Below the pieces are notes generated by a model that did not search any database, was not told the origin of the DNA, and saw only the letters and a program-made list of their open reading frames with translations. Positions 1 through 64,000 of a stretch of DNA of 64,000 nucleotides are shown here, one piece after another. Numbering within the stretch: the stretch's first letter is position 1; each line of letters starts with the position of its first letter. Origin of the DNA: Thioalkalivibrio sulfidiphilus. GTDB lineage: Bacteria; Pseudomonadota; Gammaproteobacteria; Ectothiorhodospirales; Ectothiorhodospiraceae. Both the position numbers and the translations under genes were made by a program. The DNA is taken from NCBI RefSeq assembly GCF_000377945.1, contig NZ_KB898921.1:124001-188000 (forward strand), in the 5' to 3' direction.

Positions 1-1538
1 CCCAGCCCGATGGACGCCGGTCCGCTGAGCATGCCCTAGAACTGCTCGAGACCGCGATGCGAGAAGGCTCATGGCTCGGCGAGTGGGTACACCGTCGGCG
101 GGATGGTCGAGACATCACCTGTACGGTGCTTCTTACGCGTACAGAAATCGGTGGGCATACCGTCATCCAGGGCACGGTCAGGGACATCACGCTTCAGAAG
201 GAACAGCAGCGACAGCTTGAGCGCATTGCTCACTATGACACCTTGACGGGTCTTCCAAATCGCACATTACTGGCAGACCGAATGCAACAGGCCATGGTGA
301 ATGCCAAGAGGCATGATTCGATGATGGCAATTGCCTACCTTGATCTGGATGGATTCAAGGCCATCAATGATCGATATGGGCATGATGTCGGTGATCGTCT
401 ATTGGTCAAGGCCGCAACGCGTATGCGTCTCGCACTGCGCGAAACTGACACGCTGGCCCGCTTGGGCGGAGATGAGTTTGTGGCGGTGCTGGTCGATCTC
501 ACCGGACAGGATGACTGCGTACCAATGCTCAACCGTCTGCTGGATGCCGCCGCTGACGAGGTCACGGATAATGATTACTTGCTGCGGGTCTCAGCCAGCC
601 TCGGAGTGACCTTCTATCCGCAGATGCAGCCCATCGATGCCGATCAGTTGTTGCGCCAGGCGGATCAGGCCATGTACCAGGCCAAACTCTCCGGAAAGAA
701 CTGTTATCACATCTTCGATGTCCTGCGCGACCAGGCAGTGCGCGGACATCATGAAAACATTGTGCGCATGGGTCTTGCAATCGAGGCGCAGGAGTTCTTG
801 CTTCACTACCAGCCCAAGGTCAATATGCGCAGCGGCGAAGTGGTGGGTGTAGAAGCGCTGGTTCGATGGCAGCACCCGCAGCGCCAGCTGCTTCCACCGG
901 CCGAGTTCCTGCCCGTGATTGAGGGGCATCCGCTAGAGATCACCCTGGGAAGCTGGGTTATCGAAACAGCTCTGAAGCAAATTGAGGCCTGGCGCAAGAT
1001 CGGACTGGATCTTCCGGTGAGTGTAAACGTGAGTGCGCATCTGCTTCAGCATCCAGATTTTGTACTCACACTTGGCGAGATGCTTAGCAAACGCCCGGAC
1101 ATTCCTCCGCAGAAACTGGAGCTGGAGATTCTCGAGTCGTGCGCGTTGCAGGATCTTGAGCTGGTGACGCAGATCATCACTGACTGCCTATCGCTTGGTG
1201 TCGGTTTCGCGCTGGATGATTTCGGCACCGGGTATTCATCGCTTACCTATCTCAAGCGCCTTCCGGCACGCACCCTGAAGATCGATCGCAGTTTTGTGAA
1301 TGACATGCTGAACGATCCGGAGGGCCTTGCCATGTTGGAAGGTGTACTCGGCCTTGCCCGGGCCTTTCAGCGACTTCCGGTCGCTGAGGGCGTCGAGAGC
1401 TTTGCACAGGGTGAAACGCTGCTGGATCTCGGCTGCGAACTGGCTCAAGGCTTCTGCATTGCTCGTCCTATGCCGGCAGCGGATGTTCCCTCATGGATTG
1501 CACGATGGCGCGCACCTGACGTCTGGCGAGACCGCTAA
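1..1538 (+). CDS. PAS-GGDEF-EAL cyclic-di-GMP signalling protein (5' end outside window)
   Basis: The frame is open to the left edge, so the true start lies upstream of the window. The first visible residues end in GTVRDITLQKEQQRQLERIAHYD, the usual tail of a PAS domain and linker. A GGDEF domain follows with an intact LARLGGDEF active site, and an RETD I-site lies five residues before GGDEF, so product inhibition is plausible. The EAL domain keeps EALVRWQHP, NVSAHLLQ, LEILES, DDFGTGYSS and VAEGVE, so phosphodiesterase activity is also plausible. Which activity dominates cannot be told from sequence. mtgA follows 22 bp downstream on the same strand but is probably unrelated in function. Confidence 0.93.
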   Translation, partial: QPDGRRSAEHALELLETAMREGSWLGEWVHRRRDGRDITCTVLLTRTEIGGHTVIQGTVRDITLQKEQQRQLERIAHYDTLTGLPNRTLLADRMQQAMVNAKRHDSMMAIAYLDLDGFKAINDRYGHDVGDRLLVKAATRMRLALRETDTLARLGGDEFVAVLVDLTGQDDCVPMLNRLLDAAADEVTDNDYLLRVSASLGVTFYPQMQPIDADQLLRQADQAMYQAKLSGKNCYHIFDVLRDQAVRGHHENIVRMGLAIEAQEFLLHYQPKVNMRSGEVVGVEALVRWQHPQRQLLPPAEFLPVIEGHPLEITLGSWVIETALKQIEAWRKIGLDLPVSVNVSAHLLQHPDFVLTLGEMLSKRPDIPPQKLELEILESCALQDLELVTQIITDCLSLGVGFALDDFGTGYSSLTYLKRLPARTLKIDRSFVNDMLNDPEGLAMLEGVLGLARAFQRLPVAEGVESFAQGETLLDLGCELAQGFCIARPMPAADVPSWIARWRAPDVWRDR

Positions 1539-1560
1539 CCGCATGTACTGACCGGCATCC

Positions 1561-2232
1561 ATGCGCAGACTTCTACTGATCATCCTCCTGTTCCCGGTCT
1601 TCTTCTATGTCTTGTGCGTGGCAGCACTAGGTGATCTCCGCTTCCTTCCGCCCCCAATCACTGGGATTCAAGTCCAGCGGGTGGTTGAGCAGACCTTCAG
1701 CGAGGACCCGGTGGTATGGGAATACCGCTGGCGGCGCGCCGAGCAGATCTCCCCTCACCTCCCCCGGGCCGTGGTGGCGGCCGAGGACGCGCGCTTCTTC
1801 CTGCACCGGGGTTTCGACTGGGAGGAGTTTCACAAGGCCCGGGAAACGGCCCGGGAAACGGCCAGGGACGAAGGGCAGTCCATGCGCGGCGCCTCCACCC
1901 TCACCAAGCAGCTGATCAAGAATCTGTTATTCACCACCCACCGAAATCCGGTGCGCAAGGTCTACGAGTGGGCGCTGACCCCGGCTGCTGAGTTCATCCT
2001 GTGCAAGGACAGGATCCTGGAGCTGTACGTCAACGTGGTGGAATTCGGACCCGGCATCTATGGTGCTGAGGCGGCCGCGCGCCACCACTACGGCATCACC
2101 GCCGCCGACCTGTCCCGTCATCAGGCCATGGGCCTGGCCGCGGTCCTGCCCGCACCGCTGACGCGCAGGCCCCAAGCCATGGGCTGGTATACGGAGATCA
2201 TCAAGGAGCGCATGCAGCAGCTGGGGTGGTGA
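1561..2232 (+). CDS. mtgA: Monofunctional biosynthetic peptidoglycan transglycosylase
   Basis: This GT51 enzyme polymerises lipid II into glycan strands at the inner membrane. The protein is 223 residues, normal for MtgA and far shorter than bifunctional PBPs because there is no transpeptidase domain. An N-terminal hydrophobic anchor (about residues 4-24) is followed by the catalytic motif EDARFFLHRGFDW, then GASTLTKQLIKNL and ELYVNVVEFGPGIYGAEAAA, all diagnostic of the family. The ATG at 1561 directly precedes the membrane anchor, which supports this start. No obvious operon partner is seen. Confidence 0.95.
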   Translation: MRRLLLIILLFPVFFYVLCVAALGDLRFLPPPITGIQVQRVVEQTFSEDPVVWEYRWRRAEQISPHLPRAVVAAEDARFFLHRGFDWEEFHKARETARETARDEGQSMRGASTLTKQLIKNLLFTTHRNPVRKVYEWALTPAAEFILCKDRILELYVNVVEFGPGIYGAEAAARHHYGITAADLSRHQAMGLAAVLPAPLTRRPQAMGWYTEIIKERMQQLGW

Positions 2233-2301
2233 GGTGGACTTGGCCATCTTGACCTACGGCTGGGCCTGCTTCACTCGGATAACGACGGGGAACGGGACGG
2301 T

Positions 2302-2568
2302 GTGGAGAACATCGATTTCGTCGTCGATGCCATCCGGCGCCAGGGCAAGGATTTCCTCCTGGACGTGATCGGCTCCAAAGAGGAAGGCCTGAAGCAGATC
2401 TTCTCCAGCGCCTCGGAGCACTCCTCGCTAATCGTGGAGTACGTGCAGCGTTTCGGGGATTTCGAAGGGTTTTTTGCAAAACACAATGTGGCGGAGCTGA
2501 CCCGTGCTACAGGTGTCGAGGAGACACTGCAGTTGCTTGATGCTGAAACCGGTGTGAAGAGGACGTGA
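2302..2568 (+). CDS. Small hypothetical protein
   Basis: An 88-residue acidic, predicted helical protein with a GTG start. It is rich in Glu, Asp and Phe and has no signal peptide, membrane segment or cysteine. It lies 69 bp after mtgA on the same strand and could be co-transcribed. I do not recognise a family. The reading frame has no competing antisense gene, which favours it being real, but the weak ribosome-binding site leaves the start uncertain. Confidence 0.55.
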   Translation: MENIDFVVDAIRRQGKDFLLDVIGSKEEGLKQIFSSASEHSSLIVEYVQRFGDFEGFFAKHNVAELTRATGVEETLQLLDAETGVKRT

Positions 2569-2592
2569 GGATGAGTTCCCTGCGGGGTTCAT

Positions 2593-3510
2593 TCAGTCTC
2601 GAGTGGTGGCTATCCGTGTGCGGTCCAACATCTGGCTCATGATGTCATCCATGAGATCTATGGGCAGGGAGAAATGCCCAGCCCCCTCTGCCACATGGAG
2701 CGTTGCCTGAGGAATCTTATGTGCATACCAGTGCGCCATTCCTGTGGGGGTGACCGGATCAGCGGTTCCCTGCCAAATATCGGTTCGCATGACAGGGGCC
2801 ATGTCGACTTCTTCTCCAGTAAAACTCGCCAACAGCCTCAGTTCAAGGGCAGCACCGACACCACCTTGGCGCAAACCCTCGCGCAGGCTCTGTTCGATCA
2901 GTGAGCGCACTTCCCGATTCCGCAACAGGCGGGCGTCGGCAGGCGGATGAAATCGTGCCACCATCCGCAGCAGCAGGCCGGGCCAGTGTCTCGGCACGGG
3001 CGCGACCAGGTGGCGGAACACCGACAGTCCGAGAGATGGTACGGCATGCATGAGGCGAAGACCCAGGCGCACGAATGGACTCATGCCCCGCATCACACCC
3101 GGCACGTTGACCGGCGAGATGGGGCAGACCAGGCTCAAGGCATTGATGCGGTCCGGTAGTCTTGATGCCAACAGGTAGGCGTAGGGGGCGCCACCTGAGA
3201 CGCCGATGACCGGACATCGCTCGATCTCCAGGTGATCAAGTAACGCCTCGGCGTCTGACACCCAGTCCGTCAGCTTTCTCTCTGGGTCATGGGTGGAACG
3301 TCCCATGCCGGGTCGATCGGCGGCGATGAAGTAAAACCCATGGGTCTGAGCTGCCGCCTCTGCCAGTCGTGCCTCCAGACGGCAGGTGGGAAAACCATGG
3401 CAGTAGAGCACCGGGTCACCTGCCAAATCACCAATCAGTTCATAGGCGATCATGCGACCATCGGGACGTGGCAGCATGCCTGAGGCGTGCTCGGCTGCTT
3501 CAGTGGGCAA
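2593..3510 (-). CDS. Alpha/beta-fold hydrolase
   Basis: A 305-residue soluble hydrolase. The HGFP oxyanion motif is near residue 38, the nucleophile elbow reads GVSGG (near residue 105), a likely acid lies in QGTADPVTP, and the catalytic His lies in GAGHFS near the C-terminus, so the triad appears complete. The substrate cannot be inferred. The longest frame starts at a TTG (3510); an ATG 33 bases downstream (3477) just before LPRPDGR is an equally reasonable start. It converges with the hypothetical gene at 2302-2568. Confidence 0.85.
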   Translation of the reverse strand: MPTEAAEHASGMLPRPDGRMIAYELIGDLAGDPVLYCHGFPTCRLEARLAEAAAQTHGFYFIAADRPGMGRSTHDPERKLTDWVSDAEALLDHLEIERCPVIGVSGGAPYAYLLASRLPDRINALSLVCPISPVNVPGVMRGMSPFVRLGLRLMHAVPSLGLSVFRHLVAPVPRHWPGLLLRMVARFHPPADARLLRNREVRSLIEQSLREGLRQGGVGAALELRLLASFTGEEVDMAPVMRTDIWQGTADPVTPTGMAHWYAHKIPQATLHVAEGAGHFSLPIDLMDDIMSQMLDRTRIATTRD

Positions 3511-3592
3511 ATCGGTATCGTCGATCAGTTCCGTGAACCGGGTGTCGGTGACCCATGTCTTTGGCCTTCATCGATCACCGATCCCGAACTCA

Positions 3593-4261
3593 TCAGAAAC
3601 GGCGGAAGCGTGTCTGGTAGCAATTCCCGCAGGGCCTGAGATGCGCGGTATTGGCGATCTCCTGGCGCGTGTGGCAGTTTGCGCACAGATAACCGCCTGG
3701 TGGAACAACTTCTCCGGCGTGGTAGGTCCGGTATTGATCCACCTTATCAGAGACCCACTTTCGTACATCGTCGACTGAGGCTCGTGCGGTATGCAGTAGC
3801 ACCTGTCCACGTTCCTGCCACCTGCCAAGCACCAGTTCCTGTTTCTCATGATGCTCCCGGTGCTCATGCGCCCAGTTGGCGACATCCTTGCGAAACGTGT
3901 TGGCAACCTTGCCAACTACGGCTGGATCGTAACCTTCTGCATCGGCCATCTGCGCTGCAACAGCGTCGATCACTGACATGACAGCACCAGCATCGCTGGG
4001 GATGTCTCCCGAAAATCGGTCTGCGACTGACCATCGCAAGTGTCTGTCAGCTTCGTACTCCGCCCAACGACGTTCTGCCGAGACGGTCTTCACGTTCGCA
4101 TCGACCTCGGCCTCGGACTGCAACCAGTCACTGACCGTATCTCCTGGACCGAAGGCACGATCTTTTGCCCGGAACCAGGCCCCTGCGGAGATCATCCGGG
4201 TCCGGTCCTCTTCTGAGACCTCGGGGAGATCCGTGTTCTCATTGCGATCATGATCAGACAT
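3593..4261 (-). CDS. DUF2934-like protein with C-terminal zinc ribbon
   Basis: The N-terminal part (EEDRTRMISAGAWFRAKD, then DWLQSEAEVDANV) looks like the short DUF2934 helix-hairpin. The middle is charged and helical. The last 35 residues carry two CxxC pairs (CANCH and CGNC) as in DUF1451/YbeL-type zinc ribbons. I chose the ATG at 4261 because GGAG lies nine bases upstream; the frame itself opens at 4303. The function is unknown; the zinc ribbon suggests nucleic-acid or protein contact. Confidence 0.7.
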   Translation of the reverse strand: MSDHDRNENTDLPEVSEEDRTRMISAGAWFRAKDRAFGPGDTVSDWLQSEAEVDANVKTVSAERRWAEYEADRHLRWSVADRFSGDIPSDAGAVMSVIDAVAAQMADAEGYDPAVVGKVANTFRKDVANWAHEHREHHEKQELVLGRWQERGQVLLHTARASVDDVRKWVSDKVDQYRTYHAGEVVPPGGYLCANCHTRQEIANTAHLRPCGNCYQTRFRRF

Positions 4262-4500
4262 TGTCGAGCGCTCCATTACAGACCAAGGCTTATGAGACCC
4301 CAATTATCCTGTAGGTCATGTGACATCCCTGTTACAGAACGGATTGGAAATAGGGAGCAAGGGTGAAATCGGTGCGGTGAGAAAAGATGCTGTCCATCAA
4401 TTCTGCATCAAGGGCCGAACTCGGACGTTTTTCAAGTGTTTCGCCTGTTCGTGGCGGTCCTGTTCTTGAAGACGTGACCACAAAGGCTGGGTAGAAGGAG

Positions 4501-5304
4501 CTAGTACCCCCAGACACCTTCTAGCATCGTCTCAATGCCTTGATAGGTGCCGTTATCGGCCGGCTCGAGATTGGGCACATTCAGAGCCTCCAGCATGGCC
4601 CGTCCGGTCGATGAGTTTTGGGCATTCAGCATCGCCTGGCGGATGCGTTCGCGCAGCTCTGGGCTGACCCTGCTGCTCACTGAGATCCCCGGCGCCGGGA
4701 GCTGTTCGGTGGTGTAAACCGGCACAAGATCGGGGAAATTCGCCATCAGACTCGTAGGCAGCATGGCCCCGACTGTGCGCTTGTCCATGGCCGACTGCGC
4801 GGCTTCGACATGGGTATCCACCGGGACGATGTGTGGCTGACGTACCGAGTCTGGGAATAGATTGATGAGGCCCAGGGCACCTAGGGCCGGGGATGGCTGC
4901 GACGCGACCCGTCGTCCGATCAGTTCTGACGGGTCCAGGATGCCAAAGTCCACGTGGGACGCCAGGGTGAAGCTCAGGACATCTGGCAGTTTGGCCACCA
5001 CGGTGTAATCCATCCTGGCGGCACGGTAGGCGGTAAAAGCCGGCGCGTCGATCACGATGTCGTAACCCTCGAGACGCATCAACTGCCAGTGGGCCAGGAT
5101 GTTGACGCTCGTCTCCAGCCTGATCTCCCTGCCCGTGGCCTGAGCCAGGTAAGCAAGCAAGGGCTCATAGGCCTGGGCCGCCTGTTGCTGAGACAGGCCC
5201 AATGCCACCGCCAGGGTCAGCTCATCTGATTTGACGGCGCTCCCGGTCAGCAGGAAAAACAACAACATGCTGCGGAAAGAGGTTGCTATGAACCTGCTCG
5301 GCAT
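4501..5304 (-). CDS. PhnD-like phosphate/phosphonate-type ABC substrate-binding protein (orphan)
   Basis: About 267 residues from the ATG at 5304, which has an AGAGGTG ribosome-binding site and leads into a signal peptide (MPSRFIATSFRSMLLFFLL). The body has the type-2 periplasmic-binding fold of the PhnD family: LTLAVALG at the first strand, a YEPLLAYLAQ helix, then the substrate-contact region DIVIDAPAFTAYRA. No permease or ATPase gene is adjacent, so it may serve a distant transporter or act as a sensor input, as some PhnD-like proteins do beside GGDEF genes. The frame extends upstream to 5349, but the later start is better supported. Confidence 0.8.
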   Translation of the reverse strand: MPSRFIATSFRSMLLFFLLTGSAVKSDELTLAVALGLSQQQAAQAYEPLLAYLAQATGREIRLETSVNILAHWQLMRLEGYDIVIDAPAFTAYRAARMDYTVVAKLPDVLSFTLASHVDFGILDPSELIGRRVASQPSPALGALGLINLFPDSVRQPHIVPVDTHVEAAQSAMDKRTVGAMLPTSLMANFPDLVPVYTTEQLPAPGISVSSRVSPELRERIRQAMLNAQNSSTGRAMLEALNVPNLEPADNGTYQGIETMLEGVWGY

Positions 5305-5362
5305 GATCAAAGGCACCTCTCGTCTGTGACCAATTCGATTGTATCTCAACCAGGTAATGTGC

Positions 5363-5393
5363 TTGGCGACTAATGAGAATCATTTGTCGCCGA
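5363..5393. repeat. Hairpin repeat with TAATGARAATCATT core (copy 1)
   Basis: Arms GGCGAC and GTCGCC flank a core that is itself an inverted repeat (AATGA...TCATT). The same core occurs at 7595-7609 between longer arms. It lies upstream of the PhnD-like gene. Confidence 0.6.
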
Positions 5394-5442
5394 ATCCATA
5401 CCAGTGGTCGTCGGGAAAGTGACGGAGGGATTGGAAGGGAAA

Positions 5443-5482
5443 AGGTGACGGAGGGTAAAAAAACCTTAACCCTCCGTCACCT
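5443..5482. terminator. Perfect 14-bp hairpin downstream of the MBL-fold gene
   Basis: Arms 5443-5456 (AGGTGACGGAGGGT) and 5469-5482 are perfect reverse complements around an A/T-rich loop. It lies about 30 bp after the stop of the gene at 5513, so it may end that transcript, although the T-run sits in the loop. The GACGGAGGG motif recurs in the hairpins at 6694, 9437 and 9920. Confidence 0.55.
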
Positions 5483-5512
5483 CTGACTTGAGCCGTGTCT
5501 GCGGTGAACTGC

Positions 5513-6514
5513 TTAGAACAGCGCCGCTTCCACCTGCAGGTAGATGTGGGAGACGGACTCGCCGAGACTGTCGCTCATGCCGGGATAGATGGCCTCGAAA
5601 TCCGCCATCTGCTCGCGGGCCTGAGCGGCGATCTCATGATCCATCATGCCGGCGTTGTAGCCCTCTTCCACGATATCCCACAGGGTCTGGAAGTAGTTGC
5701 GCATGTTCTGCAGGGCCTCGATGCCACCGGCCGGACCGTGACCGGGCAGCACCACTTCAGGCTCCAGGGCAAGCATCTCATCGAGCATGGCGATCCAGCC
5801 CTGCACATTGGAATCGAAGGTGGCCGGACCGCGCTCCGTGTAGACCACATCAGCCGCCAGCAGCACCCGCTGTGCGGGCAGCCACAGGGCGATATCGCCG
5901 GGGGCATGGGCACGCTCGCTGCGCAGCAGATAGGCCTCCATATCGGCAAACTGGTGGCTGCCGGATTCGGTCACTGCATCGCGCGCCGGCACCAGGTCGA
6001 AGTCACCGATGGCCCCGTCGGTCATGTTGTAGAAACGGCTCAGCCACTCGGCACCCTGCTCCTTCATCATTGCGATGGTGATGTCGGAGGCGATGATCTG
6101 CTCGGGCTCGTCAGCCATGAAGGCGCTGTTGCCCAGCCAGTGATCGCCATGTACGTGGCTGTTGATGATCCAGCGCACCGGCTGATCGGTGACGGTGCGG
6201 ATCTGGTCTCGCAGGGCCGCGCCGATGCCCTCGGAAGAGCCGGTATCAAACATCAACACCCCGTCGCCGGTGACGACAAAGGCGGTGTTGGAATTCCAGC
6301 CCAGGTTGTCCGCGCTGGGGAAACCGCGGGCAGGTGAGACGATGGCATAGACTCCATCGGCCAGCTGTTCGAGCTTCATGCCGAAGGGATTGTCGGCCAC
6401 CTCTGCCGTTTCCGTGGCGGCCTGCTGCTGAACGGGCGGCTGGCCTTCACCGGAACAGGCGCTCAGCCACAGGGCGGTGCTTGCCAATACCAGGGAAGGA
6501 ATAATGTATTTCAT
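5513..6514 (-). CDS. Metallo-beta-lactamase-fold lipoprotein hydrolase
   Basis: A 333-residue protein starting at the ATG at 6514, which begins a lipoprotein signal (MKYIIPSLVLASTALWLSAC, lipobox LSAC); the frame reaches 6691 but that extension is not signal-like. The MBL fold shows VFDTG-like MFDTGSSEG, the zinc motif HVHGDH, an Asp in LLAADVVY and a final LPGHGP. Similar periplasmic proteins are annotated as quinoprotein-relative (SoxH-like) MBL hydrolases. The substrate is unknown. Its position before a thioredoxin-fold protein hints at envelope redox or sulfur chemistry, but that is inference. Confidence 0.85.
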   Translation of the reverse strand: MKYIIPSLVLASTALWLSACSGEGQPPVQQQAATETAEVADNPFGMKLEQLADGVYAIVSPARGFPSADNLGWNSNTAFVVTGDGVLMFDTGSSEGIGAALRDQIRTVTDQPVRWIINSHVHGDHWLGNSAFMADEPEQIIASDITIAMMKEQGAEWLSRFYNMTDGAIGDFDLVPARDAVTESGSHQFADMEAYLLRSERAHAPGDIALWLPAQRVLLAADVVYTERGPATFDSNVQGWIAMLDEMLALEPEVVLPGHGPAGGIEALQNMRNYFQTLWDIVEEGYNAGMMDHEIAAQAREQMADFEAIYPGMSDSLGESVSHIYLQVEAALF

Positions 6515-6591
6515 GACAGCTCCAGTGCAGTTTCTTAACTTGAATGGATCGTTCAATGGGTCTTGGGTAGTTGATGTGGTTTCCGTTCCCT

Positions 6592-6866
6592 TTGTCCAGG
6601 TCATTTCGTACGCGTTCAGCGTAACCCTGAATCTCTGGGTGCGTGAACTGGGTGCAACGATAAGCTGATCCGGGGTCTGTCCGGCTAGCAAAAGGGGGCG
6701 GAGGGATGAGAGTTTAATCCCTCCACCCCCTCGAACTGTCTTTCCCGGTACTTGCTGCTGCTTACAAGGGCGTTAATTGTACTGAAATTGCGCACCTAAG
6801 GCCGGATTTCGACTGTTTATTGGGGAATAATCTTTTATAAACATGAGCTTGCCGAGGTCCGACCCC
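6592..6866. repeat. 275-bp intergenic repeat, copy A (with internal hairpin)
   Basis: This segment and copy B at 9336-9609 are clearly homologous across their length. Both start TTGTCCAGG and end GAGGTCCGACCCC, and between them share GGTCTGTCCGGCTA, AAAGGGGGCGGAGGG and CTGCTGCTTACAAGGGC. A hairpin (6694-6707 with 6717-6730, one mismatch) lies in the middle. It fills the 380-bp gap between the antitoxin gene and the MBL-fold gene; no other gene is visible there. Confidence 0.75.
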
Positions 6867-6894
6867 GCTATAGTTTATTCCTGCATTCCTGGAA

Positions 6895-7203
6895 TTATGC
6901 GTCTGCGACCTCACGAAGAACCTCTGGATGGCGAGACACAATCTTAAGAAGGGTTGCAGCCGCACCAGACGGCTGCCGGCGCCCTTGCTCCCATTGCTGA
7001 AGCGTGCGGGACGAAATGTGCAGGGCGGCAGCAAACTGCGCCTGCGAAAGGCCCGACTTGAGGCGCGCCGCAACCACGTCATTGGCCTCAACGCTGTACT
7101 TGGCGCCGTGCTTTCCGTTCTTGACGTCACGAATGGCCTGCAGCAGCTCTTCCCCGATGTTACGGTTTGAATCACGCGCTGAAATGGACTTTTTGCTAGT
7201 CAT
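6895..7203 (-). CDS. Antitoxin, XRE-family helix-turn-helix (HigA/NadS-like)
   Basis: A 102-residue protein with a C-terminal XRE DNA-binding domain (about residues 45-90) containing GLSQAQFAAALHISSRTLQQ and EQGRRQPSG. The N-terminal part (IGEELLQAIRDVKNGKHG) is typical of antitoxins encoded after RelE/HigB-like toxins. The ATG at 7203 overlaps the end of the toxin frame, as in intact pairs of this type. The antitoxin is intact, while the toxin has an internal stop. It probably represses its own promoter through the palindrome at 7522-7536. Confidence 0.85.
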   Translation of the reverse strand: MTSKKSISARDSNRNIGEELLQAIRDVKNGKHGAKYSVEANDVVAARLKSGLSQAQFAAALHISSRTLQQWEQGRRQPSGAAATLLKIVSRHPEVLREVADA

Positions 7204-7510
7204 GATCAAGTTCCTCCGCGATTTGGCGCAATACATGCGATGCAATATTGTCCTTCGCGCTCTTGGAATAGATTGTGAGCAGCACTACTGTGCCGCGTTT
7301 GAGGCGCACGGTGTGGATGACTCGTACACCGCCGCGCTAGCCCATCCCGGGGCGAGTCCACCGGATCTTGCGACACCCACCGGAGCCGGGGATCAAGTCG
7401 CCAGCTTCGGGGTTGCCCGCCAGATGGGTGGTGAACTCGCCGTGCTCCTCAACCGACCAGTAGTCAGGCCAGAGCTTGCTAAAGAGTGGCGACTCAATGA
7501 TGGTCAGCAT
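7196..7510 (-). pseudogene. RelE/HigB-type toxin, inactivated by an in-frame amber codon
   Basis: Read from the ATG at 7510, this frame gives a 104-residue RelE/HigB-like toxin except for one TAG at 7339-7337 (codon 58). Before it lie EEHGEFTTHLAGNPEAGD and CRKIRWTRPGMG; after it RGGVRVIHTVRLKRG, LLTIYSKSAKDN and LRQIAEEL, the conserved second half of the family. The interrupted site is normally Lys in GxGKxGGVRV, so one AAG-to-TAG change explains it. The frame ends by overlapping the antitoxin start. No other frameshift is seen. Confidence 0.85.
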
Positions 7511-7521
7511 TGGCACGAATG

Positions 7522-7536
7522 TACGCCATTGGCGTA
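7522..7536. promoter_or_regulatory. Probable toxin-antitoxin operator palindrome
   Basis: TACGCCATTGGCGTA is a perfect inverted repeat of 7-bp arms around one base. It ends 11 bp upstream of the toxin ATG. This is where an XRE antitoxin normally binds to autoregulate its operon. Binding is inferred. Confidence 0.6.
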
Positions 7537-7576
7537 TAGATCGTCAAGCAGCAAAAAGTAAAAGGGGGCGGAAAAA

Positions 7577-7627
7577 GTAAAAGGGGTCGGTGACTAATGA
7601 AAATCATTTGTCACCGACCCCTTTTAC
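7577..7627. repeat. Perfect 18-bp-arm hairpin with TAATGAAAATCATT core (copy 2)
   Basis: Arm 7577-7594 (GTAAAAGGGGTCGGTGAC) is exactly complementary to 7610-7627, and the loop itself contains AATGA...TCATT. It lies upstream of the toxin pseudogene. The phrase AAAAGGGG links it to the hairpins at 6694, 9437 and 9920. No gene is visible between 7628 and 7856. Confidence 0.75.
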
Positions 7628-7856
7628 GGTCTGATGGAAACGGATGGCAGCCCTTATCAAGCGCTTCATCCCCAGTGTTCGCGTAATACACCCATACCCG
7701 AATCAGCGGCTTTGTGTGTGACTCGATGTAGGAGCCGTATGCGTTAGTAGCGCACGTACGGATCTGTGCCGGGGGCCTGTTGAGCAAGAGAAAACCTCTG
7801 AAAAACAGGGCTCTACGGCGACTTATTCATCCCGGTTCCCCGGGACATTGCGCGCT

Positions 7857-8909
7857 TCAATCCATCAGGTTGACCTCGATGCCCTGATCCCGCAACTCGT
7901 AGGCGCGTGCATCCAGATAGCGTTGCAGTTCCGGTTGCTCCCGGTAGGCGCCGCTCAGGACATAATGCATGACACCCTGCACGTGAAAGGTCCGGAAGTA
8001 TCCCTCGGTACGGATCACCTCGCCATCCTCGGGATGCATGTACACCAGGGTAGGCGTGAAGATGACGTTCATCTCACGGGCCCATTCCCTGGCCTCCATC
8101 CTTTTTCCTGAGGGGGTCGTGACAGGGTCACGGGACCAGATGTTCACGTGGGCGATGTTGAACTGATCCAGCAGTTCATTGCTGTGATCGCGGGCGAGGA
8201 TGTCCAGGTGAAGTTCGTCGCAGGCGGTGCACTGCTCCTGTTCGAAGAACACCAGCAACGGCCGATCACTGCCCTTCATCACTTCGGAGAGATCAAAGGG
8301 CGGCGTCATCCAGCCCTCGCGCACGTGCAGCTTGCCCGAAGCCGGTTCTTCACCCACCTTGGCAAGGTATTCCGGGAAGCTCATGTCGTTCTCCCGGCGC
8401 TGTCCAATGTAGTCCAGTGCCACCCTGAATCGATGCGGGGGAAAGTAGCCATTGATTCGCGCCACCACCTCGCCGGATTCGTCAAACATCAGCAACGTGG
8501 GCGTGTACTGCACGCGCACACTACGGGCGAAATCCGCCTCGGTCATATCCGTACCATCGAGCCCCGTCACCTCGCGCGCGCCCCACATGTTGAGGGCCAC
8601 CACGTCGAAGTATTCACGCGTCTTCTCGACGATGTCCTGCTGCGCGAAGTTGTCGCGGATCAGGCGTTCACAATAGGGGCAGCCATCCTGATAGAAATAG
8701 ATCATTAGACGTCTGCCTTCGGCAGCGGCGTCCTCGATGTCCTCACGGATATCCAGAAAGGTGTCTCGAAACCAGTAAGGTGGCTCCACCCATCCTGGGT
8801 TCACCATGCCGGGAAGCAACGTTGCCTCGGCACGCGACTGTGCGCTGGCAGTGCTCCAGGCCATCAGAAGCATCAGGGTGACGATGAGAGAGAAGATAGC
8901 CGACTTCAT
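7857..8909 (-). CDS. Exported protein with two thioredoxin-fold domains
   Basis: A 350-residue protein with a cleavable signal peptide (residues 1-23, ending ASA). Domain 1 (about 50-170) has YFYQDGCPYCERLI, a CxxC redox site, and a cis-Pro motif YTPTLL. Domain 2 (about 195-320) has FFEQEQCTACDEL and FTPTLV. Each domain thus keeps a CxxC pair and cis-proline, giving a tandem periplasmic thiol-redox protein of the SoxW/thioredoxin-like (DUF255/thioredoxin_2) type. It could reduce or isomerise disulfides, or serve sulfur oxidation; the neighbours do not decide this. Confidence 0.82.
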   Translation of the reverse strand: MKSAIFSLIVTLMLLMAWSTASAQSRAEATLLPGMVNPGWVEPPYWFRDTFLDIREDIEDAAAEGRRLMIYFYQDGCPYCERLIRDNFAQQDIVEKTREYFDVVALNMWGAREVTGLDGTDMTEADFARSVRVQYTPTLLMFDESGEVVARINGYFPPHRFRVALDYIGQRRENDMSFPEYLAKVGEEPASGKLHVREGWMTPPFDLSEVMKGSDRPLLVFFEQEQCTACDELHLDILARDHSNELLDQFNIAHVNIWSRDPVTTPSGKRMEAREWAREMNVIFTPTLVYMHPEDGEVIRTEGYFRTFHVQGVMHYVLSGAYREQPELQRYLDARAYELRDQGIEVNLMD

Positions 8910-9057
8910 GTTCCGCCTTCCTTATCGAGAGACGGACCGTCGGTCGCCGGAAGCGTTGTGGACGGGTCCGCCCGAGTGGGTCGTGCATCGGACATGTCAT
9001 AAATCGACATGATGCCATCATAAATATCAGACGCACCGTGTACATGCAAAGTTTCAA

Positions 9058-9336
9058 TCAGATGAAAGGTGACAGCTGACAGCGCCATTGATGCATTGCA
9101 CCATCGTCTGCGCTGGGGCGTTTACCCGCTGTTGACTGTAGCGGACGTCCCTGCCGTCGAAACTCGATCCGACGCCCCAGGATCTGTTCCACCTCGTCGA
9201 CGAAACGTCCGTTTCCGGTCAATTGTCCACGTTGTAGGGCTTCCCGAATGAGCCGAGTCTCTGCCTCGGGCACTGCCTCCCGTATAAAGGCCCTGTATCG
9301 CTCCCGCCTGGCGGTGTCCGATGTCCCAAGCGCCAT
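9058..9336 (-). pseudogene. C-terminal remnant of a REP-associated tyrosine transposase (RAYT)
   Basis: Only the C-terminal end of a Y1/RAYT transposase survives: ALGTSDTARRERYRAFIRE, then LTGNGRFVDEVEQILGRR and a final RQGRP are characteristic of that family's tail. The catalytic HUH domain and Tyr helix are absent. The remnant abuts repeat copy B precisely at 9336, suggesting that rearrangement removed the rest. RAYTs mobilise REP hairpins, and several hairpins lie on both sides. Confidence 0.75.
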
Positions 9337-9609
9337 TGTCCAGGATCTTTCGTGCGCGTTCGGCGCAACCTTGAATCTCCGGGTTGGTGAAGAGAGGCGG
9401 AGATAAGAGGGCCCTGGGTCTGTCCGGCTACTAAAAGGGGGCGGAGGGATTACAGGTTGACCCTCCGCCTCCCTCTAACTGTCTTTCGCGATGCTTCCTG
9501 CTGCTTACAAGGGCATCAATTGTACTTAAATTGCGCGTTTAAGGCCGAATTTTGGCTGTTTTCAAGGGGATTATTCTTTATAAACATTAGGTTGCAGAGG
9601 TCCGACCCC
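9336..9609. repeat. 274-bp intergenic repeat, copy B (with internal hairpin)
   Basis: Homologous to 6592-6866 over its full length with scattered substitutions. The internal hairpin pairs 9437-9449 (GGGGGCGGAGGG) with 9461-9473 imperfectly. It occupies most of the 350-bp gap between the transposase remnant and the small gene at 9691. No gene is seen in the repeat itself. Confidence 0.75.
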
Positions 9610-9690
9610 GTTATTTGAGGTGAGACCACTTAATCAGACGTTTCCTAATATTAGCGGATATTGCTCTCTGACCCGGTTTTCGGTTTTTTA

Positions 9691-9891
9691 TTATTCTAGC
9701 AGGCCTTCCTTTCGCCATTGTGCTGCGGATTTTAAAATCCCACATTCTGTGCAGATATAATCGCCAGTACCACCACCTGGACCCTTTTCTTGCGTGAGTC
9801 TTCCATGTTTACCATTGTTGCATAACCTATCAACGGTTTCTTGCTCATTTTTTGATAAACCGTGCCAATCTCTAGCGGTAGATTTCCACAT
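9691..9891 (-). CDS. Small hypothetical protein with possible zinc ribbon
   Basis: A 66-residue protein from the ATG at 9891, chosen because AGGAG lies eight bases upstream; a GTG at 9900 also opens the frame. It has ICTECG plus an earlier Cys and His (LCNNGKH), which could form a small zinc-binding site. It is AT-richer than most of the window, like the three genes upstream on the same strand, and may belong to the same acquired module. I do not recognise a family. Confidence 0.55.
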   Translation of the reverse strand: MWKSTARDWHGLSKNEQETVDRLCNNGKHGRLTQEKGPGGGTGDYICTECGILKSAAQWRKEGLLE

Positions 9892-9919
9892 ACGATTCAC
9901 TCCTAAAATTTATAGAACT

Positions 9920-9965
9920 AAAAGGGGACGGAGTGGATTAAAATTTAATCCCTCCGTCCCCTTTT
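9920..9965. repeat. Long hairpin, AAAAGGGGACGGAG family
   Basis: Arms 9920-9942 and 9944-9965 pair with one mismatch or bulge. It carries the same GGACGGAG...CTCCGTCC motif as the other island hairpins. It lies between the small gene and the DUF262 gene and could act as a terminator for the latter, since a T-run follows on the plus strand side only. Confidence 0.7.
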
Positions 9966-10051
9966 TCTGGTTTATGTACACTTTGAGCGCAATAAGTAAA
10001 CTGTCCCCGGATTTCGGTTTATGCGCATATTTATGTATGAACAGAGGCTCC

Positions 10052-11095
10052 CTAAGCCTCGAACAGATGACAAACACGGGATTCCAAAGCTTCGAATCGC
10101 CGCTTTCTACTACCAAGATCGGTACTCGCGCGTATACCCGCTCCGTAATCTCGGGCTTCTTGGGGTAGCGTGTGCTTGTCTGCATCTTCTGCGCTAACAA
10201 ACTCATCAATCTGCGAGGCAAACTGGCGCAGCGTATCGGCGGCCTCCTGTCGCGAATCAGACGCGAGTGGTAGAGCTTCGTGATATTTGGCCATCACAAG
10301 GAATAAGGTGTAAAAGTCCGTCTTTTTACTCCATCGTGTTCTTGCCAAGTCCGGCAGCACCTGCGTGAGCTCTCCCAGGACATCGCGAAAAATCTTCTTC
10401 ACACGCGCTCCGTGCTCAAATGAGTCTTCATAGACTTGGTAATAATGCTCAAGTTTGGCTTTCTTATTCTGATGTCCATTCAGTACCGCAACCGTGAGTT
10501 CGCTAATGAACTCAACATCTAGCATCCGACGTATATCATTCGGCGAAAAAATGCCAAATTGAGACCACTCGTCCCAATCAGAAATCTCATTCATTAACTT
10601 TATGAATGGCCCCCAGTATGTAGCTTGCCGTAATTCCTGTTTATTCAGGGCCGCGACGTTCTTATTCAATCGTTGAAAGATCTCCCGGATCTGTGCGTCA
10701 TCCATTTCGGGTAGCTGCCGTACGATAAAATCGTACTGACGAATCCTCTTTCTATCGTGCACCGTCAGGTCGTCGAAGTACATGTCACCCCAAGTGGGGC
10801 TGTCCTTCGGGTCTAAAGCAAACCCTCCCGCTACATACTCCAATACTGCTCTAAGGCGCTGCTGCCCATCCACGACTACGTACCGCGCATCTCCCTCGTC
10901 GTTCACCAAGTCCTGCATATAGATTTCCGGAATTGGAAAACCCGAGAGAATTGTATCTATAAGAAAGCTCTTCTGCCTATGCACCCAGACCGGATTTCTC
11001 TGAAAAGGCGGCTTCATGTCGAGTTCACCCGCTTCGTGCGCTTTCACGAGCCAGTGCACATTTCGCGTTGTTGTGTTCAGGAATTTCTTAATCAT
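10052..11095 (-). CDS. DUF262 domain protein (ParB/GmrS-like NTP-dependent family)
   Basis: A 347-residue protein. The DUF262 signature is clear: PPFQRNPVW at 29-37, KSFLIDTILSGFPIPEIYM at 42-60 and DGQQRLRAV at 76-84, the ParB-fold active-site motif. DUF262 forms the N-terminal half of type IV restriction enzyme GmrSD and occurs in many defence loci. No C-terminal DUF1524 HNH nuclease is visible, so this is a DUF262-only protein with a helical C-terminal half. Its start overlaps the stop of the nucleotidyltransferase gene by eight bases, so the two are translationally coupled. Confidence 0.88.
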   Translation of the reverse strand: MIKKFLNTTTRNVHWLVKAHEAGELDMKPPFQRNPVWVHRQKSFLIDTILSGFPIPEIYMQDLVNDEGDARYVVVDGQQRLRAVLEYVAGGFALDPKDSPTWGDMYFDDLTVHDRKRIRQYDFIVRQLPEMDDAQIREIFQRLNKNVAALNKQELRQATYWGPFIKLMNEISDWDEWSQFGIFSPNDIRRMLDVEFISELTVAVLNGHQNKKAKLEHYYQVYEDSFEHGARVKKIFRDVLGELTQVLPDLARTRWSKKTDFYTLFLVMAKYHEALPLASDSRQEAADTLRQFASQIDEFVSAEDADKHTLPQEARDYGAGIRASTDLGSRKRRFEALESRVCHLFEA

Positions 11096-11678
11096 CGTCG
11101 TTCCCTGCTGTCGCGATTTCGCGCAGCTTTTTTATGTTATTAGTGTGATAAGCGGAGAGGGATTCGAAATCACGATAGACTCTCGCGTTGATGTCCCTAT
11201 CCTGAGTGGGTGCAATAGTTGTCATTTTCTCAAATGCCTCGAACCATTTTTTTCCGAATGGAAGTTTGGGCAGGAGATGTTTGGTATCAAATGTACCCCA
11301 GTAGATCAGGCGTTTCTTATGATCTTCCAAGGAGGCGCGCTGTTTGTTGCTTAAGGAATGGACTTTCGGCCCGAAGCTCCTAACGCAACGCCATGCTACG
11401 TCGAAGTGATATGCAGATATAATCGCAATATCAATGTCGGAAGAGTCGTCAAAATCGCGAAGATTCTTGAGGGGACTCAAGCTGAAGCCAACACATGCGC
11501 TACCAATAATCGTAATCGCACGACCATCAACCTCAATCTTTGAAGCGAGTTGAGACTTCCAATCGACGTATCCCTTCTGGTCGTTTCCAAAGATATGTGG
11601 GGTACGATCGATTACCCACCGTTGCGCGATCAGCGCAGGGCTGGTGCTCTCAAGTTCTTTGATGAAGTTATCCTTCAT
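11088..11678 (-). CDS. Nucleotidyltransferase-fold protein
   Basis: A 196-residue protein from the ATG at 11678 (AGGCGG upstream; the frame opens at a TTG at 11705). The pol-beta/MNT signature is visible: GSACVGFS from residue 59, then DSSDIDIAII with metal-binding Asp81 and Asp83. The spacing between GS and DxD is longer than in small MntA antitoxins. A HEPN gene lies upstream and DUF262 is coupled downstream. By analogy with HEPN-MNT pairs it may nucleotidylate the HEPN protein, but a sensor or second-messenger role is also possible. Confidence 0.75.
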   Translation of the reverse strand: MKDNFIKELESTSPALIAQRWVIDRTPHIFGNDQKGYVDWKSQLASKIEVDGRAITIIGSACVGFSLSPLKNLRDFDDSSDIDIAIISAYHFDVAWRCVRSFGPKVHSLSNKQRASLEDHKKRLIYWGTFDTKHLLPKLPFGKKWFEAFEKMTTIAPTQDRDINARVYRDFESLSAYHTNNIKKLREIATAGNDDD

Positions 11679-11849
11679 ATCCGCCTGGCGTCGAGACACT
11701 AACAATAGAGGTAGTCCGGAGAAACCGCGTCAGAGAGTCACTATCTCCGATATTTTCTAGGAAAAAGGCGACTGGGAAGAAGGTGACAGATCTATTTTTA
11801 CACCGCAATAATATATCTGCCACCTTTGTCAATCCCACTCTGAGTCGGT

Positions 11850-12536
11850 TTACGAATCCGGTTTGCGCATATTCCACGGGTAAGCCTCATGAATAAGACT
11901 CAGCAATACAGCCAAATTTTCTTTGACCATGGACAGCGCCCGCTCTAGGTACGGTAGTCCTAATACGAGCTGATTGTCTCGCAATTCAATATCGCTTGTT
12001 TTCTCAACGATAGTCTTTATGCTATGCAAGCGATTACTGCTTAAAGCGCCAATGTTTCCATTGGAGTGGGCAAAAACATTCCGTACGATTCTGATTTCAT
12101 TGAGATTCTGATCAAGGCGGACTTCCTTTCCAGCTACCAGTTTCAGATATAGTTCAATTCTCTTTTTCTGATTTTGCTCCCTTAGCCCATCGAGCGATAG
12201 CGGGCAAGATTCCTGACTCTTGACATAGGAGCAAACCTGCGCGGCGCCTTCTTCAAAAGCCGCCCAAGTTGCTACTAAAACCGAACCACCGAGCAGGCTT
12301 GGAATAAGACCATTAACGGTCCAATCGTGGGTCTCATACTCTTCAGCAAGATCATTCTCGGATAAGCCTGGATAGTCCTTCTCCAATCGGGCCTTGAACC
12401 GAATCATGCTTTGATCTTGGATGACAGGAAGGAACTCGATCACCGCGTTCAAGTAATCTTCTACAGACCCGATCTTGGCGCTTATCGCCAATCCTGGATA
12501 TCCATCTTCGAAGATGCGTTGGAGGTCAAATTCCAT
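11850..12536 (-). CDS. HEPN-domain protein (candidate ribonuclease)
   Basis: A 228-residue helical protein. The C-terminal half contains EIRIVRNVFAHSNGN, in which R152-N153-x3-H157 matches the Rx4-6H catalytic motif of HEPN RNases, including the usual polar residue after Arg. The helix ATWAAFEEGAAQVCSYV is like the first HEPN helix of larger MAE_28990/RiboL-PSP-type families. It is the first gene of an AT-richer minus-strand cluster with the nucleotidyltransferase (172 bp away) and DUF262. Family assignment rests on the motif and fold pattern only. Confidence 0.65.
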   Translation of the reverse strand: MEFDLQRIFEDGYPGLAISAKIGSVEDYLNAVIEFLPVIQDQSMIRFKARLEKDYPGLSENDLAEEYETHDWTVNGLIPSLLGGSVLVATWAAFEEGAAQVCSYVKSQESCPLSLDGLREQNQKKRIELYLKLVAGKEVRLDQNLNEIRIVRNVFAHSNGNIGALSSNRLHSIKTIVEKTSDIELRDNQLVLGLPYLERALSMVKENLAVLLSLIHEAYPWNMRKPDS

Positions 12537-12767
12537 CTTTAGTTAAGGCTTTGGTAAAGGTGCAGTTGGCGCGCCCAGCGGTCCAGACGCCACCTGCAAC
12601 CATGAGCGGTGCAAAAATAATTCTGTCACCATTTTTACCTCTGACCAGGTTTATCAATCTGCCTCAAGAATAACGCAGGTTTCCATGGGGCTGAACCCAT
12701 GGCGAGATAAGCAGGGCGCGGCGAATGCGCTCCGCTCATCCGCCCTACGCTACAGGAAAGCTCGTAT

Positions 12768-13229
12768 TCAGGAATTCCAGCGCAACGCCATCAGTGAGGT
12801 ACGACGCCACCCGCGCCGAGTATAGAAGTCCAGTGCCGAGGTGTTGTCCATATCAGCCAGCAATTGCAGCCGGCTGAGCCCCATCTCCCGCGCACAAGCC
12901 TCCATTCCCTGAAGCAATCGCCCGCCAATCCCCTCCCCCCGATGCCCCTCACCCACCACCAGATCCTCCACGAGCCCGACAGGCCCCCCTTCCGCCGTGG
13001 AGACCAGCGTCTGCACGCTGATCATGCCCACCACCCTGCCTTCCCGCTCGGCCACCAGCACGTGAGCGCCGGGCTGCCCCAGCAACAACGCAAGCCCCCG
13101 GCCCTGCTTCTCCGCATCCGGCACGAAGTCTTGCTCGATGCTGAACAGCTGGGCGAGGAGCTCCACCATGGCGGGGATGTCGTCCGCCACGGCGTCGCGG
13201 ATCAGGACGGGATCACTCTTCGTCCCCAT
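12768..13229 (-). CDS. GNAT-family N-acetyltransferase
   Basis: A 153-residue acetyltransferase. Motif A for acetyl-CoA binding reads EDLVVGEGHRGEGIGGRLL and the C-terminal motif B region ALDFYTRRGWRRT is typical. The start overlaps the end of the XRE-cupin gene by 17 bp, so it is probably the last gene of the methylamine operon. The substrate is not evident; it could acetylate an amine or polyamine. Confidence 0.88.
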   Translation of the reverse strand: MGTKSDPVLIRDAVADDIPAMVELLAQLFSIEQDFVPDAEKQGRGLALLLGQPGAHVLVAEREGRVVGMISVQTLVSTAEGGPVGLVEDLVVGEGHRGEGIGGRLLQGMEACAREMGLSRLQLLADMDNTSALDFYTRRGWRRTSLMALRWNS

Positions 13230-13884
13230 AGTTGATCACCGCCAGGAAGCGGATCGGGACTTCCAGGAGTCGCTCGGGGCCGTGGGGGATGCTGCCCTTG
13301 AAGGTGAGGGAGTCGCCGGGCTCCAGGAGATAGGTGTTGCGGCCGTGGCGGTATTCGATGCGGCCTTCGAGCATGTAGATGAACTCCACGCCGGGATGGG
13401 TGAGGGTGGGGAACACCTCGCTGGCGTCGTCCATGGTGATGAGGAAGGGCTCCACCTGCTTGCGGGGGCCCTGGTCGTAGGCGAGCAGGTGGTAGGTATG
13501 ACCTCGGCGGGTGCCGCGGCGCACCACTTCCAGGCCCTCGCCGCTCTTCACGTGCTGGGCGCCGCCCTCGGGGACGTCGAAGTTCTTGAACAGCTGGGCC
13601 AGGGTCATGCCCAGCACACCCGACAACTTGCGCAGGGTCTCCAGGCTGGTGGAGACCTGGCCGTTCTCGATCTTGGAGAGCATGCCCCGGCTCACGCCGG
13701 CGAGATCGGCCACGTCGGCGATGGTGAGCGACTGGGCCTGGCGTTTTTCCCGCAGCACGTGGCCGATGTGCTGGTCCAGGTTGCGGTCCTCCGCGTGGGT
13801 TGCGGGTTCGGGCGCTGCAGGCCGCGCGGCCTTGCCGGCCGCCTTGGGTTTCGCCTTGCGGGTGGCCACGGTGGACACGCTCAA
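13213..13884 (-). CDS. XRE-cupin transcriptional regulator
   Basis: A 223-residue regulator. After a basic Ala/Pro-rich leader of about 35 residues comes an XRE helix-turn-helix (LTIADVADLAGVSRGMLSKI, ENGQVSTSLETL), then a C-terminal cupin (about 150-215: HPGVEFIYMLEGRIEYR, LEPGDSLTFKGSIPHGP). This architecture senses small amines or amino acids, as in PuuR. Four bases overlap with the upstream gene. It probably controls the operon that encodes it; the palindrome at 24477-24489 is a candidate site. Confidence 0.92.
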   Translation of the reverse strand: MSVSTVATRKAKPKAAGKAARPAAPEPATHAEDRNLDQHIGHVLREKRQAQSLTIADVADLAGVSRGMLSKIENGQVSTSLETLRKLSGVLGMTLAQLFKNFDVPEGGAQHVKSGEGLEVVRRGTRRGHTYHLLAYDQGPRKQVEPFLITMDDASEVFPTLTHPGVEFIYMLEGRIEYRHGRNTYLLEPGDSLTFKGSIPHGPERLLEVPIRFLAVINYGDEE

Positions 13885-15230
13885 TAGCCGCTCACGCCCG
13901 GGATCCAGTCGGTGCCGGCCAGGGGGATCTTGGCCATGGCGGCGGCCTCGATGGTGAGCGCGGCGAGGTCCTCCCGCTCCAGGTTGTGCACGTTGGACTT
14001 GCCGCAGGCCCGGGCGAGCGTGGTCAGTTCCATGGTGAGGGTCTGCAGGTAGTTCTTCACCCGACGCGCGCCCCAGTCCACGTCCAGGCGCTTTTCCAGT
14101 TCCGGCGTCTGGGTGGCGATGCCCACGGGGCAGCGGCCGGTGTGGCAGTGGTGGCAGTAGCCGGGCGCGGTGCCCAGCGCCGCGAAGTCCTCGGTGGCGT
14201 CCACCAGTTCACCGTTCATGTGGTAGTGCCGGGCGTTGCAGCCGAGCGCCATCATGGCGGCCTGGCCGATGGACACGGCGTCGGCGCCCATGGCGAGCGC
14301 CTTGGCCACGTCCGCGCCGCTGCGGATGCCGCCGGAGATGATGAGCTGCACCTGGCCCACCATGTCGATCTCCTCCAGGGCCTCCACCGCCTGGCGCAGG
14401 GCGGCAAGCGTGGGGATGCCGGCGTGTTCGATGAACACCTGCTGGGTGGCGGCGGTGCCGCCCTGCATGCCGTCCACCACCACCACGTCGGCGCCGGCGG
14501 CCACGGCGAGCTTCACGTCGTTCTTCACCCGGGTCGCGCCCACCTTCACGTAGATGGGTACCTGCCAGTCGGTGATCTCGCGCAGCTCGGAGAGCTTGAT
14601 GGCCAGATCATCGGAGCCGGTCCAGTCGGGATGGCGGCAGGCGGAACGCTGGTCCACGCCCTCGGGCAGGGTGCGCATCTTCGCCACCCGGGGGCTGATC
14701 TTCTGACCCAGCAGCATGCCGCCGCCGCCGGGCTTGGCGCCCTGCCCGATCACCAGTTCGATGGCGTCGGCCTTGCGCAGGTCGTCGGGGTTGAAGCCGT
14801 AGCGCGACGGCAGGCACTGGTAGACCAGGGTCTTGGAGGAACGGCGTTCCTCGGGCGTCATGCCGCCATCACCGGTGGTGGTGGAGGTGCCCATCTCGCC
14901 GGCGGCGCGGCCCAGCGCGTCCTTGGCCTGGGCGGTGAGCGCGCCGAAGCTCATGCCGGCGATGGTGATGGGGATGCCGAGCTCGATGGGTTTCTTGGCG
15001 AAACGGGTGCCGAGCACCGTCTTCGTCTCGCACTTCTCCCGGTAGCCTTCCAGCGGATAGCGGGAGGCCGAGGCGGTGAGGAAGGTCAGGTCGTCGAAGG
15101 TGGGCAGGCGGCGTTTGGCGCCCAGCCCGCGGATCTCGTAGAGCCCGTGCTCGGCGGCCTGCTGGATGTAGTGCAGCGTGTGGTCGCCGTAGGTGTAGTT
15201 GGGCTCGATGTAGATGTTCTTGCTCATCAC
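13881..15230 (-). CDS. mgsC: N-methylglutamate synthase subunit C (GltB/GlxD-like FMN-binding)
   Basis: A 449-residue homologue of the FMN domain of glutamate synthase. It shows ITIAGMSFGALTAQAKDALG, GQGAKPGGGGMLLGQKI, VVVVDGMQGGTAA, the phosphate-binding IISGGIRSGADV, and the Fe-S cysteines in YCHHCHTGRCPVG. With the two preceding subunits it would transfer methylamine from gamma-glutamylmethylamide to 2-oxoglutarate to give N-methylglutamate. The same family is called GlxD in rhizobial and pseudomonad glx clusters; the adjacent gmaS and mgd genes favour the Mgs reading. Confidence 0.82.
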   Translation of the reverse strand: MMSKNIYIEPNYTYGDHTLHYIQQAAEHGLYEIRGLGAKRRLPTFDDLTFLTASASRYPLEGYREKCETKTVLGTRFAKKPIELGIPITIAGMSFGALTAQAKDALGRAAGEMGTSTTTGDGGMTPEERRSSKTLVYQCLPSRYGFNPDDLRKADAIELVIGQGAKPGGGGMLLGQKISPRVAKMRTLPEGVDQRSACRHPDWTGSDDLAIKLSELREITDWQVPIYVKVGATRVKNDVKLAVAAGADVVVVDGMQGGTAATQQVFIEHAGIPTLAALRQAVEALEEIDMVGQVQLIISGGIRSGADVAKALAMGADAVSIGQAAMMALGCNARHYHMNGELVDATEDFAALGTAPGYCHHCHTGRCPVGIATQTPELEKRLDVDWGARRVKNYLQTLTMELTTLARACGKSNVHNLEREDLAALTIEAAAMAKIPLAGTDWIPGVSGY

Positions 15231-15941
15231 TCAGTACTCCTGGTGGTGATCGGCGTTCCAGTGGTACAGGCTGCGGGCGGAGGCCACGCGCTTGAACTCC
15301 TGGAGGTCGTGGTCGAAGCCGGCCCGCTCCAGCAGGTTGGCCACCCGGGCGTAGTCGTCGTCGCTCATGGGTTCTTCCCGGGCATCGGCGCCCAGGCCGT
15401 GGATGGTGCCGCGCACGTAGATCACCGCCTCGTAGAGGGAATCCCCGAGGCCCGGGTCCGCGTCGCCGCACACCACCAGGGTGCCGGCCTGGGCCATGAA
15501 GGCGGACATGTGGCCGACGCTGCCGCCCACCACGATGTCGCAGCCCTTCATGGAGATGCCGCAGCGGGACGAGGCGTCGCCCTCGATGACCACCAGACCG
15601 CCGTGGCCGGAGGCGGCGACGCATTCGGAGGCGTTGCCCTTCACCCGGATGCTGCCGGACATGATGTTCTCGCCCACGCTCCAGCCCACGTTGCCGTGCA
15701 CGGTGATGTGGGCGAGCTTGTTCATGCCGCCCACGAAGTAGCCGGCGTGTCCCCGGATGTCGATGCTCACGGGGGCGTCCACGCCCACGGCCAGGTTGTG
15801 CCGGCCGTTGGGGTTGAGCACCTCGACGTGTTTCGCGCCGCTGCCGGGGAGCTCGTGGTGCAGGTACTGGTTCAGCTCGCGCACCGTGGTTTCCGACAGG
15901 TCGAAACGCACGGCCTCGGCGGTGGGGTTCAGCGTGTCCAC
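15231..15941 (-). CDS. mgsB: N-methylglutamate synthase subunit B (GltB C-terminal-like, GlxC)
   Basis: A 236-residue protein made almost wholly of the GXGXG right-handed beta-helix of glutamate synthase (repeats such as GHAGYFVGGMNKLAHITVHG, GMSMKG-like GISMKGCDIVVGGSVG). This domain has a structural role in GltB. It lies directly before mgsC (stop and start adjacent) and overlaps mgsA by 13 bases. It forms a complex with MgsA and MgsC by homology. Confidence 0.82.
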   Translation of the reverse strand: MDTLNPTAEAVRFDLSETTVRELNQYLHHELPGSGAKHVEVLNPNGRHNLAVGVDAPVSIDIRGHAGYFVGGMNKLAHITVHGNVGWSVGENIMSGSIRVKGNASECVAASGHGGLVVIEGDASSRCGISMKGCDIVVGGSVGHMSAFMAQAGTLVVCGDADPGLGDSLYEAVIYVRGTIHGLGADAREEPMSDDDYARVANLLERAGFDHDLQEFKRVASARSLYHWNADHHQEY

Positions 15942-16819
15942 GAGTAGATCTCCTCGGGCTTGGGTTCGAACAGCATGGCCTCCTTCACCCCGGGCAGGTG
16001 CGCGAGCGCCCGGTACTCGGAGCCGATGGCCACGTAGTCGTCGGTCTCGGCCACCACGGCGGGCTTGCAGGCGAAGGGGTCGCGCACCAGGGCCAGCTTG
16101 TCGTGGGTGCCCATGAGCAGGGTGTAGAAGCCGTCCAGCACGTTGAAGCCCTGGGACAGGGCATCCTCCAGGCTGTCACCGTCCCGCAGGCGCCATTCCA
16201 GGAAGCGGCAGGCGGCCTCGGTGTCGTTGTCGGTCTCGAAGCGGATGCCCTTGCGTTCCAGTTGGCGGCGGATTTTGTAGGGGTTGGACAGCGAGCCGTT
16301 GTGCACCAGGCAGAAGTCCTCGCCCGCCGTGAACGGGTGGGCGTGGGCCGGGGTGATGGCCGACTCCGTGGCCATGCGGGTGTGGCCGATGGCGTGGCTG
16401 CCGGTGAGCGCGGGGAAGCCGTAGCGCCGGGCGATGTCCGCCGGGTGGCCCGCATCCTTGTAGATGTCGATGAAGTGCCCCGCCGAGAGGATGTGCAGCG
16501 CCGGGAAGTGCTCCTCGAACCAGTGGCGCACCGTGTGCGGATCGGCGGCCAGGTAGAGACGCGCGTAGCGGCCCTGGGCCTCGATGCGCGGCGTGGGCAC
16601 CAGGGCCTCGTCCAGGGCGCGCTCCAGGGCGTCCCAGTCGAAGTCCGCGTCCTGGGCGAACAGGCTGTACTTCTCGCCCCGGTCGGTGTCGGCGAAGACG
16701 GCAAGCCCCGCCGAGTCCGGGCCGCGCTCGGACATGCTTTCCAGCATGGGGGTCACCAGTTGGCCCAGTTGCCCGTTCAGGGACGGGTTCTTGAGCAAGA
16801 GTCCTACGATTCCACACAT
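15929..16819 (-). CDS. mgsA: N-methylglutamate synthase subunit A (class II glutamine amidotransferase, GlxB-like)
   Basis: A 296-residue Ntn-type glutaminase domain. I chose the ATG at 16819 because it makes Cys2 of MCGIVG the N-terminal nucleophile after Met removal; the longer frame to 16879 would bury it. Other family motifs are GHTRMATES, FCLVHNGSLSN and DTEAACRFLEW. In this complex it would hydrolyse the gamma-amide (gamma-glutamylmethylamide if the Mgs reading is right) and channel the amine to MgsC. It lies 16 bp after gmaS. Confidence 0.83.
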   Translation of the reverse strand: MCGIVGLLLKNPSLNGQLGQLVTPMLESMSERGPDSAGLAVFADTDRGEKYSLFAQDADFDWDALERALDEALVPTPRIEAQGRYARLYLAADPHTVRHWFEEHFPALHILSAGHFIDIYKDAGHPADIARRYGFPALTGSHAIGHTRMATESAITPAHAHPFTAGEDFCLVHNGSLSNPYKIRRQLERKGIRFETDNDTEAACRFLEWRLRDGDSLEDALSQGFNVLDGFYTLLMGTHDKLALVRDPFACKPAVVAETDDYVAIGSEYRALAHLPGVKEAMLFEPKPEEIYSWTR

Positions 16820-16835
16820 GGGGGAATCTCCTCGA

Positions 16836-18170
16836 TCAGTAAAATTCCACGTAACGGTTGAGTTCCCAGTCGGACACATGGCGGGAGTATTCCACCCATT
16901 CCATGTTCTTCAGCCGGATGAACTCTTCGATGAAGTCCTGGCCCAGCTGTTCGGCGAACAGCGTGTCCTTCTGCAGCGCGGCGATGGCCTCGTGCAGGCT
17001 CTGGGGCAGGGTCTTGATGCCCTTCTCCGCCAGTTCTACGGGGCTTAAATCGTAGAAGTTGAAGTTCTGCGGTTCGCCCGGCTCCAGCTTGCGGTCCACG
17101 CCGTCGAGCCCGGCGGCGATCACCGCGGCGGCGGCCAGGTACGGGTTGCAGGCACCATCGCCCAGGCGCAGTTCCAGGCGGCCCTTGGGAATGCGCACCA
17201 TGGAGGTTCGGTTGTTGTCGCCGTAGGAGATGAAGGCCGGGGCCCAGGTGGAACCGGACAGTGCGCGGCCCACCACCAGGCGCTTGTAGGAGTTCACACT
17301 CGGCGCCAGGAGCGCGGTCAGCGCCGGGGCGTGAGCCAGCAGGCCCGCCGCGAAGTGATAGGCGGTCTTGGAGAGTTCCAGGCCGCGGGGGTCCGACGGG
17401 TCCTGGAAGATGTTGGGATTGGATTCATCGGCGATGGAGATGTGCATGTGCATGCCGTTGCCCGTGCGGTTGGAGAAGGGCTTGGGCATGAAGGAGCAGA
17501 TGAGTCCCAGCTGGTTGGCGATCTCGCCGGCGGCCATGCGGAAGAACACATAGCGGTCCGCGGAGGTCATGCAGTCCGAGTAGGTGTAGTTGATCTCGAA
17601 CTGGCCGTTGGCGTCCTCGTGGTCCACCTGGTAGACGTCGAAGTTTACCGCCTGCAGGGACTCCACCAGGCGCTCCAGGAATTCCCGGGAACGGGACAGG
17701 CCCTTGTAGTCGTAGCAGGGCTTGTCGAGGCGGTCGGAATCGTCGGCGGGGACGACGCAGCCGTTGCCGTCGCGGCGCAGCAGGCTGAACTCGGGCTCGA
17801 GGCCGGTGTTCATGGTCCAGCCTCGGTCCTTGAGGCGCTTCACCTGGGCGGCGAGGATGTTGCGGGTGTCCAGCATGTAGGGCTCGCCGTTGACGTAGCC
17901 GTCGCAGACGATGCGCGCGTAGCCGGGCTGCCAGGGCACGATGGACAGGGTGTTGAGATCGCCACGGGCCATGTAGTCCGCCTCGTGGGGACCCATGCGC
18001 AGGCCCCACACGGCGAAGCCGGCGAAACCGGCGCCGTCGGTGAGCACGTCCTCCAGGTGACTGACGGGCACGGACTTGGTCTTGGCCACGCCGTGGATGT
18101 CCACGAACTGGGCCAGGATGTACTTGACCTGGTGACTCTCCAGATAGGTCTTCGCTTCCTGTGGTGTCAT
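16836..18170 (-). CDS. gmaS: Gamma-glutamylmethylamide synthetase (GlnA type III family)
   Basis: A 444-residue glutamine-synthetase-fold ligase. The N-terminal beta-grasp contains [19 protein letters not shown]; the catalytic domain has [24 protein letters not shown] (metal ligands), NGMHMHIS (ATP-site), SVNSYKRLV and [19 protein letters not shown], glutamate and methylamine give gamma-glutamylmethylamide, the entry step of the N-methylglutamate pathway. GlnT of rhizobia is close in sequence and cannot be excluded by eye, but the mgd and mgs neighbours fit GmaS. It overlaps the mgdD gene by four bases. Confidence 0.83.
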
Positions 18171-18811
18171 TTTTTATCCTCCCGGGATATGTAGAAGTCG
18201 GAAAAGCCGATGACTTCCCCCTGCATGTCATGGACCCCGTGCATCAGGGTCTCGAATAGGAATTCACCGTAGCTGGGCTCGCAGCCCATGCGATACACCG
18301 GGCCGGGCTCGACCCGCAACCACACGCCCACCCCCGCCACGCGGGTGTAGAGCAGCGCGTCTCCCACGCTGGAGAGATCCAGCGAGCAGAACTCGGCCAT
18401 GAGCTGTGCCGCGTGTTCACCGCCCAGGGCGATCTCCTGGTCATCGCGCACCAGCACGCGGGTGCCGTTGTCGAGGCCTTCGGGCAGCGGACCCAGGTGC
18501 CGGGCAAGGCCGCCGGAGGGGCCGTCGTGGAGCAGGAACTCGGCGTTGCCGGTGCGGGCCAGGAAGGCGTCGGGTCCGAACTGCGGCAGGTCCTGGCAGA
18601 CGAACCACTCCTCGGGCACCGGCAGTTCGTGGGCGCGCATCCAGCCCGCCGCGTCACCGCCCTTGACCAGCACGCGAAGCAGCGGACTCAGGTCGGCGAG
18701 CCAGGTGTCCGGCAGTTGCGCTGCCTTGAGCGGCGCGGGCATGCCGCGCACCTCGCCCCACTCGAAACCGTCGCGAGGCAGGAGGTCGTGGGCGGGGCTC
18801 AGACGCTTCAT
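18167..18811 (-). CDS. mgdD: N-methylglutamate dehydrogenase subunit D (SoxG-like gamma subunit)
   Basis: A 214-residue SoxG-family protein ([15 protein letters not shown] at the start, [12 protein letters not shown] at the end). In heterotetrameric sarcosine oxidases the gamma subunit has a GcvT-like fold and packs on the alpha subunit. The ATG at 18811 overlaps the alpha-subunit stop in an ATGA, which fixes the start. No catalytic motif is expected. Confidence 0.82.
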
Positions 18812-21699
18812 GCGCTCACCTCCCCGGCCGTTTCCGGTTTCTGGCGCAGGCCTTCCGGGTCGTAGAAGGGCGTGGGCACCACGTCCGCCTGGATGATCAC
18901 CGCGCCTTCCACGCGGATGGAGAGTTGGGCCGCATCGGCCAGCGCCTTGTCCACCATGGCGAGCCCCACCCAGGCCTTGAGGCTCGGGCTGTAGCCGATG
19001 CTGGTGACCCGGCCGGCGATGTCGTCGTCGTGGATCACCAGGTGGCATTCCCTGGGGATCGGACCCGGATGGTTGCCCGGCAGGCGGAAGCCCACCAGGC
19101 GGTTGGCGGCACGCTCCTTCAGGATCTGCAGGCTGCGCTTGCCCTGGAAGAAGGGCTTGTCGAGTTTCACCGCCCAGGCCATGTTGGCGTCGAAGGGGCT
19201 GGAAGTGCCGTCGGTGTCCTGGCCCACGATTAGGTGGCCCTTCTCCAGGCGCAACTGGCGCTGCGCCTCCACGCCGAAGGGCCGGATGCCCTTGGACTCA
19301 CCCGCCTCCACCAGTGCCTCCCACACGTGCAGCGCCTGGGCGGCGGGCACGTGGATCTCGAAGCCCAGTTCGCCGACGAAGCCGACCCGGAACAGCCAGG
19401 CGGGCACGCCCGCCACCCGACCCTGGCGCGCGCCCAGGAACGGGAACGCGGCCTGGGAGAGGTCCACGTCGGTGAGCGGCTGCAGCACCTCGCGGGTCAG
19501 GGGGCCAGCTATGTTCATGGAGGCCAGCTGGCTGGTGCGGTTGACCACGTCCACCTTGAGGTTCCATTCGCCGATCATCCGCTGCATCTGGCGGAAGATG
19601 GCCTCGGCGCCGGTGGTGGTGGTGCTGACGTAGAAATGTTCCTCGCCCCAGCGGGCGCACACCCCGTCGTCGATGACCACGCCCGCCTCGTCCACCATGA
19701 GCGCGTAGCGGGTCATGCCCTGCTTCACGGTGGAGAGCTTCAGCGTATAGAGCTGGTCCATGAAGCGCGCGGCGTCGGGACCGAACACCTCCACCTTGCC
19801 GAGCGTCGAGACATCGATGAGCCCCACCCCTTCACGCACCGCCATCACCTCGGCGCGGATGGCCTCCGCCTCTGGTGCAGGTCCGTAGTACTTGGGGCGC
19901 TGCCAGTGGCCGGCGGGCATGAACACCGCGCCGTGATCCCGGTGCCAGCCGTGCATGGGCGTGCGCCGCTCCGGACGCAGGCGCCGTCCCGCCAGGTGCT
20001 TGATGGGCACGGGATGGTAGAAGGGACGCGCCGTGGTGGTGCCGGTCGCGCCGATGGACTGGTTGTTGAGGCGTGCCAGGATGCGCACGGCATTCATGTT
20101 GGCGTGCTTGCCCTGGCTGGGGCCCATCCCCACGGTGGAGTAGCGCTTGAGCAGTTCGATGTTGTCGAAGCCTTCCGCCGCCGCGCGCTCCAGGTCCTTG
20201 AGCTGCAGGTCCTCGTCCAGGTCCACGAAGTTCTTGCCCTTCGGGTGGGGGAACACGGGCCAGGGGTGGGACATGCGTTCGCTGCTGCGGCCGGGCCGCG
20301 CGGCGGGTCCGGTCTGCATGTCCAGATGTGCCAGCGCCTCGCCGGCGGCGGCCGCGCCGTCCGCCACGCGGGCATCGAGATCGAACACGCCGTTGACCCG
20401 GCCGCAGGCGAACACCCCGGGCGGCAACTGCTCCGGCACGAACTGGCCGGGGATCTCGGCGAACACCATGCGCGTGCCCGCCTGGTAGAGGATCGGGGCG
20501 GCGGGCGCGTAGCCCACGGACATGAGCAGGCCGTCGCAGTCGATGCGCTGGGCGGTCTCCGGTTTCGCCCTGCCCTCGGCATCCAGGGCGCAGACGGTGA
20601 CGGCCGCGAGCAGGCCCTCGCCCTCGGCGCTGTAGACGGTGCTGCGGCCATGGACGGCGATGCCCGCGGACTTCACCGCATCGTGCAGATCGCCCCGGGC
20701 CTCGGGATCGTCCAGGTCCACGATGGCCTTGATGTCGGTCCCGAGCGCCTTGAGTTCCAGGGCGTTGCGGTAGGCATCGTTGTTGGCGGCGAGGATCACG
20801 GCGGATTCGCAGGCGGCCACGCCGTAGCGGCGGGCGAGCCGCAGGGCCGCGCTGGCGAGCATCACGCCCGGCAGGTCGTTGTTGCGAAACACCGCGGGCT
20901 GCTCGTACACGCCGCCGGCCACGATGACCGCACGAGCGCGCAGGCGGATGAGGCCCTCCGGTGTGACCAGGGGCACGTAGTGATCCGCGTACCAGCCGGC
21001 GGCGACGGTGTCCGGCAGGAAGGTGAGATTGGGGAGGCCCGCCAGACGCGCGAGCAGTTGATCGCGCAGCGTGCCGTCCTGCCGGTCGTTGAGGCTGCCC
21101 CCGGCGCGGGCGTTCTCATCCACCAGCCAGACACGGGCGCCGCTTTCCGCGGCGGTGATCGCGGCGCTCAGGCCCGAGGGGCCCGCGCCCACCACCAGTA
21201 GGTCGCAGAAGCCGTGGCGCTTCGGCAGGCGCAGTTCGGGCCATTGGGTGTCGATGCGCCCGAGTCCCGCCCGCTTGCGGATCTGGTTCTCCCAGAAGGG
21301 GAACAGCGCCTTGGGACGGTGGAAGGTCTTGTAATAGAAGCCCACCGGCAGCAGGGGCGAGAGCCTGTCCATGAACCGGCCCCGGTCCTTGTCGAGACCG
21401 CCCTGGGTGTTGATGGCGGTGAGCCGCATGCCGTCGGCGACGGCGGTGACATCGCCGCGGATGTTGAAGTCGGAGTCCGACTGCAGCAGTACGTTGCTGT
21501 CGTGGTTGGCCGCCGAGAACACGCCCCGGGGCCGGTGGTACTTGAAGCTGCGTCCCAGCACGCGCACGCCGTTGGCCAGCAGCGCCGAGCTGATGGTGTC
21601 GCCCGCGAAGGCGCTGTACTCGCGGCCTTCAAACGTGAAGCGCAGCGGACGGCCGCGGTCGATCCACTCCCCGTCCCGCAGTGGTAGGCGCCTAGCCAT
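18808..21699 (-). CDS. mgdC: N-methylglutamate dehydrogenase subunit C (SoxA-like alpha subunit)
   Basis: A 963-residue alpha subunit. An N-terminal ferredoxin-like domain without Fe-S cysteines (residues 1-100, KYHRPRGVFSAANHDSN) precedes an NAD/FAD-type Rossmann domain with VVGAGPSGLSAAITAAESGA at about 168. The C-terminal 400 residues form a GcvT aminomethyltransferase domain (MHGWHRDHGAVF, GVGLIDVSTLGKVEVFGPDA, GELGFEIHVPA) that should pass the oxidised methyl group to tetrahydrofolate as methylene-THF. It overlaps both neighbours by a few bases. Confidence 0.88.
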   Translation of the reverse strand: MARRLPLRDGEWIDRGRPLRFTFEGREYSAFAGDTISSALLANGVRVLGRSFKYHRPRGVFSAANHDSNVLLQSDSDFNIRGDVTAVADGMRLTAINTQGGLDKDRGRFMDRLSPLLPVGFYYKTFHRPKALFPFWENQIRKRAGLGRIDTQWPELRLPKRHGFCDLLVVGAGPSGLSAAITAAESGARVWLVDENARAGGSLNDRQDGTLRDQLLARLAGLPNLTFLPDTVAAGWYADHYVPLVTPEGLIRLRARAVIVAGGVYEQPAVFRNNDLPGVMLASAALRLARRYGVAACESAVILAANNDAYRNALELKALGTDIKAIVDLDDPEARGDLHDAVKSAGIAVHGRSTVYSAEGEGLLAAVTVCALDAEGRAKPETAQRIDCDGLLMSVGYAPAAPILYQAGTRMVFAEIPGQFVPEQLPPGVFACGRVNGVFDLDARVADGAAAAGEALAHLDMQTGPAARPGRSSERMSHPWPVFPHPKGKNFVDLDEDLQLKDLERAAAEGFDNIELLKRYSTVGMGPSQGKHANMNAVRILARLNNQSIGATGTTTARPFYHPVPIKHLAGRRLRPERRTPMHGWHRDHGAVFMPAGHWQRPKYYGPAPEAEAIRAEVMAVREGVGLIDVSTLGKVEVFGPDAARFMDQLYTLKLSTVKQGMTRYALMVDEAGVVIDDGVCARWGEEHFYVSTTTTGAEAIFRQMQRMIGEWNLKVDVVNRTSQLASMNIAGPLTREVLQPLTDVDLSQAAFPFLGARQGRVAGVPAWLFRVGFVGELGFEIHVPAAQALHVWEALVEAGESKGIRPFGVEAQRQLRLEKGHLIVGQDTDGTSSPFDANMAWAVKLDKPFFQGKRSLQILKERAANRLVGFRLPGNHPGPIPRECHLVIHDDDIAGRVTSIGYSPSLKAWVGLAMVDKALADAAQLSIRVEGAVIIQADVVPTPFYDPEGLRQKPETAGEVSA

Positions 21700-21967
21700 G
21701 GGCCAGGTCCTTCATGGCCTCGGCCACGGTCATGGTGCGCAGGAATTCATCCTTCATGGTGTCCCGCTCCGCCACGAACCACATGCCCGTGGGCGCATGG
21801 CACCACCACTCCCGCTGCACGCCGGGCGCACCGTCGCGATGGAAGACGTAGTGGGACCATTCCATGTCCGTGGTGCTGTCCGGGTCGGGCATGGGGCGCC
21901 AGAGACCGCCGTAGACGAACTCGGATGCCGGGCGGGTGCCGACTTTGGGGCAGTGGATGAGTTTCAT
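21692..21967 (-). CDS. mgdB: N-methylglutamate dehydrogenase subunit B (SoxD-like delta subunit)
   Basis: A 91-residue SoxD-family subunit (IHCPKVGTRPASEFVYGG at the start, QREWWCHAPTGMWFVAERDT in the middle). In structurally known sarcosine oxidase the delta subunit binds zinc through Cys6, Cys9, a His and a Cys. Here Cys6 and the His remain, but position 9 is Val and the last Cys is absent, so the zinc site looks lost. That divergence supports a role other than classical sarcosine oxidase. It overlaps mgdC by eight bases. Confidence 0.8.
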   Translation of the reverse strand: MKLIHCPKVGTRPASEFVYGGLWRPMPDPDSTTDMEWSHYVFHRDGAPGVQREWWCHAPTGMWFVAERDTMKDEFLRTMTVAEAMKDLAHG

Positions 21968-21972
21968 TGAAA

Positions 21973-22347
21973 GGATTGCCGCGGAGGCGCGGAGGCGCAG
22001 AGGTATTTGAAGAGGGGAATGCTGTCGCTATTGGACTCACCTGCCATCGACGGCATACCTGTGTTTGTATAGGTTCGAATTCTCATATTTTTCTCCGCGA
22101 CTCTGCGCCTCCGCGGCAGAAGTTCATACCGCAATGTCCCACCAAAGCGGGCCGACTCCAGGGCTCAATGAATGTGGGCATGGAACTCATTTAAAGGATT
22201 GCCGCAGAGGCGCGGAGGCGCAGAGGTTTATGAAGAGGAAATCGCCGTGGCAGTTGGCATCGCCAGATGTTGACGGTGCTGTTGTGTATGAGTGTGTGTA
22301 CGTTCTCATGTCTTTCTCCGCGCCTCTGCGTCTCTGCGGCAATCTCT
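21973..22347. repeat. Two tandem inverted-repeat elements inside the operon
   Basis: Element 1 pairs 21973-22003 with 22092-22119; element 2 pairs 22196-22226 with 22316-22345. Both have GGATTGCCGC(A/G)GAGGCGCGGAGGCGCAGAGG-type left arms and matching right arms, and their inner sequences are related, so they look like diverged tandem copies. They fill the 388-bp gap between mgdA and mgdB, the only large gap in the operon. No gene is seen there. Confidence 0.75.
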
Positions 22348-22355
22348 TGCCTTCA

Positions 22356-23594
22356 TCAGTGCCCGACAGAAGCCGCCCCCCGCTCGCCCACCAGTTCGAA
22401 GCGGTCGAAGCGGGCCAGGCTGAAGGGTTCGATGAGTGCGTGATCCTTGTCGTTGGCGACGGTCCAGGCCATGGTCTTGCCGGAGACCGGGGTGGCCTTG
22501 AAGCCCCAGGTGCCCCAGCCGGCGTCGATGTAGAAACCGTCCACCGCCGTCCTGCCCATGATGGGGGCGAAGTCGGGGGTCATGTCCGCCATGCCTGCCC
22601 ACTGGCGCATCACCTTGCTGTTGCCCAGGAACGGGAACAGATCCAGCATCTGGTCGGCGAGGCCTTCCACGAAATCGAGCGTCGAGCGGGTGGAATGCAG
22701 GATGGCGGGGTCCAGGGCGGCGCCCATCACCAGCTCGCCGCGGGAGGACTGGGACACGTATACGTGCAGGCTGCCGGAGACGATGATGGTGTCGAGCCAG
22801 GGCTTCATGGGCTCGGTGACGCAGGCCTGCAACGGGTGGATGACGATGGGCGTGGTGATACCCGCCATCTTCGTCACGCGGGGCGTGGAGCCGGCTACCA
22901 TGGAGATCACCTTGCCGGTCTTGATGACACCGCGGTCGGTCTCCACGCCGGTGACCTTGCCCTGCACCACCCGGATGCCGGTGACCCGGGTCTTCTGGTG
23001 GATCTCCACGCCGCGCTTGTCGGCGCCGCGCCCGTAGCCCCAGGCCACGGCGTCGTGGCGCACCACCGCGCCGGGGGCGTGGTAGAGGGCGCCGAGCACG
23101 GGATGCTCGCCGCCGCAGTCCAGGTCCATCATGGGCACCGCCTCGGCGATGGTGTCCCGGTCCACCACTTCACTGTCGATGCCGAAGTGCTTGTTCACCT
23201 CCGCGCGCCAGCGCATGGTGCGCATCGCCGCGTCCGTGTGGGCCAGGGTGAAGTGGCCGCGCTCGGAGTAGAAGATGTTGAGGTCGAAGTCCTCGGCCAG
23301 ATCCTGGAACAGACGCACGCTCTCATCGTAGAACTTCACGCCCTCGGGGGTGAGGTAGTTGGAGCGCACGATGGTGGTGTTGCGCCCGGTGTTGCCGCCG
23401 CCGATGTAGCCCTGCTCCAGCACCGCCACGTTGGTGATGCCGTGGTCCCGGGCGAGGTAGTAGGCGCAGGCCAGGCCATGCCCGCCACCGCCGATGATCA
23501 CCACGTCGTAGCTGTCGCGCAGGCCCCTGGGCGTGTTGAAGAAACGCGGGTCCGGCGCGTCGCTGAAGGCGTTTTTGAGCAGGCGTAGCGGCAT
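22356..23594 (-). CDS. mgdA: N-methylglutamate dehydrogenase subunit A (SoxB-like beta subunit)
   Basis: A 412-residue amine-oxidising flavoprotein of the DAO fold. The FAD site VVIIGGGGHGLACAYYLA starts at residue 31, followed by GGGNTGRNTTIVRSNYL. His180 in VRHDAVAWG corresponds to the histidine that carries covalent FMN in heterotetrameric sarcosine oxidase. WGTWGFKATPVSGKT closes the flavin site. It would oxidise N-methylglutamate to glutamate plus a C1 unit. Its ATG overlaps the purU stop (TGATG). Confidence 0.87.
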   Translation of the reverse strand: MPLRLLKNAFSDAPDPRFFNTPRGLRDSYDVVIIGGGGHGLACAYYLARDHGITNVAVLEQGYIGGGNTGRNTTIVRSNYLTPEGVKFYDESVRLFQDLAEDFDLNIFYSERGHFTLAHTDAAMRTMRWRAEVNKHFGIDSEVVDRDTIAEAVPMMDLDCGGEHPVLGALYHAPGAVVRHDAVAWGYGRGADKRGVEIHQKTRVTGIRVVQGKVTGVETDRGVIKTGKVISMVAGSTPRVTKMAGITTPIVIHPLQACVTEPMKPWLDTIIVSGSLHVYVSQSSRGELVMGAALDPAILHSTRSTLDFVEGLADQMLDLFPFLGNSKVMRQWAGMADMTPDFAPIMGRTAVDGFYIDAGWGTWGFKATPVSGKTMAWTVANDKDHALIEPFSLARFDRFELVGERGAASVGH

Positions 23595-24451
23595 CAGTCG
23601 AACACCACGGTCTTGTTGCCGTGGATCAGCACCCGGTCCTCCAGGTGGTAGCGCAGGCCCCGGGCGAGCACCGCCTTCTCCACGTCGCGGCCCAGGCGCA
23701 CCAGGTCGTTGGCGGTGTCATCGTGGCGCACGCGGATCACGTCCTGCTCGATGATGGGACCGGCGTCCAGTTCCTCGGTCACGTAATGGCAGGTGGCGCC
23801 GATCAGCTTTACGCCCCGCTCGAAGGCTTTGTGGTAGGGCTTGGCGCCGATGAAGGACGGCAGGAAGCTGTGGTGGATGTTGATCACCCGGCCGGCGTAG
23901 GTGTGGCACATGTCCGGGGGCAGGATCTGCATGTAGCGGGCCAGCACCACGGCATCGGCGTCATAGGATTCCACCAGGCGCGTGACCTCGGCGAAGGCCG
24001 GGGCCTTGTTGTCCCTGTCCACGGGGACGTGGTGGTAGGGGATGCCGTGCCATTCCACGTAGTCGCGCATGTCCTCGTGGTTGGAGATCACGCAGGGGAT
24101 GTCGAAGAACATCTCCTTGCTGCGCCAGCGGTACAGCAGGTCCGTGAGGCAGTGGTCGAGCTTGCTCACCATCAGCACCACCCGCTTGGGCACCTGGGCG
24201 TCGGTGACCTGCCACTGCATCTCGAACTGCTCGGCGATGGGGGCGAAGGCCTCGCGCAGGCCCTGGTCGTCGAAGGGCAGCGAGTCGGCGCGGATCTCGT
24301 AGCGCATGAAGAACCAGCCGGAACCCTGGTCCGCGTGCTGGCTGGCCTCGGTGATCCAGCCGCCGTGGCGGGACAGGAAGCCGCTGACGGCGGCGACGAT
24401 GCCTACCCGGTCGGGGCAGGAGACGATGAGTCGGTAGGTGTGGTGGCTCAC
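23594..24451 (-). CDS. purU: Formyltetrahydrofolate deformylase
   Basis: PurU hydrolyses 10-formyl-THF to formate and THF. An N-terminal ACT domain (TYRLIVSCPDRVGIVAAVSGF) is followed by a formyltransferase-like domain with LMVSKLDHCLTDLLYRW, VISNHEDM, NIHHSFLPSFIGAKPYHKAF and the catalytic Asp in TEELDAGPIIEQD. I prefer the GTG at 24451, preceded by AAAGGA at good spacing, over the ATG at 24466, which has no ribosome-binding site. As first gene of the operon it fits disposal of the C1 unit released from N-methylglutamate. Confidence 0.9.
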   Translation of the reverse strand: MSHHTYRLIVSCPDRVGIVAAVSGFLSRHGGWITEASQHADQGSGWFFMRYEIRADSLPFDDQGLREAFAPIAEQFEMQWQVTDAQVPKRVVLMVSKLDHCLTDLLYRWRSKEMFFDIPCVISNHEDMRDYVEWHGIPYHHVPVDRDNKAPAFAEVTRLVESYDADAVVLARYMQILPPDMCHTYAGRVINIHHSFLPSFIGAKPYHKAFERGVKLIGATCHYVTEELDAGPIIEQDVIRVRHDDTANDLVRLGRDVEKAVLARGLRYHLEDRVLIHGNKTVVFD

Positions 24452-24476
24452 GTTGTTTCCTTTCATGAAACAATAG

Positions 24477-24510
24477 TTCCTATTAGGAATTAATGATTTT
24501 TCCCTGTCAA
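24477..24510 (-). promoter_or_regulatory. Predicted promoter and palindromic operator of the methylamine operon
   Basis: On the minus strand a consensus TTGACA (-35) lies at 24510-24505. Downstream, where the -10 should be, is TTCCTAATAGGAA (24489-24477), a perfect 6-bp inverted repeat around one base. The -10 itself is weak. A palindrome over the -10 suggests repression, perhaps by the XRE-cupin regulator at the operon's end; this is inference. Confidence 0.4.
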
Positions 24511-24613
24511 GGGGATTTCAGGGCTTTGAGTCGTCATCGGGAACGCTGGCTGACGCGAGCGAGATAGTGACGTGAAACGTGAATAGATTGCTATTACAAA
24601 TTGATTTAATTGA

Positions 24614-25642
24614 TTAATCAGCTTGGTTATCCGGCGTGCCAAGGAATGCGTCCTGAACCTGGGCCTCGATGCGCGCCTCCTCGCCGGCGTGCCGGGGCGA
24701 GAAGTGAAACGGAATGACGCGCCTGGCGCCGGCCTCCCGGGCGAGGCTGCCGGCCTGCCCCGCCGTGAGGTGCGCGGTCTCGGCGGCGCGCGCGGCGGCC
24801 TCGTCCAGGAACGGCGCCTCCACGTAGAACAGGTCCGCCTCCCGGGCCAGGTCGAGGATGCGGGCCCGGTTGGCCGCGTGGTAGGCGGCGTCGACCACGT
24901 AGGCGATCTTCTGGCCCGGCACCTGCTCGAGCACCTCCCGGGCAAGCCGTCCCAGGGGATGCTCCACCCGGTGTTCCCCCCGCTCATCCCGCCAGCGGAT
25001 CTCCACCGGCGTCTCGGCCGGCGCCTGGCGGCGCACCAGCTGCTTGAGACGGTTGAGCCAGGGCCCGGTGGGCAGACCCAGCTCGTCGAGGCGGTTCTTC
25101 CAGACGTTGAGATGGTCTTTCTCTTCCAGCACCAGGCCCAGGCAGGGGATGTGGTGATCCAGGTGCACGGCACGGACCCGGAAGGCGTCTTCCTCCAGCA
25201 GGATGCCGCGCGCCGTGCGTGTCGGCGGCAGCCCCCTGGGCTCGAAGGCCTCCCGGGCATGGAACCGGGTGCGGCGCAGGGTGCCGTCGTCCGCCAGTTC
25301 ACAGGCCTCGATGACGAAACCCTGCGTGTAGTTCTGCATCAGGTTCCAGCTGTAGCCCTTGAGGCGATGGCCCACCTGATCGATGAACCCCGGCGGCCCG
25401 TACAGGCGCAGGTGCTTGTCGCGGCCGAGCATGAGGCGCACCAGGCGGTCCAGGCCCATGAAGTGATCCATGTGGGCATGGGTGACGAACACATCGCTCA
25501 GGCGCAGCACCCGGCGTGTGCCCAGGGCCGCGATCTCCCCCAGGTCGAACATGAGCGCCCGGCGCTGGAACAGGAAATCGATGTACAGGGCCGGGTCGCC
25601 CCGGGTGCCGTTCACGAGATGGGTCTGGAACAGGGGTTTCAT
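24614..25642 (-). CDS. RNase Z-like metallo-beta-lactamase-fold protein
   Basis: A 342-residue MBL protein of the RNase Z/ElaC-like superfamily. The zinc motif THAHMDHFMGL is followed by a clustered core, a second histidine region in RAVHLDHHIPCLGL and the C-terminal VIPFHFSPRH. The central region is longer than in bacterial RNase Z, so substrate and activity (tRNA 3' end or other phosphodiester) are uncertain. Its start overlaps the rtcA stop (ATGA), so the two are coupled. Confidence 0.8.
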   Translation of the reverse strand: MKPLFQTHLVNGTRGDPALYIDFLFQRRALMFDLGEIAALGTRRVLRLSDVFVTHAHMDHFMGLDRLVRLMLGRDKHLRLYGPPGFIDQVGHRLKGYSWNLMQNYTQGFVIEACELADDGTLRRTRFHAREAFEPRGLPPTRTARGILLEEDAFRVRAVHLDHHIPCLGLVLEEKDHLNVWKNRLDELGLPTGPWLNRLKQLVRRQAPAETPVEIRWRDERGEHRVEHPLGRLAREVLEQVPGQKIAYVVDAAYHAANRARILDLAREADLFYVEAPFLDEAAARAAETAHLTAGQAGSLAREAGARRVIPFHFSPRHAGEEARIEAQVQDAFLGTPDNQAD

Positions 25643-26685
25643 GGTGTGGTTCCGGGCGTGACATGCACAGTGCCGGGTTGGCCCAGTTCGCCCTCTATGC
25701 GGATCTCCATGGGCAGGAAGGCCTGGATCACCCGGGCCTGGGTGAGCAGATGCAGGGTCACCTGGCTGGTGCGCAGGATCGACGCACCGTCCGCCAGCGC
25801 CAGGGGCAGCAGCAGCTGGTCCGCCAGCCAGCGATCCACGGCGGCCCCGGTGGCCAGGAAGCCGAGCAGGTCATCCACCGCCTCGTCCGCCACCCGCTCG
25901 GCGCGCTTGCCGCGCTCGCCCAGGGCGAAGAAACAGGCCTGGCCCCGCTCGAAACGGGCCAGCAGGGCCAGCACCGTGCCCGGTGAGCGGGCCGGCAGGT
26001 GTTCGATGGCGATGTCCAGGTCGCAGTGAAGTGTCTGCAGGCGCCGCAGCGCCCTGCCCCGCTGGCGTTCGGCGATCTTCTCCGGCAGGTTGGCGACCGC
26101 CGATAGCCCCTGGATGGACAGGAGCCTGCCCCGGTCGGTGAGGTCCAGGCCGCGGGGCCGGGCGCTGCCCGGGATCAGGGCATGGATCTCGCCGCCGCCC
26201 GGTGGATAGAAGCCCGCCATGGGCATGTGCAGTTCGAAGGGCATGCCGATGTGTCCGAGCATCACCCGCCAGTGCCAGTCCAGGTAATGGAAACAGGGGC
26301 TGTGGGGCACGTGGGTGCCGCCGGTGACCGTGACCCGGGAGGCGCCATCGGCCATGGCCAGGGGCGGCAGGACGGTCTGCAGGACCAGGGACGTGGCGCC
26401 GGCGGTGCCGATGTCGAAGTGGTAGTCGCCGGGCACCACGGGACCGGGCAGGAATTCCAGGGTCTGGGAGCCGATGCGGTCGCCCTCCACCCGCGCGCCG
26501 CTCACCCGGGCGGCGGCCTGTACCGCCATGGCGTGCTGGAAGCCGAGACCCGGGTTGTCGCGCCGGGCGCGGATGTGTTCGAGGCGCACCCCGCGCCCGG
26601 TGATCAGGGCGAGGCTCAGGGCGCTGCGCAGCACCTGGCCGCCGCCCTCGCCCATGGTGCCGTCGATGTGGATCAGGTCCGTCAT
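25639..26685 (-). CDS. rtcA: RNA 3'-terminal phosphate cyclase
   Basis: A 348-residue RtcA, which converts RNA 3'-phosphate to 2',3'-cyclic phosphate through an RtcA-AMP intermediate. Visible motifs are DGTMGEGGGQVLRSAL, GSQTLEFLPG, GTAGATSLVLQTVLPPL, WLADQLLLPLALADG and TLHLLTQ, whose His corresponds to the adenylated catalytic residue. I chose the ATG at 26685, which starts MTDLIHIDG; the frame opens at 26724. It is coupled to the downstream RNase Z-like gene. No rtcB or rtcR is adjacent. Confidence 0.92.
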   Translation of the reverse strand: MTDLIHIDGTMGEGGGQVLRSALSLALITGRGVRLEHIRARRDNPGLGFQHAMAVQAAARVSGARVEGDRIGSQTLEFLPGPVVPGDYHFDIGTAGATSLVLQTVLPPLAMADGASRVTVTGGTHVPHSPCFHYLDWHWRVMLGHIGMPFELHMPMAGFYPPGGGEIHALIPGSARPRGLDLTDRGRLLSIQGLSAVANLPEKIAERQRGRALRRLQTLHCDLDIAIEHLPARSPGTVLALLARFERGQACFFALGERGKRAERVADEAVDDLLGFLATGAAVDRWLADQLLLPLALADGASILRTSQVTLHLLTQARVIQAFLPMEIRIEGELGQPGTVHVTPGTTP

Positions 26686-26722
26686 GGTGCTCACCCGAAT
26701 CCCGTGTTCCGTCCTCCATCCC

Positions 26723-26830
26723 ACATAGGGCGGGCCATGCCCGCCATCAGCCTATCTCACATAGGGCGGGCCGTGCCCGCCATCAGCCTATCCCGCATAG
26801 GGCGGGCCATGCCCGCCATCAGCCGCAGTT
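26723..26830. repeat. Three tandem 36-bp repeats, each with a GGCGGGCATGGCCCGCC-type hairpin
   Basis: Units start at 26723, 26759 and 26795 and share CATAGGGCGGGCCATGCCCG and CCATCAGCC; unit 2 has G for A in the loop. Each unit contains a self-complementary GGGCGGGC(C/A)TGCCCGCC core. A degenerate inverted copy follows at about 26845-26864. They lie just upstream of rtcA. Confidence 0.85.
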
Positions 26831-26874
26831 TCGCCGTGAGCAGGCGGCCACGGGCCGCCCTATGAACCGGCATA

Positions 26875-26900
26875 CACCGGAGACTTGCTCAACAGCCTGC
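26875..26900. repeat. Terminal fragment of the 31277-31437 MITE
   Basis: ACCGGAGACTTGCTCAACAG plus CCTGC matches the right end of the MITE at 31411-31436 with small differences. No matching left end is seen, so this is a solo or decayed end. Confidence 0.6.
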
Positions 26901-27011
26901 CAGGTGCACTATGCGGGCTGATTCCCTCTCCCATCCACTATCCCGCTTGGCGCCAGGCACCGCAACCGGCCCGACGTACTATGCTCCAAGGGCGGGCGCC
27001 TGGGAGATGAC

Positions 27012-27764
27012 ATGGCTGTTCCACAGGGCCGACTGCGTATCGGCACTTCAGGTTACCAGTACCAGCACTGGGCAGGATGCTTCTATCCCGCCGAACTGCC
27101 GCGCCGGGACTGGTTTGCCCATTACGCCGGGTTTTTCGACACGGTGGAGATCAACAACACCTTCTACCGTTTGCCGGGTGCGGACACGTTCGAACACTGG
27201 CGTGTACAGGCCCCGGCGGGGTTCGTCTATGCGCTCAAGTTCAGCCGCTACGGCAGCCATCTCAAGCATCTCAAGGATCCCGACCGGACCATCGGGCGTT
27301 TCCTCGCGGCCGCGGAGCACCTGGGTGAACATCTGGGGCCGATCCTGGTGCAGCTGCCGCCCCGCTGGAGAGCCGATGTACCTCGGCTCGATGCGTTTCT
27401 CGCCTGTGCGCCCAGGCAGCATCGCTGGGCGGTGGAGTTCCGCGACCCGGACTGGCTGCGGGACGAGGTCTTCGAGGTCATGAAGCGTCACGGCGCGGCC
27501 CTGTGCATCCACGACCTGATCCCCGGTCACCCCGAGGTGCTGACCACCGACTGGACCTACCTGCGCTTCCATGGCGGACCCGATGGAGGCGCATACCGCA
27601 ACGCAATCCTGTCAGCCCGGGCCCGACAGGTGCGCAGCCTGCTCATGGCGGGCAAGGACGTGTATGCCTATTTCAACAACGACATCGCAGGCCATGCGGT
27701 CAGAAACGCGCTGACCCTGAAACGTGACCTGGCGGATCTCCGCGCCGGGGAGCCGCAGGGGTGA
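27012..27764 (+). CDS. DUF72 (YecE-like) protein
   Basis: A 250-residue TIM-barrel DUF72 protein. Family motifs are IGTSGYQYQHWAGCFYP near the start, FDTVEINNTFYRLP, the FSRYGSHLKHL segment and the C-terminal DVYAYFNNDIAGHAVRNA. The biochemical role of DUF72 is not established. It begins the plus-strand run downstream of the repeat-filled gap and overlaps the CapA gene by four bases, so the two are co-translated. Confidence 0.9.
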   Translation: MAVPQGRLRIGTSGYQYQHWAGCFYPAELPRRDWFAHYAGFFDTVEINNTFYRLPGADTFEHWRVQAPAGFVYALKFSRYGSHLKHLKDPDRTIGRFLAAAEHLGEHLGPILVQLPPRWRADVPRLDAFLACAPRQHRWAVEFRDPDWLRDEVFEVMKRHGAALCIHDLIPGHPEVLTTDWTYLRFHGGPDGGAYRNAILSARARQVRSLLMAGKDVYAYFNNDIAGHAVRNALTLKRDLADLRAGEPQG

Positions 27765-28876
27765 ACGGTGAGATCAGCCTGTTCGTGTGCGGTGACGTCA
27801 TGACCGGGCGGGGCATCGACCAGGCCCTGCCCTACCCGGCGCCGCCCGACCTCTACGAGCCCTGGGTGCAGGATGCCCGGGAGTACGTGAGTCTTGCCGA
27901 GGCCGCCAACGGCGAATTCCCGAAGCCGATGGCGCCCGCCGACATCTGGGGCGATGCCCTGGCCGAACTGGTGCATTTCAGGCCGCACTTGCGCCTGATC
28001 AACCTGGAAACCGGGATCACGCGCCACGGCACGCCCTGGCCGGACAAGGGCATCCATTACCGCATGAGTCCCGAGAACGCCGCCTGCCTGCAGGCGGCAG
28101 GGATCGACTGTTGCTCGCTGGCCAACAACCATGTCATGGACTGGGGCGTGGACGCCCTGCGGGAGACCTGCCGGGTGCTGGACGGACTGGGCATCGCCCA
28201 CGCCGGTGCCGGCGAGGATCTGGGGGCAGCGATGAAACCGGCACGCCTCGACGTGGCCGCGGGACACCGGGTGTGGGTCTTCAGCCTCGGCATGACCGAC
28301 AGCGGCATCCCGCCCGAGTGGCATGCGGCCAGGGACCGGCCCGGGGTGTGGCTGGCCACGGAGGCCTCGGCAGCCGGTGCGGAACCTGTTGCCGAGCGGA
28401 TCCGGGCGTACAAGCGTCCCGGTGACCTGGCGGTGGTGTCGGTGCACTGGGGCAGCAACTGGGGCTATCGCATCCCGAAGGGACACCGTGAATTTGCCCA
28501 CCGGCTGGTCGACGCCGGCGCGGACCTGATCCACGGACATTCCTCCCACCACCCGATCGGCATGGAACTCTACCGGGGACGTCCTATCCTCTATGGCTGT
28601 GGAGACTTCATCAACGACTACGAGGGCATCCGGGGTTACGAGATCGTTCAGCCGGATCTGACCCTTATGTACATCCCGGCCTTCGATGCGGCGACCGGCG
28701 TGTTGAGATCCATGTCCATGACCCCCCTGCGCCGGGCGCGTTTCTCCCTGCACCGCACCGGCAAGGACGATGCTCGCTGGCTTTGCGAAATGCTCAACCG
28801 GGAGCGCCAGGGAGATGATGATCCGGAATTCCGGCTGGATGATGCTGGGCGGATACAGTGGGATCTTGCGCAGTGA
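27761..28876 (+). CDS. CapA-family (PGA_cap metallophosphatase-like) protein
   Basis: A 371-residue soluble CapA-family protein with a GTG start that overlaps the DUF72 stop. Motifs include FVCGDVMTGRGIDQ at the N-terminus, NLETGITRHG, LANNHVMDWG, VVSVHWGSNWGYR and the C-terminal HGHSSHHPIGMELYRGRP. These metal-ligand motifs are shared with calcineurin-like phosphatases. No signal peptide or other capsule genes are present, so a role in poly-gamma-glutamate export is unlikely here. Confidence 0.87.
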   Translation: MNGEISLFVCGDVMTGRGIDQALPYPAPPDLYEPWVQDAREYVSLAEAANGEFPKPMAPADIWGDALAELVHFRPHLRLINLETGITRHGTPWPDKGIHYRMSPENAACLQAAGIDCCSLANNHVMDWGVDALRETCRVLDGLGIAHAGAGEDLGAAMKPARLDVAAGHRVWVFSLGMTDSGIPPEWHAARDRPGVWLATEASAAGAEPVAERIRAYKRPGDLAVVSVHWGSNWGYRIPKGHREFAHRLVDAGADLIHGHSSHHPIGMELYRGRPILYGCGDFINDYEGIRGYEIVQPDLTLMYIPAFDAATGVLRSMSMTPLRRARFSLHRTGKDDARWLCEMLNRERQGDDDPEFRLDDAGRIQWDLAQ

Positions 28877-29049
28877 CGCAAAGACGCCAAGGCGCCGAGG
28901 GAAGACAACTGGACAGGATCGACAGGATTAACAAGATTTACAGGATTAAAGCTGGCTTATAGAGCGTTAAGGTCTTGATCCTGCTAATCCGAATAAATCC
29001 TGTCAATCCTGTCGATTCATTTCAGTCCTTCGCGTCTTTACGTCGAGGT
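28876..29049. repeat. Intergenic inverted-repeat element, CGCAAAGACGCC family
   Basis: Outer arms (GACGCAAAGACGCCAAGGCG at the left, CTTCGCGTCTTTACGTCGAGG at the right) enclose a second pair, ACAGGATCGACAGGATTAAC on the left and AATCCTGTCAATCCTGTCGA on the right. The same outer-arm family recurs at 32643-32813. It fills the gap before the phosphoribosyltransferase gene. Confidence 0.7.
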
Positions 29050-29085
29050 TTTTGATCACCAAACAAAACCGGGAGGAGCCACATC

Positions 29086-29748
29086 ATGACAAGGCTTCCG
29101 TTCAAGGACAGGATAGAGGGCGCCGTTGCGCTGGCCGAGGCGCTCTCCGATTATGCCGGCCGGGATGATGTGCTGGTGCTGGGCCTGCCGCGGGGCGGCG
29201 TGCCGGTGGCGGCCGAGGTGGCGCGCAGGCTGGGCGCAGGGCTTGACGTGATCATCGTGCGCAAGCTCGGTGCGCCAGGCCAGCCGGAGCTGGCGGTGGG
29301 CGCCATTGCCAGCGGCGGCGGACGGGTCTTCAACGAGGACCTGGTGCGCCTGATGCATCTCTCGCCCACGGCCCTGGAACGCATCATCGAGCGCGAGAGC
29401 AAGGAACTGGAACGACGCGAACGTCTGTATCGCGGCGCGCATCCCTTCCCGCAGATGAAGGACCGTTGCCTGATCCTGGTGGACGACGGCCTGGCCACCG
29501 GCGCCACCATGCGCGCGGCGGTCAACGCGGTGAGAAGCACGGGCCCCCGGGAGGTGGTGGTGGCCGTGCCGGTGGCGCCTTCCGACACCGTGGAGGTGCT
29601 TGCCCAGGAAGCGGACCGGGTGGTGTGCGTAGCCACGCCCGAGAACTTCATGGCCGTGGGTCGCTGGTACCTGGACTTCTCCCAGGTGGAGGATGTGGAG
29701 GTGATGGATATCCTGGCGGAGGCCTGGGCAAGGCAGGATGCCTCATGA
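29086..29748 (+). CDS. Phosphoribosyltransferase-domain protein
   Basis: A 220-residue type I phosphoribosyltransferase fold. The PRPP loop is CLILVDDGLATGATMRAA, and an early LGLPRGGVPVAAEVARRLGA segment is typical of the small-molecule group found next to dienelactone-hydrolase-like genes. The start has a GGGAGGAG ribosome-binding site. It is coupled to the next gene by an ATGA overlap. The natural substrate is unknown. Confidence 0.88.
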   Translation: MTRLPFKDRIEGAVALAEALSDYAGRDDVLVLGLPRGGVPVAAEVARRLGAGLDVIIVRKLGAPGQPELAVGAIASGGGRVFNEDLVRLMHLSPTALERIIERESKELERRERLYRGAHPFPQMKDRCLILVDDGLATGATMRAAVNAVRSTGPREVVVAVPVAPSDTVEVLAQEADRVVCVATPENFMAVGRWYLDFSQVEDVEVMDILAEAWARQDAS

Positions 29749-30398
29749 ACATCGAGCATCGTGAACTGGACATCCAGGCCGGAACGCTGAGCCTTCCAGG
29801 CATACTGGCACTGCCCTCGCCGGCCCGCGGCATCGTGGTGTTCGCCCACGGCAGCGGCAGCAGCCGGTTCAGTTCCCGCAACCGGTTCGTGGCCGACCTG
29901 TTGAATCGGGCGGGTCTCGCCACCCTGCTGTTCGACCTGCTCAGCGCCGAGGAGCATGAGGTCGATCAGTTCACCCGCGAGTATCGTTTCGACATCCCCC
30001 GGCTCGGCGACCGCATGACCGCCACCGTGGACTGGCTCAAGTCCCAGGCGGACCTGGGGGTGCTTTCACTCGGCTTGTTCGGTGCCAGCACGGGTGCGGC
30101 GGCGGCGCTCATCGCCGCGGCCGCGAGGCCCGTGGAGGTGGCGGCGGTGGTGTCCCGGGGCGGGCGTCCCGACCTGGCAGCAGCCTCCCTGCCCCTGGTG
30201 CAGGCACCGACGCTGTTCATCGTCGGCGGCCTGGACGGGCCGGTGATCGATCTCAACCGTGGTGCTGCGGGAAGACTGCGATGCGAGCATCACATGGAGA
30301 TCGTCCCCGGCGCCACGCACCTGTTCGAGGAGCCTGGCACCCTGGAGCAGGCCGCGGGCCACGCCCGGGACTGGTTCGTGAAATATCTCTCCTCCTGA
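29745..30398 (+). CDS. Dienelactone-hydrolase-like alpha/beta hydrolase
   Basis: A 217-residue hydrolase starting at the ATG overlapping the previous stop. It shows FAHGSGSSRFSSRNRFVA, the nucleophile elbow GLFGASTGAAAAL, an acid in VGGLDGPVI and the catalytic His in GATHLFEEPG. In other bacteria this protein and the phosphoribosyltransferase can be fused, which supports joint function. The substrate is unknown. Confidence 0.88.
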   Translation: MNIEHRELDIQAGTLSLPGILALPSPARGIVVFAHGSGSSRFSSRNRFVADLLNRAGLATLLFDLLSAEEHEVDQFTREYRFDIPRLGDRMTATVDWLKSQADLGVLSLGLFGASTGAAAALIAAAARPVEVAAVVSRGGRPDLAAASLPLVQAPTLFIVGGLDGPVIDLNRGAAGRLRCEHHMEIVPGATHLFEEPGTLEQAAGHARDWFVKYLSS

Positions 30399-30426
30399 AC
30401 GCAACGCCCGTTGGACGTTCTGTCCC

Positions 30427-31266
30427 TCAGGCCGCAGGGCCTGTGGCGCCCTGTCGCGCTTCCTGTCGTGACATGATCTGATCGAGCCGCTGGCGCGCCC
30501 GCTCGCTGGTGAGGCGCTCGCGCTCCATCAGCATGTCGATGGCCAGCTGGGCATGGCCCTGGTGCATCGCCCGCACCACCCGTTCCTCGAATTCGTGATC
30601 CTGCAGCGCCTGCAGGTTCGCGGTCAGATGCAGGCGTTGCGTCGTGATGCCATAGATCCTGAATGCTTCGGCAATGCGACCGATGCGGGGCGTGACACGG
30701 CTGCGATGACTGCGCAGCTCGATGCGGTAGCCTTCCGCGTTCTCGGTGATCGGGTTGAACATGAAACGCAGCTTGATCGGCCGTGACCTGTGGATGTGTG
30801 ACGGCCGATGGGTGTCGGTCAGTTCCTTGACACGCGACTTGTCCACCACGATCTCGAGGCCGGTGAGATCATTCAGCTTGTGTTTTTCCTTGGGCCTCGT
30901 CCATGGACGGCGGCGCCACTGTTCTCTAACGATGCGCGCGCCCCGCAGGGCTTCGGCGGGAATGAACAGGGTCCTGTGGTCTTCGTTGGAGATGTGGCCG
31001 CCGGTCTGCAGCGCGATGCCATGGCTGTAGAACCTGATCAGCCAGTTCTCGGGCCGCAGGGTCGCCATGAGGATACGGGGCTGGATCAGGAGCAGCAGCG
31101 TCAGAGCGCCGCCGGAGGCGAGGATGATGAACAGGGGGAAGTCCTGCGCCAGGGCCAGCCAGAAGAAGCCGCCCAGCAGGCCCAGCAGCATCAGCATCGC
31201 CAGCAACTGGAAGAGCGGGCTTTCCCTGACCACCAGACGGGGTCTGTGTCCCCTCAACTCGATCAT
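30427..31266 (-). CDS. Membrane-anchored hypothetical protein
   Basis: A 279-residue protein with two transmembrane helices near the N-terminus (about 18-40 and 44-62: LLAMLMLLGLLGGFFWLALA, then LFIILASGGALTLLLLI). The rest is a basic cytoplasmic region with PH-like beta-strand character, ending in a charged helical tail rich in Arg and Gln. It converges with the hydrolase gene at 29745-30398. I do not recognise a family. Confidence 0.75.
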   Translation of the reverse strand: MIELRGHRPRLVVRESPLFQLLAMLMLLGLLGGFFWLALAQDFPLFIILASGGALTLLLLIQPRILMATLRPENWLIRFYSHGIALQTGGHISNEDHRTLFIPAEALRGARIVREQWRRRPWTRPKEKHKLNDLTGLEIVVDKSRVKELTDTHRPSHIHRSRPIKLRFMFNPITENAEGYRIELRSHRSRVTPRIGRIAEAFRIYGITTQRLHLTANLQALQDHEFEERVVRAMHQGHAQLAIDMLMERERLTSERARQRLDQIMSRQEARQGATGPAA

Positions 31267-31276
31267 GGATGGGGGC

Positions 31277-31437
31277 TAGCAGGCTGTTGAATAACCCTCG
31301 GGTGGCGCCATGCTGCGTTGGAAAGCGGCTCAAAGCGCCTGAGTGATCTGGGCTCATGTACTCGCATGTACACTGCGCTTTTTCGCCGCTTTCCGCCTTG
31401 CCTGGCATCCACCGGAGACTTTTTCAACAGCCTGCTA
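31277..31437. mobile_element. 161-bp MITE with 15-bp terminal inverted repeats
   Basis: Left end TAGCAGGCTGTTGAA (31277-31291) is exactly complementary to the right end 31423-31437. Inside are further inverted repeats (GGAAAGCGGC with GCCGCTTTCC; CATGTACTCGCATGTAC) and no ORF. The TA at each outer edge could be a target duplication. The right end overlaps the stop codon of the YbjN-domain gene. A related end fragment lies at 26875-26900. Confidence 0.8.
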
Positions 31438-31968
31438 TCCGACTGTCGGTGAGATTCCTGCGCGCAGTTCCCGATCCCGGCGCGGGGTGACGGGCTTTGA
31501 GTCGTCAACGCCCTGGCCGTGGACGACCTCGCGCACGAACATGTCGATGAGCATGTTGAAGGTCTGCAGCCAGTCCTTGAGGCGGTCTACGGTGATGCCG
31601 CCGTCCAGGTCCAGGTCGGACTCGAAGATGGTGTCGCCGTCGCGATCCAGGTAGGCCTTGGCGAGTATGCGGTTGCGGTTCCAGGCGTTGACCTGTTCCA
31701 GGGTGATGCCCATGCCGACAAAGGCCACGTTCATCTGCAGCTGTCGGCCGTTGCCGGAGCCCACAATCACCACCACGGGACGGCCGTGCATCATGACGAT
31801 GACATCATCATCCTCGTCGATGCGCGTGCCGGTGAAGCCAAGCTCCTTCAGGAGGCCCTCCACCTGCTTGGCATTGGTGGAGGAGATGATGGTCTGATCC
31901 GCCTGGGCCGGGAGGACCAGCAGGAGACTCAGGACCAGGGCGGTGACCAGGGGCAACAGGTGGCGCAT
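31435..31968 (-). CDS. Exported YbjN-domain protein, 3' end rewritten by a MITE
   Basis: A 177-residue protein starting at the ATG at 31968 with a signal peptide (MRHLLPLVTALVLSLLLVLP, cleavage near AQA). The YbjN/type III chaperone-like domain follows: LLKELGFTGTRIDEDDDVIV, then VNAWNRNRILAKAYLDRDGD and SDLDLDGGITVDRLKDWLQT. The TAG stop (31437-31435) is inside the terminal repeat of the MITE, so the last residues may differ from the ancestral protein. The domain itself looks complete. Confidence 0.82.
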   Translation of the reverse strand: MRHLLPLVTALVLSLLLVLPAQADQTIISSTNAKQVEGLLKELGFTGTRIDEDDDVIVMMHGRPVVVIVGSGNGRQLQMNVAFVGMGITLEQVNAWNRNRILAKAYLDRDGDTIFESDLDLDGGITVDRLKDWLQTFNMLIDMFVREVVHGQGVDDSKPVTPRRDRELRAGISPTVG

Positions 31969-31994
31969 GGTGGATCTCTCAGGTGAACGGGGTG

Positions 31995-32618
31995 TCAGGT
32001 ACCATCTTGCTCCGGAATCCGGATCAGGGAAAGGATGCGTTGCAACTCGGCATCCTCCAGGTGGATGCCGTAGTCGGCACGCAGGCGATCCTTGATCTGT
32101 GCCTCGTCGGCGGTGGGCGGATCCATGTCCCGGATGAAGCCGCCGATGTCCTCGACCCGGGCCCAGGGATAGATGATCCAGCGCCATTCCAGCACCTCGG
32201 CCACGTGGAAATCCGCATGCACCGGCGAGGTGGCCTTCTCGTGGAGCACCGCCGTGCGCACCTCGGCCGCGCCCGCGGCCTCCACATGGGTCCGGGCCAC
32301 CACCAGGGTATCGCCGGTGTCGTTGACGTCATCCACGATCAGCACCCGCTTGCCCTGCACGTCTCCCGACAGGGGGTACTTCACCCAGGCCTTGGCCTCC
32401 ATCTTCGCGGGGCCGGTGTAGTGCTGCACCTTGATGCTGGTCATGTCCTGCAGGTGCAGGTAGTCGCACAGGTAGCGTGCCGGCACGAAACCGCCCCGTG
32501 CGACCGCCACCACCAGGTCTGGTCTGAACCCCGAATCCCGCACCTGGCAGGCCAGCTGGTAACTCAGGTCGATGACGCTCTGCAGGGAGATCAGTTCACA
32601 GCGCATGGGGGTGGGCAT
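31995..32618 (-). CDS. Purine-type phosphoribosyltransferase
   Basis: A 207-residue phosphoribosyltransferase of the Gpt/HPT-like group. The PRPP-binding motif reads RVLIVDDVNDTGDTLVVA, and VVAVARGGFVPARYLCDYL is the usual first loop. It probably salvages xanthine, guanine or hypoxanthine, though the exact base cannot be read from sequence. It lies 26 bp upstream of the YbjN-domain gene on the same strand. Confidence 0.87.
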   Translation of the reverse strand: MPTPMRCELISLQSVIDLSYQLACQVRDSGFRPDLVVAVARGGFVPARYLCDYLHLQDMTSIKVQHYTGPAKMEAKAWVKYPLSGDVQGKRVLIVDDVNDTGDTLVVARTHVEAAGAAEVRTAVLHEKATSPVHADFHVAEVLEWRWIIYPWARVEDIGGFIRDMDPPTADEAQIKDRLRADYGIHLEDAELQRILSLIRIPEQDGT

Positions 32619-32642
32619 TTGTGCTCCGGTGAATCACAAAAT

Positions 32643-32813
32643 CTTCAACGCAAAGACGCGAAGGCGCAAAGAACGCGAAGGAAGTTCTGGGTTAAACAAC
32701 CCGGTCACCACAATGTTCTTGCCAAGGGTTGATCTGGAATCAAACGTTTCCATGTTTTGACACAAAAAGATGTTCTTTGCGTTCCTCTGCGTCTTCGCGT
32801 CTCTGCGTCGAGG
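32643..32813. repeat. Intergenic inverted-repeat element, CGCAAAGACGCG family
   Basis: Left arm AACGCAAAGACGCGAAGGCG (from 32646) pairs with the right arm CGTCTTCGCGTCTCTGCGTC near 32793-32813, with further pairing of AAAGAACGCGAAGG and CTTTGCGTTC inside. It fills the gap between the phosphoribosyltransferase and ABC-exporter genes; no gene is seen. Confidence 0.7.
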
Positions 32814-32823
32814 CTTTTGACGT

Positions 32824-34644
32824 TCATTCCACCAGCGCCGATTCCGCCGCAATCCGTTCCTGCTGCTGGTGGGTCCAGAGCTGGGCGTAGGTGCCGCCCA
32901 GGGCCAGGAGTTGCGCGTGGCTGCCCTGCTCCACGATGCGTCCGCCGTCCAGCACGATGATGCGGTCGGCGTCCACGATGGTGGACAGGCGGTGGGCGAT
33001 GGCGAGCGTGGTGCGACGCTGGGAGACCTCGTTCAGGGCGTCCAGGATCACCTTCTCGGCGTGGGAGTCCAGGGATGAGGTGGCCTCGTCCAGCACCAGG
33101 ATGGGCGGGTCCTTGAGCAGCACTCGGGCGATGGCGATGCGCTGCTTCTCGCCGCCGGAGAGTTTGAGTCCCCGCTCGCCTACCTGGGTCTCAAGTCCCT
33201 GGGGCAGCGAGGCGATGAAGCCCTCCAGGTGCGCCATACGCACGGCGCGCAGGATCTCTTCCTCGCTGGCATCCGGACGGCCGTAAGCGATGTTGTAGCG
33301 CACCGTGTCGTTGAACAGCACCGTGTCCTGGGGTACCACGCCGATGGCCCGGCGCAGGCTCTCCTGGGTCACGCTGCGGATGTCCTGGCCGTTGATGGTG
33401 ATCCGGCCCTCGGTGACGTCGTAGAAGCGGAACAGCAGGCGCGCGATGGTGGACTTCCCTGCCCCGCTGGGACCGACGATGGCCAGTTTCTGGCCGGCGG
33501 GGATCTCGAAGCTCACGTCCTTGAGGATGGGCCGGTCCTCGGTGTAGGCGTAGCTCACGTGCTCGAAGCGGATGGCGCCGCCGTCGGGCTTGAGTTCCGT
33601 GGCATCGGCGGCGTCCACCACCCGCGCGGGCTGGTACATGAGCTTGAACAGGCGCTCGATGTTGATCAGGGCCTCGCGGATTTCCCGGTACACGAAGCCC
33701 AGGAAATTGAGCGGCATGAACAGCTGGATCATGTAGGCGTTGATCATGACCAGGTCGCCCAGGGTCATCTGCCCGGCAGCCACCCGGTGCGCCGCCATGA
33801 TCATCATCACCGTGATGGAGGCGGCGATGATGAGGGCCTGCCCGGAGTTGAGACCGGCCAGCGACAGGCGGTTCTTCATGCGCGCCTCTTCCCAGGCCTC
33901 CAGGTTGCGGTCGTACTCCCTGGCCTCGTAGGTCTCGTTGCCGAAGTACTTCACCGTCTCGTAGTTGAGCAGGCTGTCCATGGCCCGGGTGTTGGAGACG
34001 TTGTCCATCTGGTTGCTTTCGCGCACGAAGCGGTTGCGCCATTCGGTGACGTAGATGGAGAAGATCACGTACACCGCCACCGCGGCCAGCACCGTGAGCG
34101 CGAAGCTGGCATCGAAGGCCACCAGCATGATCACCGTGATCAGGCCGATCTCAAGCAGCGTGGGCACGATGTTGAACAGCATGAAGCGCAGCAGGAAGCT
34201 GATGCCGGTGGTGCCGCGCTCGATGTCGCGGGCGAGCCCCCCGGTCTGGCGGGAGAGATGAAAGCCGAGATCCAGGCGGTGCAGGTGTTCGAAGACCTTG
34301 AGCGAGACCCGGCGCATGGCCCGCTCCGCCACCCGGGCGAACACCGCGTCGCGCAGTTCGCCGAAGAACACCGAGGTGAAACGCAGCGCACCGTAGCCGA
34401 TCAGCAGGGCCAGGGGCACGGCCACCAGCACCTCGGCGGGAGATTCCAGGCCGCGGGTCTCGAAGTGATCGACGATGAACTTGAGCGCCACCGGTACCAG
34501 GACGCCGGCGACCTTGGCCAGCGCCAGCAGGCCCAGGGCCAGGATCACCCGGCCCCGGAACTCCATCAGGAAGGGAAGCAGGCTGATGATGATGCGCCAG
34601 TTGACCGGGCCGCCCCGGTAGTCGCTGTCCCTGCGTGTTCTCAC
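32824..34644 (-). CDS. Atm1/HMT1-type ABC exporter (permease-ATPase fusion)
   Basis: A 606-residue half-transporter. Six membrane segments (residues 25-310) contain the Atm1-type signatures LNYETVKYFGNETYE and IERLFKLM. The ATPase has Walker A GPSGAGKST, Q-loop VVPQDTVLFNDTVRYNIAYG, the ABC signature LSGGEKQRIAIAR, Walker B ILVLDEATSSLD and the switch His in IAHRLSTI. Atm1-like exporters move glutathione-type sulfur compounds or metal conjugates. It overlaps arfB by four bases, probably because of compact packing rather than shared function. Confidence 0.93.
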   Translation of the reverse strand: MRTRRDSDYRGGPVNWRIIISLLPFLMEFRGRVILALGLLALAKVAGVLVPVALKFIVDHFETRGLESPAEVLVAVPLALLIGYGALRFTSVFFGELRDAVFARVAERAMRRVSLKVFEHLHRLDLGFHLSRQTGGLARDIERGTTGISFLLRFMLFNIVPTLLEIGLITVIMLVAFDASFALTVLAAVAVYVIFSIYVTEWRNRFVRESNQMDNVSNTRAMDSLLNYETVKYFGNETYEAREYDRNLEAWEEARMKNRLSLAGLNSGQALIIAASITVMMIMAAHRVAAGQMTLGDLVMINAYMIQLFMPLNFLGFVYREIREALINIERLFKLMYQPARVVDAADATELKPDGGAIRFEHVSYAYTEDRPILKDVSFEIPAGQKLAIVGPSGAGKSTIARLLFRFYDVTEGRITINGQDIRSVTQESLRRAIGVVPQDTVLFNDTVRYNIAYGRPDASEEEILRAVRMAHLEGFIASLPQGLETQVGERGLKLSGGEKQRIAIARVLLKDPPILVLDEATSSLDSHAEKVILDALNEVSQRRTTLAIAHRLSTIVDADRIIVLDGGRIVEQGSHAQLLALGGTYAQLWTHQQQERIAAESALVE

Positions 34645-35057
34645 TGGATGTCCACCTTGCCGCGCAGCTCCTTGGTGCGACCCCGGCGGGTCTTCTCGTC
34701 CACCCGCTTGCGCTTGGTCGTGAGGCTCGGCCGGGTGGGCTTGCGGGCCTTGGGCACCACGGCGACGCTGCGGATCAGCTCGGCGAGGCGTCGCAGGGCG
34801 TCTTCCCGGTTGCCTTCCTGGGTGCGGAAGCGCTGGGCCTTGATGATGACCACCCCCTCGCGGGTGATGCGATGGTCACGCAGGGCCAGCAGGCGGGTCT
34901 TGTAGAAGTCGGGGAGCGAGGAGCCGGGGATATCGAAGCGCAGGTGAATGGCGCTGGAGACCTTGTTGACGTTCTGCCCGCCCGCCCCCTGGGCGCGGAT
35001 CGCGCTGATCTCGATCTCGTGATCGGGGATGGAGACCTTGTTGGAGATGGCAAGCAT
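34641..35057 (-). CDS. arfB: Alternative ribosome-rescue peptidyl-tRNA hydrolase
   Basis: A 138-residue ArfB/YaeJ. The catalytic GGQ lies in AIRAQGAGGQNVNKVSSAI and the C-terminal tail is strongly basic (KKRV-like TTKRKRVDEKTRRGRTKELR), which in ArfB enters the empty mRNA channel of stalled ribosomes. I chose the ATG at 35057 (MLAISNKVSIPDHEI), matching the family's usual N-terminus, over 35084. Confidence 0.92.
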   Translation of the reverse strand: MLAISNKVSIPDHEIEISAIRAQGAGGQNVNKVSSAIHLRFDIPGSSLPDFYKTRLLALRDHRITREGVVIIKAQRFRTQEGNREDALRRLAELIRSVAVVPKARKPTRPSLTTKRKRVDEKTRRGRTKELRGKVDIQ

Positions 35058-35101
35058 GGCTGTGGGCGGCTTTGGCGAGCCCACAGTCTATCAAAGGACG
35101 T

Positions 35102-35149
35102 GAGGAGAGAGGTGTGAGGAGAGAGGCGCGAATGCTCACCTCTCTCCTC
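35102..35149. terminator. Hairpin downstream of wrbA
   Basis: GAGGAGAGAGGTG (35102-35114) pairs exactly with CACCTCTCTCCTC (35137-35149), with a second partial repeat in between. It lies just past the wrbA stop. There is no strong T-run, so termination is only possible. Confidence 0.4.
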
Positions 35150-35166
35150 CTCTGGCTCCGCTTACA

Positions 35167-35826
35167 TCAGCCGCCTGAGGCCAGACGGGTCACGCTCGAC
35201 GCCGCGCCCATCTGCGCCTTGCCCAGTTTCTGCGCCGCGGCCGTCTCTGCCACGTGGCGACCCTGGGATCGGGCCATGGCCAGCTCGATCTCGGAGGGCT
35301 GGCGGCTGCCGTCGCCGGCGGCCAGGGTGGTGGCGCCGTATGGGGAGCCGCCCGCCACCTCATCCAGGGTCAGCTGGCGCTTCTCGGTGTAGGGCAGGCC
35401 CACCACGGTCATGCCCAGGTGCATGAGGTTGACGATGGTGGAGATCAGCGTGGTTTCCTGGCCGCCGTGCTGGCTGGCCGTGGAGGCAAACACGCTGCCC
35501 ACTTTGCCCACCAGCTTGTCCTGGAACCACAGCTGGCCGGTCTGGTCCAGGAAGTTGGCCATCTGGGCGGCCATGCGACCGTAGCGGGTGGGGGTACCGA
35601 TGATGATGGCGTCGTAGTCGGCCAGTTCGGCGGGGGTGGCGATGGGGGCGGCCTGGTCCAGCTTGGCACCGGCGCCTTTGGCGACTTCCTCGGGCATCAG
35701 CTCCGGGACCCGCTTGATGACGGCCTCGGCGCCCTGCACTTCGCGCACGCCCTCGACCACGGCCTGGGCCATCTGCTCCACGTGGCCCCAGGTGGAGTAA
35801 TACAGGATCAGCACTTTGGTGTTCAT
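35167..35826 (-). CDS. wrbA: NAD(P)H:quinone oxidoreductase, WrbA type IV
   Basis: A 219-residue flavodoxin-like WrbA, which reduces quinones by two electrons using FMN. Motifs: [18 protein letters not shown] for the FMN phosphate, [34 protein letters not shown] and [17 protein letters not shown], all diagnostic. The C-terminal tail (about 20 residues of Ala/Gln/Ser) is longer than in the E. coli protein. It is divergent from the LysR gene; the 112-bp shared region probably holds the control site. Confidence 0.93.
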
Positions 35827-35938
35827 GGACGTTCCTCCGGAACGATGGAATATGGGAACGTCATCAGTTTATTTGTTGCGATTTACTGAAATAAGGATTA
35901 AGAATCGAAACCAGTGTTCTGTTAATTGGTACATAACC

Positions 35939-36856
35939 ATGAAACTGGAAGGTATTCGCACCTTTGTGGCCATCGTCGAGGCCGGCTCCATCACCGCCGC
36001 TGCCCGACGCCTGGGCGTGGCCAAGTCCGTGGTGAGCCACCGGCTCTCGGAGCTGGAGGATTCGGTGGGCGCGCGGCTGATCCAGCGCTCCTCCCGCCGG
36101 CTTTCGCTCACCGAGCAGGGGGAGATGTTTCACCGCTTCAGCGCCCGCATGCTGGGGGAGCTGGACGAGGCGGTGTCGCGCATCGCCGAGGAGGGCCACG
36201 AGCTGCGCGGTCCGCTGCGGGTGGCCGCGCCCATGAGTTTCGGCCTGCTGCACCTGGGTCCTGCCCTTTACCCCTTCCTGCGTGAACACCCCGGCATCCA
36301 GCTGGACCTGGACCTGAACGACCGCATGGTGGACCTGGTGGGGGAAGGCTACGACATGGCTATCCGCATCGGTCAGCTGCCGGACTCGACCCTGGTGGCC
36401 CGGCGCCTGGTCTCGAGCCGCCACCTGCTGGTGGCCAGCCCTGCTTACCTGGCTGAACACGGCAGACCGACGCACGTGGAGGCGCTGTCAGAGCACCGGG
36501 GGATCCTCTACTCGAACGTGCATCCCAACGACCAGCTGCGCTTCAAGCGCGAGGGCAGCACGGTCACGGGCCATTTCGCCACGGCCCTGCAGGTGAACAA
36601 CGGCGATGCCATGCGCGATGCCGCCATTGCCGGCCTGGGTCTGGCGGTAATCCCGGACTTCATCGTCTGGCAGGCCCTGGCGGACGGGCGGCTGGTGGTG
36701 GTGGAACTGGACGGCAGGCTGCCGGAGGTGGGCGTGTATGCGGTGTTCCCCCAGAACCGGCATCTGACCGCCAAGGTCAGGGCGTTGACGGAACACCTGG
36801 CGGCGAGTTTCGGGGATCCGCCGTATTGGAAGTACGAAGGGGGAATAGGGAAGTAG
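35939..36856 (+). CDS. LysR-family transcriptional regulator
   Basis: A 305-residue LysR protein. The start at 35939 gives the canonical MKLEGIRTFVAIVEAGSITA helix-turn-helix; the frame opens earlier at 35816. The DNA-binding part continues AARRLGVAKSVVSHRLSELE, and the effector domain begins LRVAAPMSFGLLHLGPAL. Its divergent position suggests that it regulates wrbA, as LysR proteins commonly control the adjacent divergent gene. Confidence 0.92.
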   Translation: MKLEGIRTFVAIVEAGSITAAARRLGVAKSVVSHRLSELEDSVGARLIQRSSRRLSLTEQGEMFHRFSARMLGELDEAVSRIAEEGHELRGPLRVAAPMSFGLLHLGPALYPFLREHPGIQLDLDLNDRMVDLVGEGYDMAIRIGQLPDSTLVARRLVSSRHLLVASPAYLAEHGRPTHVEALSEHRGILYSNVHPNDQLRFKREGSTVTGHFATALQVNNGDAMRDAAIAGLGLAVIPDFIVWQALADGRLVVVELDGRLPEVGVYAVFPQNRHLTAKVRALTEHLAASFGDPPYWKYEGGIGK

Positions 36857-36967
36857 GAATCGAAGTGTGAAGGGTGAATTGGGAAGTGCGAAGTGAATGC
36901 TTTTTTCCCACTTCCCAATTCTCCCTTCACACTTCTAATTCGCACTTCCCAATTCTCCCTTTTCACT
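36843..36967. repeat. Low-complexity inverted repeat, GAAGTGGGAATTGGGAAGTG family
   Basis: The plus strand carries AAGTGTGAAGGGTGAATTGG and then GGAAGTGCGAAGTGAA, followed by their complements, CACTTCCCAATTCTCCCTTC, twice. The same phrase family occurs at 40522-40628. It separates the convergent LysR and DUF4197 genes and could end both transcripts. Confidence 0.65.
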
Positions 36968-37715
36968 TCAACCCCCCACTTCCAAACACCTTCCTCAGCA
37001 GTTCCGTGGTGCGCCGGGCCGGGTCCTGGCGGATGGCAGTCTCCTCCACGGCCAGGTAATGGAACACCCCGTCCAGGGCGCGGCCGACCACGTGGCCGCT
37101 CAGGTCCGTGTCCACCTCGGGCAGGAACGGGATGCTGCGGTAGCGGCGCATCAGGTCGTCGTGCACGCGCACGGCACCTGCTTCCGAGAGGGTCTCGTCC
37201 ACGATGGGACGCATCTCCGTGCCCAGGGGCTCACGCATGCGGGATTCGAAATAGCGGGTGGCGGCATCGTCCGGCCCGTTCAGGATGGACTGGGCGTCCT
37301 GGATGCTCATGTCGCGGATGGCGTTGACGAACAGCGCCCTGGCGCGGGGCGTGGCCGCCTCGGCGGCGCGGTTCATGCGCACTTCGAGATCGTCCAGCAT
37401 GCCGCTCAGGCCGATGCGGGACAGTTGTTCCTGCGCGCGGGTCAGGCCGTAGGGCAAGGGGATGCGCACCCGGGGGTCGTTGAGGAAGCCGCCGGGCGCG
37501 CCCAGCCGGCTGACCACGTTGTCGGTACCGATGCGCAATGCTTCGCGCAGGCCGTCGATGATCTCGGCCTGGGTCAGGCCCGAGGTGGTGGTGCTGCCGC
37601 CGGTGATCCCGCGCAGCAGCTGCTGACCCCGTTCCCACCAGTTGGCCTGGGCCTGGCCGGCCGGGATTGCCAGCAGCAGGGTGAGCAGAAAGCGGCGACG
37701 TGTCATGTGAGGCAT
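36963..37715 (-). CDS. Exported DUF4197 protein
   Basis: A 250-residue DUF4197 protein with an N-terminal signal; MTRRRFLLTLLLAIPAGQA contains a twin-arginine-like TRRRFL, so Tat export is possible. Family segments include LTQAEIIDGLREALRIGTDN and MNRAAEAATPRARALFVNAI, then RYFESRM and GHVVGRALDGVFHYLAVEE. The function is unknown. Its ATG overlaps the stop of the DJ-1-like gene (TGATG). Confidence 0.88.
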   Translation of the reverse strand: MPHMTRRRFLLTLLLAIPAGQAQANWWERGQQLLRGITGGSTTTSGLTQAEIIDGLREALRIGTDNVVSRLGAPGGFLNDPRVRIPLPYGLTRAQEQLSRIGLSGMLDDLEVRMNRAAEAATPRARALFVNAIRDMSIQDAQSILNGPDDAATRYFESRMREPLGTEMRPIVDETLSEAGAVRVHDDLMRRYRSIPFLPEVDTDLSGHVVGRALDGVFHYLAVEETAIRQDPARRTTELLRKVFGSGGLK

Positions 37716-38338
37716 CAGAGTTTCACCCTTCGTGTGTTGTCCGTGGGCCAGGGGTATTCCATGTTTCGGGCGGCGTTGGCGGCCACCTCCACCCCATGAT
37801 CCCGCGCCACCAGGTGCAGTGCCAGGTCCATGCCCGCGGAGATGCCGGCGGAACTGATGAGGTCACCATCCTGCACCACGTGCAGGTCCTCGTGCACGCG
37901 GACCCGTGGGAAATGTTCTTTCATGAAGGACAGGGAACGCCAGTGGGTGGTGGCGTCGCGTCCGTCCAGCAGGCCGGCAGAGGCCAGCAGCAGGGAGCCG
38001 GTGCACACCGAGGCGAGCGTGCTCACCTGCCCTGCCCTCTCCCTGAGCCAGGCTTGCAGTGCTGCATCCTCCAGCAAGGCGCGCACGCCCCAGCCGCCGG
38101 GTACCACCAGGATGTCCAGGGCGGGCGCATCGTTCAGTGAACACGTGGGGAGCACGCGCATGCCGCCGGAACAGGTGACCGGCTCAGCGCTGGTCGCCAG
38201 CAGGCTCACCCGGTAGGGGGACTCGGTCTCGCGCCGGCGCGCTTCGTCCAGGCGCGTGGTGACGAAGACCTCGTAGGGGCCGGTGAAGTCCAGCACCTCC
38301 ACGTTTTCGAAGATCAGGATGCCGACGTGCTTATGCAT
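37715..38338 (-). CDS. DJ-1/PfpI-family protein
   Basis: A 207-residue class I glutamine-amidotransferase-like fold of the DJ-1/PfpI group. FENVEVLDFTGPYEVF is the N-terminal helix with its conserved acid, and the nucleophile Cys lies in LASVCTGSLLLASAGLLDGR, followed by ATTHW. There is no AraC DNA-binding domain. Related proteins include isonitrile hydratases; the activity here is not assigned. It is coupled to the DUF4197 gene. Confidence 0.87.
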   Translation of the reverse strand: MHKHVGILIFENVEVLDFTGPYEVFVTTRLDEARRRETESPYRVSLLATSAEPVTCSGGMRVLPTCSLNDAPALDILVVPGGWGVRALLEDAALQAWLRERAGQVSTLASVCTGSLLLASAGLLDGRDATTHWRSLSFMKEHFPRVRVHEDLHVVQDGDLISSAGISAGMDLALHLVARDHGVEVAANAARNMEYPWPTDNTRRVKL

Positions 38339-38357
38339 GTGCCTGGAATCCGGAAAG

Positions 38358-38462
38358 GATAGCCGCGCAGACGCGCAGGCGCAGAGACATCAACCATACA
38401 TCATTCAAGCACCGTTCCGATGCTTGCTGCTTGAATCTCTGCGCCTGCGCATCCCCGCGGCC
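38358..38462. repeat. Intergenic inverted repeat, GCGCAGACGCGCAGGCGC family
   Basis: Left arm GCGCAGACGCGCAGGCGCAG at 38367-38386 pairs imperfectly with CTGCGCCTGCGCATCCCCGC in 38438-38458. It resembles the GCGGAGGCGCAGAGG elements at 21973-22347. It fills the gap between the DJ-1-like gene and rnk. Confidence 0.6.
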
Positions 38463-38470
38463 GGGTCTTG

Positions 38471-38884
38471 TCAGCGATGCAGCTCCCCCGCCGCCTCCGG
38501 CTGGTAGAGGATCTCCATGATGCGCACGTTCATCTCGCCGCCCTTGGGGGTGGGCCAGGCGATGCTGTCGCCCACGGACAGGCCCAGCAGGGCGCTGCCG
38601 ATGGGGGCCAGTACGGAGATCTTCTCCTCATCGCCGTCCATGCCCGAGGGGTAGACCAGGGTGCGCTGGAATTCGCGGCCTTCCGGTTCCACGCGGAAAC
38701 GCACCCTGGAGTTCATGGTCACCAGGGTGGGCGGGACCTGCGACGGTTCAACCACGTTGGCGCGCTCCAGTTCGGCCGCCAGCTGGCGGTGGTTGGCCAG
38801 GGCCTCTCTTGGCAGGCTGTCGAGCAGGTGCTCGAGACGGTCCAGATCCAGGGAAGACAGGGTGATGTTCGGTTGCTCTGTCAT
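38471..38884 (-). CDS. rnk: Rnk-type nucleoside diphosphate kinase regulator
   Basis: A 137-residue protein with a short coiled N-terminal region (LDRLEHLLDSLPREALANHR) and a GreA/GreB C-terminal-like domain (VTMNSRVRFRVEP, ISVLAPIGSALLGLSVGD, then AWPTPKGG). This is the Rnk architecture, which binds RNA polymerase's secondary channel region. I chose the ATG at 38884; the frame opens 33 bases upstream. Confidence 0.88.
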   Translation of the reverse strand: MTEQPNITLSSLDLDRLEHLLDSLPREALANHRQLAAELERANVVEPSQVPPTLVTMNSRVRFRVEPEGREFQRTLVYPSGMDGDEEKISVLAPIGSALLGLSVGDSIAWPTPKGGEMNVRIMEILYQPEAAGELHR

Positions 38885-38920
38885 GTCTGCGTTCTCCTGC
38901 AGAAACTGCAAATGCACAAC

Positions 38921-38941
38921 GGCCCGCGCAGAGCGCGGGCC
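38921..38941 (-). terminator. GC-rich hairpin between rhlE and rnk
   Basis: GGCCCGCGC and GCGCGGGCC pair perfectly around AGA. It lies about 70 bp past the rhlE stop and 37 bp before the rnk start. No U-run follows on the minus strand, so it may be an attenuator or mRNA stabiliser instead of a terminator. Confidence 0.45.
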
Positions 38942-39008
38942 GATATGGATTTCACTTTAATGGTTATCGACCCGGCCTGCCAGGGCCGGGTCCTCAGAAA
39001 CGGGTTGC

Positions 39009-40385
39009 TTAACCCCGGTTGCCGCCGCGAGGGCCGCCGCTGCGGGCGCTGTTGCCCCCACGGCCTCGACCACCATTGCCCTGGCCCCCGGGACCCTGAC
39101 GGCGGGCGCCAGCGGGCGCGCCACCCGGACGGCCGCCGCGGGGAGCGCCCTGACGGGCGCCGTTGCCCGGGCGTCCGCCACCGGGACGACCACCACGGGG
39201 CGGGCGACTCACGTCGGCATCATTGGCGGATTTCGGCGGCGCCACGAAGCCTTCAGTCTGGATGCGCTCGATGGGACGGCGGATCAGGCGCTCAATGCTG
39301 GTCAGCAGACGCATCTCCTCCCGGTCCACCAGGGACAGCGCGGCGCCGGCAGCACCGGCCCGGCCGGTACGGCCGATGCGGTGCACGTAGTCCTCGGGCA
39401 CGTTGGGCAGCTCGAAGTTGACCACCTGGGGCAGCTGGTCGATGTCCAGGCCACGGGCGGCGATGTCCGTGGCCACCAGCACCGGGATACGGCCGTTCTT
39501 GAACTGGTCCAGGGCCTTGGTGCGGGCCGCTTGGCTCTTGTTGCCGTGGATGGCGGCCGCCGGGATGCCGTCCTTGGACAGCTTCTCCGCCAGGCGGTTG
39601 GCGCCGTGCTTGGTACGGGTGAACACCAGCACCTGTTCCCACTGATTCTGCTTGATCAGGTGGCTGAGCAGGTCACGCTTGGCATGGCTCTCCACCAGGT
39701 GCACGTGCTGCTGCACGCGCTCGGCGGTGGTGTTGCGCGCGGCCACTTCAACGCTGGCCGGGTTGCTCAGGATGCCGTCCGCCAGGCTGCGCATCTCGTC
39801 GGAGAAGGTGGCGGAGAACAGCAGGTTCTGACGCTTGGCCGGCAGCAGCTTCATGATGCGGCGGATGTCATGGATGAAGCCCATGTCCAGCATGCGGTCG
39901 GCCTCGTCCAGCACCAGGATCTCCACACCGGAGAGGTCCACGGTCTTCTGGCCGGCGTGGTCCAGCAGCCGGCCCGGGGTGGCGACGATGATGTCCACCT
40001 GGCCGCGCAGGGCACGGATCTGGGGATTGATGTTCACGCCACCGAACATCACCAGGGAGCGCAGGGTCAGGTACTTGCCGTAGGTCTCCACGGACTCGTG
40101 CACCTGGGCGGCCAGCTCACGGGTGGGGGTCAGCACCAGGCAGCGGGGACGGCCCGGCCCGCTCTTGACGGCGGGACGGTGGGACAGCAGCTGCAGGATG
40201 GGCAGGGTGAAGCCTGCGGTCTTGCCGGTGCCGGTCTGGGCGGCGGCGCGCAGGTCGCGGCCCTTGAGCACTTCGGGGATGGCCTGGGACTGGATGGGGG
40301 TCGGCGATTCATAGCCGGTCTCTTCCAGGGCACGCAAAAGGGGATCGGCCAACCCGAGGTCGGCAAACTTGGAAACAGAAGACAT
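39009..40385 (-). CDS. rhlE: DEAD-box RNA helicase RhlE
   Basis: A 458-residue DEAD-box helicase with the full motif set: Q motif [56 protein letters not shown] and [12 protein letters not shown]-terminal tail of about 75 residues is rich in Arg and Gly ([24 protein letters not shown]), as in RhlE, and should bind RNA. It assists ribosome assembly and RNA turnover. Confidence 0.93.
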
Positions 40386-40521
40386 GGGAAAACTCCAACG
40401 GCAACCAGCCGCTCCGTACCGGAGGGGCGCCCATCGAGGAAGACGAAATCAGGGGGTAGGAAATCGGATGAACGGACGCTGACGGGCGGGGCGTTCGATG
40501 GGGGGCACTATACAGGAATAA

Positions 40522-40628
40522 GGGCGAAGTGGGAATTGGGAAGTGGGAAAAGAAGTGAGAAGTGGGAATTGGGAAGTTGGAAGTGAAGATCTCAAACTTC
40601 GCACTTCCCAATTCGCCCTTCCCACTTC
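40522..40628. repeat. Low-complexity inverted repeat, GAAGTGGGAATTGGGAAGTG family
   Basis: Tandem GAAGTGGGAATTGGGAAGTG phrases are followed by their reverse complements (CACTTCCCAATTCGCCCTTC). It lies upstream of rhlE and downstream of the TauE gene, and matches the element at 36843-36967. Confidence 0.65.
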
Positions 40629-41391
40629 AAGACAGTTCCCGAAAGAACTGCACCACCAGCAATCCACTCAGCACCCACAGGACACCTCTCAGCCATCCCC
40701 GGTAGGCATCGGCGGAGAACCGGTCGCGGATGGCCATGCCGGTGCGCAACCCCACCAGGGCCAGGATCGCCAGCGGCAGGGACAGCAGCACGAGCCCGGG
40801 ACTGATCATGCCGAAGGCGGTGAAGGTGGCGGTCTGGGCGCTCTTGCCGACGAGGAAGGCCAGGTTGGTTGCCTGTACCACGACGAGCGGTGCGACCCGC
40901 AGTTCCAGAAAGTAGATCATCAGGGCCGGGCCGCCCACATTCACCGTTCCCCCCATCAGGCCTCCGGCCAGTCCGGCCACGCGGCCGCTGCCTTTGGGGT
41001 GGCGCTGGATGATGCTGAAATCGATGCGCTTGATCTGGTCGCTGAGCAGGTAGAGGACGATGGTCAGGGCCAGCAGCAGGCGGAACGGGTTGGGATCCAG
41101 CAGGATCAGCAACAGGGTGCCCAGCACGGAGCCGAGGAGCATCCAGGCCGCCACGTGCCAGAAACGTCCCAGGCTCTCGCCCAGGTTGCCGCCCCGCAGC
41201 ATGCTCCAGACATTGACGGCGATGTTGGGCCCCAGGGTCATGAGGATGGCGGTCTGCACGTCGGTGACCAGGGCCAGCAGCGGCGTGGCGACCATGGGAA
41301 AGCCCAGCCCGAAGACCCCGTGGATCAGCGCAGCGCCCAGCACCACGGTCACGACCACGAGGATCTCGTTGAGACTGAAGGCGTCCATCAT
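40627..41391 (-). CDS. TauE/SafE-family membrane permease
   Basis: About 254 residues with around eight membrane helices. The two TauE half-repeats are visible: LIHGVFGLGFPMVATPLLAL and the paired LAGGLMGGTVNVGGPALMIY. The family exports sulfite or other organosulfur anions. Start at 41391 (MMDAFSLNEI); the frame reaches 41532 but that extension is Arg/Pro-rich and not membrane-like. No sulfur-oxidation genes are adjacent. Confidence 0.88.
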   Translation of the reverse strand: MMDAFSLNEILVVVTVVLGAALIHGVFGLGFPMVATPLLALVTDVQTAILMTLGPNIAVNVWSMLRGGNLGESLGRFWHVAAWMLLGSVLGTLLLILLDPNPFRLLLALTIVLYLLSDQIKRIDFSIIQRHPKGSGRVAGLAGGLMGGTVNVGGPALMIYFLELRVAPLVVVQATNLAFLVGKSAQTATFTAFGMISPGLVLLSLPLAILALVGLRTGMAIRDRFSADAYRGWLRGVLWVLSGLLVVQFFRELS

Positions 41392-41422
41392 CAGGATAAA
41401 GAGTTTGGATTGAGCGTGGCCC

Positions 41423-43051
41423 TCAGGCCACGATGCAGACCTGGTTCTTGCCGCGCCGCTTGGCCACGTAACAGGCCTCGTCGACGCGCCGCATGACGGT
41501 CTCCGGGTCCGTGTCACGGGAAGTGATGGCATGCACGCCGATGCTGGCGCCAGCCCCCTTGAGTGCGCGACCCTCGAAGGTGAAGGTCAGCTCACTAATC
41601 GAACGGGCGAGATTGTCGACGATCTGCTGGGCGTTGTCCAAATCGCAATCGCTGAGCAGGATGGCAAACTCGTCGCCACCCAGGCGAGCCAGGCTGTCGT
41701 GACGGCGGATGCAGCTGGACATGGTCCTGACCAGGGCCACCAGGAAGGCATCGCCGGCGTGGTGCCCGTGGGTGTCGTTGAGGTGCTTGAAGTCATCCAG
41801 GTCCAGATAGATGAGGGTGCATGCCCTGCCCTGCCTGGCATCCAGGCAGGCGCGCTGCAGTTCCACCTCGAAGGCGCGGCGATTGAGTGCGCCGGTGAGG
41901 TGATCGTGCTGGGCATCCCAGGTCATCTGTTCCATGTGCGCCAGGTCCGCGCTCACGTCGCGGAAGATGAAGCTCACCCGCACGCGCTGGTCGTTCTCGT
42001 CGAAGATGGGGGAGACGGTCTCCTCCACGTAGTGCAGGACACCCTGGCGGTCCTCCAGTGTCTGGTAGCGGTGGACGCGGGTGGCCACGCTCGACAGCAG
42101 GGTCGCAAACACCCCGGGGGGCATGCAGGGGTCGCCGCTGGGACGGCTCAGTCGGTAGACCTCGTCGATGGACTCACCCAGGGCGCGCTCCGGTGCAAGA
42201 CCGGTCATGTGGCCGGCGGCCCGGTTCATGGACAGGATGAACCCCTGGGCGTCGGTCACGATCACACCATCGGCGATGTTGTTCAGGGTGCCGATCGCCA
42301 GTTCCTTCTCCTCGTTCAGGGAGTTCTCGATGCTTCTCAGGCGCACCAGCACACGGGCGGCGCCGGCGAGCACGGAGATGATGATCAGCAGTGTCACCAC
42401 CGCGAGCATACGCAGGGCCGTCTGGTACCTGATCTCGGAATCATGTCGCGCGGCGTAGGCGTTGTCCTGTACGGTCTGGGCGAGGCGCTGGAAGATATTG
42501 AGCAGGGACATCTCCAGGGGCAGATCCTGGTCGACGATGGCCGACCAGATCTCCGGGCCCTGCTCACCGCCCAGGATGCGCTGCATGATGTCTTCCTGAA
42601 GGGGGGCGGTGACGCGGATGATCTCCAGGGCGTCGTTCAGCAGGGCCCGTTCCTTGGGGTCCAGGCCCAGGGCGATGAGCCGGTCGCGCAGTTCGATGAA
42701 CTCCACCGCCACGGCCCGGAACTCCATGAAGCGTGCGTCGCGAAACCAGGGGTCGTCCTTGAAGGCCACGCTGTAGAGTTGCAGGGAACGGGCCTGCACG
42801 ATGTTGGACATGCGGTGGATCAGTTCCACCTTGCGGTTGTGGACCTCGGAGACCTGGGTCATGGCGGACTGCAGGGCCGTGAGGTAGTAGAGGCTCACGG
42901 CCGCATAGATGCAGAGCAGAACCAGGGTCAGCAGCGCGCTGCGCCGCACCAGGGCGAGACTGGAGCGTTTGTCTTTGGCAAAAATCAGCTCGGCCAGGCT
43001 TTTTTTCACTTTGCATTTCGGCCCGAGAGGGTGGCTTGGCGTGCCCTTCAT
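41423..43051 (-). CDS. Membrane sensor diguanylate cyclase (PAS-GGDEF)
   Basis: A 542-residue protein. Transmembrane helix 1 (about 39-60) and helix 2 (about 214-236) bracket a helical periplasmic domain resembling four-helix-bundle MCP sensors. A PAS domain follows (LNNIADGVIVTDAQGFILSM), then GGDEF with an intact LARLGGDEFAILL. The RxxD I-site is RHDSLARLGGDEF, i.e. RRHD at the expected spacing. It should make cyclic di-GMP in response to a periplasmic or PAS signal. Confidence 0.92.
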   Translation of the reverse strand: MKGTPSHPLGPKCKVKKSLAELIFAKDKRSSLALVRRSALLTLVLLCIYAAVSLYYLTALQSAMTQVSEVHNRKVELIHRMSNIVQARSLQLYSVAFKDDPWFRDARFMEFRAVAVEFIELRDRLIALGLDPKERALLNDALEIIRVTAPLQEDIMQRILGGEQGPEIWSAIVDQDLPLEMSLLNIFQRLAQTVQDNAYAARHDSEIRYQTALRMLAVVTLLIIISVLAGAARVLVRLRSIENSLNEEKELAIGTLNNIADGVIVTDAQGFILSMNRAAGHMTGLAPERALGESIDEVYRLSRPSGDPCMPPGVFATLLSSVATRVHRYQTLEDRQGVLHYVEETVSPIFDENDQRVRVSFIFRDVSADLAHMEQMTWDAQHDHLTGALNRRAFEVELQRACLDARQGRACTLIYLDLDDFKHLNDTHGHHAGDAFLVALVRTMSSCIRRHDSLARLGGDEFAILLSDCDLDNAQQIVDNLARSISELTFTFEGRALKGAGASIGVHAITSRDTDPETVMRRVDEACYVAKRRGKNQVCIVA

Positions 43052-43205
43052 TGGGCATTCTGTGAGGCAATCTTAGTTGCGCAGGCAGTGCACAACAATG
43101 CGGATCAGACAACGGGCGCAGCGGCGTTGACAGGCGGTCGGAGAATGAAATATGAAAAAAACATGATCATCAGTGACCTGGGGCATGTGTTGCAGACTGA
43201 AACGC

Positions 43206-44111
43206 TTATTCCCTGATTGAAGTTGTGGTTAATACCAGTCCCTGGCACCATTGATCGATGGCGGCTGTCGCCTCTTGCGGTTTTTCCGTGAGCAGCCAGT
43301 GGTTGGCGTCGATGTGAACGCGTTCGAGATGCGGAAACAGCTGGATCTGCCGGCTGTTGATCAGCGGGTCGCTGATGCCGGATCCCCTGGATTGCAGCAC
43401 CAGCACCGGTTGTTTGATCTGTGCGAGATGAGGCAATGGCCGGACCACCTCGCGCAGGTCCTGCAGATAGTTGGCCAGGGGCAGAAACCGCAGGTCGGCC
43501 CGGGGGCTCATGTACAGGCGCACGATGTCCTGTAGTTCCCCCTCTTCCAGCCTCTGACGTGCCTGTGCATCCAGGGCATGCAGGTCCCGGTAGGGGAACC
43601 GGCGACTGGCCGCGAAGATCCGGCCGATCAGCCTGACGGGCGGGATGAGCAGACAATTGAGCAGGTTGAGACGGCGCACGACGCCCAGCACGCCGCGCAG
43701 GGCCTCGGGGAACACCGGGTCGATGAGGATCAGCGCCCGCACCCGGTCCGGATGCCGTACCGCCAGTTCCATGGCCACCTGAGCGCCGAGGCTGTGCCCC
43801 ATGAACACCGCCTGCGCATGCCCTTCCCTGTCCAGCAAGCTGATCTGGTCCTGGCACCAGTGCCATCGGCTAAAGGCCTTGCGCGTCATGGAAGCGCCAT
43901 GGCCACGCAGGTCCGGCTGGTAGAGATCCCAGGTATCACGCAGGCGGCTGTGGGCGCAGAACTCGCTGAAGCGGGTGCCGTTGCTGGCGACGCCATGCAG
44001 GGTGACCAAAGCCGGTGCCTCGGGAAGCCCGCAGCGGTGTGCGCGGTAGCCAAGGCGAAGGCCGTCGCTTGCAGTGAGATAGTGGAGGGGGGCGTGAATG
44101 GCCGCATTCAT
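43206..44111 (-). CDS. Alpha/beta-fold hydrolase
   Basis: A 301-residue hydrolase with ALVTLHGVASNGTRF for the oxyanion hole, nucleophile elbow FMGHSLGAQVAMEL, an acid near LQSRGSGISDP and the catalytic His in HIDANHWLLTEKP. The triad appears complete. It resembles esterase/epoxide hydrolase-like proteins; the substrate is unknown. It stands alone, divergent from the gene at 44288. Confidence 0.86.
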   Translation of the reverse strand: MNAAIHAPLHYLTASDGLRLGYRAHRCGLPEAPALVTLHGVASNGTRFSEFCAHSRLRDTWDLYQPDLRGHGASMTRKAFSRWHWCQDQISLLDREGHAQAVFMGHSLGAQVAMELAVRHPDRVRALILIDPVFPEALRGVLGVVRRLNLLNCLLIPPVRLIGRIFAASRRFPYRDLHALDAQARQRLEEGELQDIVRLYMSPRADLRFLPLANYLQDLREVVRPLPHLAQIKQPVLVLQSRGSGISDPLINSRQIQLFPHLERVHIDANHWLLTEKPQEATAAIDQWCQGLVLTTTSIRE

Positions 44112-44287
44112 GGGGCCATCCTAATGCAGATCGAAGGATCGGTGGGCAGCCGCTGCCCGACAGCACGTGGCTGATACCGTCTATCTTTTGCCGGGCGCCG
44201 GATATCTCGCCGGAAGCAACCATTTCCCGCAAGCGGCGTCACAGGGATATACTCATTTCGAGTCTCCTGACTGATCCGGAGGTCCCC

Positions 44288-45004
44288 ATGAAGCTCTGGT
44301 CCGCCCTGTTCTGCCTGTTTTTCTCCGCCAGCGTGCTCGCGGCTGAGACCATCCCCTTCGAACACTGGACGGTCATCTCCCGCGCCGACTCCGCGACCGG
44401 CGAGATCACCTTGGCCGCCTACACCCGCAATCGCGAGGGTCACCTGCTGGCCTTCGGTCAGAAGGACAACGGACCCATCGATGGCGCCCTTATGCTTAAC
44501 GAGCGCAGCGGCAGCCGGGCCCGTGCGGACCATCCCCTGAACCTGCGTTTCAGCCAGGGCGCCGAGTACCGCGTCGAGGGCCTGCGCATCCCGGAGACCG
44601 CGCGGGGCCAGGGACCCGAAGGCACGGCCAGCCGCGTGGAATGGCAGTTGTGGGAGAAGAAACAGGGCGGCAGAGTGCCGGAAGCCCTGGGTTCGCTGGC
44701 CGAGGCCCGCGAGGTGACGGTTGAATATCGGGATGCCGAGGGGGAACTGCGCCAGACCAGCTTCTCGCTACGCGGCGCTAACCGGGCCCTGGCCTGGGTG
44801 CTCCAGGAAGGCCCGATGACCGCCAGCGTGCACACCATCGACACCCTCTCCGAGGAGGCCGCCTTCGCCTGCCAGCGCAACGGCAACGGTGACTCAGGCC
44901 GGGTGGCCCACTGCTTCGACGGCATCGTGTCCTGCTGGGACAAGACCGCCAGCGGTTCCGTGGCGGCCTTCAGCAGCTGCCTGAGAAGCGAAGGGGTTTT
45001 GTAA
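44288..45004 (+). CDS. Exported hypothetical protein
   Basis: A 238-residue protein with a clear signal peptide (MKLWSALFCLFFSASVLAAE). Two Cys near the C-terminus (ACQRNGNG and FDGIVSCWDK) and a final CLRSEG could form disulfides. It has a good ribosome-binding site (CCGGAGGTC). I recognise no family. Confidence 0.75.
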   Translation: MKLWSALFCLFFSASVLAAETIPFEHWTVISRADSATGEITLAAYTRNREGHLLAFGQKDNGPIDGALMLNERSGSRARADHPLNLRFSQGAEYRVEGLRIPETARGQGPEGTASRVEWQLWEKKQGGRVPEALGSLAEAREVTVEYRDAEGELRQTSFSLRGANRALAWVLQEGPMTASVHTIDTLSEEAAFACQRNGNGDSGRVAHCFDGIVSCWDKTASGSVAAFSSCLRSEGVL

Positions 45005-45078
45005 GTGGCAAGTGGCAAGTGGCAAGTGGCAAGGAAAACAGCATCACGATTGCCCTTGCCACTTGAGACTTGCCACTG
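45005..45078. terminator. AAGTGGCAAGTGGC inverted repeat between convergent genes
   Basis: Four AAGTGGC units (45004-45033) face GCCACTTGAGACTTGCCACT downstream. It lies between two convergent genes and may terminate both. A related AGTGGCAAGTCTCAAGTGGC sequence occurs at 63932-63952. Confidence 0.5.
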
Positions 45079-45081
45079 CCC

Positions 45082-46059
45082 CTACGGCAGTAGGACCGTG
45101 GATCCCGTCGTCTTCCTGCCCTCCAGATCCCGATGGGCCTGGGCCGCGTCCTTGAGCGCATAGGTCTGGTTGATCTCGATCTTCACCGCCCCGCTGCCCA
45201 CCACCTCGAACAGATCCCCGGCGGCCCAGTTCAGGTCCTCGGGGGTGGAGGTGTAGTGGAACAGGGTCGGACGGGTGAGGAACAGGGAGCCCTTCTTGGC
45301 CAGCAGGGCCGGCTCGAAGGCAGGCACCGGGCCGGACGCGTTGCCGAAGGTGACCATCATGCCCAGGGGGCGCAGGCAGTCCAGGGAGCCCATGAAGGTC
45401 TCCTTGCCCACGGAGTCGTAGACCGCGTCCACGCCCTTGCCGCCGGTGATCTCCCGTACCCGGGCGACGAAGTCCTCGCGTGTGTAGACGATGGGGTGGT
45501 CGCAGCCATGGGCCCGGGCGATCTCCGCCTTGGCGTCGGTACCGACGGTGCCGATCACCGTGGCCCCCAGGTGCCTGGCCCACTGGCAGGCAATCAGGCC
45601 CACGCCACCGGCGGCCGCGTGGATCAGCACCGTGTCACCGGGTTCCACCCGGTGGATGCGTCGCAGCAGGTAATGGGCCGTCATGCCGCGCAGCATCATG
45701 GCGGCTGCGGTGCGTTCCTCGATGTTGTCCGGCAGCTTCACCAGGCGCGCGGCCGGCATGATGCGGGCCTCGGCATAGGCCCCCGGCGGCGGCGTGGCAT
45801 AGGCCACCCGGTCGCCTTCCTTGAGGGTCTGCACCCCTTCCCCCACGGCCTCCACCACGCCCGCGGCTTCCATGCCCAGGCCGCCCGGCAGGGACGGCAG
45901 GGGGTAGAGTCCGGTGCGGAAGTAGACGTCGATGAAGTTCAGGCCCACGGCGGTCTGGCGTAGGCGTACCTCGCCGGGCCCGGGTTCACCCACCTCGATG
46001 GCTTCCCAGCGCATGACCTCGGGGCCGCCGGTCTCGTGGATTCGGATTGCATGGGTCAT
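45082..46059 (-). CDS. NADPH:quinone oxidoreductase (MDR/QOR family)
   Basis: A 325-residue zinc-free medium-chain reductase. The start at 46059 has AAGGAG ten bases before it. Motifs: GLNFIDVYFRTGLYPLPSLP, GMEAAGVVEAVGEG, the NADPH-binding IHAAAGGVGLIACQWA and VYDSVGKETF. It should reduce quinones by one electron like E. coli QorA. It stands alone. Confidence 0.9.
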   Translation of the reverse strand: MTHAIRIHETGGPEVMRWEAIEVGEPGPGEVRLRQTAVGLNFIDVYFRTGLYPLPSLPGGLGMEAAGVVEAVGEGVQTLKEGDRVAYATPPPGAYAEARIMPAARLVKLPDNIEERTAAAMMLRGMTAHYLLRRIHRVEPGDTVLIHAAAGGVGLIACQWARHLGATVIGTVGTDAKAEIARAHGCDHPIVYTREDFVARVREITGGKGVDAVYDSVGKETFMGSLDCLRPLGMMVTFGNASGPVPAFEPALLAKKGSLFLTRPTLFHYTSTPEDLNWAAGDLFEVVGSGAVKIEINQTYALKDAAQAHRDLEGRKTTGSTVLLP

Positions 46060-46132
46060 GGGTTGCTCCTTGAAAGGGAGGAAAACGATACAAGTTACAA
46101 GATACAGGGCGAGTATGCAGCACGGCACGAAG

Positions 46133-46212
46133 GTCGGGCTCCAGCCCGACACACGGCGCCGGAGAAAGGCAGCTGGCTTTTTTCTGGCCGCGTCGTCGGG
46201 CTGAAGCCCGAC
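46133..46212. repeat. Two GTCGGGCT...AGCCCGAC hairpins
   Basis: GTCGGGCTCCAGCCCGAC at 46133-46150 and GTCGGGCTGAAGCCCGAC at 46195-46212 form near-identical palindromes. A third copy with longer arms lies at 48559-48584. They lie between the quinone reductase and the SrkA gene. Confidence 0.7.
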
Positions 46213-46230
46213 CTACAGTTTTTTGAGTCA

Positions 46231-47148
46231 TTACAACAGCGGCGGTTCATCCATCGCGGCGATCTGCTCGCGCAGTTCCAGGATGCGGTCTTCCCAGTAG
46301 CGGGGGCTGTCGAAGAAGGGAAATGCAGGTGGAAAGGCCGGGTCGTCCCAGCGCTGGGCGATCCAGGCGGAATAATGGATCAGGCGCAAGGTGCGCAGGG
46401 CCTCGATCAGGTGCAGCTCCCGGGGATCGAAGTCCCTAAAGGTCTCGTAGCCCTCCCGGATGCGTTCCCATTGGGCGGCCATGCTCTGGGCATCACCGGA
46501 GAGCAGCATCCACAGGTCCTGGATCGCGGGGCCCATGCGGCTGTCGTCGAAATCCACGAAATGGGGGCCGTCGTCGGTCCACAGCACATTGCCGGCGTGG
46601 CAGTCGCCGTGCAGGCGCAGCAGGGCCACGTGGCCCGCCCGCTGGTAACAGCGCTCGACCCCGGCCAGGGCCTGATCCACCACCTGCCGGTACACCGTCT
46701 CCAGTTCGGGGGGAATGATGTGGTTGTCCAGGAGGAAGGCCCGGGCGCTGCGACCGAAGCTCTCCAGGTTCAGGTGCGGCCGGTGGCGGAAGGGCTCCAT
46801 GGCGCCTACCCCGTGGATCCGGCCGATGAGGCGTCCCATGAGGCTCAGGGTGTCGGGATTGTCCAGCTCCGGGGCGTGGCCGCCCTGGCGGGGGAACACC
46901 GCGAAGCGCTGGCCGTCCAGCCGGGCCAGGGTGCCGTGGCCGGGGATCTCCCGGGGAGGCACCACGGGGATCTCCCGCGCCGCCAGCTGGGCCACGAAGC
47001 GGTGTTCCTCGAGGATGGCGGCATCTGACCAGCGTCCGGGTCGGTAGAACTTCACCACGCAGAAACCGCCCTCCTCCAGCCCCAGCTGGTAGACGCGGTT
47101 CTCGTAGCTGTTCAGGGCCAGCAGACGCCCGTCACAGCGCACCCCCAC
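46231..47148 (-). CDS. srkA: Stress-response kinase SrkA (YihE/RdoA)
   Basis: At least 305 residues of the SrkA Ser/Thr kinase, an APH-fold kinase linked to envelope stress. Motifs: LNSYENRVYQL, VVKFYRP with the ATP-binding Lys, LRLHGDCHAGNVLW for the catalytic loop and HFVDFDDSRMGPAIQDLWML for metal binding. Family-like sequence (FHDLTPDRILTLLEGV) continues in frame upstream to about 47193, but no ATG, GTG or TTG occurs there, so the GTG at 47148 is a conservative start. The desaturase gene ends 104 bp upstream. Confidence 0.88.
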   Translation of the reverse strand: MGVRCDGRLLALNSYENRVYQLGLEEGGFCVVKFYRPGRWSDAAILEEHRFVAQLAAREIPVVPPREIPGHGTLARLDGQRFAVFPRQGGHAPELDNPDTLSLMGRLIGRIHGVGAMEPFRHRPHLNLESFGRSARAFLLDNHIIPPELETVYRQVVDQALAGVERCYQRAGHVALLRLHGDCHAGNVLWTDDGPHFVDFDDSRMGPAIQDLWMLLSGDAQSMAAQWERIREGYETFRDFDPRELHLIEALRTLRLIHYSAWIAQRWDDPAFPPAFPFFDSPRYWEDRILELREQIAAMDEPPLL

Positions 47149-47252
47149 GCCTTCAAGCAGGGTGAGGATGCGGTCGGGGGTCAGGTCGTGGAACGGGGCG
47201 CGCGCGCCCTCGGGTGTTGCACCGGGGGCGCGGGGAGGTGCCGGATCGCGAT

Positions 47253-48392
47253 TCAGGAGAACTGTACCTTGAGCAGGGCCAGGCGCTTGCGCTGCATCTT
47301 CAGCATGTATTCGAACTCACGCATGCGGGTGCGCATGGCGGCGTGTTCCCAGTGGGCGGCGATCTTGTGGCGGGTCTGCTCGTAGAGGTGCGCCTTGTGG
47401 GTCTTCCACTGCTCCAGCACCGACAGGAAGTGCTGGTATTCCTGCTCCAGCACGCCACGCCACTTCTCCAGGCTGCTGTCGTCCCGGGCGAGTTGCTCCC
47501 GGGCCTTGCGGAATTCCGTGGCCAGCACCGCCTGGTAGATCTTGAACTTGCTGGCGCGCTTGAGGTTCCTGGCCAGACCCAGCCAGCTCAGGGTGGCGAT
47601 CAGCCACTTGGTGGGGTCGAACTGCCACCAGCGAATGCCGTTGCGGTAGTCGTACTGAAACAGGTGGTGATAGTTGTGGTAGCCCTCGCCGAAGGTGAGC
47701 AGGGCCAGGAAGCCGTTGTCCCGGGCGCTGTTCTCCTCGGTGTAGGGGCGCTTGCCCCAGACATGGGCCAGGGAGTTGATGAAGAAGGTGAAGTGATGGG
47801 CCAGCACCAGGCGCAGGAAGCCGGCCAGCAGCAGCATCTCCAGCACGTTGCCGAACACCAGGCCCAGCAGCACCGGCGGGATGATGTTCATGCCCAGCGC
47901 GATGGGTAGGTAGTACCTGTGCTGCCACATGACGATGGGGTCGCGCAGCAGGTCCGGCGCGTTGCTGAAGTCCGACTGGCCGCTGGGGTAGTCGCGCAGC
48001 ATCCAGCCGATGTGGGAGAACCAGAAGCCGCGGCCCGCGGAGTACGGGTCGCGCTCGTTGTCGTCCACGTGGCGGTGGTGGGTGCGGTGGCCGGAGGCCC
48101 AGATCAGGATGCTATTCTGCAGGGTCATGGCGCCCCACAGGGCCAGCGCGACCCGGATCACCGGGTGGGCCTCGTAGCTGCGGTGGGCCCACAGGCGGTG
48201 GTAGCCGGCGGTGATGGACATGCTGCCCAGCACCATGAAGGCGCCGAAGGCGATCCAGGCGCTCAGGCTGTAGCCATGGGCGATCCCGTACCAGGGCACG
48301 GCGATCAGGGCCACCAGGGCGGTGAGGCTGAACATCAGGGTGGTGGTCCACAACAGGCGCGGACGGGTGTTTCGGGATTCAGGGGAACTCAT
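47253..48392 (-). CDS. Membrane fatty-acid (acyl-CoA) delta-9 desaturase
   Basis: A 379-residue integral membrane di-iron desaturase. The three His boxes are HRLWAH, HRTHHRHVD and HNYHH in the expected order, and hydrophobic pairs flank the first and third (IAFGAFMVLGSMSITAGYHR). A C-terminal extension of about 90 residues is rich in Lys, Arg and Gln. It adapts membrane fluidity. It sits upstream of SrkA on the same strand. Confidence 0.92.
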   Translation of the reverse strand: MSSPESRNTRPRLLWTTTLMFSLTALVALIAVPWYGIAHGYSLSAWIAFGAFMVLGSMSITAGYHRLWAHRSYEAHPVIRVALALWGAMTLQNSILIWASGHRTHHRHVDDNERDPYSAGRGFWFSHIGWMLRDYPSGQSDFSNAPDLLRDPIVMWQHRYYLPIALGMNIIPPVLLGLVFGNVLEMLLLAGFLRLVLAHHFTFFINSLAHVWGKRPYTEENSARDNGFLALLTFGEGYHNYHHLFQYDYRNGIRWWQFDPTKWLIATLSWLGLARNLKRASKFKIYQAVLATEFRKAREQLARDDSSLEKWRGVLEQEYQHFLSVLEQWKTHKAHLYEQTRHKIAAHWEHAAMRTRMREFEYMLKMQRKRLALLKVQFS

Positions 48393-48558
48393 GCTGCGGG
48401 GACTCGGTGACTCAGGGATTGGAATACTGCCAGTTTATCAGGGATTGGCCCGGTCTGCCGACCGCCGGGCCGATGAACGACGCCGGCAGGTCGATTGTGC
48501 AGTGCGGGAGGCCGGACAGTGCGGGACGCCCTGTCGCCATGGTTGGGCCGGCTTGAGC

Positions 48559-48584
48559 GTGGGTCGGGCTGAAGCCCGACCCAC
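48559..48584. repeat. GTGGGTCGGGCTGAAGCCCG-type hairpin
   Basis: A 26-bp palindrome, arms GTGGGTCGGGCT and AGCCCGACCCAC, in the gap between the desaturase and RND genes. It matches the core of the two hairpins at 46133-46212. Confidence 0.7.
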
Positions 48585-48620
48585 AGCCTAATCTACAGCC
48601 AGGTGTCCTGCCCTCCGTGC

Positions 48621-51600
48621 TCAGGCCCTGACCGCCTCCCCGGCTGCCGTCTGCACCGTCCGGTCCCTGGACAGGTAGACATACATGGCGGGCACCACGA
48701 ACAGGGTGAACAGGGTGCCGATGGTCATGCCCGCGGCGATCACCAGGCCCATGGCGAAGCGGGCCCCGGCGCCGGGGCCGGCGGCCACCAGCAGCGGGAT
48801 CATGGCCAGCACCGTGGCGGCGGTGGTCATCAGGATCGGGCGCAGGCGGATGGCGGCGGCCTCCTCGATGGCCTCGCGCTTGGATAACCCCTCCTCCCGC
48901 AGCTTGTTGGCGAATTCCACGATCAGGATACCGTGCTTGGCGATCAGGCCGATCAGGGTCACCAGGCCCACCTGGGTGTAGATGTTCAAAGTGGCGAAGC
49001 CCAGGCTCACGAAGATGAGCGCCCCGGCGATGGACATGGGCACGGTCATCATCATGATCAGCGAATCCCGGAAGGACTCGAACTGGGCCGCCAGCACCAG
49101 GTAGATCACCACCAGGGCGAAGAAGAAGGTCAGGATCAGCTGGGCGCCCTCGCTGCGGAACTGCCGGGACTGGCCGGCGTAGTCCACGCTGTAGCCCGGC
49201 GGCAGGACCTCGGCGGCGATGCCATCCAGCAGGTCCAGGGCCTCGCCCAGGGTCACGCCGGGGCGCGGCACGCCGGACAGGGTCACGCTGTTGAGCTGCT
49301 GGAAGCGCTTGAGCTGCTGGGGCTGGACCGTGTCCTCCAGGGTGATCAGGGTGGCCAGGGGCACCAGCTCACCCTCCCGGTTGCGGGTGTAGAGGTCCTC
49401 GATCTGTTCCGGGTTGAGGCGCTGCACCCGCTCCAGCTGGGGGATCACCCGGTAGGAGCGGTTGTCCAGGGAGAAGCGTCCCGCCGGTCCTCCGGAGAAC
49501 AGCGCGGCCAGGTCCATGGACAGGGTCTGCATGTCCACGCCCATGAGCGCCGCCCTGTCCCGGTCGATGTGGATCTCGGTGCGCGGCTTGTCGATCTTGA
49601 GATCGCCGTCGATGAAGATGAAACGCCCGCTCTGCATGGCGCGGCCGATCACCTCCTGGGCCACCGCCTGCAGGTTCTCGGCGGGCTCGGTGGAGCGGAT
49701 CACGAACTCAACCGGCGGGCCGCCGCCACCGCCCGGCAGGGACGGCGGCACCAGGGCGAAGATGTTGAGCCCCGGGATCTGCTCGATGCGCGGCTGCAGG
49801 TCCTGCTCCAGCACCTGCTGGGTGGAGCGGTCCCGCTGGTCCCAGGGGGCGAGCACGAAACCGGCGATGGCCGTGTTGGTGGCGCCCACGCCGGCACCGC
49901 CGAAGCCGTTGACGATGAAGATGTTGCGCATCTCCGGGATCTCGTCCAGGTAGCGGTTCATCACCGCCGTGTTGCGCTCCAGGTGGTCCAAGGTAGTGGG
50001 CGCGTCGGCCTCGGCGATGGAGAACACGAAGCCCTGGTCCTCGGCGGGCTCCAGTTCGCTGGGGCTGGTGATGAACAGGAAGTAGCAGGACACCAGCACG
50101 ATCAGGCCGAAGGTGAGCACCACGTGCTTGTCGTCGAGCGCCCCGTGAAGGCGGCGCTGGTACCGTCGGCGCAGGCCGTCGAAGCGCGCATCCAGCCAGG
50201 CCTCCAGGCGGCCTTTGCTGCCTTCGCCGTGGGCTTTAAGCAGACGTGAACTCAACATGGGCGAGAGGGTCAGGGCCACGATGCCCGAGATGATCACCGA
50301 GGCGGCCAGGGTGAAGGCGAACTCGATGAACAGGGTACCGGTGATGCCGCCCACGAAACCGATGGGCAGGAACACCGCCACCAGGGTGGTGGACATGGCC
50401 ACGATGGGCCAGGCCAGCTCCCTCGCGCCGCGCAGGGCCGCCTCAAGGGGTGCCATGCCCTCCTCGATGTGGCGGTGGATGTTCTCCACCATGATGATGG
50501 CGTCGTCCACCACGATGCCGATGGCCAGCACCATGGCCAACAGGGTCAGCAGGTTGATGGAAAAGCCCATCAGCAGCATCAGGAACAGGGTGCCCACCAG
50601 GGACAGGGGCACCGCCAGGGCCGGGATGATGACGCTGCGCACCGAGCCCAGGAACAGGTAGATCACGCCCACCACGATCACCAGGGCCAGGAAGATGGTG
50701 AGCAGCACCTCGTCGATGGCGCTCTGGATGTAGAGGGTGGAGTCGTAGACGATGTCGCCGGACAGGCCCTGGGGGAACTGGGGCTCGATCTGCTCGGCCC
50801 ACACCCTGCGCACCTCGGCGATCACGTCCAGGGCGTTGGCGTCGGGGGCCACCTCGATGCCGATGAAGGTGGCGGACTGGCCGTTGAAGCTCACCGAGAC
50901 GTCGTAGTTCTCCGAGCCCAGCTCCACCTCGGCGATGTCCACGATGCGCACGATGGCGCCCTCGTCGGCGCGCACCACCAGCTGCTCGAACTCCTCGGCG
51001 CTGGAGAGGTCGGTGGAGGCCTTCAGGTCGATGCTCACCATCTCGCCCTTGGTGCGTCCGACGGCGGAGAGCACGTTGTTGGCGCGCAGGGCCGCGGCCA
51101 CGTCGGCGCCGGTGACGTTGAGCGCCGCCATGCGTTCCGGGTCCAGCCAGATGCGCATGGCGAAGGTGCGGTCGCCGAGGATCTGGGCGCGCTGCACACC
51201 GGGGATGGTGGACAGCTGGGGCTGCACCACACGCACCAGGTAATCGGTGATCTGGTTGTTGCTGAGCAGCTCCGAGTAGAAGCTCATGTACATGGCGGCG
51301 ATGGTCTGCCCCACGGACAGCTCGATCACCGGTTCCTCCGCCTCCAGGGGCAGGTCGGAGCGCACCTTGTTCACCTGGGCGGCGATCTGGGTCAGGGCCT
51401 CGTTGGGGTCGTAGTCCAGGCGCAGGTTGGCCTGCACCAGGCTCACGCCGGCGATGCTGGTGGAGACGATGTAGTCGATGCCCTCGGCGGCGGCGATCTC
51501 CCGCTCGATGGGCGTGGTGATGAAGCCCTGGATCAAGTCCGCGTCGGCGCCGATGTAGGCGGTGGTCACCGTGACCACCGCGTTCTTGATCTCCGGGAAC

Positions 51601-51707
51601 TGGCGCACGTTGAGATCAAAGCCCGCGCGGATACCCAGCAGCAGGATGAACAGGCTGACCACTGTGGCCAGCACGGGCTTCTTGATGAAGACGTCGGTGA
51701 AGCGCAT
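48621..51707 (-). CDS. RND-family efflux transporter, inner-membrane pump
   Basis: A 1028-residue HAE-type RND pump. It begins MRFTDVFIKKPVLATVVSLF and has the expected twelve-helix pattern with two large periplasmic loops. The proton-relay Asp pair lies in LAIGIVVDDAIIMVENIHRH, and GYSVDYAGQSRQF marks the second half. It is downstream of, and coupled to, the fusion-protein gene. No outer-membrane factor gene is adjacent, so a TolC-like partner must be encoded elsewhere. Substrate unknown. Confidence 0.93.
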   Translation of the reverse strand: MRFTDVFIKKPVLATVVSLFILLLGIRAGFDLNVRQFPEIKNAVVTVTTAYIGADADLIQGFITTPIEREIAAAEGIDYIVSTSIAGVSLVQANLRLDYDPNEALTQIAAQVNKVRSDLPLEAEEPVIELSVGQTIAAMYMSFYSELLSNNQITDYLVRVVQPQLSTIPGVQRAQILGDRTFAMRIWLDPERMAALNVTGADVAAALRANNVLSAVGRTKGEMVSIDLKASTDLSSAEEFEQLVVRADEGAIVRIVDIAEVELGSENYDVSVSFNGQSATFIGIEVAPDANALDVIAEVRRVWAEQIEPQFPQGLSGDIVYDSTLYIQSAIDEVLLTIFLALVIVVGVIYLFLGSVRSVIIPALAVPLSLVGTLFLMLLMGFSINLLTLLAMVLAIGIVVDDAIIMVENIHRHIEEGMAPLEAALRGARELAWPIVAMSTTLVAVFLPIGFVGGITGTLFIEFAFTLAASVIISGIVALTLSPMLSSRLLKAHGEGSKGRLEAWLDARFDGLRRRYQRRLHGALDDKHVVLTFGLIVLVSCYFLFITSPSELEPAEDQGFVFSIAEADAPTTLDHLERNTAVMNRYLDEIPEMRNIFIVNGFGGAGVGATNTAIAGFVLAPWDQRDRSTQQVLEQDLQPRIEQIPGLNIFALVPPSLPGGGGGPPVEFVIRSTEPAENLQAVAQEVIGRAMQSGRFIFIDGDLKIDKPRTEIHIDRDRAALMGVDMQTLSMDLAALFSGGPAGRFSLDNRSYRVIPQLERVQRLNPEQIEDLYTRNREGELVPLATLITLEDTVQPQQLKRFQQLNSVTLSGVPRPGVTLGEALDLLDGIAAEVLPPGYSVDYAGQSRQFRSEGAQLILTFFFALVVIYLVLAAQFESFRDSLIMMMTVPMSIAGALIFVSLGFATLNIYTQVGLVTLIGLIAKHGILIVEFANKLREEGLSKREAIEEAAAIRLRPILMTTAATVLAMIPLLVAAGPGAGARFAMGLVIAAGMTIGTLFTLFVVPAMYVYLSRDRTVQTAAGEAVRA

Positions 51708-51722
51708 GGAATGGGCCCCCGG

Positions 51723-52841
51723 TCAGGCGTTGTCGGGCCGGGGCTCCAGGGATTCCCGGGGCTGGACCTGTTCGTCGTCGCTGATCTTGACCCGGCTTCC
51801 GTTGCGCAGCTTGAGCAGCCCGCTGGTGGCCACACGGTCCCCGGGGGATAGGCCCTCCGTGACCACCACCAGGTCGCCGCGCCGCTCGGCGGTCTGGATG
51901 AAGCGCCGGTTGACGATGAGCTGGCCCTCCTCGTCCTCGCTGATCATGTACACGGAATTGCCGTAGGGGCTGAAGCTGATGGCGCTTTGGGGCACCACCA
52001 CGCGCTGCTCGGGCTCGCCGATCTCCAGGCGCACGCGCCCGAACATGCCGGGGCGCAGACTGCCGTCGTCGTTGTCGATGATGGCCTGCACGCGCAGGGT
52101 GCGGGTGCTGGCGCTCACCGCCGGCTCGATGGCATTCACACGGCCCTGTACCTCGCGCCCCAGGGCGTCCACGCGCACATTCACGGTCTGCTCGCGGCGG
52201 ATCTCGCCGATGCGCCGTTCGGGCAGGCTGAAGTCCAGGTAGATGGGGTCTACGGACTGCAGCGAGACCACCGGGTCACCGGCAGAGAGAAACTGGCCCA
52301 CGTTCACCTGGCGGATGCCCAGGTCGCCGCTGAAGGGGGCGCGCACGGACTTCTGGCGAATGCGCGCGCGCTGTTCGTTGACTGCCGCGATGGCCTGCTC
52401 CGCCTCGCTCTCGCGGCGGGTCAGTTCTGCCTCGGAGATGTTGTTCTGGGCGGCCAGGCGTCGGGCACGCTGCAGTTCCAGGTCCGCCAGCCGCTGGGCC
52501 GCCTCCAAGCTGCGCAGGCGCGCCTGGTCGGTTTCATCATCCAGCACCAGCAGCACCTGGCCCGCCTCAACCCGTGCGCCGTTCTGGAAGCGGATCTCGC
52601 GCACGATGCCGCTCACCTCGCTGGTGAGCATGGCCCCCTGCACCGCCGTGAAGCTGCCTACTGCCTCCAGTTCCCGGGTCCAGGGGATCTCCCGGGCCTC
52701 GCCAGCGGTGATGGTGGCCGTGGGCATGGGCATGTTGTCGAAGAAGTCGGCGATCATGGCATTGACGAAGGCCTTGAAGCCGAAGATGCCGCCGAACAGG
52801 ATGCCGACGCCCAACAGCATGAGGATCATGCGCTTGTTCAT
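51723..52841 (-). CDS. RND efflux periplasmic adaptor (membrane fusion protein)
   Basis: A 372-residue HlyD/AcrA-type adaptor from the ATG at 52841, which starts an N-terminal anchor (MNKRMILMLLGVGILFGGIF). The lipoyl-like and hairpin regions follow (EIRFQNGARVEAGQVLLVLD, LRSLEAAQRLADLELQRARR, VRAPFSGDLGIRQVNVGQF). It links the pump to an outer-membrane channel. The frame opens further upstream, but that extension is a shadow. Confidence 0.92.
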   Translation of the reverse strand: MNKRMILMLLGVGILFGGIFGFKAFVNAMIADFFDNMPMPTATITAGEAREIPWTRELEAVGSFTAVQGAMLTSEVSGIVREIRFQNGARVEAGQVLLVLDDETDQARLRSLEAAQRLADLELQRARRLAAQNNISEAELTRRESEAEQAIAAVNEQRARIRQKSVRAPFSGDLGIRQVNVGQFLSAGDPVVSLQSVDPIYLDFSLPERRIGEIRREQTVNVRVDALGREVQGRVNAIEPAVSASTRTLRVQAIIDNDDGSLRPGMFGRVRLEIGEPEQRVVVPQSAISFSPYGNSVYMISEDEEGQLIVNRRFIQTAERRGDLVVVTEGLSPGDRVATSGLLKLRNGSRVKISDDEQVQPRESLEPRPDNA

Positions 52842-52864
52842 GGAGAGGTCCTTGTGATGCAGGC

Positions 52865-53632
52865 TCAGAGGTCGGTGAAGACCTCGGTTCGAATGCGGCT
52901 GACCAGTTGTTCCAGGGCCGCCTGGTCGGCGGGGTCCCACAGGGGCTGCCAGCCCATGCCGTTGAGATGATTCACCACCTGGCGGAAACGCAGGCGTTCC
53001 GGGTCTTCGATACGCAGGGCCTCGAACAGCCCCTGCACCTGGGACAGCGCCTGCATGCCTTCGCACACGCTCCAGGGGCCACAGGCCAGTTCCATGGGCG
53101 AGAGCCCGCGGGCCTCCAGTTCACCGGCCTCGAGGGCCTCCCGGACGATGCCGGTGACGATCTCACCCACGGGCCCGGTGCAGGTGAGTGCCTGTTCGCG
53201 ACGCTGGGGTGATGCGCTCTCCCAGACGGCCCGTGTGTGCACGTACTGCAGCAGCTTGGTGTGTTCGGGATTGCGTTGGGCGAAATCGAAGTCCCCCACG
53301 GCGATGGCGAACATCCGATCCCGGGTACTCCCGGCCGTCCAGCGCTGCACCTGCCGGAACAGCTCCACGTGGGCCTCGTTGCCCCGGTTGGCCAGGGCCA
53401 GCAGGAGGTCCTCCTTGGAGCTGAAGTGCTGGTAGAGGGTGCCGGTGGCGTAGTCGCACAGGCGTGCGATGCGCGCCATCTGCAGGTTCAGGAAACCCTC
53501 TTCCCGGATGCAGGCCTCGGCGGCGGCGAGGAAGCGCTCCTCACGCTCGGCGAATTCCCGCTGCTTTCGTTCCTTGGTGCTCACGGCCGTCGTATCCGAG
53601 TTGAATCCGGGCGAATCGTGAATCAGATTCAA
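52865..53632 (-). CDS. TetR-family transcriptional regulator
   Basis: A 255-residue TetR regulator. The DNA-binding domain (RFLAAAEACIREEGFLNLQM, ARIARLCDYATGTLYQHFSS, KEDLLLALANR) is clear. The long C-terminal part is a ligand-binding helical domain. It lies 23 bp before the adaptor gene on the same strand and probably controls the pump operon. Confidence 0.9.
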   Translation of the reverse strand: MNLIHDSPGFNSDTTAVSTKERKQREFAEREERFLAAAEACIREEGFLNLQMARIARLCDYATGTLYQHFSSKEDLLLALANRGNEAHVELFRQVQRWTAGSTRDRMFAIAVGDFDFAQRNPEHTKLLQYVHTRAVWESASPQRREQALTCTGPVGEIVTGIVREALEAGELEARGLSPMELACGPWSVCEGMQALSQVQGLFEALRIEDPERLRFRQVVNHLNGMGWQPLWDPADQAALEQLVSRIRTEVFTDL

Positions 53633-53732
53633 AAATTAATCAACATTCATATTTTGTGGGCATTGTCATTGTTGGGGGGTGAGCCTTCGTCATGAAATAA
53701 AGTGATGGGATCCATGTATCATTCTGTTTTTA

Positions 53733-53764
53733 GAAAAAAAGACCCTCCCCTGACGGGGAGGGTC
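53733..53764 (-). terminator. Rho-independent terminator of the porin/sorting-protein operon
   Basis: GACCCTCCCC (53741-53750) pairs with GGGGAGGGTC (53755-53764), and on the minus strand a run of seven T follows. It lies 36 bp after the stop at 53800, a textbook intrinsic terminator. Confidence 0.85.
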
Positions 53765-53799
53765 CAGGCAAATGGAGAGTCTCAGAGCCGACCTGGAGA

Positions 53800-54861
53800 T
53801 CAGGTTCGACGATACCTGACGCCAAGGTAGAACAAGGCGGCCAGCACCAGCACCGGGAACAGAGGATCTCGGACCCCCTGACCCGTGCTGCAGCCCAGGG
53901 TAGGCTCGACAGGGGACGGCGGAACAAAGTTCGGATCAAATTCACTGACATAGGACGCGGTCCAGCCAGGGGTGTCCACATAGGCAATCGCCCTGACCAC
54001 CTGCCCTGATTCGCTGAGCGTCGCGAACTGACCGTTCGCAATCTCTGTGCCTTCGCCATCGGGTCCCGCTGTCGGCGTGCTCCCGTCCAGGGTATAGCGG
54101 ATCATCGCACCCTCCGTCTGGCTTGTGATGGTGACCGTGTCTCCACTGGCCTCGAATTGGGGTTCCCGCACCACGGGGGGCAATACCTCGACATCATCGA
54201 AATAGATGCGAAGTGGGGGGTTGGCCGGATCACCCTCATTGGAACGGTCTCTGGCCCTGATGCTGAGCCGGACATAGCGCGGTACGGGCTCCATCGCCTG
54301 GAGGTCAGCGGACTCAATAGTCACCTCCAGCCGATGCCATTGACTGGCGGTATCGTCCATTCGGAAGTCGAAATCCTCATTGGAATTCGTGCCCGAGCTG
54401 CGACCACTGCCGGCCAGGCAATTCTCCAGGGTATCGAAGAAGTTGGGGTTGATTCGCGTACGCAGGTTGCTGTCGTCTTCTGGGTAAGCCACGTAAACCG
54501 AGAATTCGAAGTCCTGACTGACGTCAATGGGTACGCACTGCTCTGCCTTGTGGTCACCGAAACCCCGAGTTGTGGTGGGAAACCAGAGAGCATTCGATCC
54601 ACTGCGGGCCGTGATGCCGTCACCTGGGGTACCGATGACGGCTTGGCCGCCTTCGTCAAGCTCGAATTCCCAGCCGTTGGGGCCGGTGATGATGGAACTG
54701 TCGCCGACGCCGACCCATGTGCCGGATTCTTCGTCGAAGCCGGGATTGAGTACGGAATTGGCAGATGCCAGTGCAGGCAGCAATGCCAGCAGGCTCAGTG
54801 ATGCGAGCAAAGGCTTTACCGTGGTGAGACGATTACGATGAGACTGAGGTTTCATGGTCAT
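53800..54861 (-). CDS. Exported surface protein with a JDVT-CTERM-like sorting tail
   Basis: About 353 residues. The ATG at 54861 leads into a signal peptide (LLASLSLLALLPALASANS). The body is a carbohydrate-binding-module-like beta-sandwich (LNPGFDEESGTWVGVG; IYFDDVEVLPP) followed by an FN3/chitobiase-type segment (GAMIRYTLDGSTPTAG). The last 32 residues are a Cys-containing lead (GCSTGQGVRDPLFP), a hydrophobic helix (VLVLAALFYLGV) and a basic tail (RYRRT), a tripartite sorting signal. This resembles the JDVT-CTERM class, for which a CPBP protease such as the product of 60383-60838 is the expected processor. Last gene of the porin operon. Confidence 0.7.
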   Translation of the reverse strand: MTMKPQSHRNRLTTVKPLLASLSLLALLPALASANSVLNPGFDEESGTWVGVGDSSIITGPNGWEFELDEGGQAVIGTPGDGITARSGSNALWFPTTTRGFGDHKAEQCVPIDVSQDFEFSVYVAYPEDDSNLRTRINPNFFDTLENCLAGSGRSSGTNSNEDFDFRMDDTASQWHRLEVTIESADLQAMEPVPRYVRLSIRARDRSNEGDPANPPLRIYFDDVEVLPPVVREPQFEASGDTVTITSQTEGAMIRYTLDGSTPTAGPDGEGTEIANGQFATLSESGQVVRAIAYVDTPGWTASYVSEFDPNFVPPSPVEPTLGCSTGQGVRDPLFPVLVLAALFYLGVRYRRT

Positions 54862-54896
54862 GATGCTTGGGTCCTCGATTCGGATGATGGATGCGG

Positions 54897-56288
54897 TCAG
54901 AACTCGTACTGAGCGCGAAGGGCATAGACCCAACCGTCGGTGGTGTTGCCGGCGGCGTTTTCCGCATCCAGATAGATGGCGTTGAACTTGAAGGTGATGT
55001 CCTCGTGGGGGAACCAGTTCAGGCCCAGGGTGTAATGGTCCATCTTGCCGCCGTCATAGGTCCCATCGATGCCGTCTGCCGTGGCATAGCGCAAAGCCAG
55101 TTCCCACGCACCGGTACCACCGAGGCTGTTGAACGGGCGATTGGGATAGACCTTGGCGAAATCACCGTGGGTCGCTCGGTAGGTTCGGCGTTCGCCGGTG
55201 AGGAACCAACTGCCCTGGATGTAGAAACCGTCCAAGGTTGCATCGGGGACCCGGTCACGGGTGGCGTCGACACGAACGTACTCGGACTGCACCAAGAACG
55301 GTCCAACACCAGCGGCAAACTCCAGGCCATAACGCATGAGTTCAACCGTATCGTCCAGATCATTGCGACCGATCAGGCGTCCGTCGATGACCCGAGTCCC
55401 GAGGCGGGAACGCAGGCGGATATCTTCGTAACTGCGCTCCTCTCCGGGGCGTGCCACGTAGGCATTTTCACGGTAGTTCACGGAGCCGCCCAGATGCACG
55501 AAGCGGTCGTTCTCCAATAACGGTGCGAAGGAACCCCTCATGGCCAGTGAGTACCCTTCGGTGACTTCACGATCCAGATCAAGGCCACTCCCGAAAATGC
55601 CGGCGCCCAGGTACCAATCGGGCTTGATGGATTCGTACATGAAGCCGATTTCCCGATCCGGACGATACGCGTCGATCGGTGTGGCCCGTTCGATAAACAT
55701 GATGTAGCGGGAACTGGTATTGCTCTCCATGCTGAAGGGCTCCTTGACATGGCCGAACAGCAGCCTGGTTTCCGGAACACCCAAATAGGCCAGGTAGGCA
55801 TTGGCCATGCGCACCTCTTCTTCCCTGTAATCCACCTCCAATTGCCATTCCCAGTCATGGTTGATGAGACCCAGTGCGCCCAGACGCGCACGTCGAATGG
55901 CAGTGCCGTATTTCTTGGTCAGGGCGCTGTCAATCGCTGTGGAGTCATTGAGTTCCTGGCGGGCAGCATCGATCATCAGGCGGCCACGGATACCGAAGCG
56001 CTCGGATCCATCCACGGTTTCGGTGCGGAAGCGGCGTACCCGGGTTCTGGTCTCGTCGGCCACGACCGGCTCGGTGGCGTCATACATCGTGCCTTCCCGG
56101 TAGCGTGACTCCGTCGGCGGGGTCTCCACCTCGCGCCTGATGGCCTCCGCCTCCTGCTGACTGATGATGCCCTTGTCGATCAATAGATCCATCAAGCGCT
56201 GTGACTCACTGGCGTGCGCCGTAGCAGGCATCAGACAGACGGCCGCCACCGCAGTTGCTGACAATACACTCAGTCGCTTTTTTTTCAT
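54897..56288 (-). CDS. OprO/OprP-type (phosphate-selective) porin
   Basis: A 463-residue outer-membrane porin. Signal peptide (residues 1-26, ending AHA), a short coiled region (LMDLLIDKGIISQQEAEAIR), then a long beta-barrel ending YALRAQYEF with the C-terminal Phe required for assembly. RFGIRGRLMIDAAR and WQLEVDYREEEVRMANAYL are typical of the OprO/P family. Such porins pass phosphate, pyrophosphate or other anions. It lies 31 bp after the permease gene, so it probably supplies substrate to that importer. Confidence 0.87.
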   Translation of the reverse strand: MKKKRLSVLSATAVAAVCLMPATAHASESQRLMDLLIDKGIISQQEAEAIRREVETPPTESRYREGTMYDATEPVVADETRTRVRRFRTETVDGSERFGIRGRLMIDAARQELNDSTAIDSALTKKYGTAIRRARLGALGLINHDWEWQLEVDYREEEVRMANAYLAYLGVPETRLLFGHVKEPFSMESNTSSRYIMFIERATPIDAYRPDREIGFMYESIKPDWYLGAGIFGSGLDLDREVTEGYSLAMRGSFAPLLENDRFVHLGGSVNYRENAYVARPGEERSYEDIRLRSRLGTRVIDGRLIGRNDLDDTVELMRYGLEFAAGVGPFLVQSEYVRVDATRDRVPDATLDGFYIQGSWFLTGERRTYRATHGDFAKVYPNRPFNSLGGTGAWELALRYATADGIDGTYDGGKMDHYTLGLNWFPHEDITFKFNAIYLDAENAAGNTTDGWVYALRAQYEF

Positions 56289-56319
56289 GTTGCTTCTCCG
56301 TTGTGGGTGAATGAGGGCA

Positions 56320-58014
56320 TCAGACGCTTCGTCGTCTAATCTGGAACAGCGCGAGCACGATGGTGCTGAGCAGGATGGTCACGGTGGCCATGGCCATGGC
56401 GGTGGATATGTCGCCCTGCTCGAACTGGTTGAATATGTAAGTCGCCGTGGTATCCACGCCGGGGGGCAACAGCAGCATGGAGGCCACCAGCTCACGCATG
56501 GTCACGATGAAGGTGGTCAACCACGCGGCTATGAGTACCGGACGGAGCTGGGGGAGAACGATCTGCAGGAAGATCTGAATCCGGTTGGCGCCTGCTATGG
56601 CCGCTGCGTTCTCCAGGTTTGGGCTCATGCTCAGCAGACGCGAGTTCGAGTAATTCAAGGCGTCGGTGATATAGATCACCACGTAGGCGAACAGCAGCAT
56701 CCAGACGGTGTTATAGAGCGTGAACGGTAACCAGGGCGCGTTCCAGGCAAGGATCAGTGCCACCGCCATCACGATCTTGGGGATCACCCGGGGCAGCATG
56801 GCGAGACCGTCGAGGATCTTTTGAAGCGGTCCTGATGAACGCACGTTGACGTAGGCGATGTAGCTACCCACCACGACGCAGATGGATGCCGCGGCCACGG
56901 CGAGCCAGAGACTGGTCAGGAGTGCATCCAGGCCCCTGGAGCCAGCGGCAAAGAGGGAGCGGTAGTGATCCAGGGTCAACGACGGAAGTCCGTCGGTCCA
57001 CTGATCGGCAAGGCTGGTGAGCAGCATGGCAAAGTAGGGCAGCAGGGTGCTCAGGGCGAACAGCCCGCCGAACCACAGCCAGCCCAGCAACATCCCGCCG
57101 GCACCCAGCGCGTGGGTGTGAACAGCACCCGGCTTCAGATTTCCACCACCGAGGATGTTGGCCAGTATGCGACTGCCGTAGAGCGTGAACAGCGCGAACA
57201 GGCACAGTAAGGACGACAGGGCGGTGGCCAGCGCCAGGTCTACTGGCCAACTGGTCACCAGGAAGAAGATCTCGGCGGGTAGAAGCGGAAGATTCGAGCG
57301 CGTGCCAAGCACGGCTGGCACGCCGAAGTTGGACAGGGCCTCAAGGAACACCAGCAGACCCGAATTGAGAATGGCGGGCAGCAGCAGGGGAATGACGATC
57401 AGGCGCGCGGTCTGGGACCAGGTGGCACCGAACATCCCCGAGGCATCCTCGAGTCTTCTTGGGATCGACTGCAGACCTGCCTCCACAGCCAAGGCCACGT
57501 AACCGAAGGAGGACAGCGCCATCACCAGGGTCACGCCCCAGAATGAGAAGAACCAGGCGCGCAAGGTCTCTGGCATGACGCCCAGCAGGCTGTCGCTGAA
57601 GCCACCCTCCTGCATCACCAGGATGTATGAAAGTGCCGCGATGTATGGTGGGGTCATGATGGGCACGAGCAACGAAAGCCGTGCCCAGAGCTTGCCTGGA
57701 AGGTTGGTGCGGGCCAGGTAATAACCGCAGGGAATGCCGAATAGCCAGCTCACCACCGTGGTGGCGCCCGCCCATGCCAGGGAATTCCACAACATGGGCA
57801 GCATGTCGTGGGTCTGCCCTATCCGGCGGTAGGCATCGAGAAATCCGTCCAGGGAGCCACCCAGGATGTCGGGATAGATGCTGCTCAGAAACAGCAGCAA
57901 CAAGGGGTAGCCCATGGCCAGGATCAGGACCGCGGCGACCAGCAAGAGCGGCAGCCGTATACCGAGCGCCACGCCGGCCCGACCCAACAAGGGACTGTGG
58001 ATGAGTGCAGCCAT
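56320..58014 (-). CDS. ABC importer permease, FbpB-type fused double permease
   Basis: A 564-residue protein with about twelve membrane helices in two BPD-transporter halves, as in Fe(III) (FbpB) and 2-aminoethylphosphonate importers. EAA-like loops are LASASG-like RRLEDASGMFGATWSQTARL and NLENAAAIAGANRIQIFLQI. It sits between the binding-protein gene (overlap or four-base gap) and the porin gene. Confidence 0.9.
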   Translation of the reverse strand: MAALIHSPLLGRAGVALGIRLPLLLVAAVLILAMGYPLLLLFLSSIYPDILGGSLDGFLDAYRRIGQTHDMLPMLWNSLAWAGATTVVSWLFGIPCGYYLARTNLPGKLWARLSLLVPIMTPPYIAALSYILVMQEGGFSDSLLGVMPETLRAWFFSFWGVTLVMALSSFGYVALAVEAGLQSIPRRLEDASGMFGATWSQTARLIVIPLLLPAILNSGLLVFLEALSNFGVPAVLGTRSNLPLLPAEIFFLVTSWPVDLALATALSSLLCLFALFTLYGSRILANILGGGNLKPGAVHTHALGAGGMLLGWLWFGGLFALSTLLPYFAMLLTSLADQWTDGLPSLTLDHYRSLFAAGSRGLDALLTSLWLAVAAASICVVVGSYIAYVNVRSSGPLQKILDGLAMLPRVIPKIVMAVALILAWNAPWLPFTLYNTVWMLLFAYVVIYITDALNYSNSRLLSMSPNLENAAAIAGANRIQIFLQIVLPQLRPVLIAAWLTTFIVTMRELVASMLLLPPGVDTTATYIFNQFEQGDISTAMAMATVTILLSTIVLALFQIRRRSV

Positions 58015-58017
58015 GGA

Positions 58018-59055
58018 TCAGTTCGTCTGTCCTTGCCCAGCCCGGACCACCTGGGCGCGCTCTACCTGATACTGGAACCGGCGCAGGATCTCGGTCTGAC
58101 GTTTCAGGGCCTGTTGCATGTCCAAAGGCAGCAGCGGGGGGAGACCGTCATGGCTTCTGACCGGGCTCCAGGCCACCTCCCTGTGTGCCGGTAGCAGGTG
58201 GGCGTCGGCGACCGCCTGCTGCATGGGTACCGAGAAATAGGTGTCCACGAAGCGACGGGCCAAGTCGGGCACGGGTGTGTCCGCAAGGATCACGATGGGT
58301 CGCAGCACCAGAGCCGAGCCCGATGGCGGGTAGTGCATGACCAGTGGCTCGCCGCCTTCGATCTGGCGGTAGATGAGATAGTCGACCGCGCCCATGATCG
58401 CCTGAACCGAGCCGATCAGCAGGCTGCTGATGGCCTGGCTGTTGGCGGCGGCGAACTGCAGACCCTGTTGCCTTGCAGCGAGAAAGTCGTCCCAGATGCT
58501 CTCTTCGTGGGAAAGCGCGTAGCTGACCAGAAAATCTCCCGCCGCGCCGGATCGCGATGGCATGGGCATGAGCACGCGCCCCGGAAACCCGCCATCCAGG
58601 AAGTCCTTCCAGTCGAGGCTAAGGTCAGCGGCTTCGGCGCGCATGGCCACGCCCACCAGCGCAGCGCCGGTGGCGAGATAGTAGTGGTCGGGGTCGTGCC
58701 AGTGGGAATGGGTGAGGTCCAGCCACTCGGGCTGGTAGGAGAGCAGTCTGCCATCCTGCTTGAGGGCCTCGGCGGCCACCTGGCTTGCGAAGATCACCAC
58801 GTCCGCGCGAGGCCGGTATTTCTCCGCTTCCAGCTTGGCCATGATCTGACCGGTAGTGGCCGCGAACAGCTCCACCCGTGCACCGGTCTGCGCCTCGAAG
58901 CTGTCCACCACCGTTTCGATGAGTGCACGCGGACCCGCCGAGTACACCACCAATGTGTTCTCGTCACGGAGTGCGGTGTCGCAGCCGGACAGAACCGGCA
59001 GCAAGAACACCAGACACAACAGGGTCGATCGTGTTGTTCGCAAGATCGCGAGCAA
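58018..59055 (-). CDS. ABC importer substrate-binding lipoprotein
   Basis: A 345-residue periplasmic binding protein with a lipoprotein signal (LVFLLPVLSGCDTALR). The body matches the FbpA/AfuA-like type 2 fold: LVVYSAGPRALIETVVDSFE, TGARVELFAATTGQIMAKLE, ADVVIFAS. The adjacent-Tyr pair used for Fe(III) by FbpA is not visible (the region reads AVDYLIYRQ), so iron is not assured; phosphonate or phosphate-like anions are plausible given the porin. Four bases separate it from the permease gene. Confidence 0.87.
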   Translation of the reverse strand: MLAILRTTRSTLLCLVFLLPVLSGCDTALRDENTLVVYSAGPRALIETVVDSFEAQTGARVELFAATTGQIMAKLEAEKYRPRADVVIFASQVAAEALKQDGRLLSYQPEWLDLTHSHWHDPDHYYLATGAALVGVAMRAEAADLSLDWKDFLDGGFPGRVLMPMPSRSGAAGDFLVSYALSHEESIWDDFLAARQQGLQFAAANSQAISSLLIGSVQAIMGAVDYLIYRQIEGGEPLVMHYPPSGSALVLRPIVILADTPVPDLARRFVDTYFSVPMQQAVADAHLLPAHREVAWSPVRSHDGLPPLLPLDMQQALKRQTEILRRFQYQVERAQVVRAGQGQTN

Positions 59056-59137
59056 ACCTTAGTACCTTGTGTGTTACCCGGCGGTCCGTGCCGTTGTGGA
59101 TCAGACCGGAGAACCAGCGCCCTCCGGTGTCGGGGGT

Positions 59138-60205
59138 TTACCTCTCTACAAAATGCATTGCGTGCATCGAGAAGCGGATTTCGACTGGATGACCTGGGTT
59201 GATCAGGTCATCGGCAAAACCACGGACCAGGGTGTCGTCGACAAGGCGAGCGAGCACCTCATGACGATCCCCCAGGAACTGGCTGTGGTGACAAACCGCG
59301 GGCAGACAGATCTCATCGTTAGCGGCATTTTGGGAGCTGTCCGGCACCACGCGTACAGACTCACGCCGCAACACCATGTGGCCTGTTTCAGGCAAGGTTT
59401 CCAGTGGCATGGGCACATGTATCTCATCGCCCAGTATCAGGCTTGTACCGTTGCGACGGTATTCAAAGAGATTCGAAGAGCCGATGAAGCCGGCAACGAA
59501 TCGGCTGCGGGGCTGACGATAGATCTCCTGGGGCGAGCCCATCTGCTCGATTCTGCCCTGGTACATGAGGGCCACCTGGTCCCCAAGGGCAAATGCTTCT
59601 GACTGATCGTGGGTCACGTAAACCGCGGTCAGACCATTGTCCTTCAAAAGACGGGCAATCTCGGATTTCAGGTCCTCACGCAGGCGGGCGTCGAGTGCGC
59701 TCAGTGGTTCGTCGAGCAATATCAGGCGAGGCTGTACGGCCAGTGCGCGGGCGATGGATACCCGCTGTTGCTGACCACCAGACAATGTCGCTGGATGACG
59801 GTCTTTGAATTCCGTCATCTGTACCTGTTCCAGGACACGCTGCACACGTTTGATTCTTTCCTGGCGCTTGATACCACGTATGCGCAGGCCGTATGAGACG
59901 TTGTCCTCCACGCTCATGTGGGGCCAGAGACTGAAATCCTGAAACACCATGGAGAATCCGCGCTGGCGCATGGGTACATGGATGCCACGGGCAGGGATAT
60001 CCAGCGCTTCGCCGTCCAGATGCAGCTCGCCACCATCAGCGGCGATAGCGCCAGACAGGATGTTGAGCAGTGTGGTTTTTCCGCAGCCGGAGGGGCCGAG
60101 CAGAACGAGACATTCACCCTTGTCAAGGGAGAAATCGATGCCTTCCAGGACAGTCTGCTGACCGAATTTTTTGTGAATATTCCGGCAGCTGAGGTGGGAC
60201 ATCAT
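59138..60205 (-). CDS. ABC importer ATPase (FbpC/PotA-like)
   Basis: A 355-residue ATPase from the ATG at 60205. Walker A GPSGCGKT, Q-loop VFQDFSLWPHMSVEDNVSYG, signature LSGGQQQRVSIARALA, Walker B LILLDEPLSALD and switch His in YVTHDQSEA are all intact. A C-terminal TOBE-like domain follows (QPRSRFVAGFIGSSNLFEYR). It is the first gene of the importer-porin-sorting protein operon. No recognisable Fur or Pho box is seen in the 177-bp upstream region. Confidence 0.9.
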   Translation of the reverse strand: MMSHLSCRNIHKKFGQQTVLEGIDFSLDKGECLVLLGPSGCGKTTLLNILSGAIAADGGELHLDGEALDIPARGIHVPMRQRGFSMVFQDFSLWPHMSVEDNVSYGLRIRGIKRQERIKRVQRVLEQVQMTEFKDRHPATLSGGQQQRVSIARALAVQPRLILLDEPLSALDARLREDLKSEIARLLKDNGLTAVYVTHDQSEAFALGDQVALMYQGRIEQMGSPQEIYRQPRSRFVAGFIGSSNLFEYRRNGTSLILGDEIHVPMPLETLPETGHMVLRRESVRVVPDSSQNAANDEICLPAVCHHSQFLGDRHEVLARLVDDTLVRGFADDLINPGHPVEIRFSMHAMHFVER

Positions 60206-60382
60206 AGCTCGCCTGTGTCGTAATCTGTGGGCGAATACTGACACGCGAAATTATGAACTCCACGAGTTACAAAAAAATGAATTGGGTGTGATTGTTCTAT
60301 GAATGATGTGTGGTTTGTGACCACTGGAGTTATTGGTGATGATATTTTGTCGTGCTCAAGTCAGGAAGCCATAGGTCACTAG

Positions 60383-60838
60383 GTGAGCAACTTACCCTTG
60401 TTCGTGTCAGCGAGGATTCAGTGGCGGGATCCCTACCTCTGGCTTGCCTTGGGCGCCGCGCCTCTTGTGTGGTATTGCATGGCTGCATTCGTCCCGCTGG
60501 CGCGGGATGGTGGAGCATTGCTTGAGCGCACGCATCATCTCTTGATGCTTGGATTCGTGTATCCGGTGCTTGAGGAAATGGTCTTCAGGGGATTGATTCA
60601 GGGATGGCTGGCCAAACATCTGCCGCAGCGCCTTGGTCCCTTGTCACTGGCCAACACGTTGACCAGTGTGTTGTTTACGCTGCTTCACATGATCCGACTC
60701 GTACCGTGGGTGGCAGTCTGGGTCTTCGTGCCCTCAGTGATCTTCGGCTTCTTCCGGGAGCGCCATGGAAGCCTGCGGACACCTATTTTGTTACATATCT
60801 ATTACAACTTGGGCGTGTTATTGCTGTTTGTGGATTGA
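60383..60838 (+). CDS. CPBP-family glutamic intramembrane protease (MrtJ-like)
   Basis: A 151-residue protein with about four membrane helices. The catalytic EEMVFRG lies in FVYPVLEEMVFRGLIQGWLA, and the second and third active-site regions FTLLHMIRLVPW and LLHIYYNLGVLLLF carry the expected His residues. It is short for CPBP (type II CAAX-like) proteins, as expected for sorting-associated members. It diverges from the importer operon and is the likely processing enzyme for the C-terminal tail on the protein at 53800-54861. Confidence 0.75.
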   Translation: MSNLPLFVSARIQWRDPYLWLALGAAPLVWYCMAAFVPLARDGGALLERTHHLLMLGFVYPVLEEMVFRGLIQGWLAKHLPQRLGPLSLANTLTSVLFTLLHMIRLVPWVAVWVFVPSVIFGFFRERHGSLRTPILLHIYYNLGVLLLFVD

Positions 60839-60858
60839 ATACCTGCCTCAGTACCGCG

Positions 60859-62814
60859 TCAGCCGGTCTCAGGTGGGCCGAGATCCGCCAGCGGCAGTGG
60901 CATGTGCAAGGCCGCACAGATGGCGCGCAGCAATTCGGTCTCCGCTGTGACCGTTTTACCGCCATGGGTGATGGTGGCTACAAGCCCGCGCAGTAGACGT
61001 TCCTTGTCCTCCAGTTGCAGTTCGTCCAGGCGCTCCAGTGCCGCGTCCAGACGATCCGCCCAGGACTCGGATGAAGGCATGCGGGGGACGGTCTCGAAGC
61101 CAAGTGCTGCCAGTCCGGCATTGAGCGCGGCCAGGGCCTGGTCCGGCTTGTCCGGATGGCCATGGCCGGCCACGATGCCCAGCAGGTCCATGGCCTGGGC
61201 ACGCAGGGCTGACAGATCCCGCCGGCCGCCGGACTGGGCACGGCTGGGATGGGCGGCATCGTCCAGGTGCCGGGTGAGCAGACGGGCCAGGGCATATTCG
61301 AACACGTCGACTCGGCCGTCCGCGTGGATCATGCGCTCCACCAGGCCACGCAGGCCTTCCCGCTCCGATTCGGGCCGGCGACGTATCGCCGGGAAGGCGA
61401 TCTCCAGCAGCGGGATGCGCAGCTCCGGCGCGACCCGGGGTTCCATGTGCAGCAGCTTGCGCACCTGGGCCTCGCTTTCCGCGCCCAGGGTCTCGGCCAC
61501 CATGAGCAGCTGGCGATCACGGATGGCCTCGTCGGGGTCCAGCAGCAGGTAGCAGATCAGCTCCGGGGCCCATTCCGGCGAGTGGGCGGCCCGTTCCAGG
61601 GGGCGGGGAATGGCCGCCACCAGCAGCGCGGCGGCCAGCACCTGGCCCATGCCCGGCTGGCCCATCTGTTCGATCAGCCTGTCCGCGTCCAGTGGCAACC
61701 CGCCGGGACCTGCCGCCCTGCCCCGTCCGGCCGTCTCGCGGGCCGCCTCCTCCTCGGCGGCCGCCCGGCGTGCCTGGGCATGGCGCTGCATCTGCTCGCG
61801 GATGGTTTTGAGCTCCTCCGGGTCGAAGCCCGGCTCGATGGCGCGGATGCGTTCCACCAGGGGCGGATGGGTCGCGAACATCTGCCCCATGGCGCCGTTG
61901 GCGAACAGCATGTGGGCCACTTCCTCGCTGTTTGCATGGATGACCGAACCGGCCCCGGCAGCACCGATCTTTTTCAGGGCGCCCGCGATCCCCTCGGACT
62001 GGCGGGTGAACTGCACCGCCGAGGCGTCCGCCAGGTATTCCCGCTGTCGGGACACCATGGCCTTGATCCAGCGGGCGAAGAACAAGCCCACGTAACCCAC
62101 CAGCATCACTGCAAGCCCCAGGATCACGATGGCGGCCACGCCGCTGTTGTCCTTGGAGCGGCGGGTGGAGACGTAGCGGACCGAGGCCATGAGCTGCCGG
62201 CCGATCATGGCCATGACCAGGATGCCGAACAGGATGCCCATGAGACGGATGTTCAGGCGCATGTCGCCATTGAGGATATGGCTGAACTCGTGGGCGATGA
62301 CCCCTTGCAGCTCGTCCCGGTCCAGGTGTTCCAGGGTGCCCCGGGTGACCGCCACGGCGGCGTCGGCGGTGGAATAGCCCGCGGCGAAGGCATTGATGCC
62401 GGACTCGTGTTCCAGCACGTAGATCTCCGGCACCGGCACGCCGGAGGCGATGGCCATCTCCTCCACCACATTGCGCAGGCGCCGGCGCAGGGGGTCATTG
62501 GTGTCCGGCTCCACCAGGGTGCCGCCCAGCTCCCGGGCCACCACCCCGCCACCGGCGCGCAGGTTCACCATGCGGAACAGGCTGCCCAGGGCGATGAGGC
62601 CGCCGCTCAGGGCCGTGCTCCAGACGATCACGCCCAGGTGACGCTGCAGGAAACCGGCGCTCAACATGGATTCGTCCGGGTACTGGAGCCGACCGAACAG
62701 CAGCAGGGCCACCAGGTTGACCAGCAGAACGATGCCGAGCACCGCCAAGGCGAACAGCAAGAGCAGCCGCTGACTCTGACGTCGGGCCCGGTCCTGGTGC
62801 TGAAAGAAGTTCAT
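60859..62814 (-). CDS. M48-family membrane metalloprotease
   Basis: A 651-residue HtpX/M48-like protease. Four N-terminal or central membrane segments are visible (LLLLFALAVLGIVLLVNLVA, VIVWSTALSGGLIALGSLF, ILFGILVMAMIGRQLM, AAIVILGLAVMLVGYVGLFF), with the zinc site HEFSHILNGD between them and the third ligand in MVSRQREYLADA. A C-terminal region of about 350 residues, helical and not peptidase-like, is longer than in HtpX. It forms a unit with lemA. Confidence 0.9.
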   Translation of the reverse strand: MNFFQHQDRARRQSQRLLLLFALAVLGIVLLVNLVALLLFGRLQYPDESMLSAGFLQRHLGVIVWSTALSGGLIALGSLFRMVNLRAGGGVVARELGGTLVEPDTNDPLRRRLRNVVEEMAIASGVPVPEIYVLEHESGINAFAAGYSTADAAVAVTRGTLEHLDRDELQGVIAHEFSHILNGDMRLNIRLMGILFGILVMAMIGRQLMASVRYVSTRRSKDNSGVAAIVILGLAVMLVGYVGLFFARWIKAMVSRQREYLADASAVQFTRQSEGIAGALKKIGAAGAGSVIHANSEEVAHMLFANGAMGQMFATHPPLVERIRAIEPGFDPEELKTIREQMQRHAQARRAAAEEEAARETAGRGRAAGPGGLPLDADRLIEQMGQPGMGQVLAAALLVAAIPRPLERAAHSPEWAPELICYLLLDPDEAIRDRQLLMVAETLGAESEAQVRKLLHMEPRVAPELRIPLLEIAFPAIRRRPESEREGLRGLVERMIHADGRVDVFEYALARLLTRHLDDAAHPSRAQSGGRRDLSALRAQAMDLLGIVAGHGHPDKPDQALAALNAGLAALGFETVPRMPSSESWADRLDAALERLDELQLEDKERLLRGLVATITHGGKTVTAETELLRAICAALHMPLPLADLGPPETG

Positions 62815-62820
62815 GAGGAC

Positions 62821-63411
62821 TTATTTGAAGGCGACGCGTACCGCCTCGCGCTTCTCCGGGGCGTCCACTTCCAACAGCGCGGCCTCGCGGAAACCGAAGT
62901 TGTTGGCGATCAGGTTATTGGGGAACACCTCGCGGGTGACGTTGTAGTCCATCACCGCGTCGTTGAAGGCCTGGCGGGCGAAGGCCACCCGGTTCTCGGT
63001 GCTGGTGAGCTCCTCGGAGAGCTGCATCATGTTCTGGTTGGCCTTCAGGTCCGGGTAGTTCTCGGACAGGGCGAACAGGCGGCCCAGCACGCCGGACAGC
63101 CCCTGCTCGGCACCAGAGAGTTTCTGCATGGCGGCGACGTTGCCCGGGTCGGACGCCACCTCCTCGAGGATGCTCGCGGCTTGGTTGCGGGCCTTGATGA
63201 CCGCTTCCAGGGTGTCCTTCTCGTGGGCCATGTAGCGCTGGGCCACCTCCACCAGGTTGGGGATCAGATCGTGGCGGCGGGTGAGCTGCACGTCGATCTG
63301 GGCGAAGGCGTTCTTGTAGCGGTTGCGGGCCGTGACCAGCCGGTTGTAGATGGTCACGATGAACAGCAACAGCGCGATGAACAGAATCAGGAAGACCCAT
63401 TTCATTTCCAT
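62821..63411 (-). CDS. LemA family protein
   Basis: A 196-residue LemA with an N-terminal helix (MEMKWVFLILFIALLLFIVT) and a cytoplasmic or periplasmic helical bundle. The family hallmark RYKNAFAQIDVQLTRRHDLI is present with NLVEVAQRYMAHE. I took the ATG at 63411, since the longer frame is not signal-like. LemA is paired with M48 peptidases in many genomes; its own role is unknown. Confidence 0.9.
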   Translation of the reverse strand: MEMKWVFLILFIALLLFIVTIYNRLVTARNRYKNAFAQIDVQLTRRHDLIPNLVEVAQRYMAHEKDTLEAVIKARNQAASILEEVASDPGNVAAMQKLSGAEQGLSGVLGRLFALSENYPDLKANQNMMQLSEELTSTENRVAFARQAFNDAVMDYNVTREVFPNNLIANNFGFREAALLEVDAPEKREAVRVAFK

Positions 63412-63568
63412 GCCACAGTATCCTGTCGTCTGGGTTGATCGGAATGTTCCGAAGTGTACCGGAAGTGGTGACCGCTGCACGACCTTCCTGCATTGAATCG
63501 CGGGCCACAGGGCCCGATACTACTGGGCCCGATACTGACGGCATCCAGCCACTGACGAGCACTGCCCC

Positions 63569-63955
63569 ATGGAGTTTTTCGCCATTGCCCGGGTCCACGC
63601 TACGCCCGATGACCTGCGCGCCATCCCGCTTGAGCAGCTTCCGGTGCTCTGCCCCTCCATCGAACGCCTGCTTGAGGTCAACGACCCGTACCAGGGGCGG
63701 GTGTGGACAGTGTGGGGAGAATTCGACGTGTGCTGCCAGGCGATACACGGCGGGGTGCGCTTCACCCTCCCCCAGTGCGCCAATGCCCTGTCCTGGACCC
63801 TGACCACCGGCAACCCGCCTGCCCCGGAGCACGTGGTGATCCATGCCACCATCAATCGCACGAAGCAGGACCCGGATTTCATCGAGACCCTGGAGGATTT
63901 CGTCACCCAGTGGCGAGAAGGGCTTGAAAGGCAGTGGCAAGTCTCAAGTGGCTAG
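63569..63955 (+). CDS. Hypothetical protein
   Basis: A 128-residue protein with a Phe/Trp/Cys-containing core (GRVWTVWGEFDVCCQAIHGG) and no signal or membrane segment. It reads as a compact alpha/beta protein. It diverges from lemA. No family recognised. It ends inside an AAGTGGC repeat tract (63932-63963). Confidence 0.7.
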   Translation: MEFFAIARVHATPDDLRAIPLEQLPVLCPSIERLLEVNDPYQGRVWTVWGEFDVCCQAIHGGVRFTLPQCANALSWTLTTGNPPAPEHVVIHATINRTKQDPDFIETLEDFVTQWREGLERQWQVSSG

Positions 63956-64000
63956 TGGCAAGGGAAGACCACCCTCACCCTGACCCTCTCCCTGAGGGAG

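Follow-up and report, generated by a model that had tools for sequence, protein, structure and literature searches.

Gene organization of the locus

In a 64,000-nucleotide stretch of a Thioalkalivibrio sulfidiphilus contig (the window), three consecutive genes on the minus strand encode a HEPN-domain protein, a nucleotidyltransferase-like protein (NTase) and a DUF262 protein, with a small open reading frame (ORF) and inverted repeats among and beside them:

9691-9900, minus strand: small CxxC ORF (69 aa)
9920-9965: palindrome with perfect 14-nt arms (DNA fold z = -7.4), between the DUF262 gene and the CxxC ORF
10052-11095, minus strand: DUF262/GmrSD_N gene (347 aa; DGQQR at residues 76-80; PF03235)
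11088-11678, minus strand: NTase gene (196 aa from the ATG; G59-S60...D81-x-D83)
11777-11826: REP-like inverted repeat (hairpin), between the HEPN and NTase genes
11850-12536, minus strand: HEPN-domain gene (228 aa; R152-x4-H157; PADLOC RTasHEPN, E=5e-5)
12606-12635: second REP-like copy, upstream of the HEPN gene, inverted relative to 11777-11806 (a 30-nt pair, 83% complementary)

An earlier note on this DNA had described three coupled minus-strand genes followed by a small CxxC gene. All of these ORFs, their strand and the CxxC gene are present, and the motifs read in them (R152/H157, G59-S60 with D81/D83, and DGQQR) are exact. The coupling is limited to the NTase and DUF262 genes, which share an 8-nt overlap; the HEPN gene is separated from the NTase ATG by 171 nt that include the hairpin, and the description of three coupled genes is therefore wrong. 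The block is AT-richer than its flanks, as had been stated, at 46-49% GC, with GC3 of 0.49-0.54 in the three genes versus 0.75-0.81 in the genes on either side. The CxxC ORF matches phrog_28897 weakly (E=7e-4), PHROGs and plasmid searches returned no plasmid homolog and no informative homolog, and we found no evidence that it belongs with the NTase and DUF262 genes.

The surroundings are rich in repeats and mobile remnants. The HEPN gene is flanked on both sides by REP-like elements (GGTGACAGATnTATTTTT): a pattern search counted four copies in the genome, three of which lie there, and one pair forms the hairpin in the HEPN-NTase gap. Palindromic repeats gave 3 and 5 matches against 0.00 and 0.05 expected, bearing out the earlier description of a repeat-rich island, and Rfam RNA and tRNA searches yielded nothing that explains the palindromes. 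The transposase remnant named there is likewise real, being a C-terminal piece at 9058-9336 with 60% identity to an annotated transposase. Adjoining it is an approximately 80% identical direct repeat (6589-6871 and 9333-9614) that ends in a palindrome (AAAAGGGGGCGGAGGGATTA) and looks like degraded REP/RAYT elements. The 'broken toxin gene' of the same island (7337-7516) found no backing, the segment having no Pfam match; positions 7180-7516 may hold what is left of a frameshifted RelE/HigB-type toxin gene, next to an HTH-like ORF.

The NTase and DUF262 genes as a two-gene unit

The NTase and DUF262 genes almost certainly constitute one two-gene unit. An initial search found an NTase gene followed by a DUF262 gene in Guyparkeria, and the collection now stands at 23 loci besides the window in which DUF262 lies directly downstream of the NTase, duplicates having been removed (L002 = L025, L012 = L018, L037 = L014). 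When an alignment of five NTases was used to scan 84,980 species, 17 loci were recovered and DUF262 was immediately downstream in 17/17; the hosts include Bacteroidota, Acidobacteriota, Bacillota, Pseudomonadota and a metagenome-assembled genome (MAG) labelled Lokiarchaeota. The two viral contigs matched by the NTase alignment also carry DUF262 directly downstream (2/2). Two pairs are plasmid-borne (L008 and L036), one in Pseudoalteromonas and one on a 6.2-kb Cronobacter plasmid, and further pairs were found in two genomes (L013 and L038).

The spacing is equally tight. With start codons as we chose them, on which the counts depend, the two genes overlap in 18 of 20 aligned pairs including that of the window, and are 2 and 9 nt apart in the others. 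The NTase and DUF262 distance matrices are strongly correlated (r = 0.965, 0/5000 permutations); part of this correlation would come from the shared ancestry of the host genomes. The closest relative of the window pair is in Cellulophaga (47% identity for the NTase, 55% for DUF262), and the pair has therefore moved between phyla; it is rare, a single-sequence search of 369 genomes in the class having found it in two, the window's own included. The pair is a mobile module, made as one translationally coupled unit.

Some DUF262 relatives have another partner: on Asticcacaulis and Pseudanabaena plasmids, a DUF262 gene overlaps a downstream gene annotated as a protein kinase (L004, 3989-6135; L006, 3935-6179; L009, 3998-6140). 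The rule that the NTase implies DUF262 therefore holds in this subfamily, and the reverse does not. A sister NTase subfamily lies directly after a transglycosylase-like gene on an Aliarcobacter plasmid (L011, 3250-4504; PF00912) and in a genome from the search of the Cellulophaga phylum (L039, 1468-2794); neither of these NTases is accompanied by DUF262.

Properties of the two proteins

The DUF262 protein matches Pfam GmrSD_N (PF03235) at E=1e-21. Its AlphaFold model (pLDDT 87.8, pTM 0.66) finds BrxU (7p9k) as best Foldseek match with a probability of 1.00, followed by ParB and sulfiredoxin, and the protein is accordingly predicted to have a ParB/Srx NTPase fold with an intact DGQQR motif. This motif is kept in 20/20 aligned proteins, and R330xxR333 in the C-terminal half is invariant across the same 20-row alignment. 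The C-terminal half of the model consists of helices throughout and shows no HNH domain, and the Pfam search gave no DUF1524 match in the protein. The earlier statement that the usual HNH partner is absent is thus upheld; the coupled partner is the NTase.

In the NTase, Gly59, Ser60, Gly64, Ser80, Asp81, Asp83 and Ala85 are invariant across 20 aligned homologs. The spacing between the two motifs is GSX20DXD in the window protein and ranges from 18 to 26 residues across the family. No third acidic residue is conserved in this alignment, and catalysis is for that reason not assured. No convincing Pfam, NCBIfam or PADLOC family was obtained for any NTase searched, the window protein matching none; NTP_transf_2 is matched weakly by 2/20 homologs, an MntA model gives a sub-threshold match in one homolog (E=0.03), and the sole PADLOC match among the NTases searched is a weak one to Cyclase in the sister NTase of L011 (0.005). 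The window NTase matches phrog_32008 over its full length (E=1e-48; 1e-52 for the NTase of L014). Its structure model is confident (pLDDT 90.3). A Foldseek search of this model against PDB and BFVD gave no significant neighbour, and the alignment profile gave no meaningful match among PDB sequences. The nucleotidyltransferase call of the earlier note leans on the invariant GS and SDxD residues and the weak NTP_transf_2 matches. A search of sequenced phage records gave no NTase, and scans of viral contigs with the single NTase or the single HEPN protein returned no relatives.

Genomic neighbourhood

Several pairs lie beside genes of restriction or anti-phage systems. A C5 DNA methyltransferase is directly upstream of the NTase in four loci (L024, L026, L027 and L028), the first of which also has an EcoO109I-type restriction endonuclease and Vsr; in L015 and L016 the pair faces a convergent DNA methyltransferase gene, and BREX PglZ and BrxL are directly upstream in L029. 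A NERD protein (L021), an HNH protein (L030) and an integrase (L031) flank others. For many pairs (e.g., L014, L018 and L025), no defence gene could be recognised within the neighbourhood covered. The pair is likely to be a defence system, because its two genes travel together in both bacteria and archaea and do so next to genes of known anti-viral function. A transposase of the REP-associated type (Y1_Tnp-like) is directly downstream of the pair in Shewanella (L020, 7783-8757) and Zhongshania (L023, 7905-8882); the Y1_Tnp match of the latter is below cut-off, and the former is assigned by sequence similarity only.

A model for the pair and its alternatives

Our leading but tentative model is a DUF262 defence module of two genes, with the NTase as a DUF262-controlled effector that replaces the nuclease. 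In this model, DUF262 would use NTP binding and hydrolysis to detect DNA that is foreign or carries different modifications, as in BrxU, GmrSD and SspE, and would control the NTase, which would stand in for the HNH nuclease usual in such systems. The activated NTase would add nucleotides to a target in the cell (tRNA or protein) and thereby block phage multiplication, probably because the cell itself comes to a halt. In loci with a methyltransferase adjoining the pair, DUF262 may read the methylation mark of the host. The effector role of the NTase, taken by itself, is a plausible but similarly tentative proposition.

The main alternative reverses the relationship: the NTase would act as a regulator or antitoxin, keeping a toxic or restricting DUF262 protein silent by nucleotidylation, and infection would lift the block. 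The NTase gene comes first in every pair, like many antitoxin genes; MntA antitoxins nucleotidylate their partner (PMC7641770), and ParB/Srx proteins can nick DNA (PMC12839542). However, no toxic DUF262 protein lacking a nuclease partner was reported in the literature searched, and no acceptor site is known; we consider this arrangement somewhat unlikely. It is less likely still that the NTase is catalytically dead and has a structural or DNA-binding role within a restriction complex whose active part is DUF262, possibly together with a methyltransferase. The lack of a conserved third carboxylate and the methyltransferases adjoining the pair in several lineages are consistent with such a subunit, but GS and SDxD are invariant in 20/20 homologs, which would be unusual for a dead enzyme.

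The HEPN gene

Assignment of the HEPN domain by the earlier note is reasonable: the window protein and both of its relatives match PADLOC RTasHEPN weakly but consistently (L034, 4e-7; L035, 1e-5; the window protein, 5e-5), and all three keep Rx4H, although the profile matches are sub-threshold. Pfam HEPN_RiboL-PSP is matched by L034 only (2e-5, below the family cut-off). The window motif reads R152-NVFA-H157-S-N, and both relatives also have Asn at the last of these positions. These two are the only relatives found in a search of 399 genomes, and both are solitary, with no NTase or DUF262 gene nearby. In L034, a second small protein containing RNNLFH is encoded ahead of the HEPN relative (748-1305 and 1468-2127); this protein is perhaps HEPN-like, has no Pfam match, and the two adjoin an IS3-type transposase.

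That HEPN, NTase and DUF262 together form a three-gene defence module, as first proposed, is very unlikely. The three genes are adjacent, on one strand and of similarly low GC content, and HEPN proteins of the RiboL-PSP type are often coupled to DUF262 elsewhere: DUF262 is nearby on the same strand in 10/25 such loci (L041, L042, L043, L044, L045, L047, L051, L052, L058 and L059), and an 'operon with ParB' has been reported for this type (PMC3710099). Against this, the HEPN gene is missing from all other pair loci examined (phmmer and motif scan; 19 other NTase loci). Nor was it found in 18 pair-bearing genomes or records, a search that had no positive control and used a query that had retrieved relatives of 19-27% identity among the 399 genomes. 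The trio is seen in this window only. The hairpin and 171-nt gap set the HEPN gene apart with bracketing repeats of its own, and the true DUF262-HEPN pairs differ in design: DUF262 precedes HEPN in the loci read, an NTase is lacking, and phmmer finds no link between their proteins and the window HEPN. In the three examples read (L041-L043), DUF262 comes first and DGQQR is replaced by DGLQR, DGHQR or DGKQR.

The HEPN protein was thus rejected as a third component on linkage, repeats and motifs, and its gene is probably an independent, repeat-bracketed neighbour outside the NTase-DUF262 unit, with a small chance that it is a recruited extra effector. The proposal of a new defence module, with genes co-occurring in order and near defence genes, accordingly survives for the NTase-DUF262 pair and falls for HEPN. 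The case is a caution against inferring a shared system from adjacency within an island.

That this mobile pair serves something other than defence, such as plasmid or prophage maintenance (addiction), is highly improbable; the pair does occur on a 6.2-kb plasmid and beside integrases, but is repeatedly sited beside restriction-modification and BREX genes.

The NTase-DUF262 pair spans several bacterial phyla and the MAG labelled Lokiarchaeota. Nuclease-less DUF262 proteins are common and their action is unexplained, and a compact pair with an invariant partner makes the question testable. Two small genes frame it: whether DUF262 activates the NTase or is itself silenced by it.

Relationship to known systems

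A type VII HEPN-MNT toxin-antitoxin system with DUF262 as a bystander is scarcely credible: a HEPN protein with Rx4H is encoded beside an NTase with GS and DxD, as in HepT/MntA, but the motifs are RX4HXN and GSX20DXD rather than the RX4HXY of HepT and GSX10DXD of MntA (PMC7641770), the HEPN gene is upstream although the MNT gene normally comes first (PMC3710099), and the NTase is tied to DUF262, its adjacency to HEPN not being conserved. The type VII assignment was ruled out on these motifs, and the RNase toxin/AMPylating antitoxin reading of the earlier note finds no support in them or in the gene linkage.

With GmrSD, BrxU and SspE, the pair shares the DUF262 domain with DGQQR, the ParB/Srx NTPase fold and the defence-island setting. 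In SspE, DUF262 is an NTPase controlling a nuclease; BrxU and GmrSD, which also contain it, are enzymes responsive to modified DNA (PMC10952713). Unlike type IV enzymes of the GmrSD family, the window pair has no DUF1524/HNH domain, whether fused or as a partner, and the NTase is coupled instead; membership of GmrSD was rejected on the missing nuclease partner. The best PADLOC match of the DUF262 protein is NsnA of Menshen (NsnABC; 2e-39, residues 7-211), and PD-T4-2_A of PD-T4-2 matches at 1e-20. The DUF262 proteins of both systems lack DUF1524, like that of the window (PMC10952713). Membership of either was discarded on missing partner genes: PADLOC detected no NsnB, NsnC or OLD-type nuclease among the HEPN, NTase and CxxC neighbours.

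The RiboL-PSP pairs likewise couple DUF262 to a small partner enzyme; theirs is a HEPN protein downstream with no NTase, whereas the NTase of the window is upstream of DUF262. This coupling, together with the kinase-paired relatives, supports DUF262 as a sensor module with exchangeable partners, and HNH, HEPN, kinase and NTase all fit such a series. The NTase family is contained in phrog_32008 of PHROGs, an unnamed sequence cluster with neither a function nor a partner assigned. The pair is named in none of PADLOC, Pfam and NCBIfam, and we found no description of it in the open-access literature searched, subscription papers lying outside that scope. Possibly it represents a defence class unnamed in the searched databases, where an NTase, and not a nuclease, is under the control of a DUF262 (ParB/Srx) NTPase sensor, as one case of the exchangeable-partner design. 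The NTase-DUF262 pair adds a new variant to the DUF262-based systems rather than a separate kind of system.

Follow-up and report, generated by a model that had tools for sequence, protein, structure and literature searches.

The locus lies near the right end of the window (the whole 64,000-nucleotide stretch of Thioalkalivibrio sulfidiphilus DNA that was analysed) and contains five genes on the minus strand and a sixth that diverges from them. The minus-strand genes encode, in the order of transcription, an ABC importer ATPase (59138–60244), a lipoprotein solute-binding protein (SBP; 58018–59055), a fused two-domain ABC permease of 564 aa (56320–58014), an OprO/OprP-type outer-membrane porin (54897–56288) and an exported protein of 353 aa with a C-terminal sorting tail (53800–54861). 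The intergenic gaps from the ATPase to the tail gene are 82, 3, 31 and 35 bp, and the five genes are therefore consistent with a single transcription unit, in which the tail gene is the last member and is followed by a strong intrinsic terminator (53740–53765) with an 11-bp stem (eight GC pairs), a 4-nt loop and the sequence 5′-TTTTTT. The sixth gene, mrtJ (60383–60838, plus strand), encodes a 151-aa myxosortase-type glutamic intramembrane protease and is separated from the ATPase gene by 138 bp of AT-rich DNA (60245–60382; GC 0.40) that presumably contains the promoters of both the operon and mrtJ. A promoter scan of this interval gave no sigma-70-like site, and there is no convincing match to a Pho box upstream of the operon (best match 13/18; shuffle fraction 0.09, not significant). 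The original prediction, made from the sequence, was of an operon of importer, porin and exported tail protein ending in a good terminator, with a divergent CPBP protease at its head, and every one of these parts is in place, including the stem and T tract (53765–53740) and a protease that scores over the MrtJ cut-off.

The porin matches the Porin_O_P profile (PF07396) with 182.5 bits, and a phmmer search of the PDB returned OprP (1.4e-18) and OprO (3e-16) and no other structures, which bears out its earlier designation as an OprO/P porin. The ATPase contains a PF00005 domain and the permease two BPD_transp_1 domains; their best models are TIGR03265 (PhnT2) and TIGR03262 (PhnU2) respectively, but no importer protein reaches the 2-aminoethylphosphonate equivalog cut-offs (58 vs 393 bits for TIGR03261, 144 vs 593 for TIGR03262 and 322 vs 458 for TIGR03265; score vs cut-off). 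The SBP has a lipoprotein cysteine (Cys25 of LSGC) that is invariant in seven relatives, and profile searches match it best to AfuA (1e-16), with further matches to relatives of FbpA, to P5PA and to a putative 2-aminoethylphosphonate-binding protein. Hexose phosphates are the ligands of AfuA (PMC4546632), which was formerly annotated as iron-binding, and pyridoxal phosphate is that of P5PA (PMC8427247). The adjacent iron-ligating tyrosine pair of FbpA falls on an invariant D225-Y226 in the HMMER alignment, such that the first tyrosine is replaced by aspartate in all seven aligned SBPs. AfuA was compared at its ligand residues His205, Asp206 and Glu229 and its phosphate-site residues Ser37 and Thr150; in this low-identity alignment Asp206 (equivalent to D225) and the Ser/Thr-Gly phosphate-site positions (T68-G69 and S169-G170) are kept, and His205 is not aligned to a histidine. 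The importer resembles the sugar-phosphate and 2-aminoethylphosphonate importers more than the iron-transporting FbpABC, and its earlier description as FbpABC-type is loose, given the replaced tyrosine of the iron-ligating pair.

The tail protein was listed by the ORF-finding program as a 377-aa frame starting at TTG 54933, although its likely start, as read from the sequence, is ATG 54861, which has GAGGA upstream and lies 35 bp past the porin stop codon. It begins with an apparent Sec signal peptide, MTMKPQSHRNRLTTVKPLLASLSLLALLPALASA, and continues with a beta-rich region resembling a CBM4/9 module (both read by eye), a CHB_HEX_C_1/Fn3-associated stalk segment (54067–54147; residues 263–289 of the 377-aa frame; PF13290, 32.3 bits) and the tail LGCSTGQGVRDPLFPVLVLAALFYLGVRYRRT (53809–53895). 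In a by-eye alignment to the tails found in other genomes, the last of these has the invariant cysteine of the family followed by a membrane helix and a basic C-terminus. The protein scores 31.6 bits against the JDVT-CTERM model NF033191 (cut-off 27; E 1.1e-7) and the tail 36.4 bits in a six-frame search of the genome, so what was first noted as JDVT-CTERM-like is over the NCBI cut-off for that family. JDVT-tailed proteins elsewhere have highly varied ectodomains (e.g. choice-of-anchor O, choice-of-anchor F and cadherin-like); a CHB_HEX_C-like stalk and a JDVT tail also occur together in open frames of two other genomes (G065 and G332), and the protein therefore fits the modular build of its family. 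A profile search of the ectodomain revealed no recognised ligand-binding family besides the short CHB_HEX_C-like stalk, a PDB search gave no match, and its relatives among 369 genomes of the class are limited to stalk-like matches. Predicted structures are poor, with a mean pLDDT of 42 for the tail protein (single sequence) and 48 for the SBP (seven sequences). A reading of the tail as a PEP-CTERM signal for a resident exosortase was rejected because it scores with JDVT-CTERM only. The genome does encode an EpsH-family exosortase (G000:C2:86071–86832; 154 bits), which is a second C-terminal sorting protease unrelated to MrtJ.

The product of mrtJ matches NF033192 (MrtJ) with 94.6 bits (cut-off 75; E 4.5e-27) and keeps the CPBP catalytic residues of EExxxR, FxxxH and HxxxN, with E64, E65, R69, F98, H102, H138 and N142 invariant across 12 aligned MrtJ proteins. 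It deviates from the others at the near-invariant His and Pro of an 'HPP' motif (positions 106 and 108). In the entire 3.05-Mb genome a single JDVT tail and a single MrtJ are over cut-off, and the three further CPBP proteins have MrtJ scores below 50 bits or no match to the model. The two genes are separated by 6.6 kb and four other genes and are thus not directly adjacent; the chance of both sole copies falling within 6.65 kb is estimated at ~0.4% under random placement (2 × 6.65/3053). As judged from these profile matches, the tail protein and MrtJ are a predicted JDVT-CTERM substrate/protease pair, one to one in this genome. The original prediction of a dedicated pair is upheld by these single copies, and the count of other tails with sorting HMMs that was proposed alongside it found no other JDVT tail over cut-off: the tail matches a sorting model, and the genome has no crowd of further JDVT proteins. 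A type II secretin, GspD, is also over cut-off in the genome.

Comparison by blastn with a genome of the same genus (G044) shows 94–96% identity on both sides of the locus (95% in HtpX and about 96% in the tetR-RND genes) and no match between them, such that 53573–60892 (7.3 kb) is missing in G044 and ~314 bp of other sequence is in its place. The HtpX loci of two other genomes (G042 and G045) are likewise without the 7.3-kb block. GC3 within the block is 0.64–0.80, compared with 0.84–0.95 in acrB, tetR, htpX and lemA, and no target-site duplication flanks the block. Because the whole block is missing in G044 and has a lower GC3, the importer and porin were gained or lost in one piece together with the tail protein and MrtJ, and this cassette was apparently acquired horizontally. 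Its absence from the orthologous site of so close a relative also means that the physical linkage of the sorting pair to the importer and porin is recent. The empty G044 site (L195, about 6457–6772) contains an inverted repeat, GTCGGGCTTCAGCCCGAC/GTCGGGCTGAAGCCCGAC, that is REP- or MITE-like. Elsewhere in the window, positions 1–12700 have lower GC and GC3 than 12.7–53.6 kb (GC 0.46–0.49 at 10052–12536), which suggests another acquired segment.

The MrtJ/JDVT pair has been described as a sporadic two-gene neighbourhood of beta- and gammaproteobacteria (Guo, Haft and Wall 2025, PMC11980579), and the two-gene system is credited to Haft 2024 as described in PMC11980579. In an even set of 369 genomes of the class, MrtJ is over cut-off in 53; with three same-family genomes added there are 56 MrtJ genomes, 43 of which also have a JDVT tail over cut-off (exactly one in 29 of the 43). 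The tail is within 2.5 kb of MrtJ in 17/56 genomes, and adjacency is thus typical of the system, not defining. When the DNA around 56 other MrtJ genes (712 kb, with two of the genes in one genome) was searched with the proteins of the window, no relatives of the porin, permease or SBP were present at any of the 56 loci, and the sole matches to the importer were two unrelated ABC ATPases. MrtJ systems are therefore not, as a rule, linked to an importer and porin. The expectation that such linkage would be unusual holds, in that it is unique in the sample, but it does not represent a conserved system that had been missed: the locus as a whole is not conserved, either at other MrtJ loci or at the importer operons of the same family. 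G044 has a different MrtJ elsewhere, beside a choice-of-anchor O JDVT protein, and another MrtJ genome (G014) has, ~9 kb from MrtJ, a CRISPR-like array (L042, 1–1000) in which a 28-nt repeat recurs every 60 nt over at least 15 units.

Permease relatives at 73–76% identity are encoded in three of the other 46 genomes of the family. Two of these importer operons have the order ATPase–SBP–permease–porin and the third is consistent with it, although its gene calls read poorly; none has a tail protein beside the importer, and MrtJ over cut-off is absent from all three genomes. One of them (G001; L139, 680–16948) has the importer operon divergent from genes matching a pst-like phosphate ABC operon, with a 5′-nucleotidase-like lipoprotein ~4 kb beyond the importer permease and a possible tandem Pho box between the two operons. 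This pst-like neighbour, the AfuA and P5PA matches of the SBP and the OprO/P porin together make a phosphorus-bearing anion the best guess for the imported substrate. No importer relatives were found on plasmids, and the nearest outside the class are in metagenome-assembled genomes of Opitutales and Phycisphaerales. The Opitutales operon has the order porin–ATPase–SBP–permease and is followed by a gene for an exported protein of 288 aa whose C-terminus is PEP-CTERM-like; two Phycisphaerales genomes encode a homologue of this protein (36% identity; E about 1e-38) upstream of the importer, on the other strand and with one gene between. The PEP-CTERM matches are under the curated cut-offs, exosortases are encoded in the genomes concerned, and the proteins have no detectable homology to the tail protein of the window. 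In two other phyla the same importer thus lies near what appears to be a surface-type protein with a different sorting signal, a parallel that is weakened because such genomes encode many PEP-CTERM proteins and strengthened because one protein family recurs in both phyla. The Phycisphaerales contigs also encode large exported proteins (L079, 3–1898; L081, 982–3450) in which the domain of the PEP-CTERM-like neighbour is repeated, one of them with a dockerin-type domain at its end.

The explanation that we favour, and think somewhat more likely than not, is of an apparently horizontally acquired cassette of two modules. One would be an OprO/P-type porin with an ABC importer for what we infer to be a phosphate-bearing or phosphonate-like organic anion, and the other a single exported JDVT-CTERM protein with its dedicated MrtJ, the surface protein probably serving the importer. 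In the related system of Myxococcus xanthus, MrtX cleaves MYXO-CTERM proteins in a cysteine-dependent manner and the client reaches the cell surface (PMC11980579). By analogy with that system, the tail protein would be exported by Sec and its C-terminal helix would keep it in the inner membrane, its tail cysteine would be lipidated, possibly by Lgt, MrtJ would cut next to the cysteine, and type II secretion would then take the anchored protein to the cell surface; the lipidating enzyme is unidentified even in the myxobacterial system (PMC11980579). The most likely role of MrtJ is to trim and anchor this one client, which type II secretion would bring to the cell surface. The weakest step is a guess, namely that the surface protein would help uptake by attaching to the nutrient source or concentrating it, and a ligand-capture role of the kind first proposed for it is likewise a plausible guess.

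Several observations weaken this two-module explanation: the ectodomain is without a recognised binding domain that would tie the tail protein to a nutrient, no Pho box was found upstream of the operon, the importer and porin are absent from 56/56 other MrtJ loci, and the same-family importer–porin operons have neither a tail protein nearby nor a genomic MrtJ over cut-off. The last two, together with the great variety of JDVT ectodomains, would be expected if the sorting pair and the importer–porin operon were unrelated passengers assembled by chance in an acquired island, with the pair used in adhesion or another surface role. We regard this as somewhat unlikely, since the operon itself includes the tail gene and mrtJ lies at the opposite end, so that the pair brackets the importer, and since an independent link between the importer and a PEP-CTERM-like protein is present in two other phyla. 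The original view of a single functional locus is accordingly sound as to physical linkage, and otherwise draws on one genome plus this parallel.

Two further alternatives concern the individual modules. MrtJ could be a shedding protease that frees the tail protein into the periplasm or medium with no surface anchoring, as a CPBP endopeptidase cleaves without transpeptidation and anchoring requires a separate lipidation enzyme (PMC11980579); this is unlikely given that the family cysteine is kept in the tail and that in the sister MrtX system cysteine-dependent cleavage leads to surface anchoring (PMC11980579). Less probable still is an importer for iron (FbpABC-type) or another non-phosphorus substrate with the exported protein as part of metal acquisition. 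The SBP profile matches do include FbpA and further ferric-binding proteins, but the best match is AfuA, itself once mis-annotated as an iron protein, the first of the two adjacent FbpA tyrosines falls on the invariant D225, and the importer is paired with a porin of the phosphate/pyrophosphate type.

The two-module cassette has similarities to several known systems. It shares with the MrtJ/JDVT-CTERM system the protease family and the tail, both over NCBI cut-offs, as well as single copies and a sporadic distribution; however, that system is described as a two-gene neighbourhood (in the account given in PMC11980579), whereas here the pair brackets a four-gene importer–porin operon and travels with the cassette. 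The MrtX/MYXO-CTERM system likewise has a CPBP glutamic intramembrane protease, a cysteine-containing C-terminal tail and type II secretion, but in myxobacteria MrtX has dozens of clients, in contrast to the one detectable client and short 151-aa protease here. PEP-CTERM/exosortase is also a C-terminal sorting system, and PEP-CTERM-like proteins neighbour the same importer in Opitutales and Phycisphaerales, but its protease is unrelated to MrtJ. AfuABC and PhnSTU/PhnS2T2U2 belong to the same SBP cluster and the same permease and ATPase families; the window proteins differ in being far under the equivalog cut-offs, in the fused permease and in having an OprO/P porin in the operon. The sorting pair is of a kind already known, and its combination with importer and porin genes is new and seen only here in the sample.

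A speculative extension, which we doubt but consider worth stating, is a general class of uptake cassettes with an OprO/P porin, a phosphoanion importer and a surface-anchored capture or docking protein, the anchoring chemistry being swapped according to the host. If the class is real, it would use JDVT-CTERM with its own MrtJ here and, in Opitutales and Phycisphaerales, PEP-CTERM with the exosortase of the host, and the surface protein would capture or dock the nutrient outside the cell on behalf of the importer. Myxosortase-type C-terminal sorting systems have been recognised only recently, and hardly any of their client proteins has an assigned function; a self-contained mobile cassette with client, protease and importer is a small genetic unit in which the function of a client could be tested against a defined transport phenotype. 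A sorting protease that travels with its sole substrate would also explain the sporadic distribution of MrtJ.
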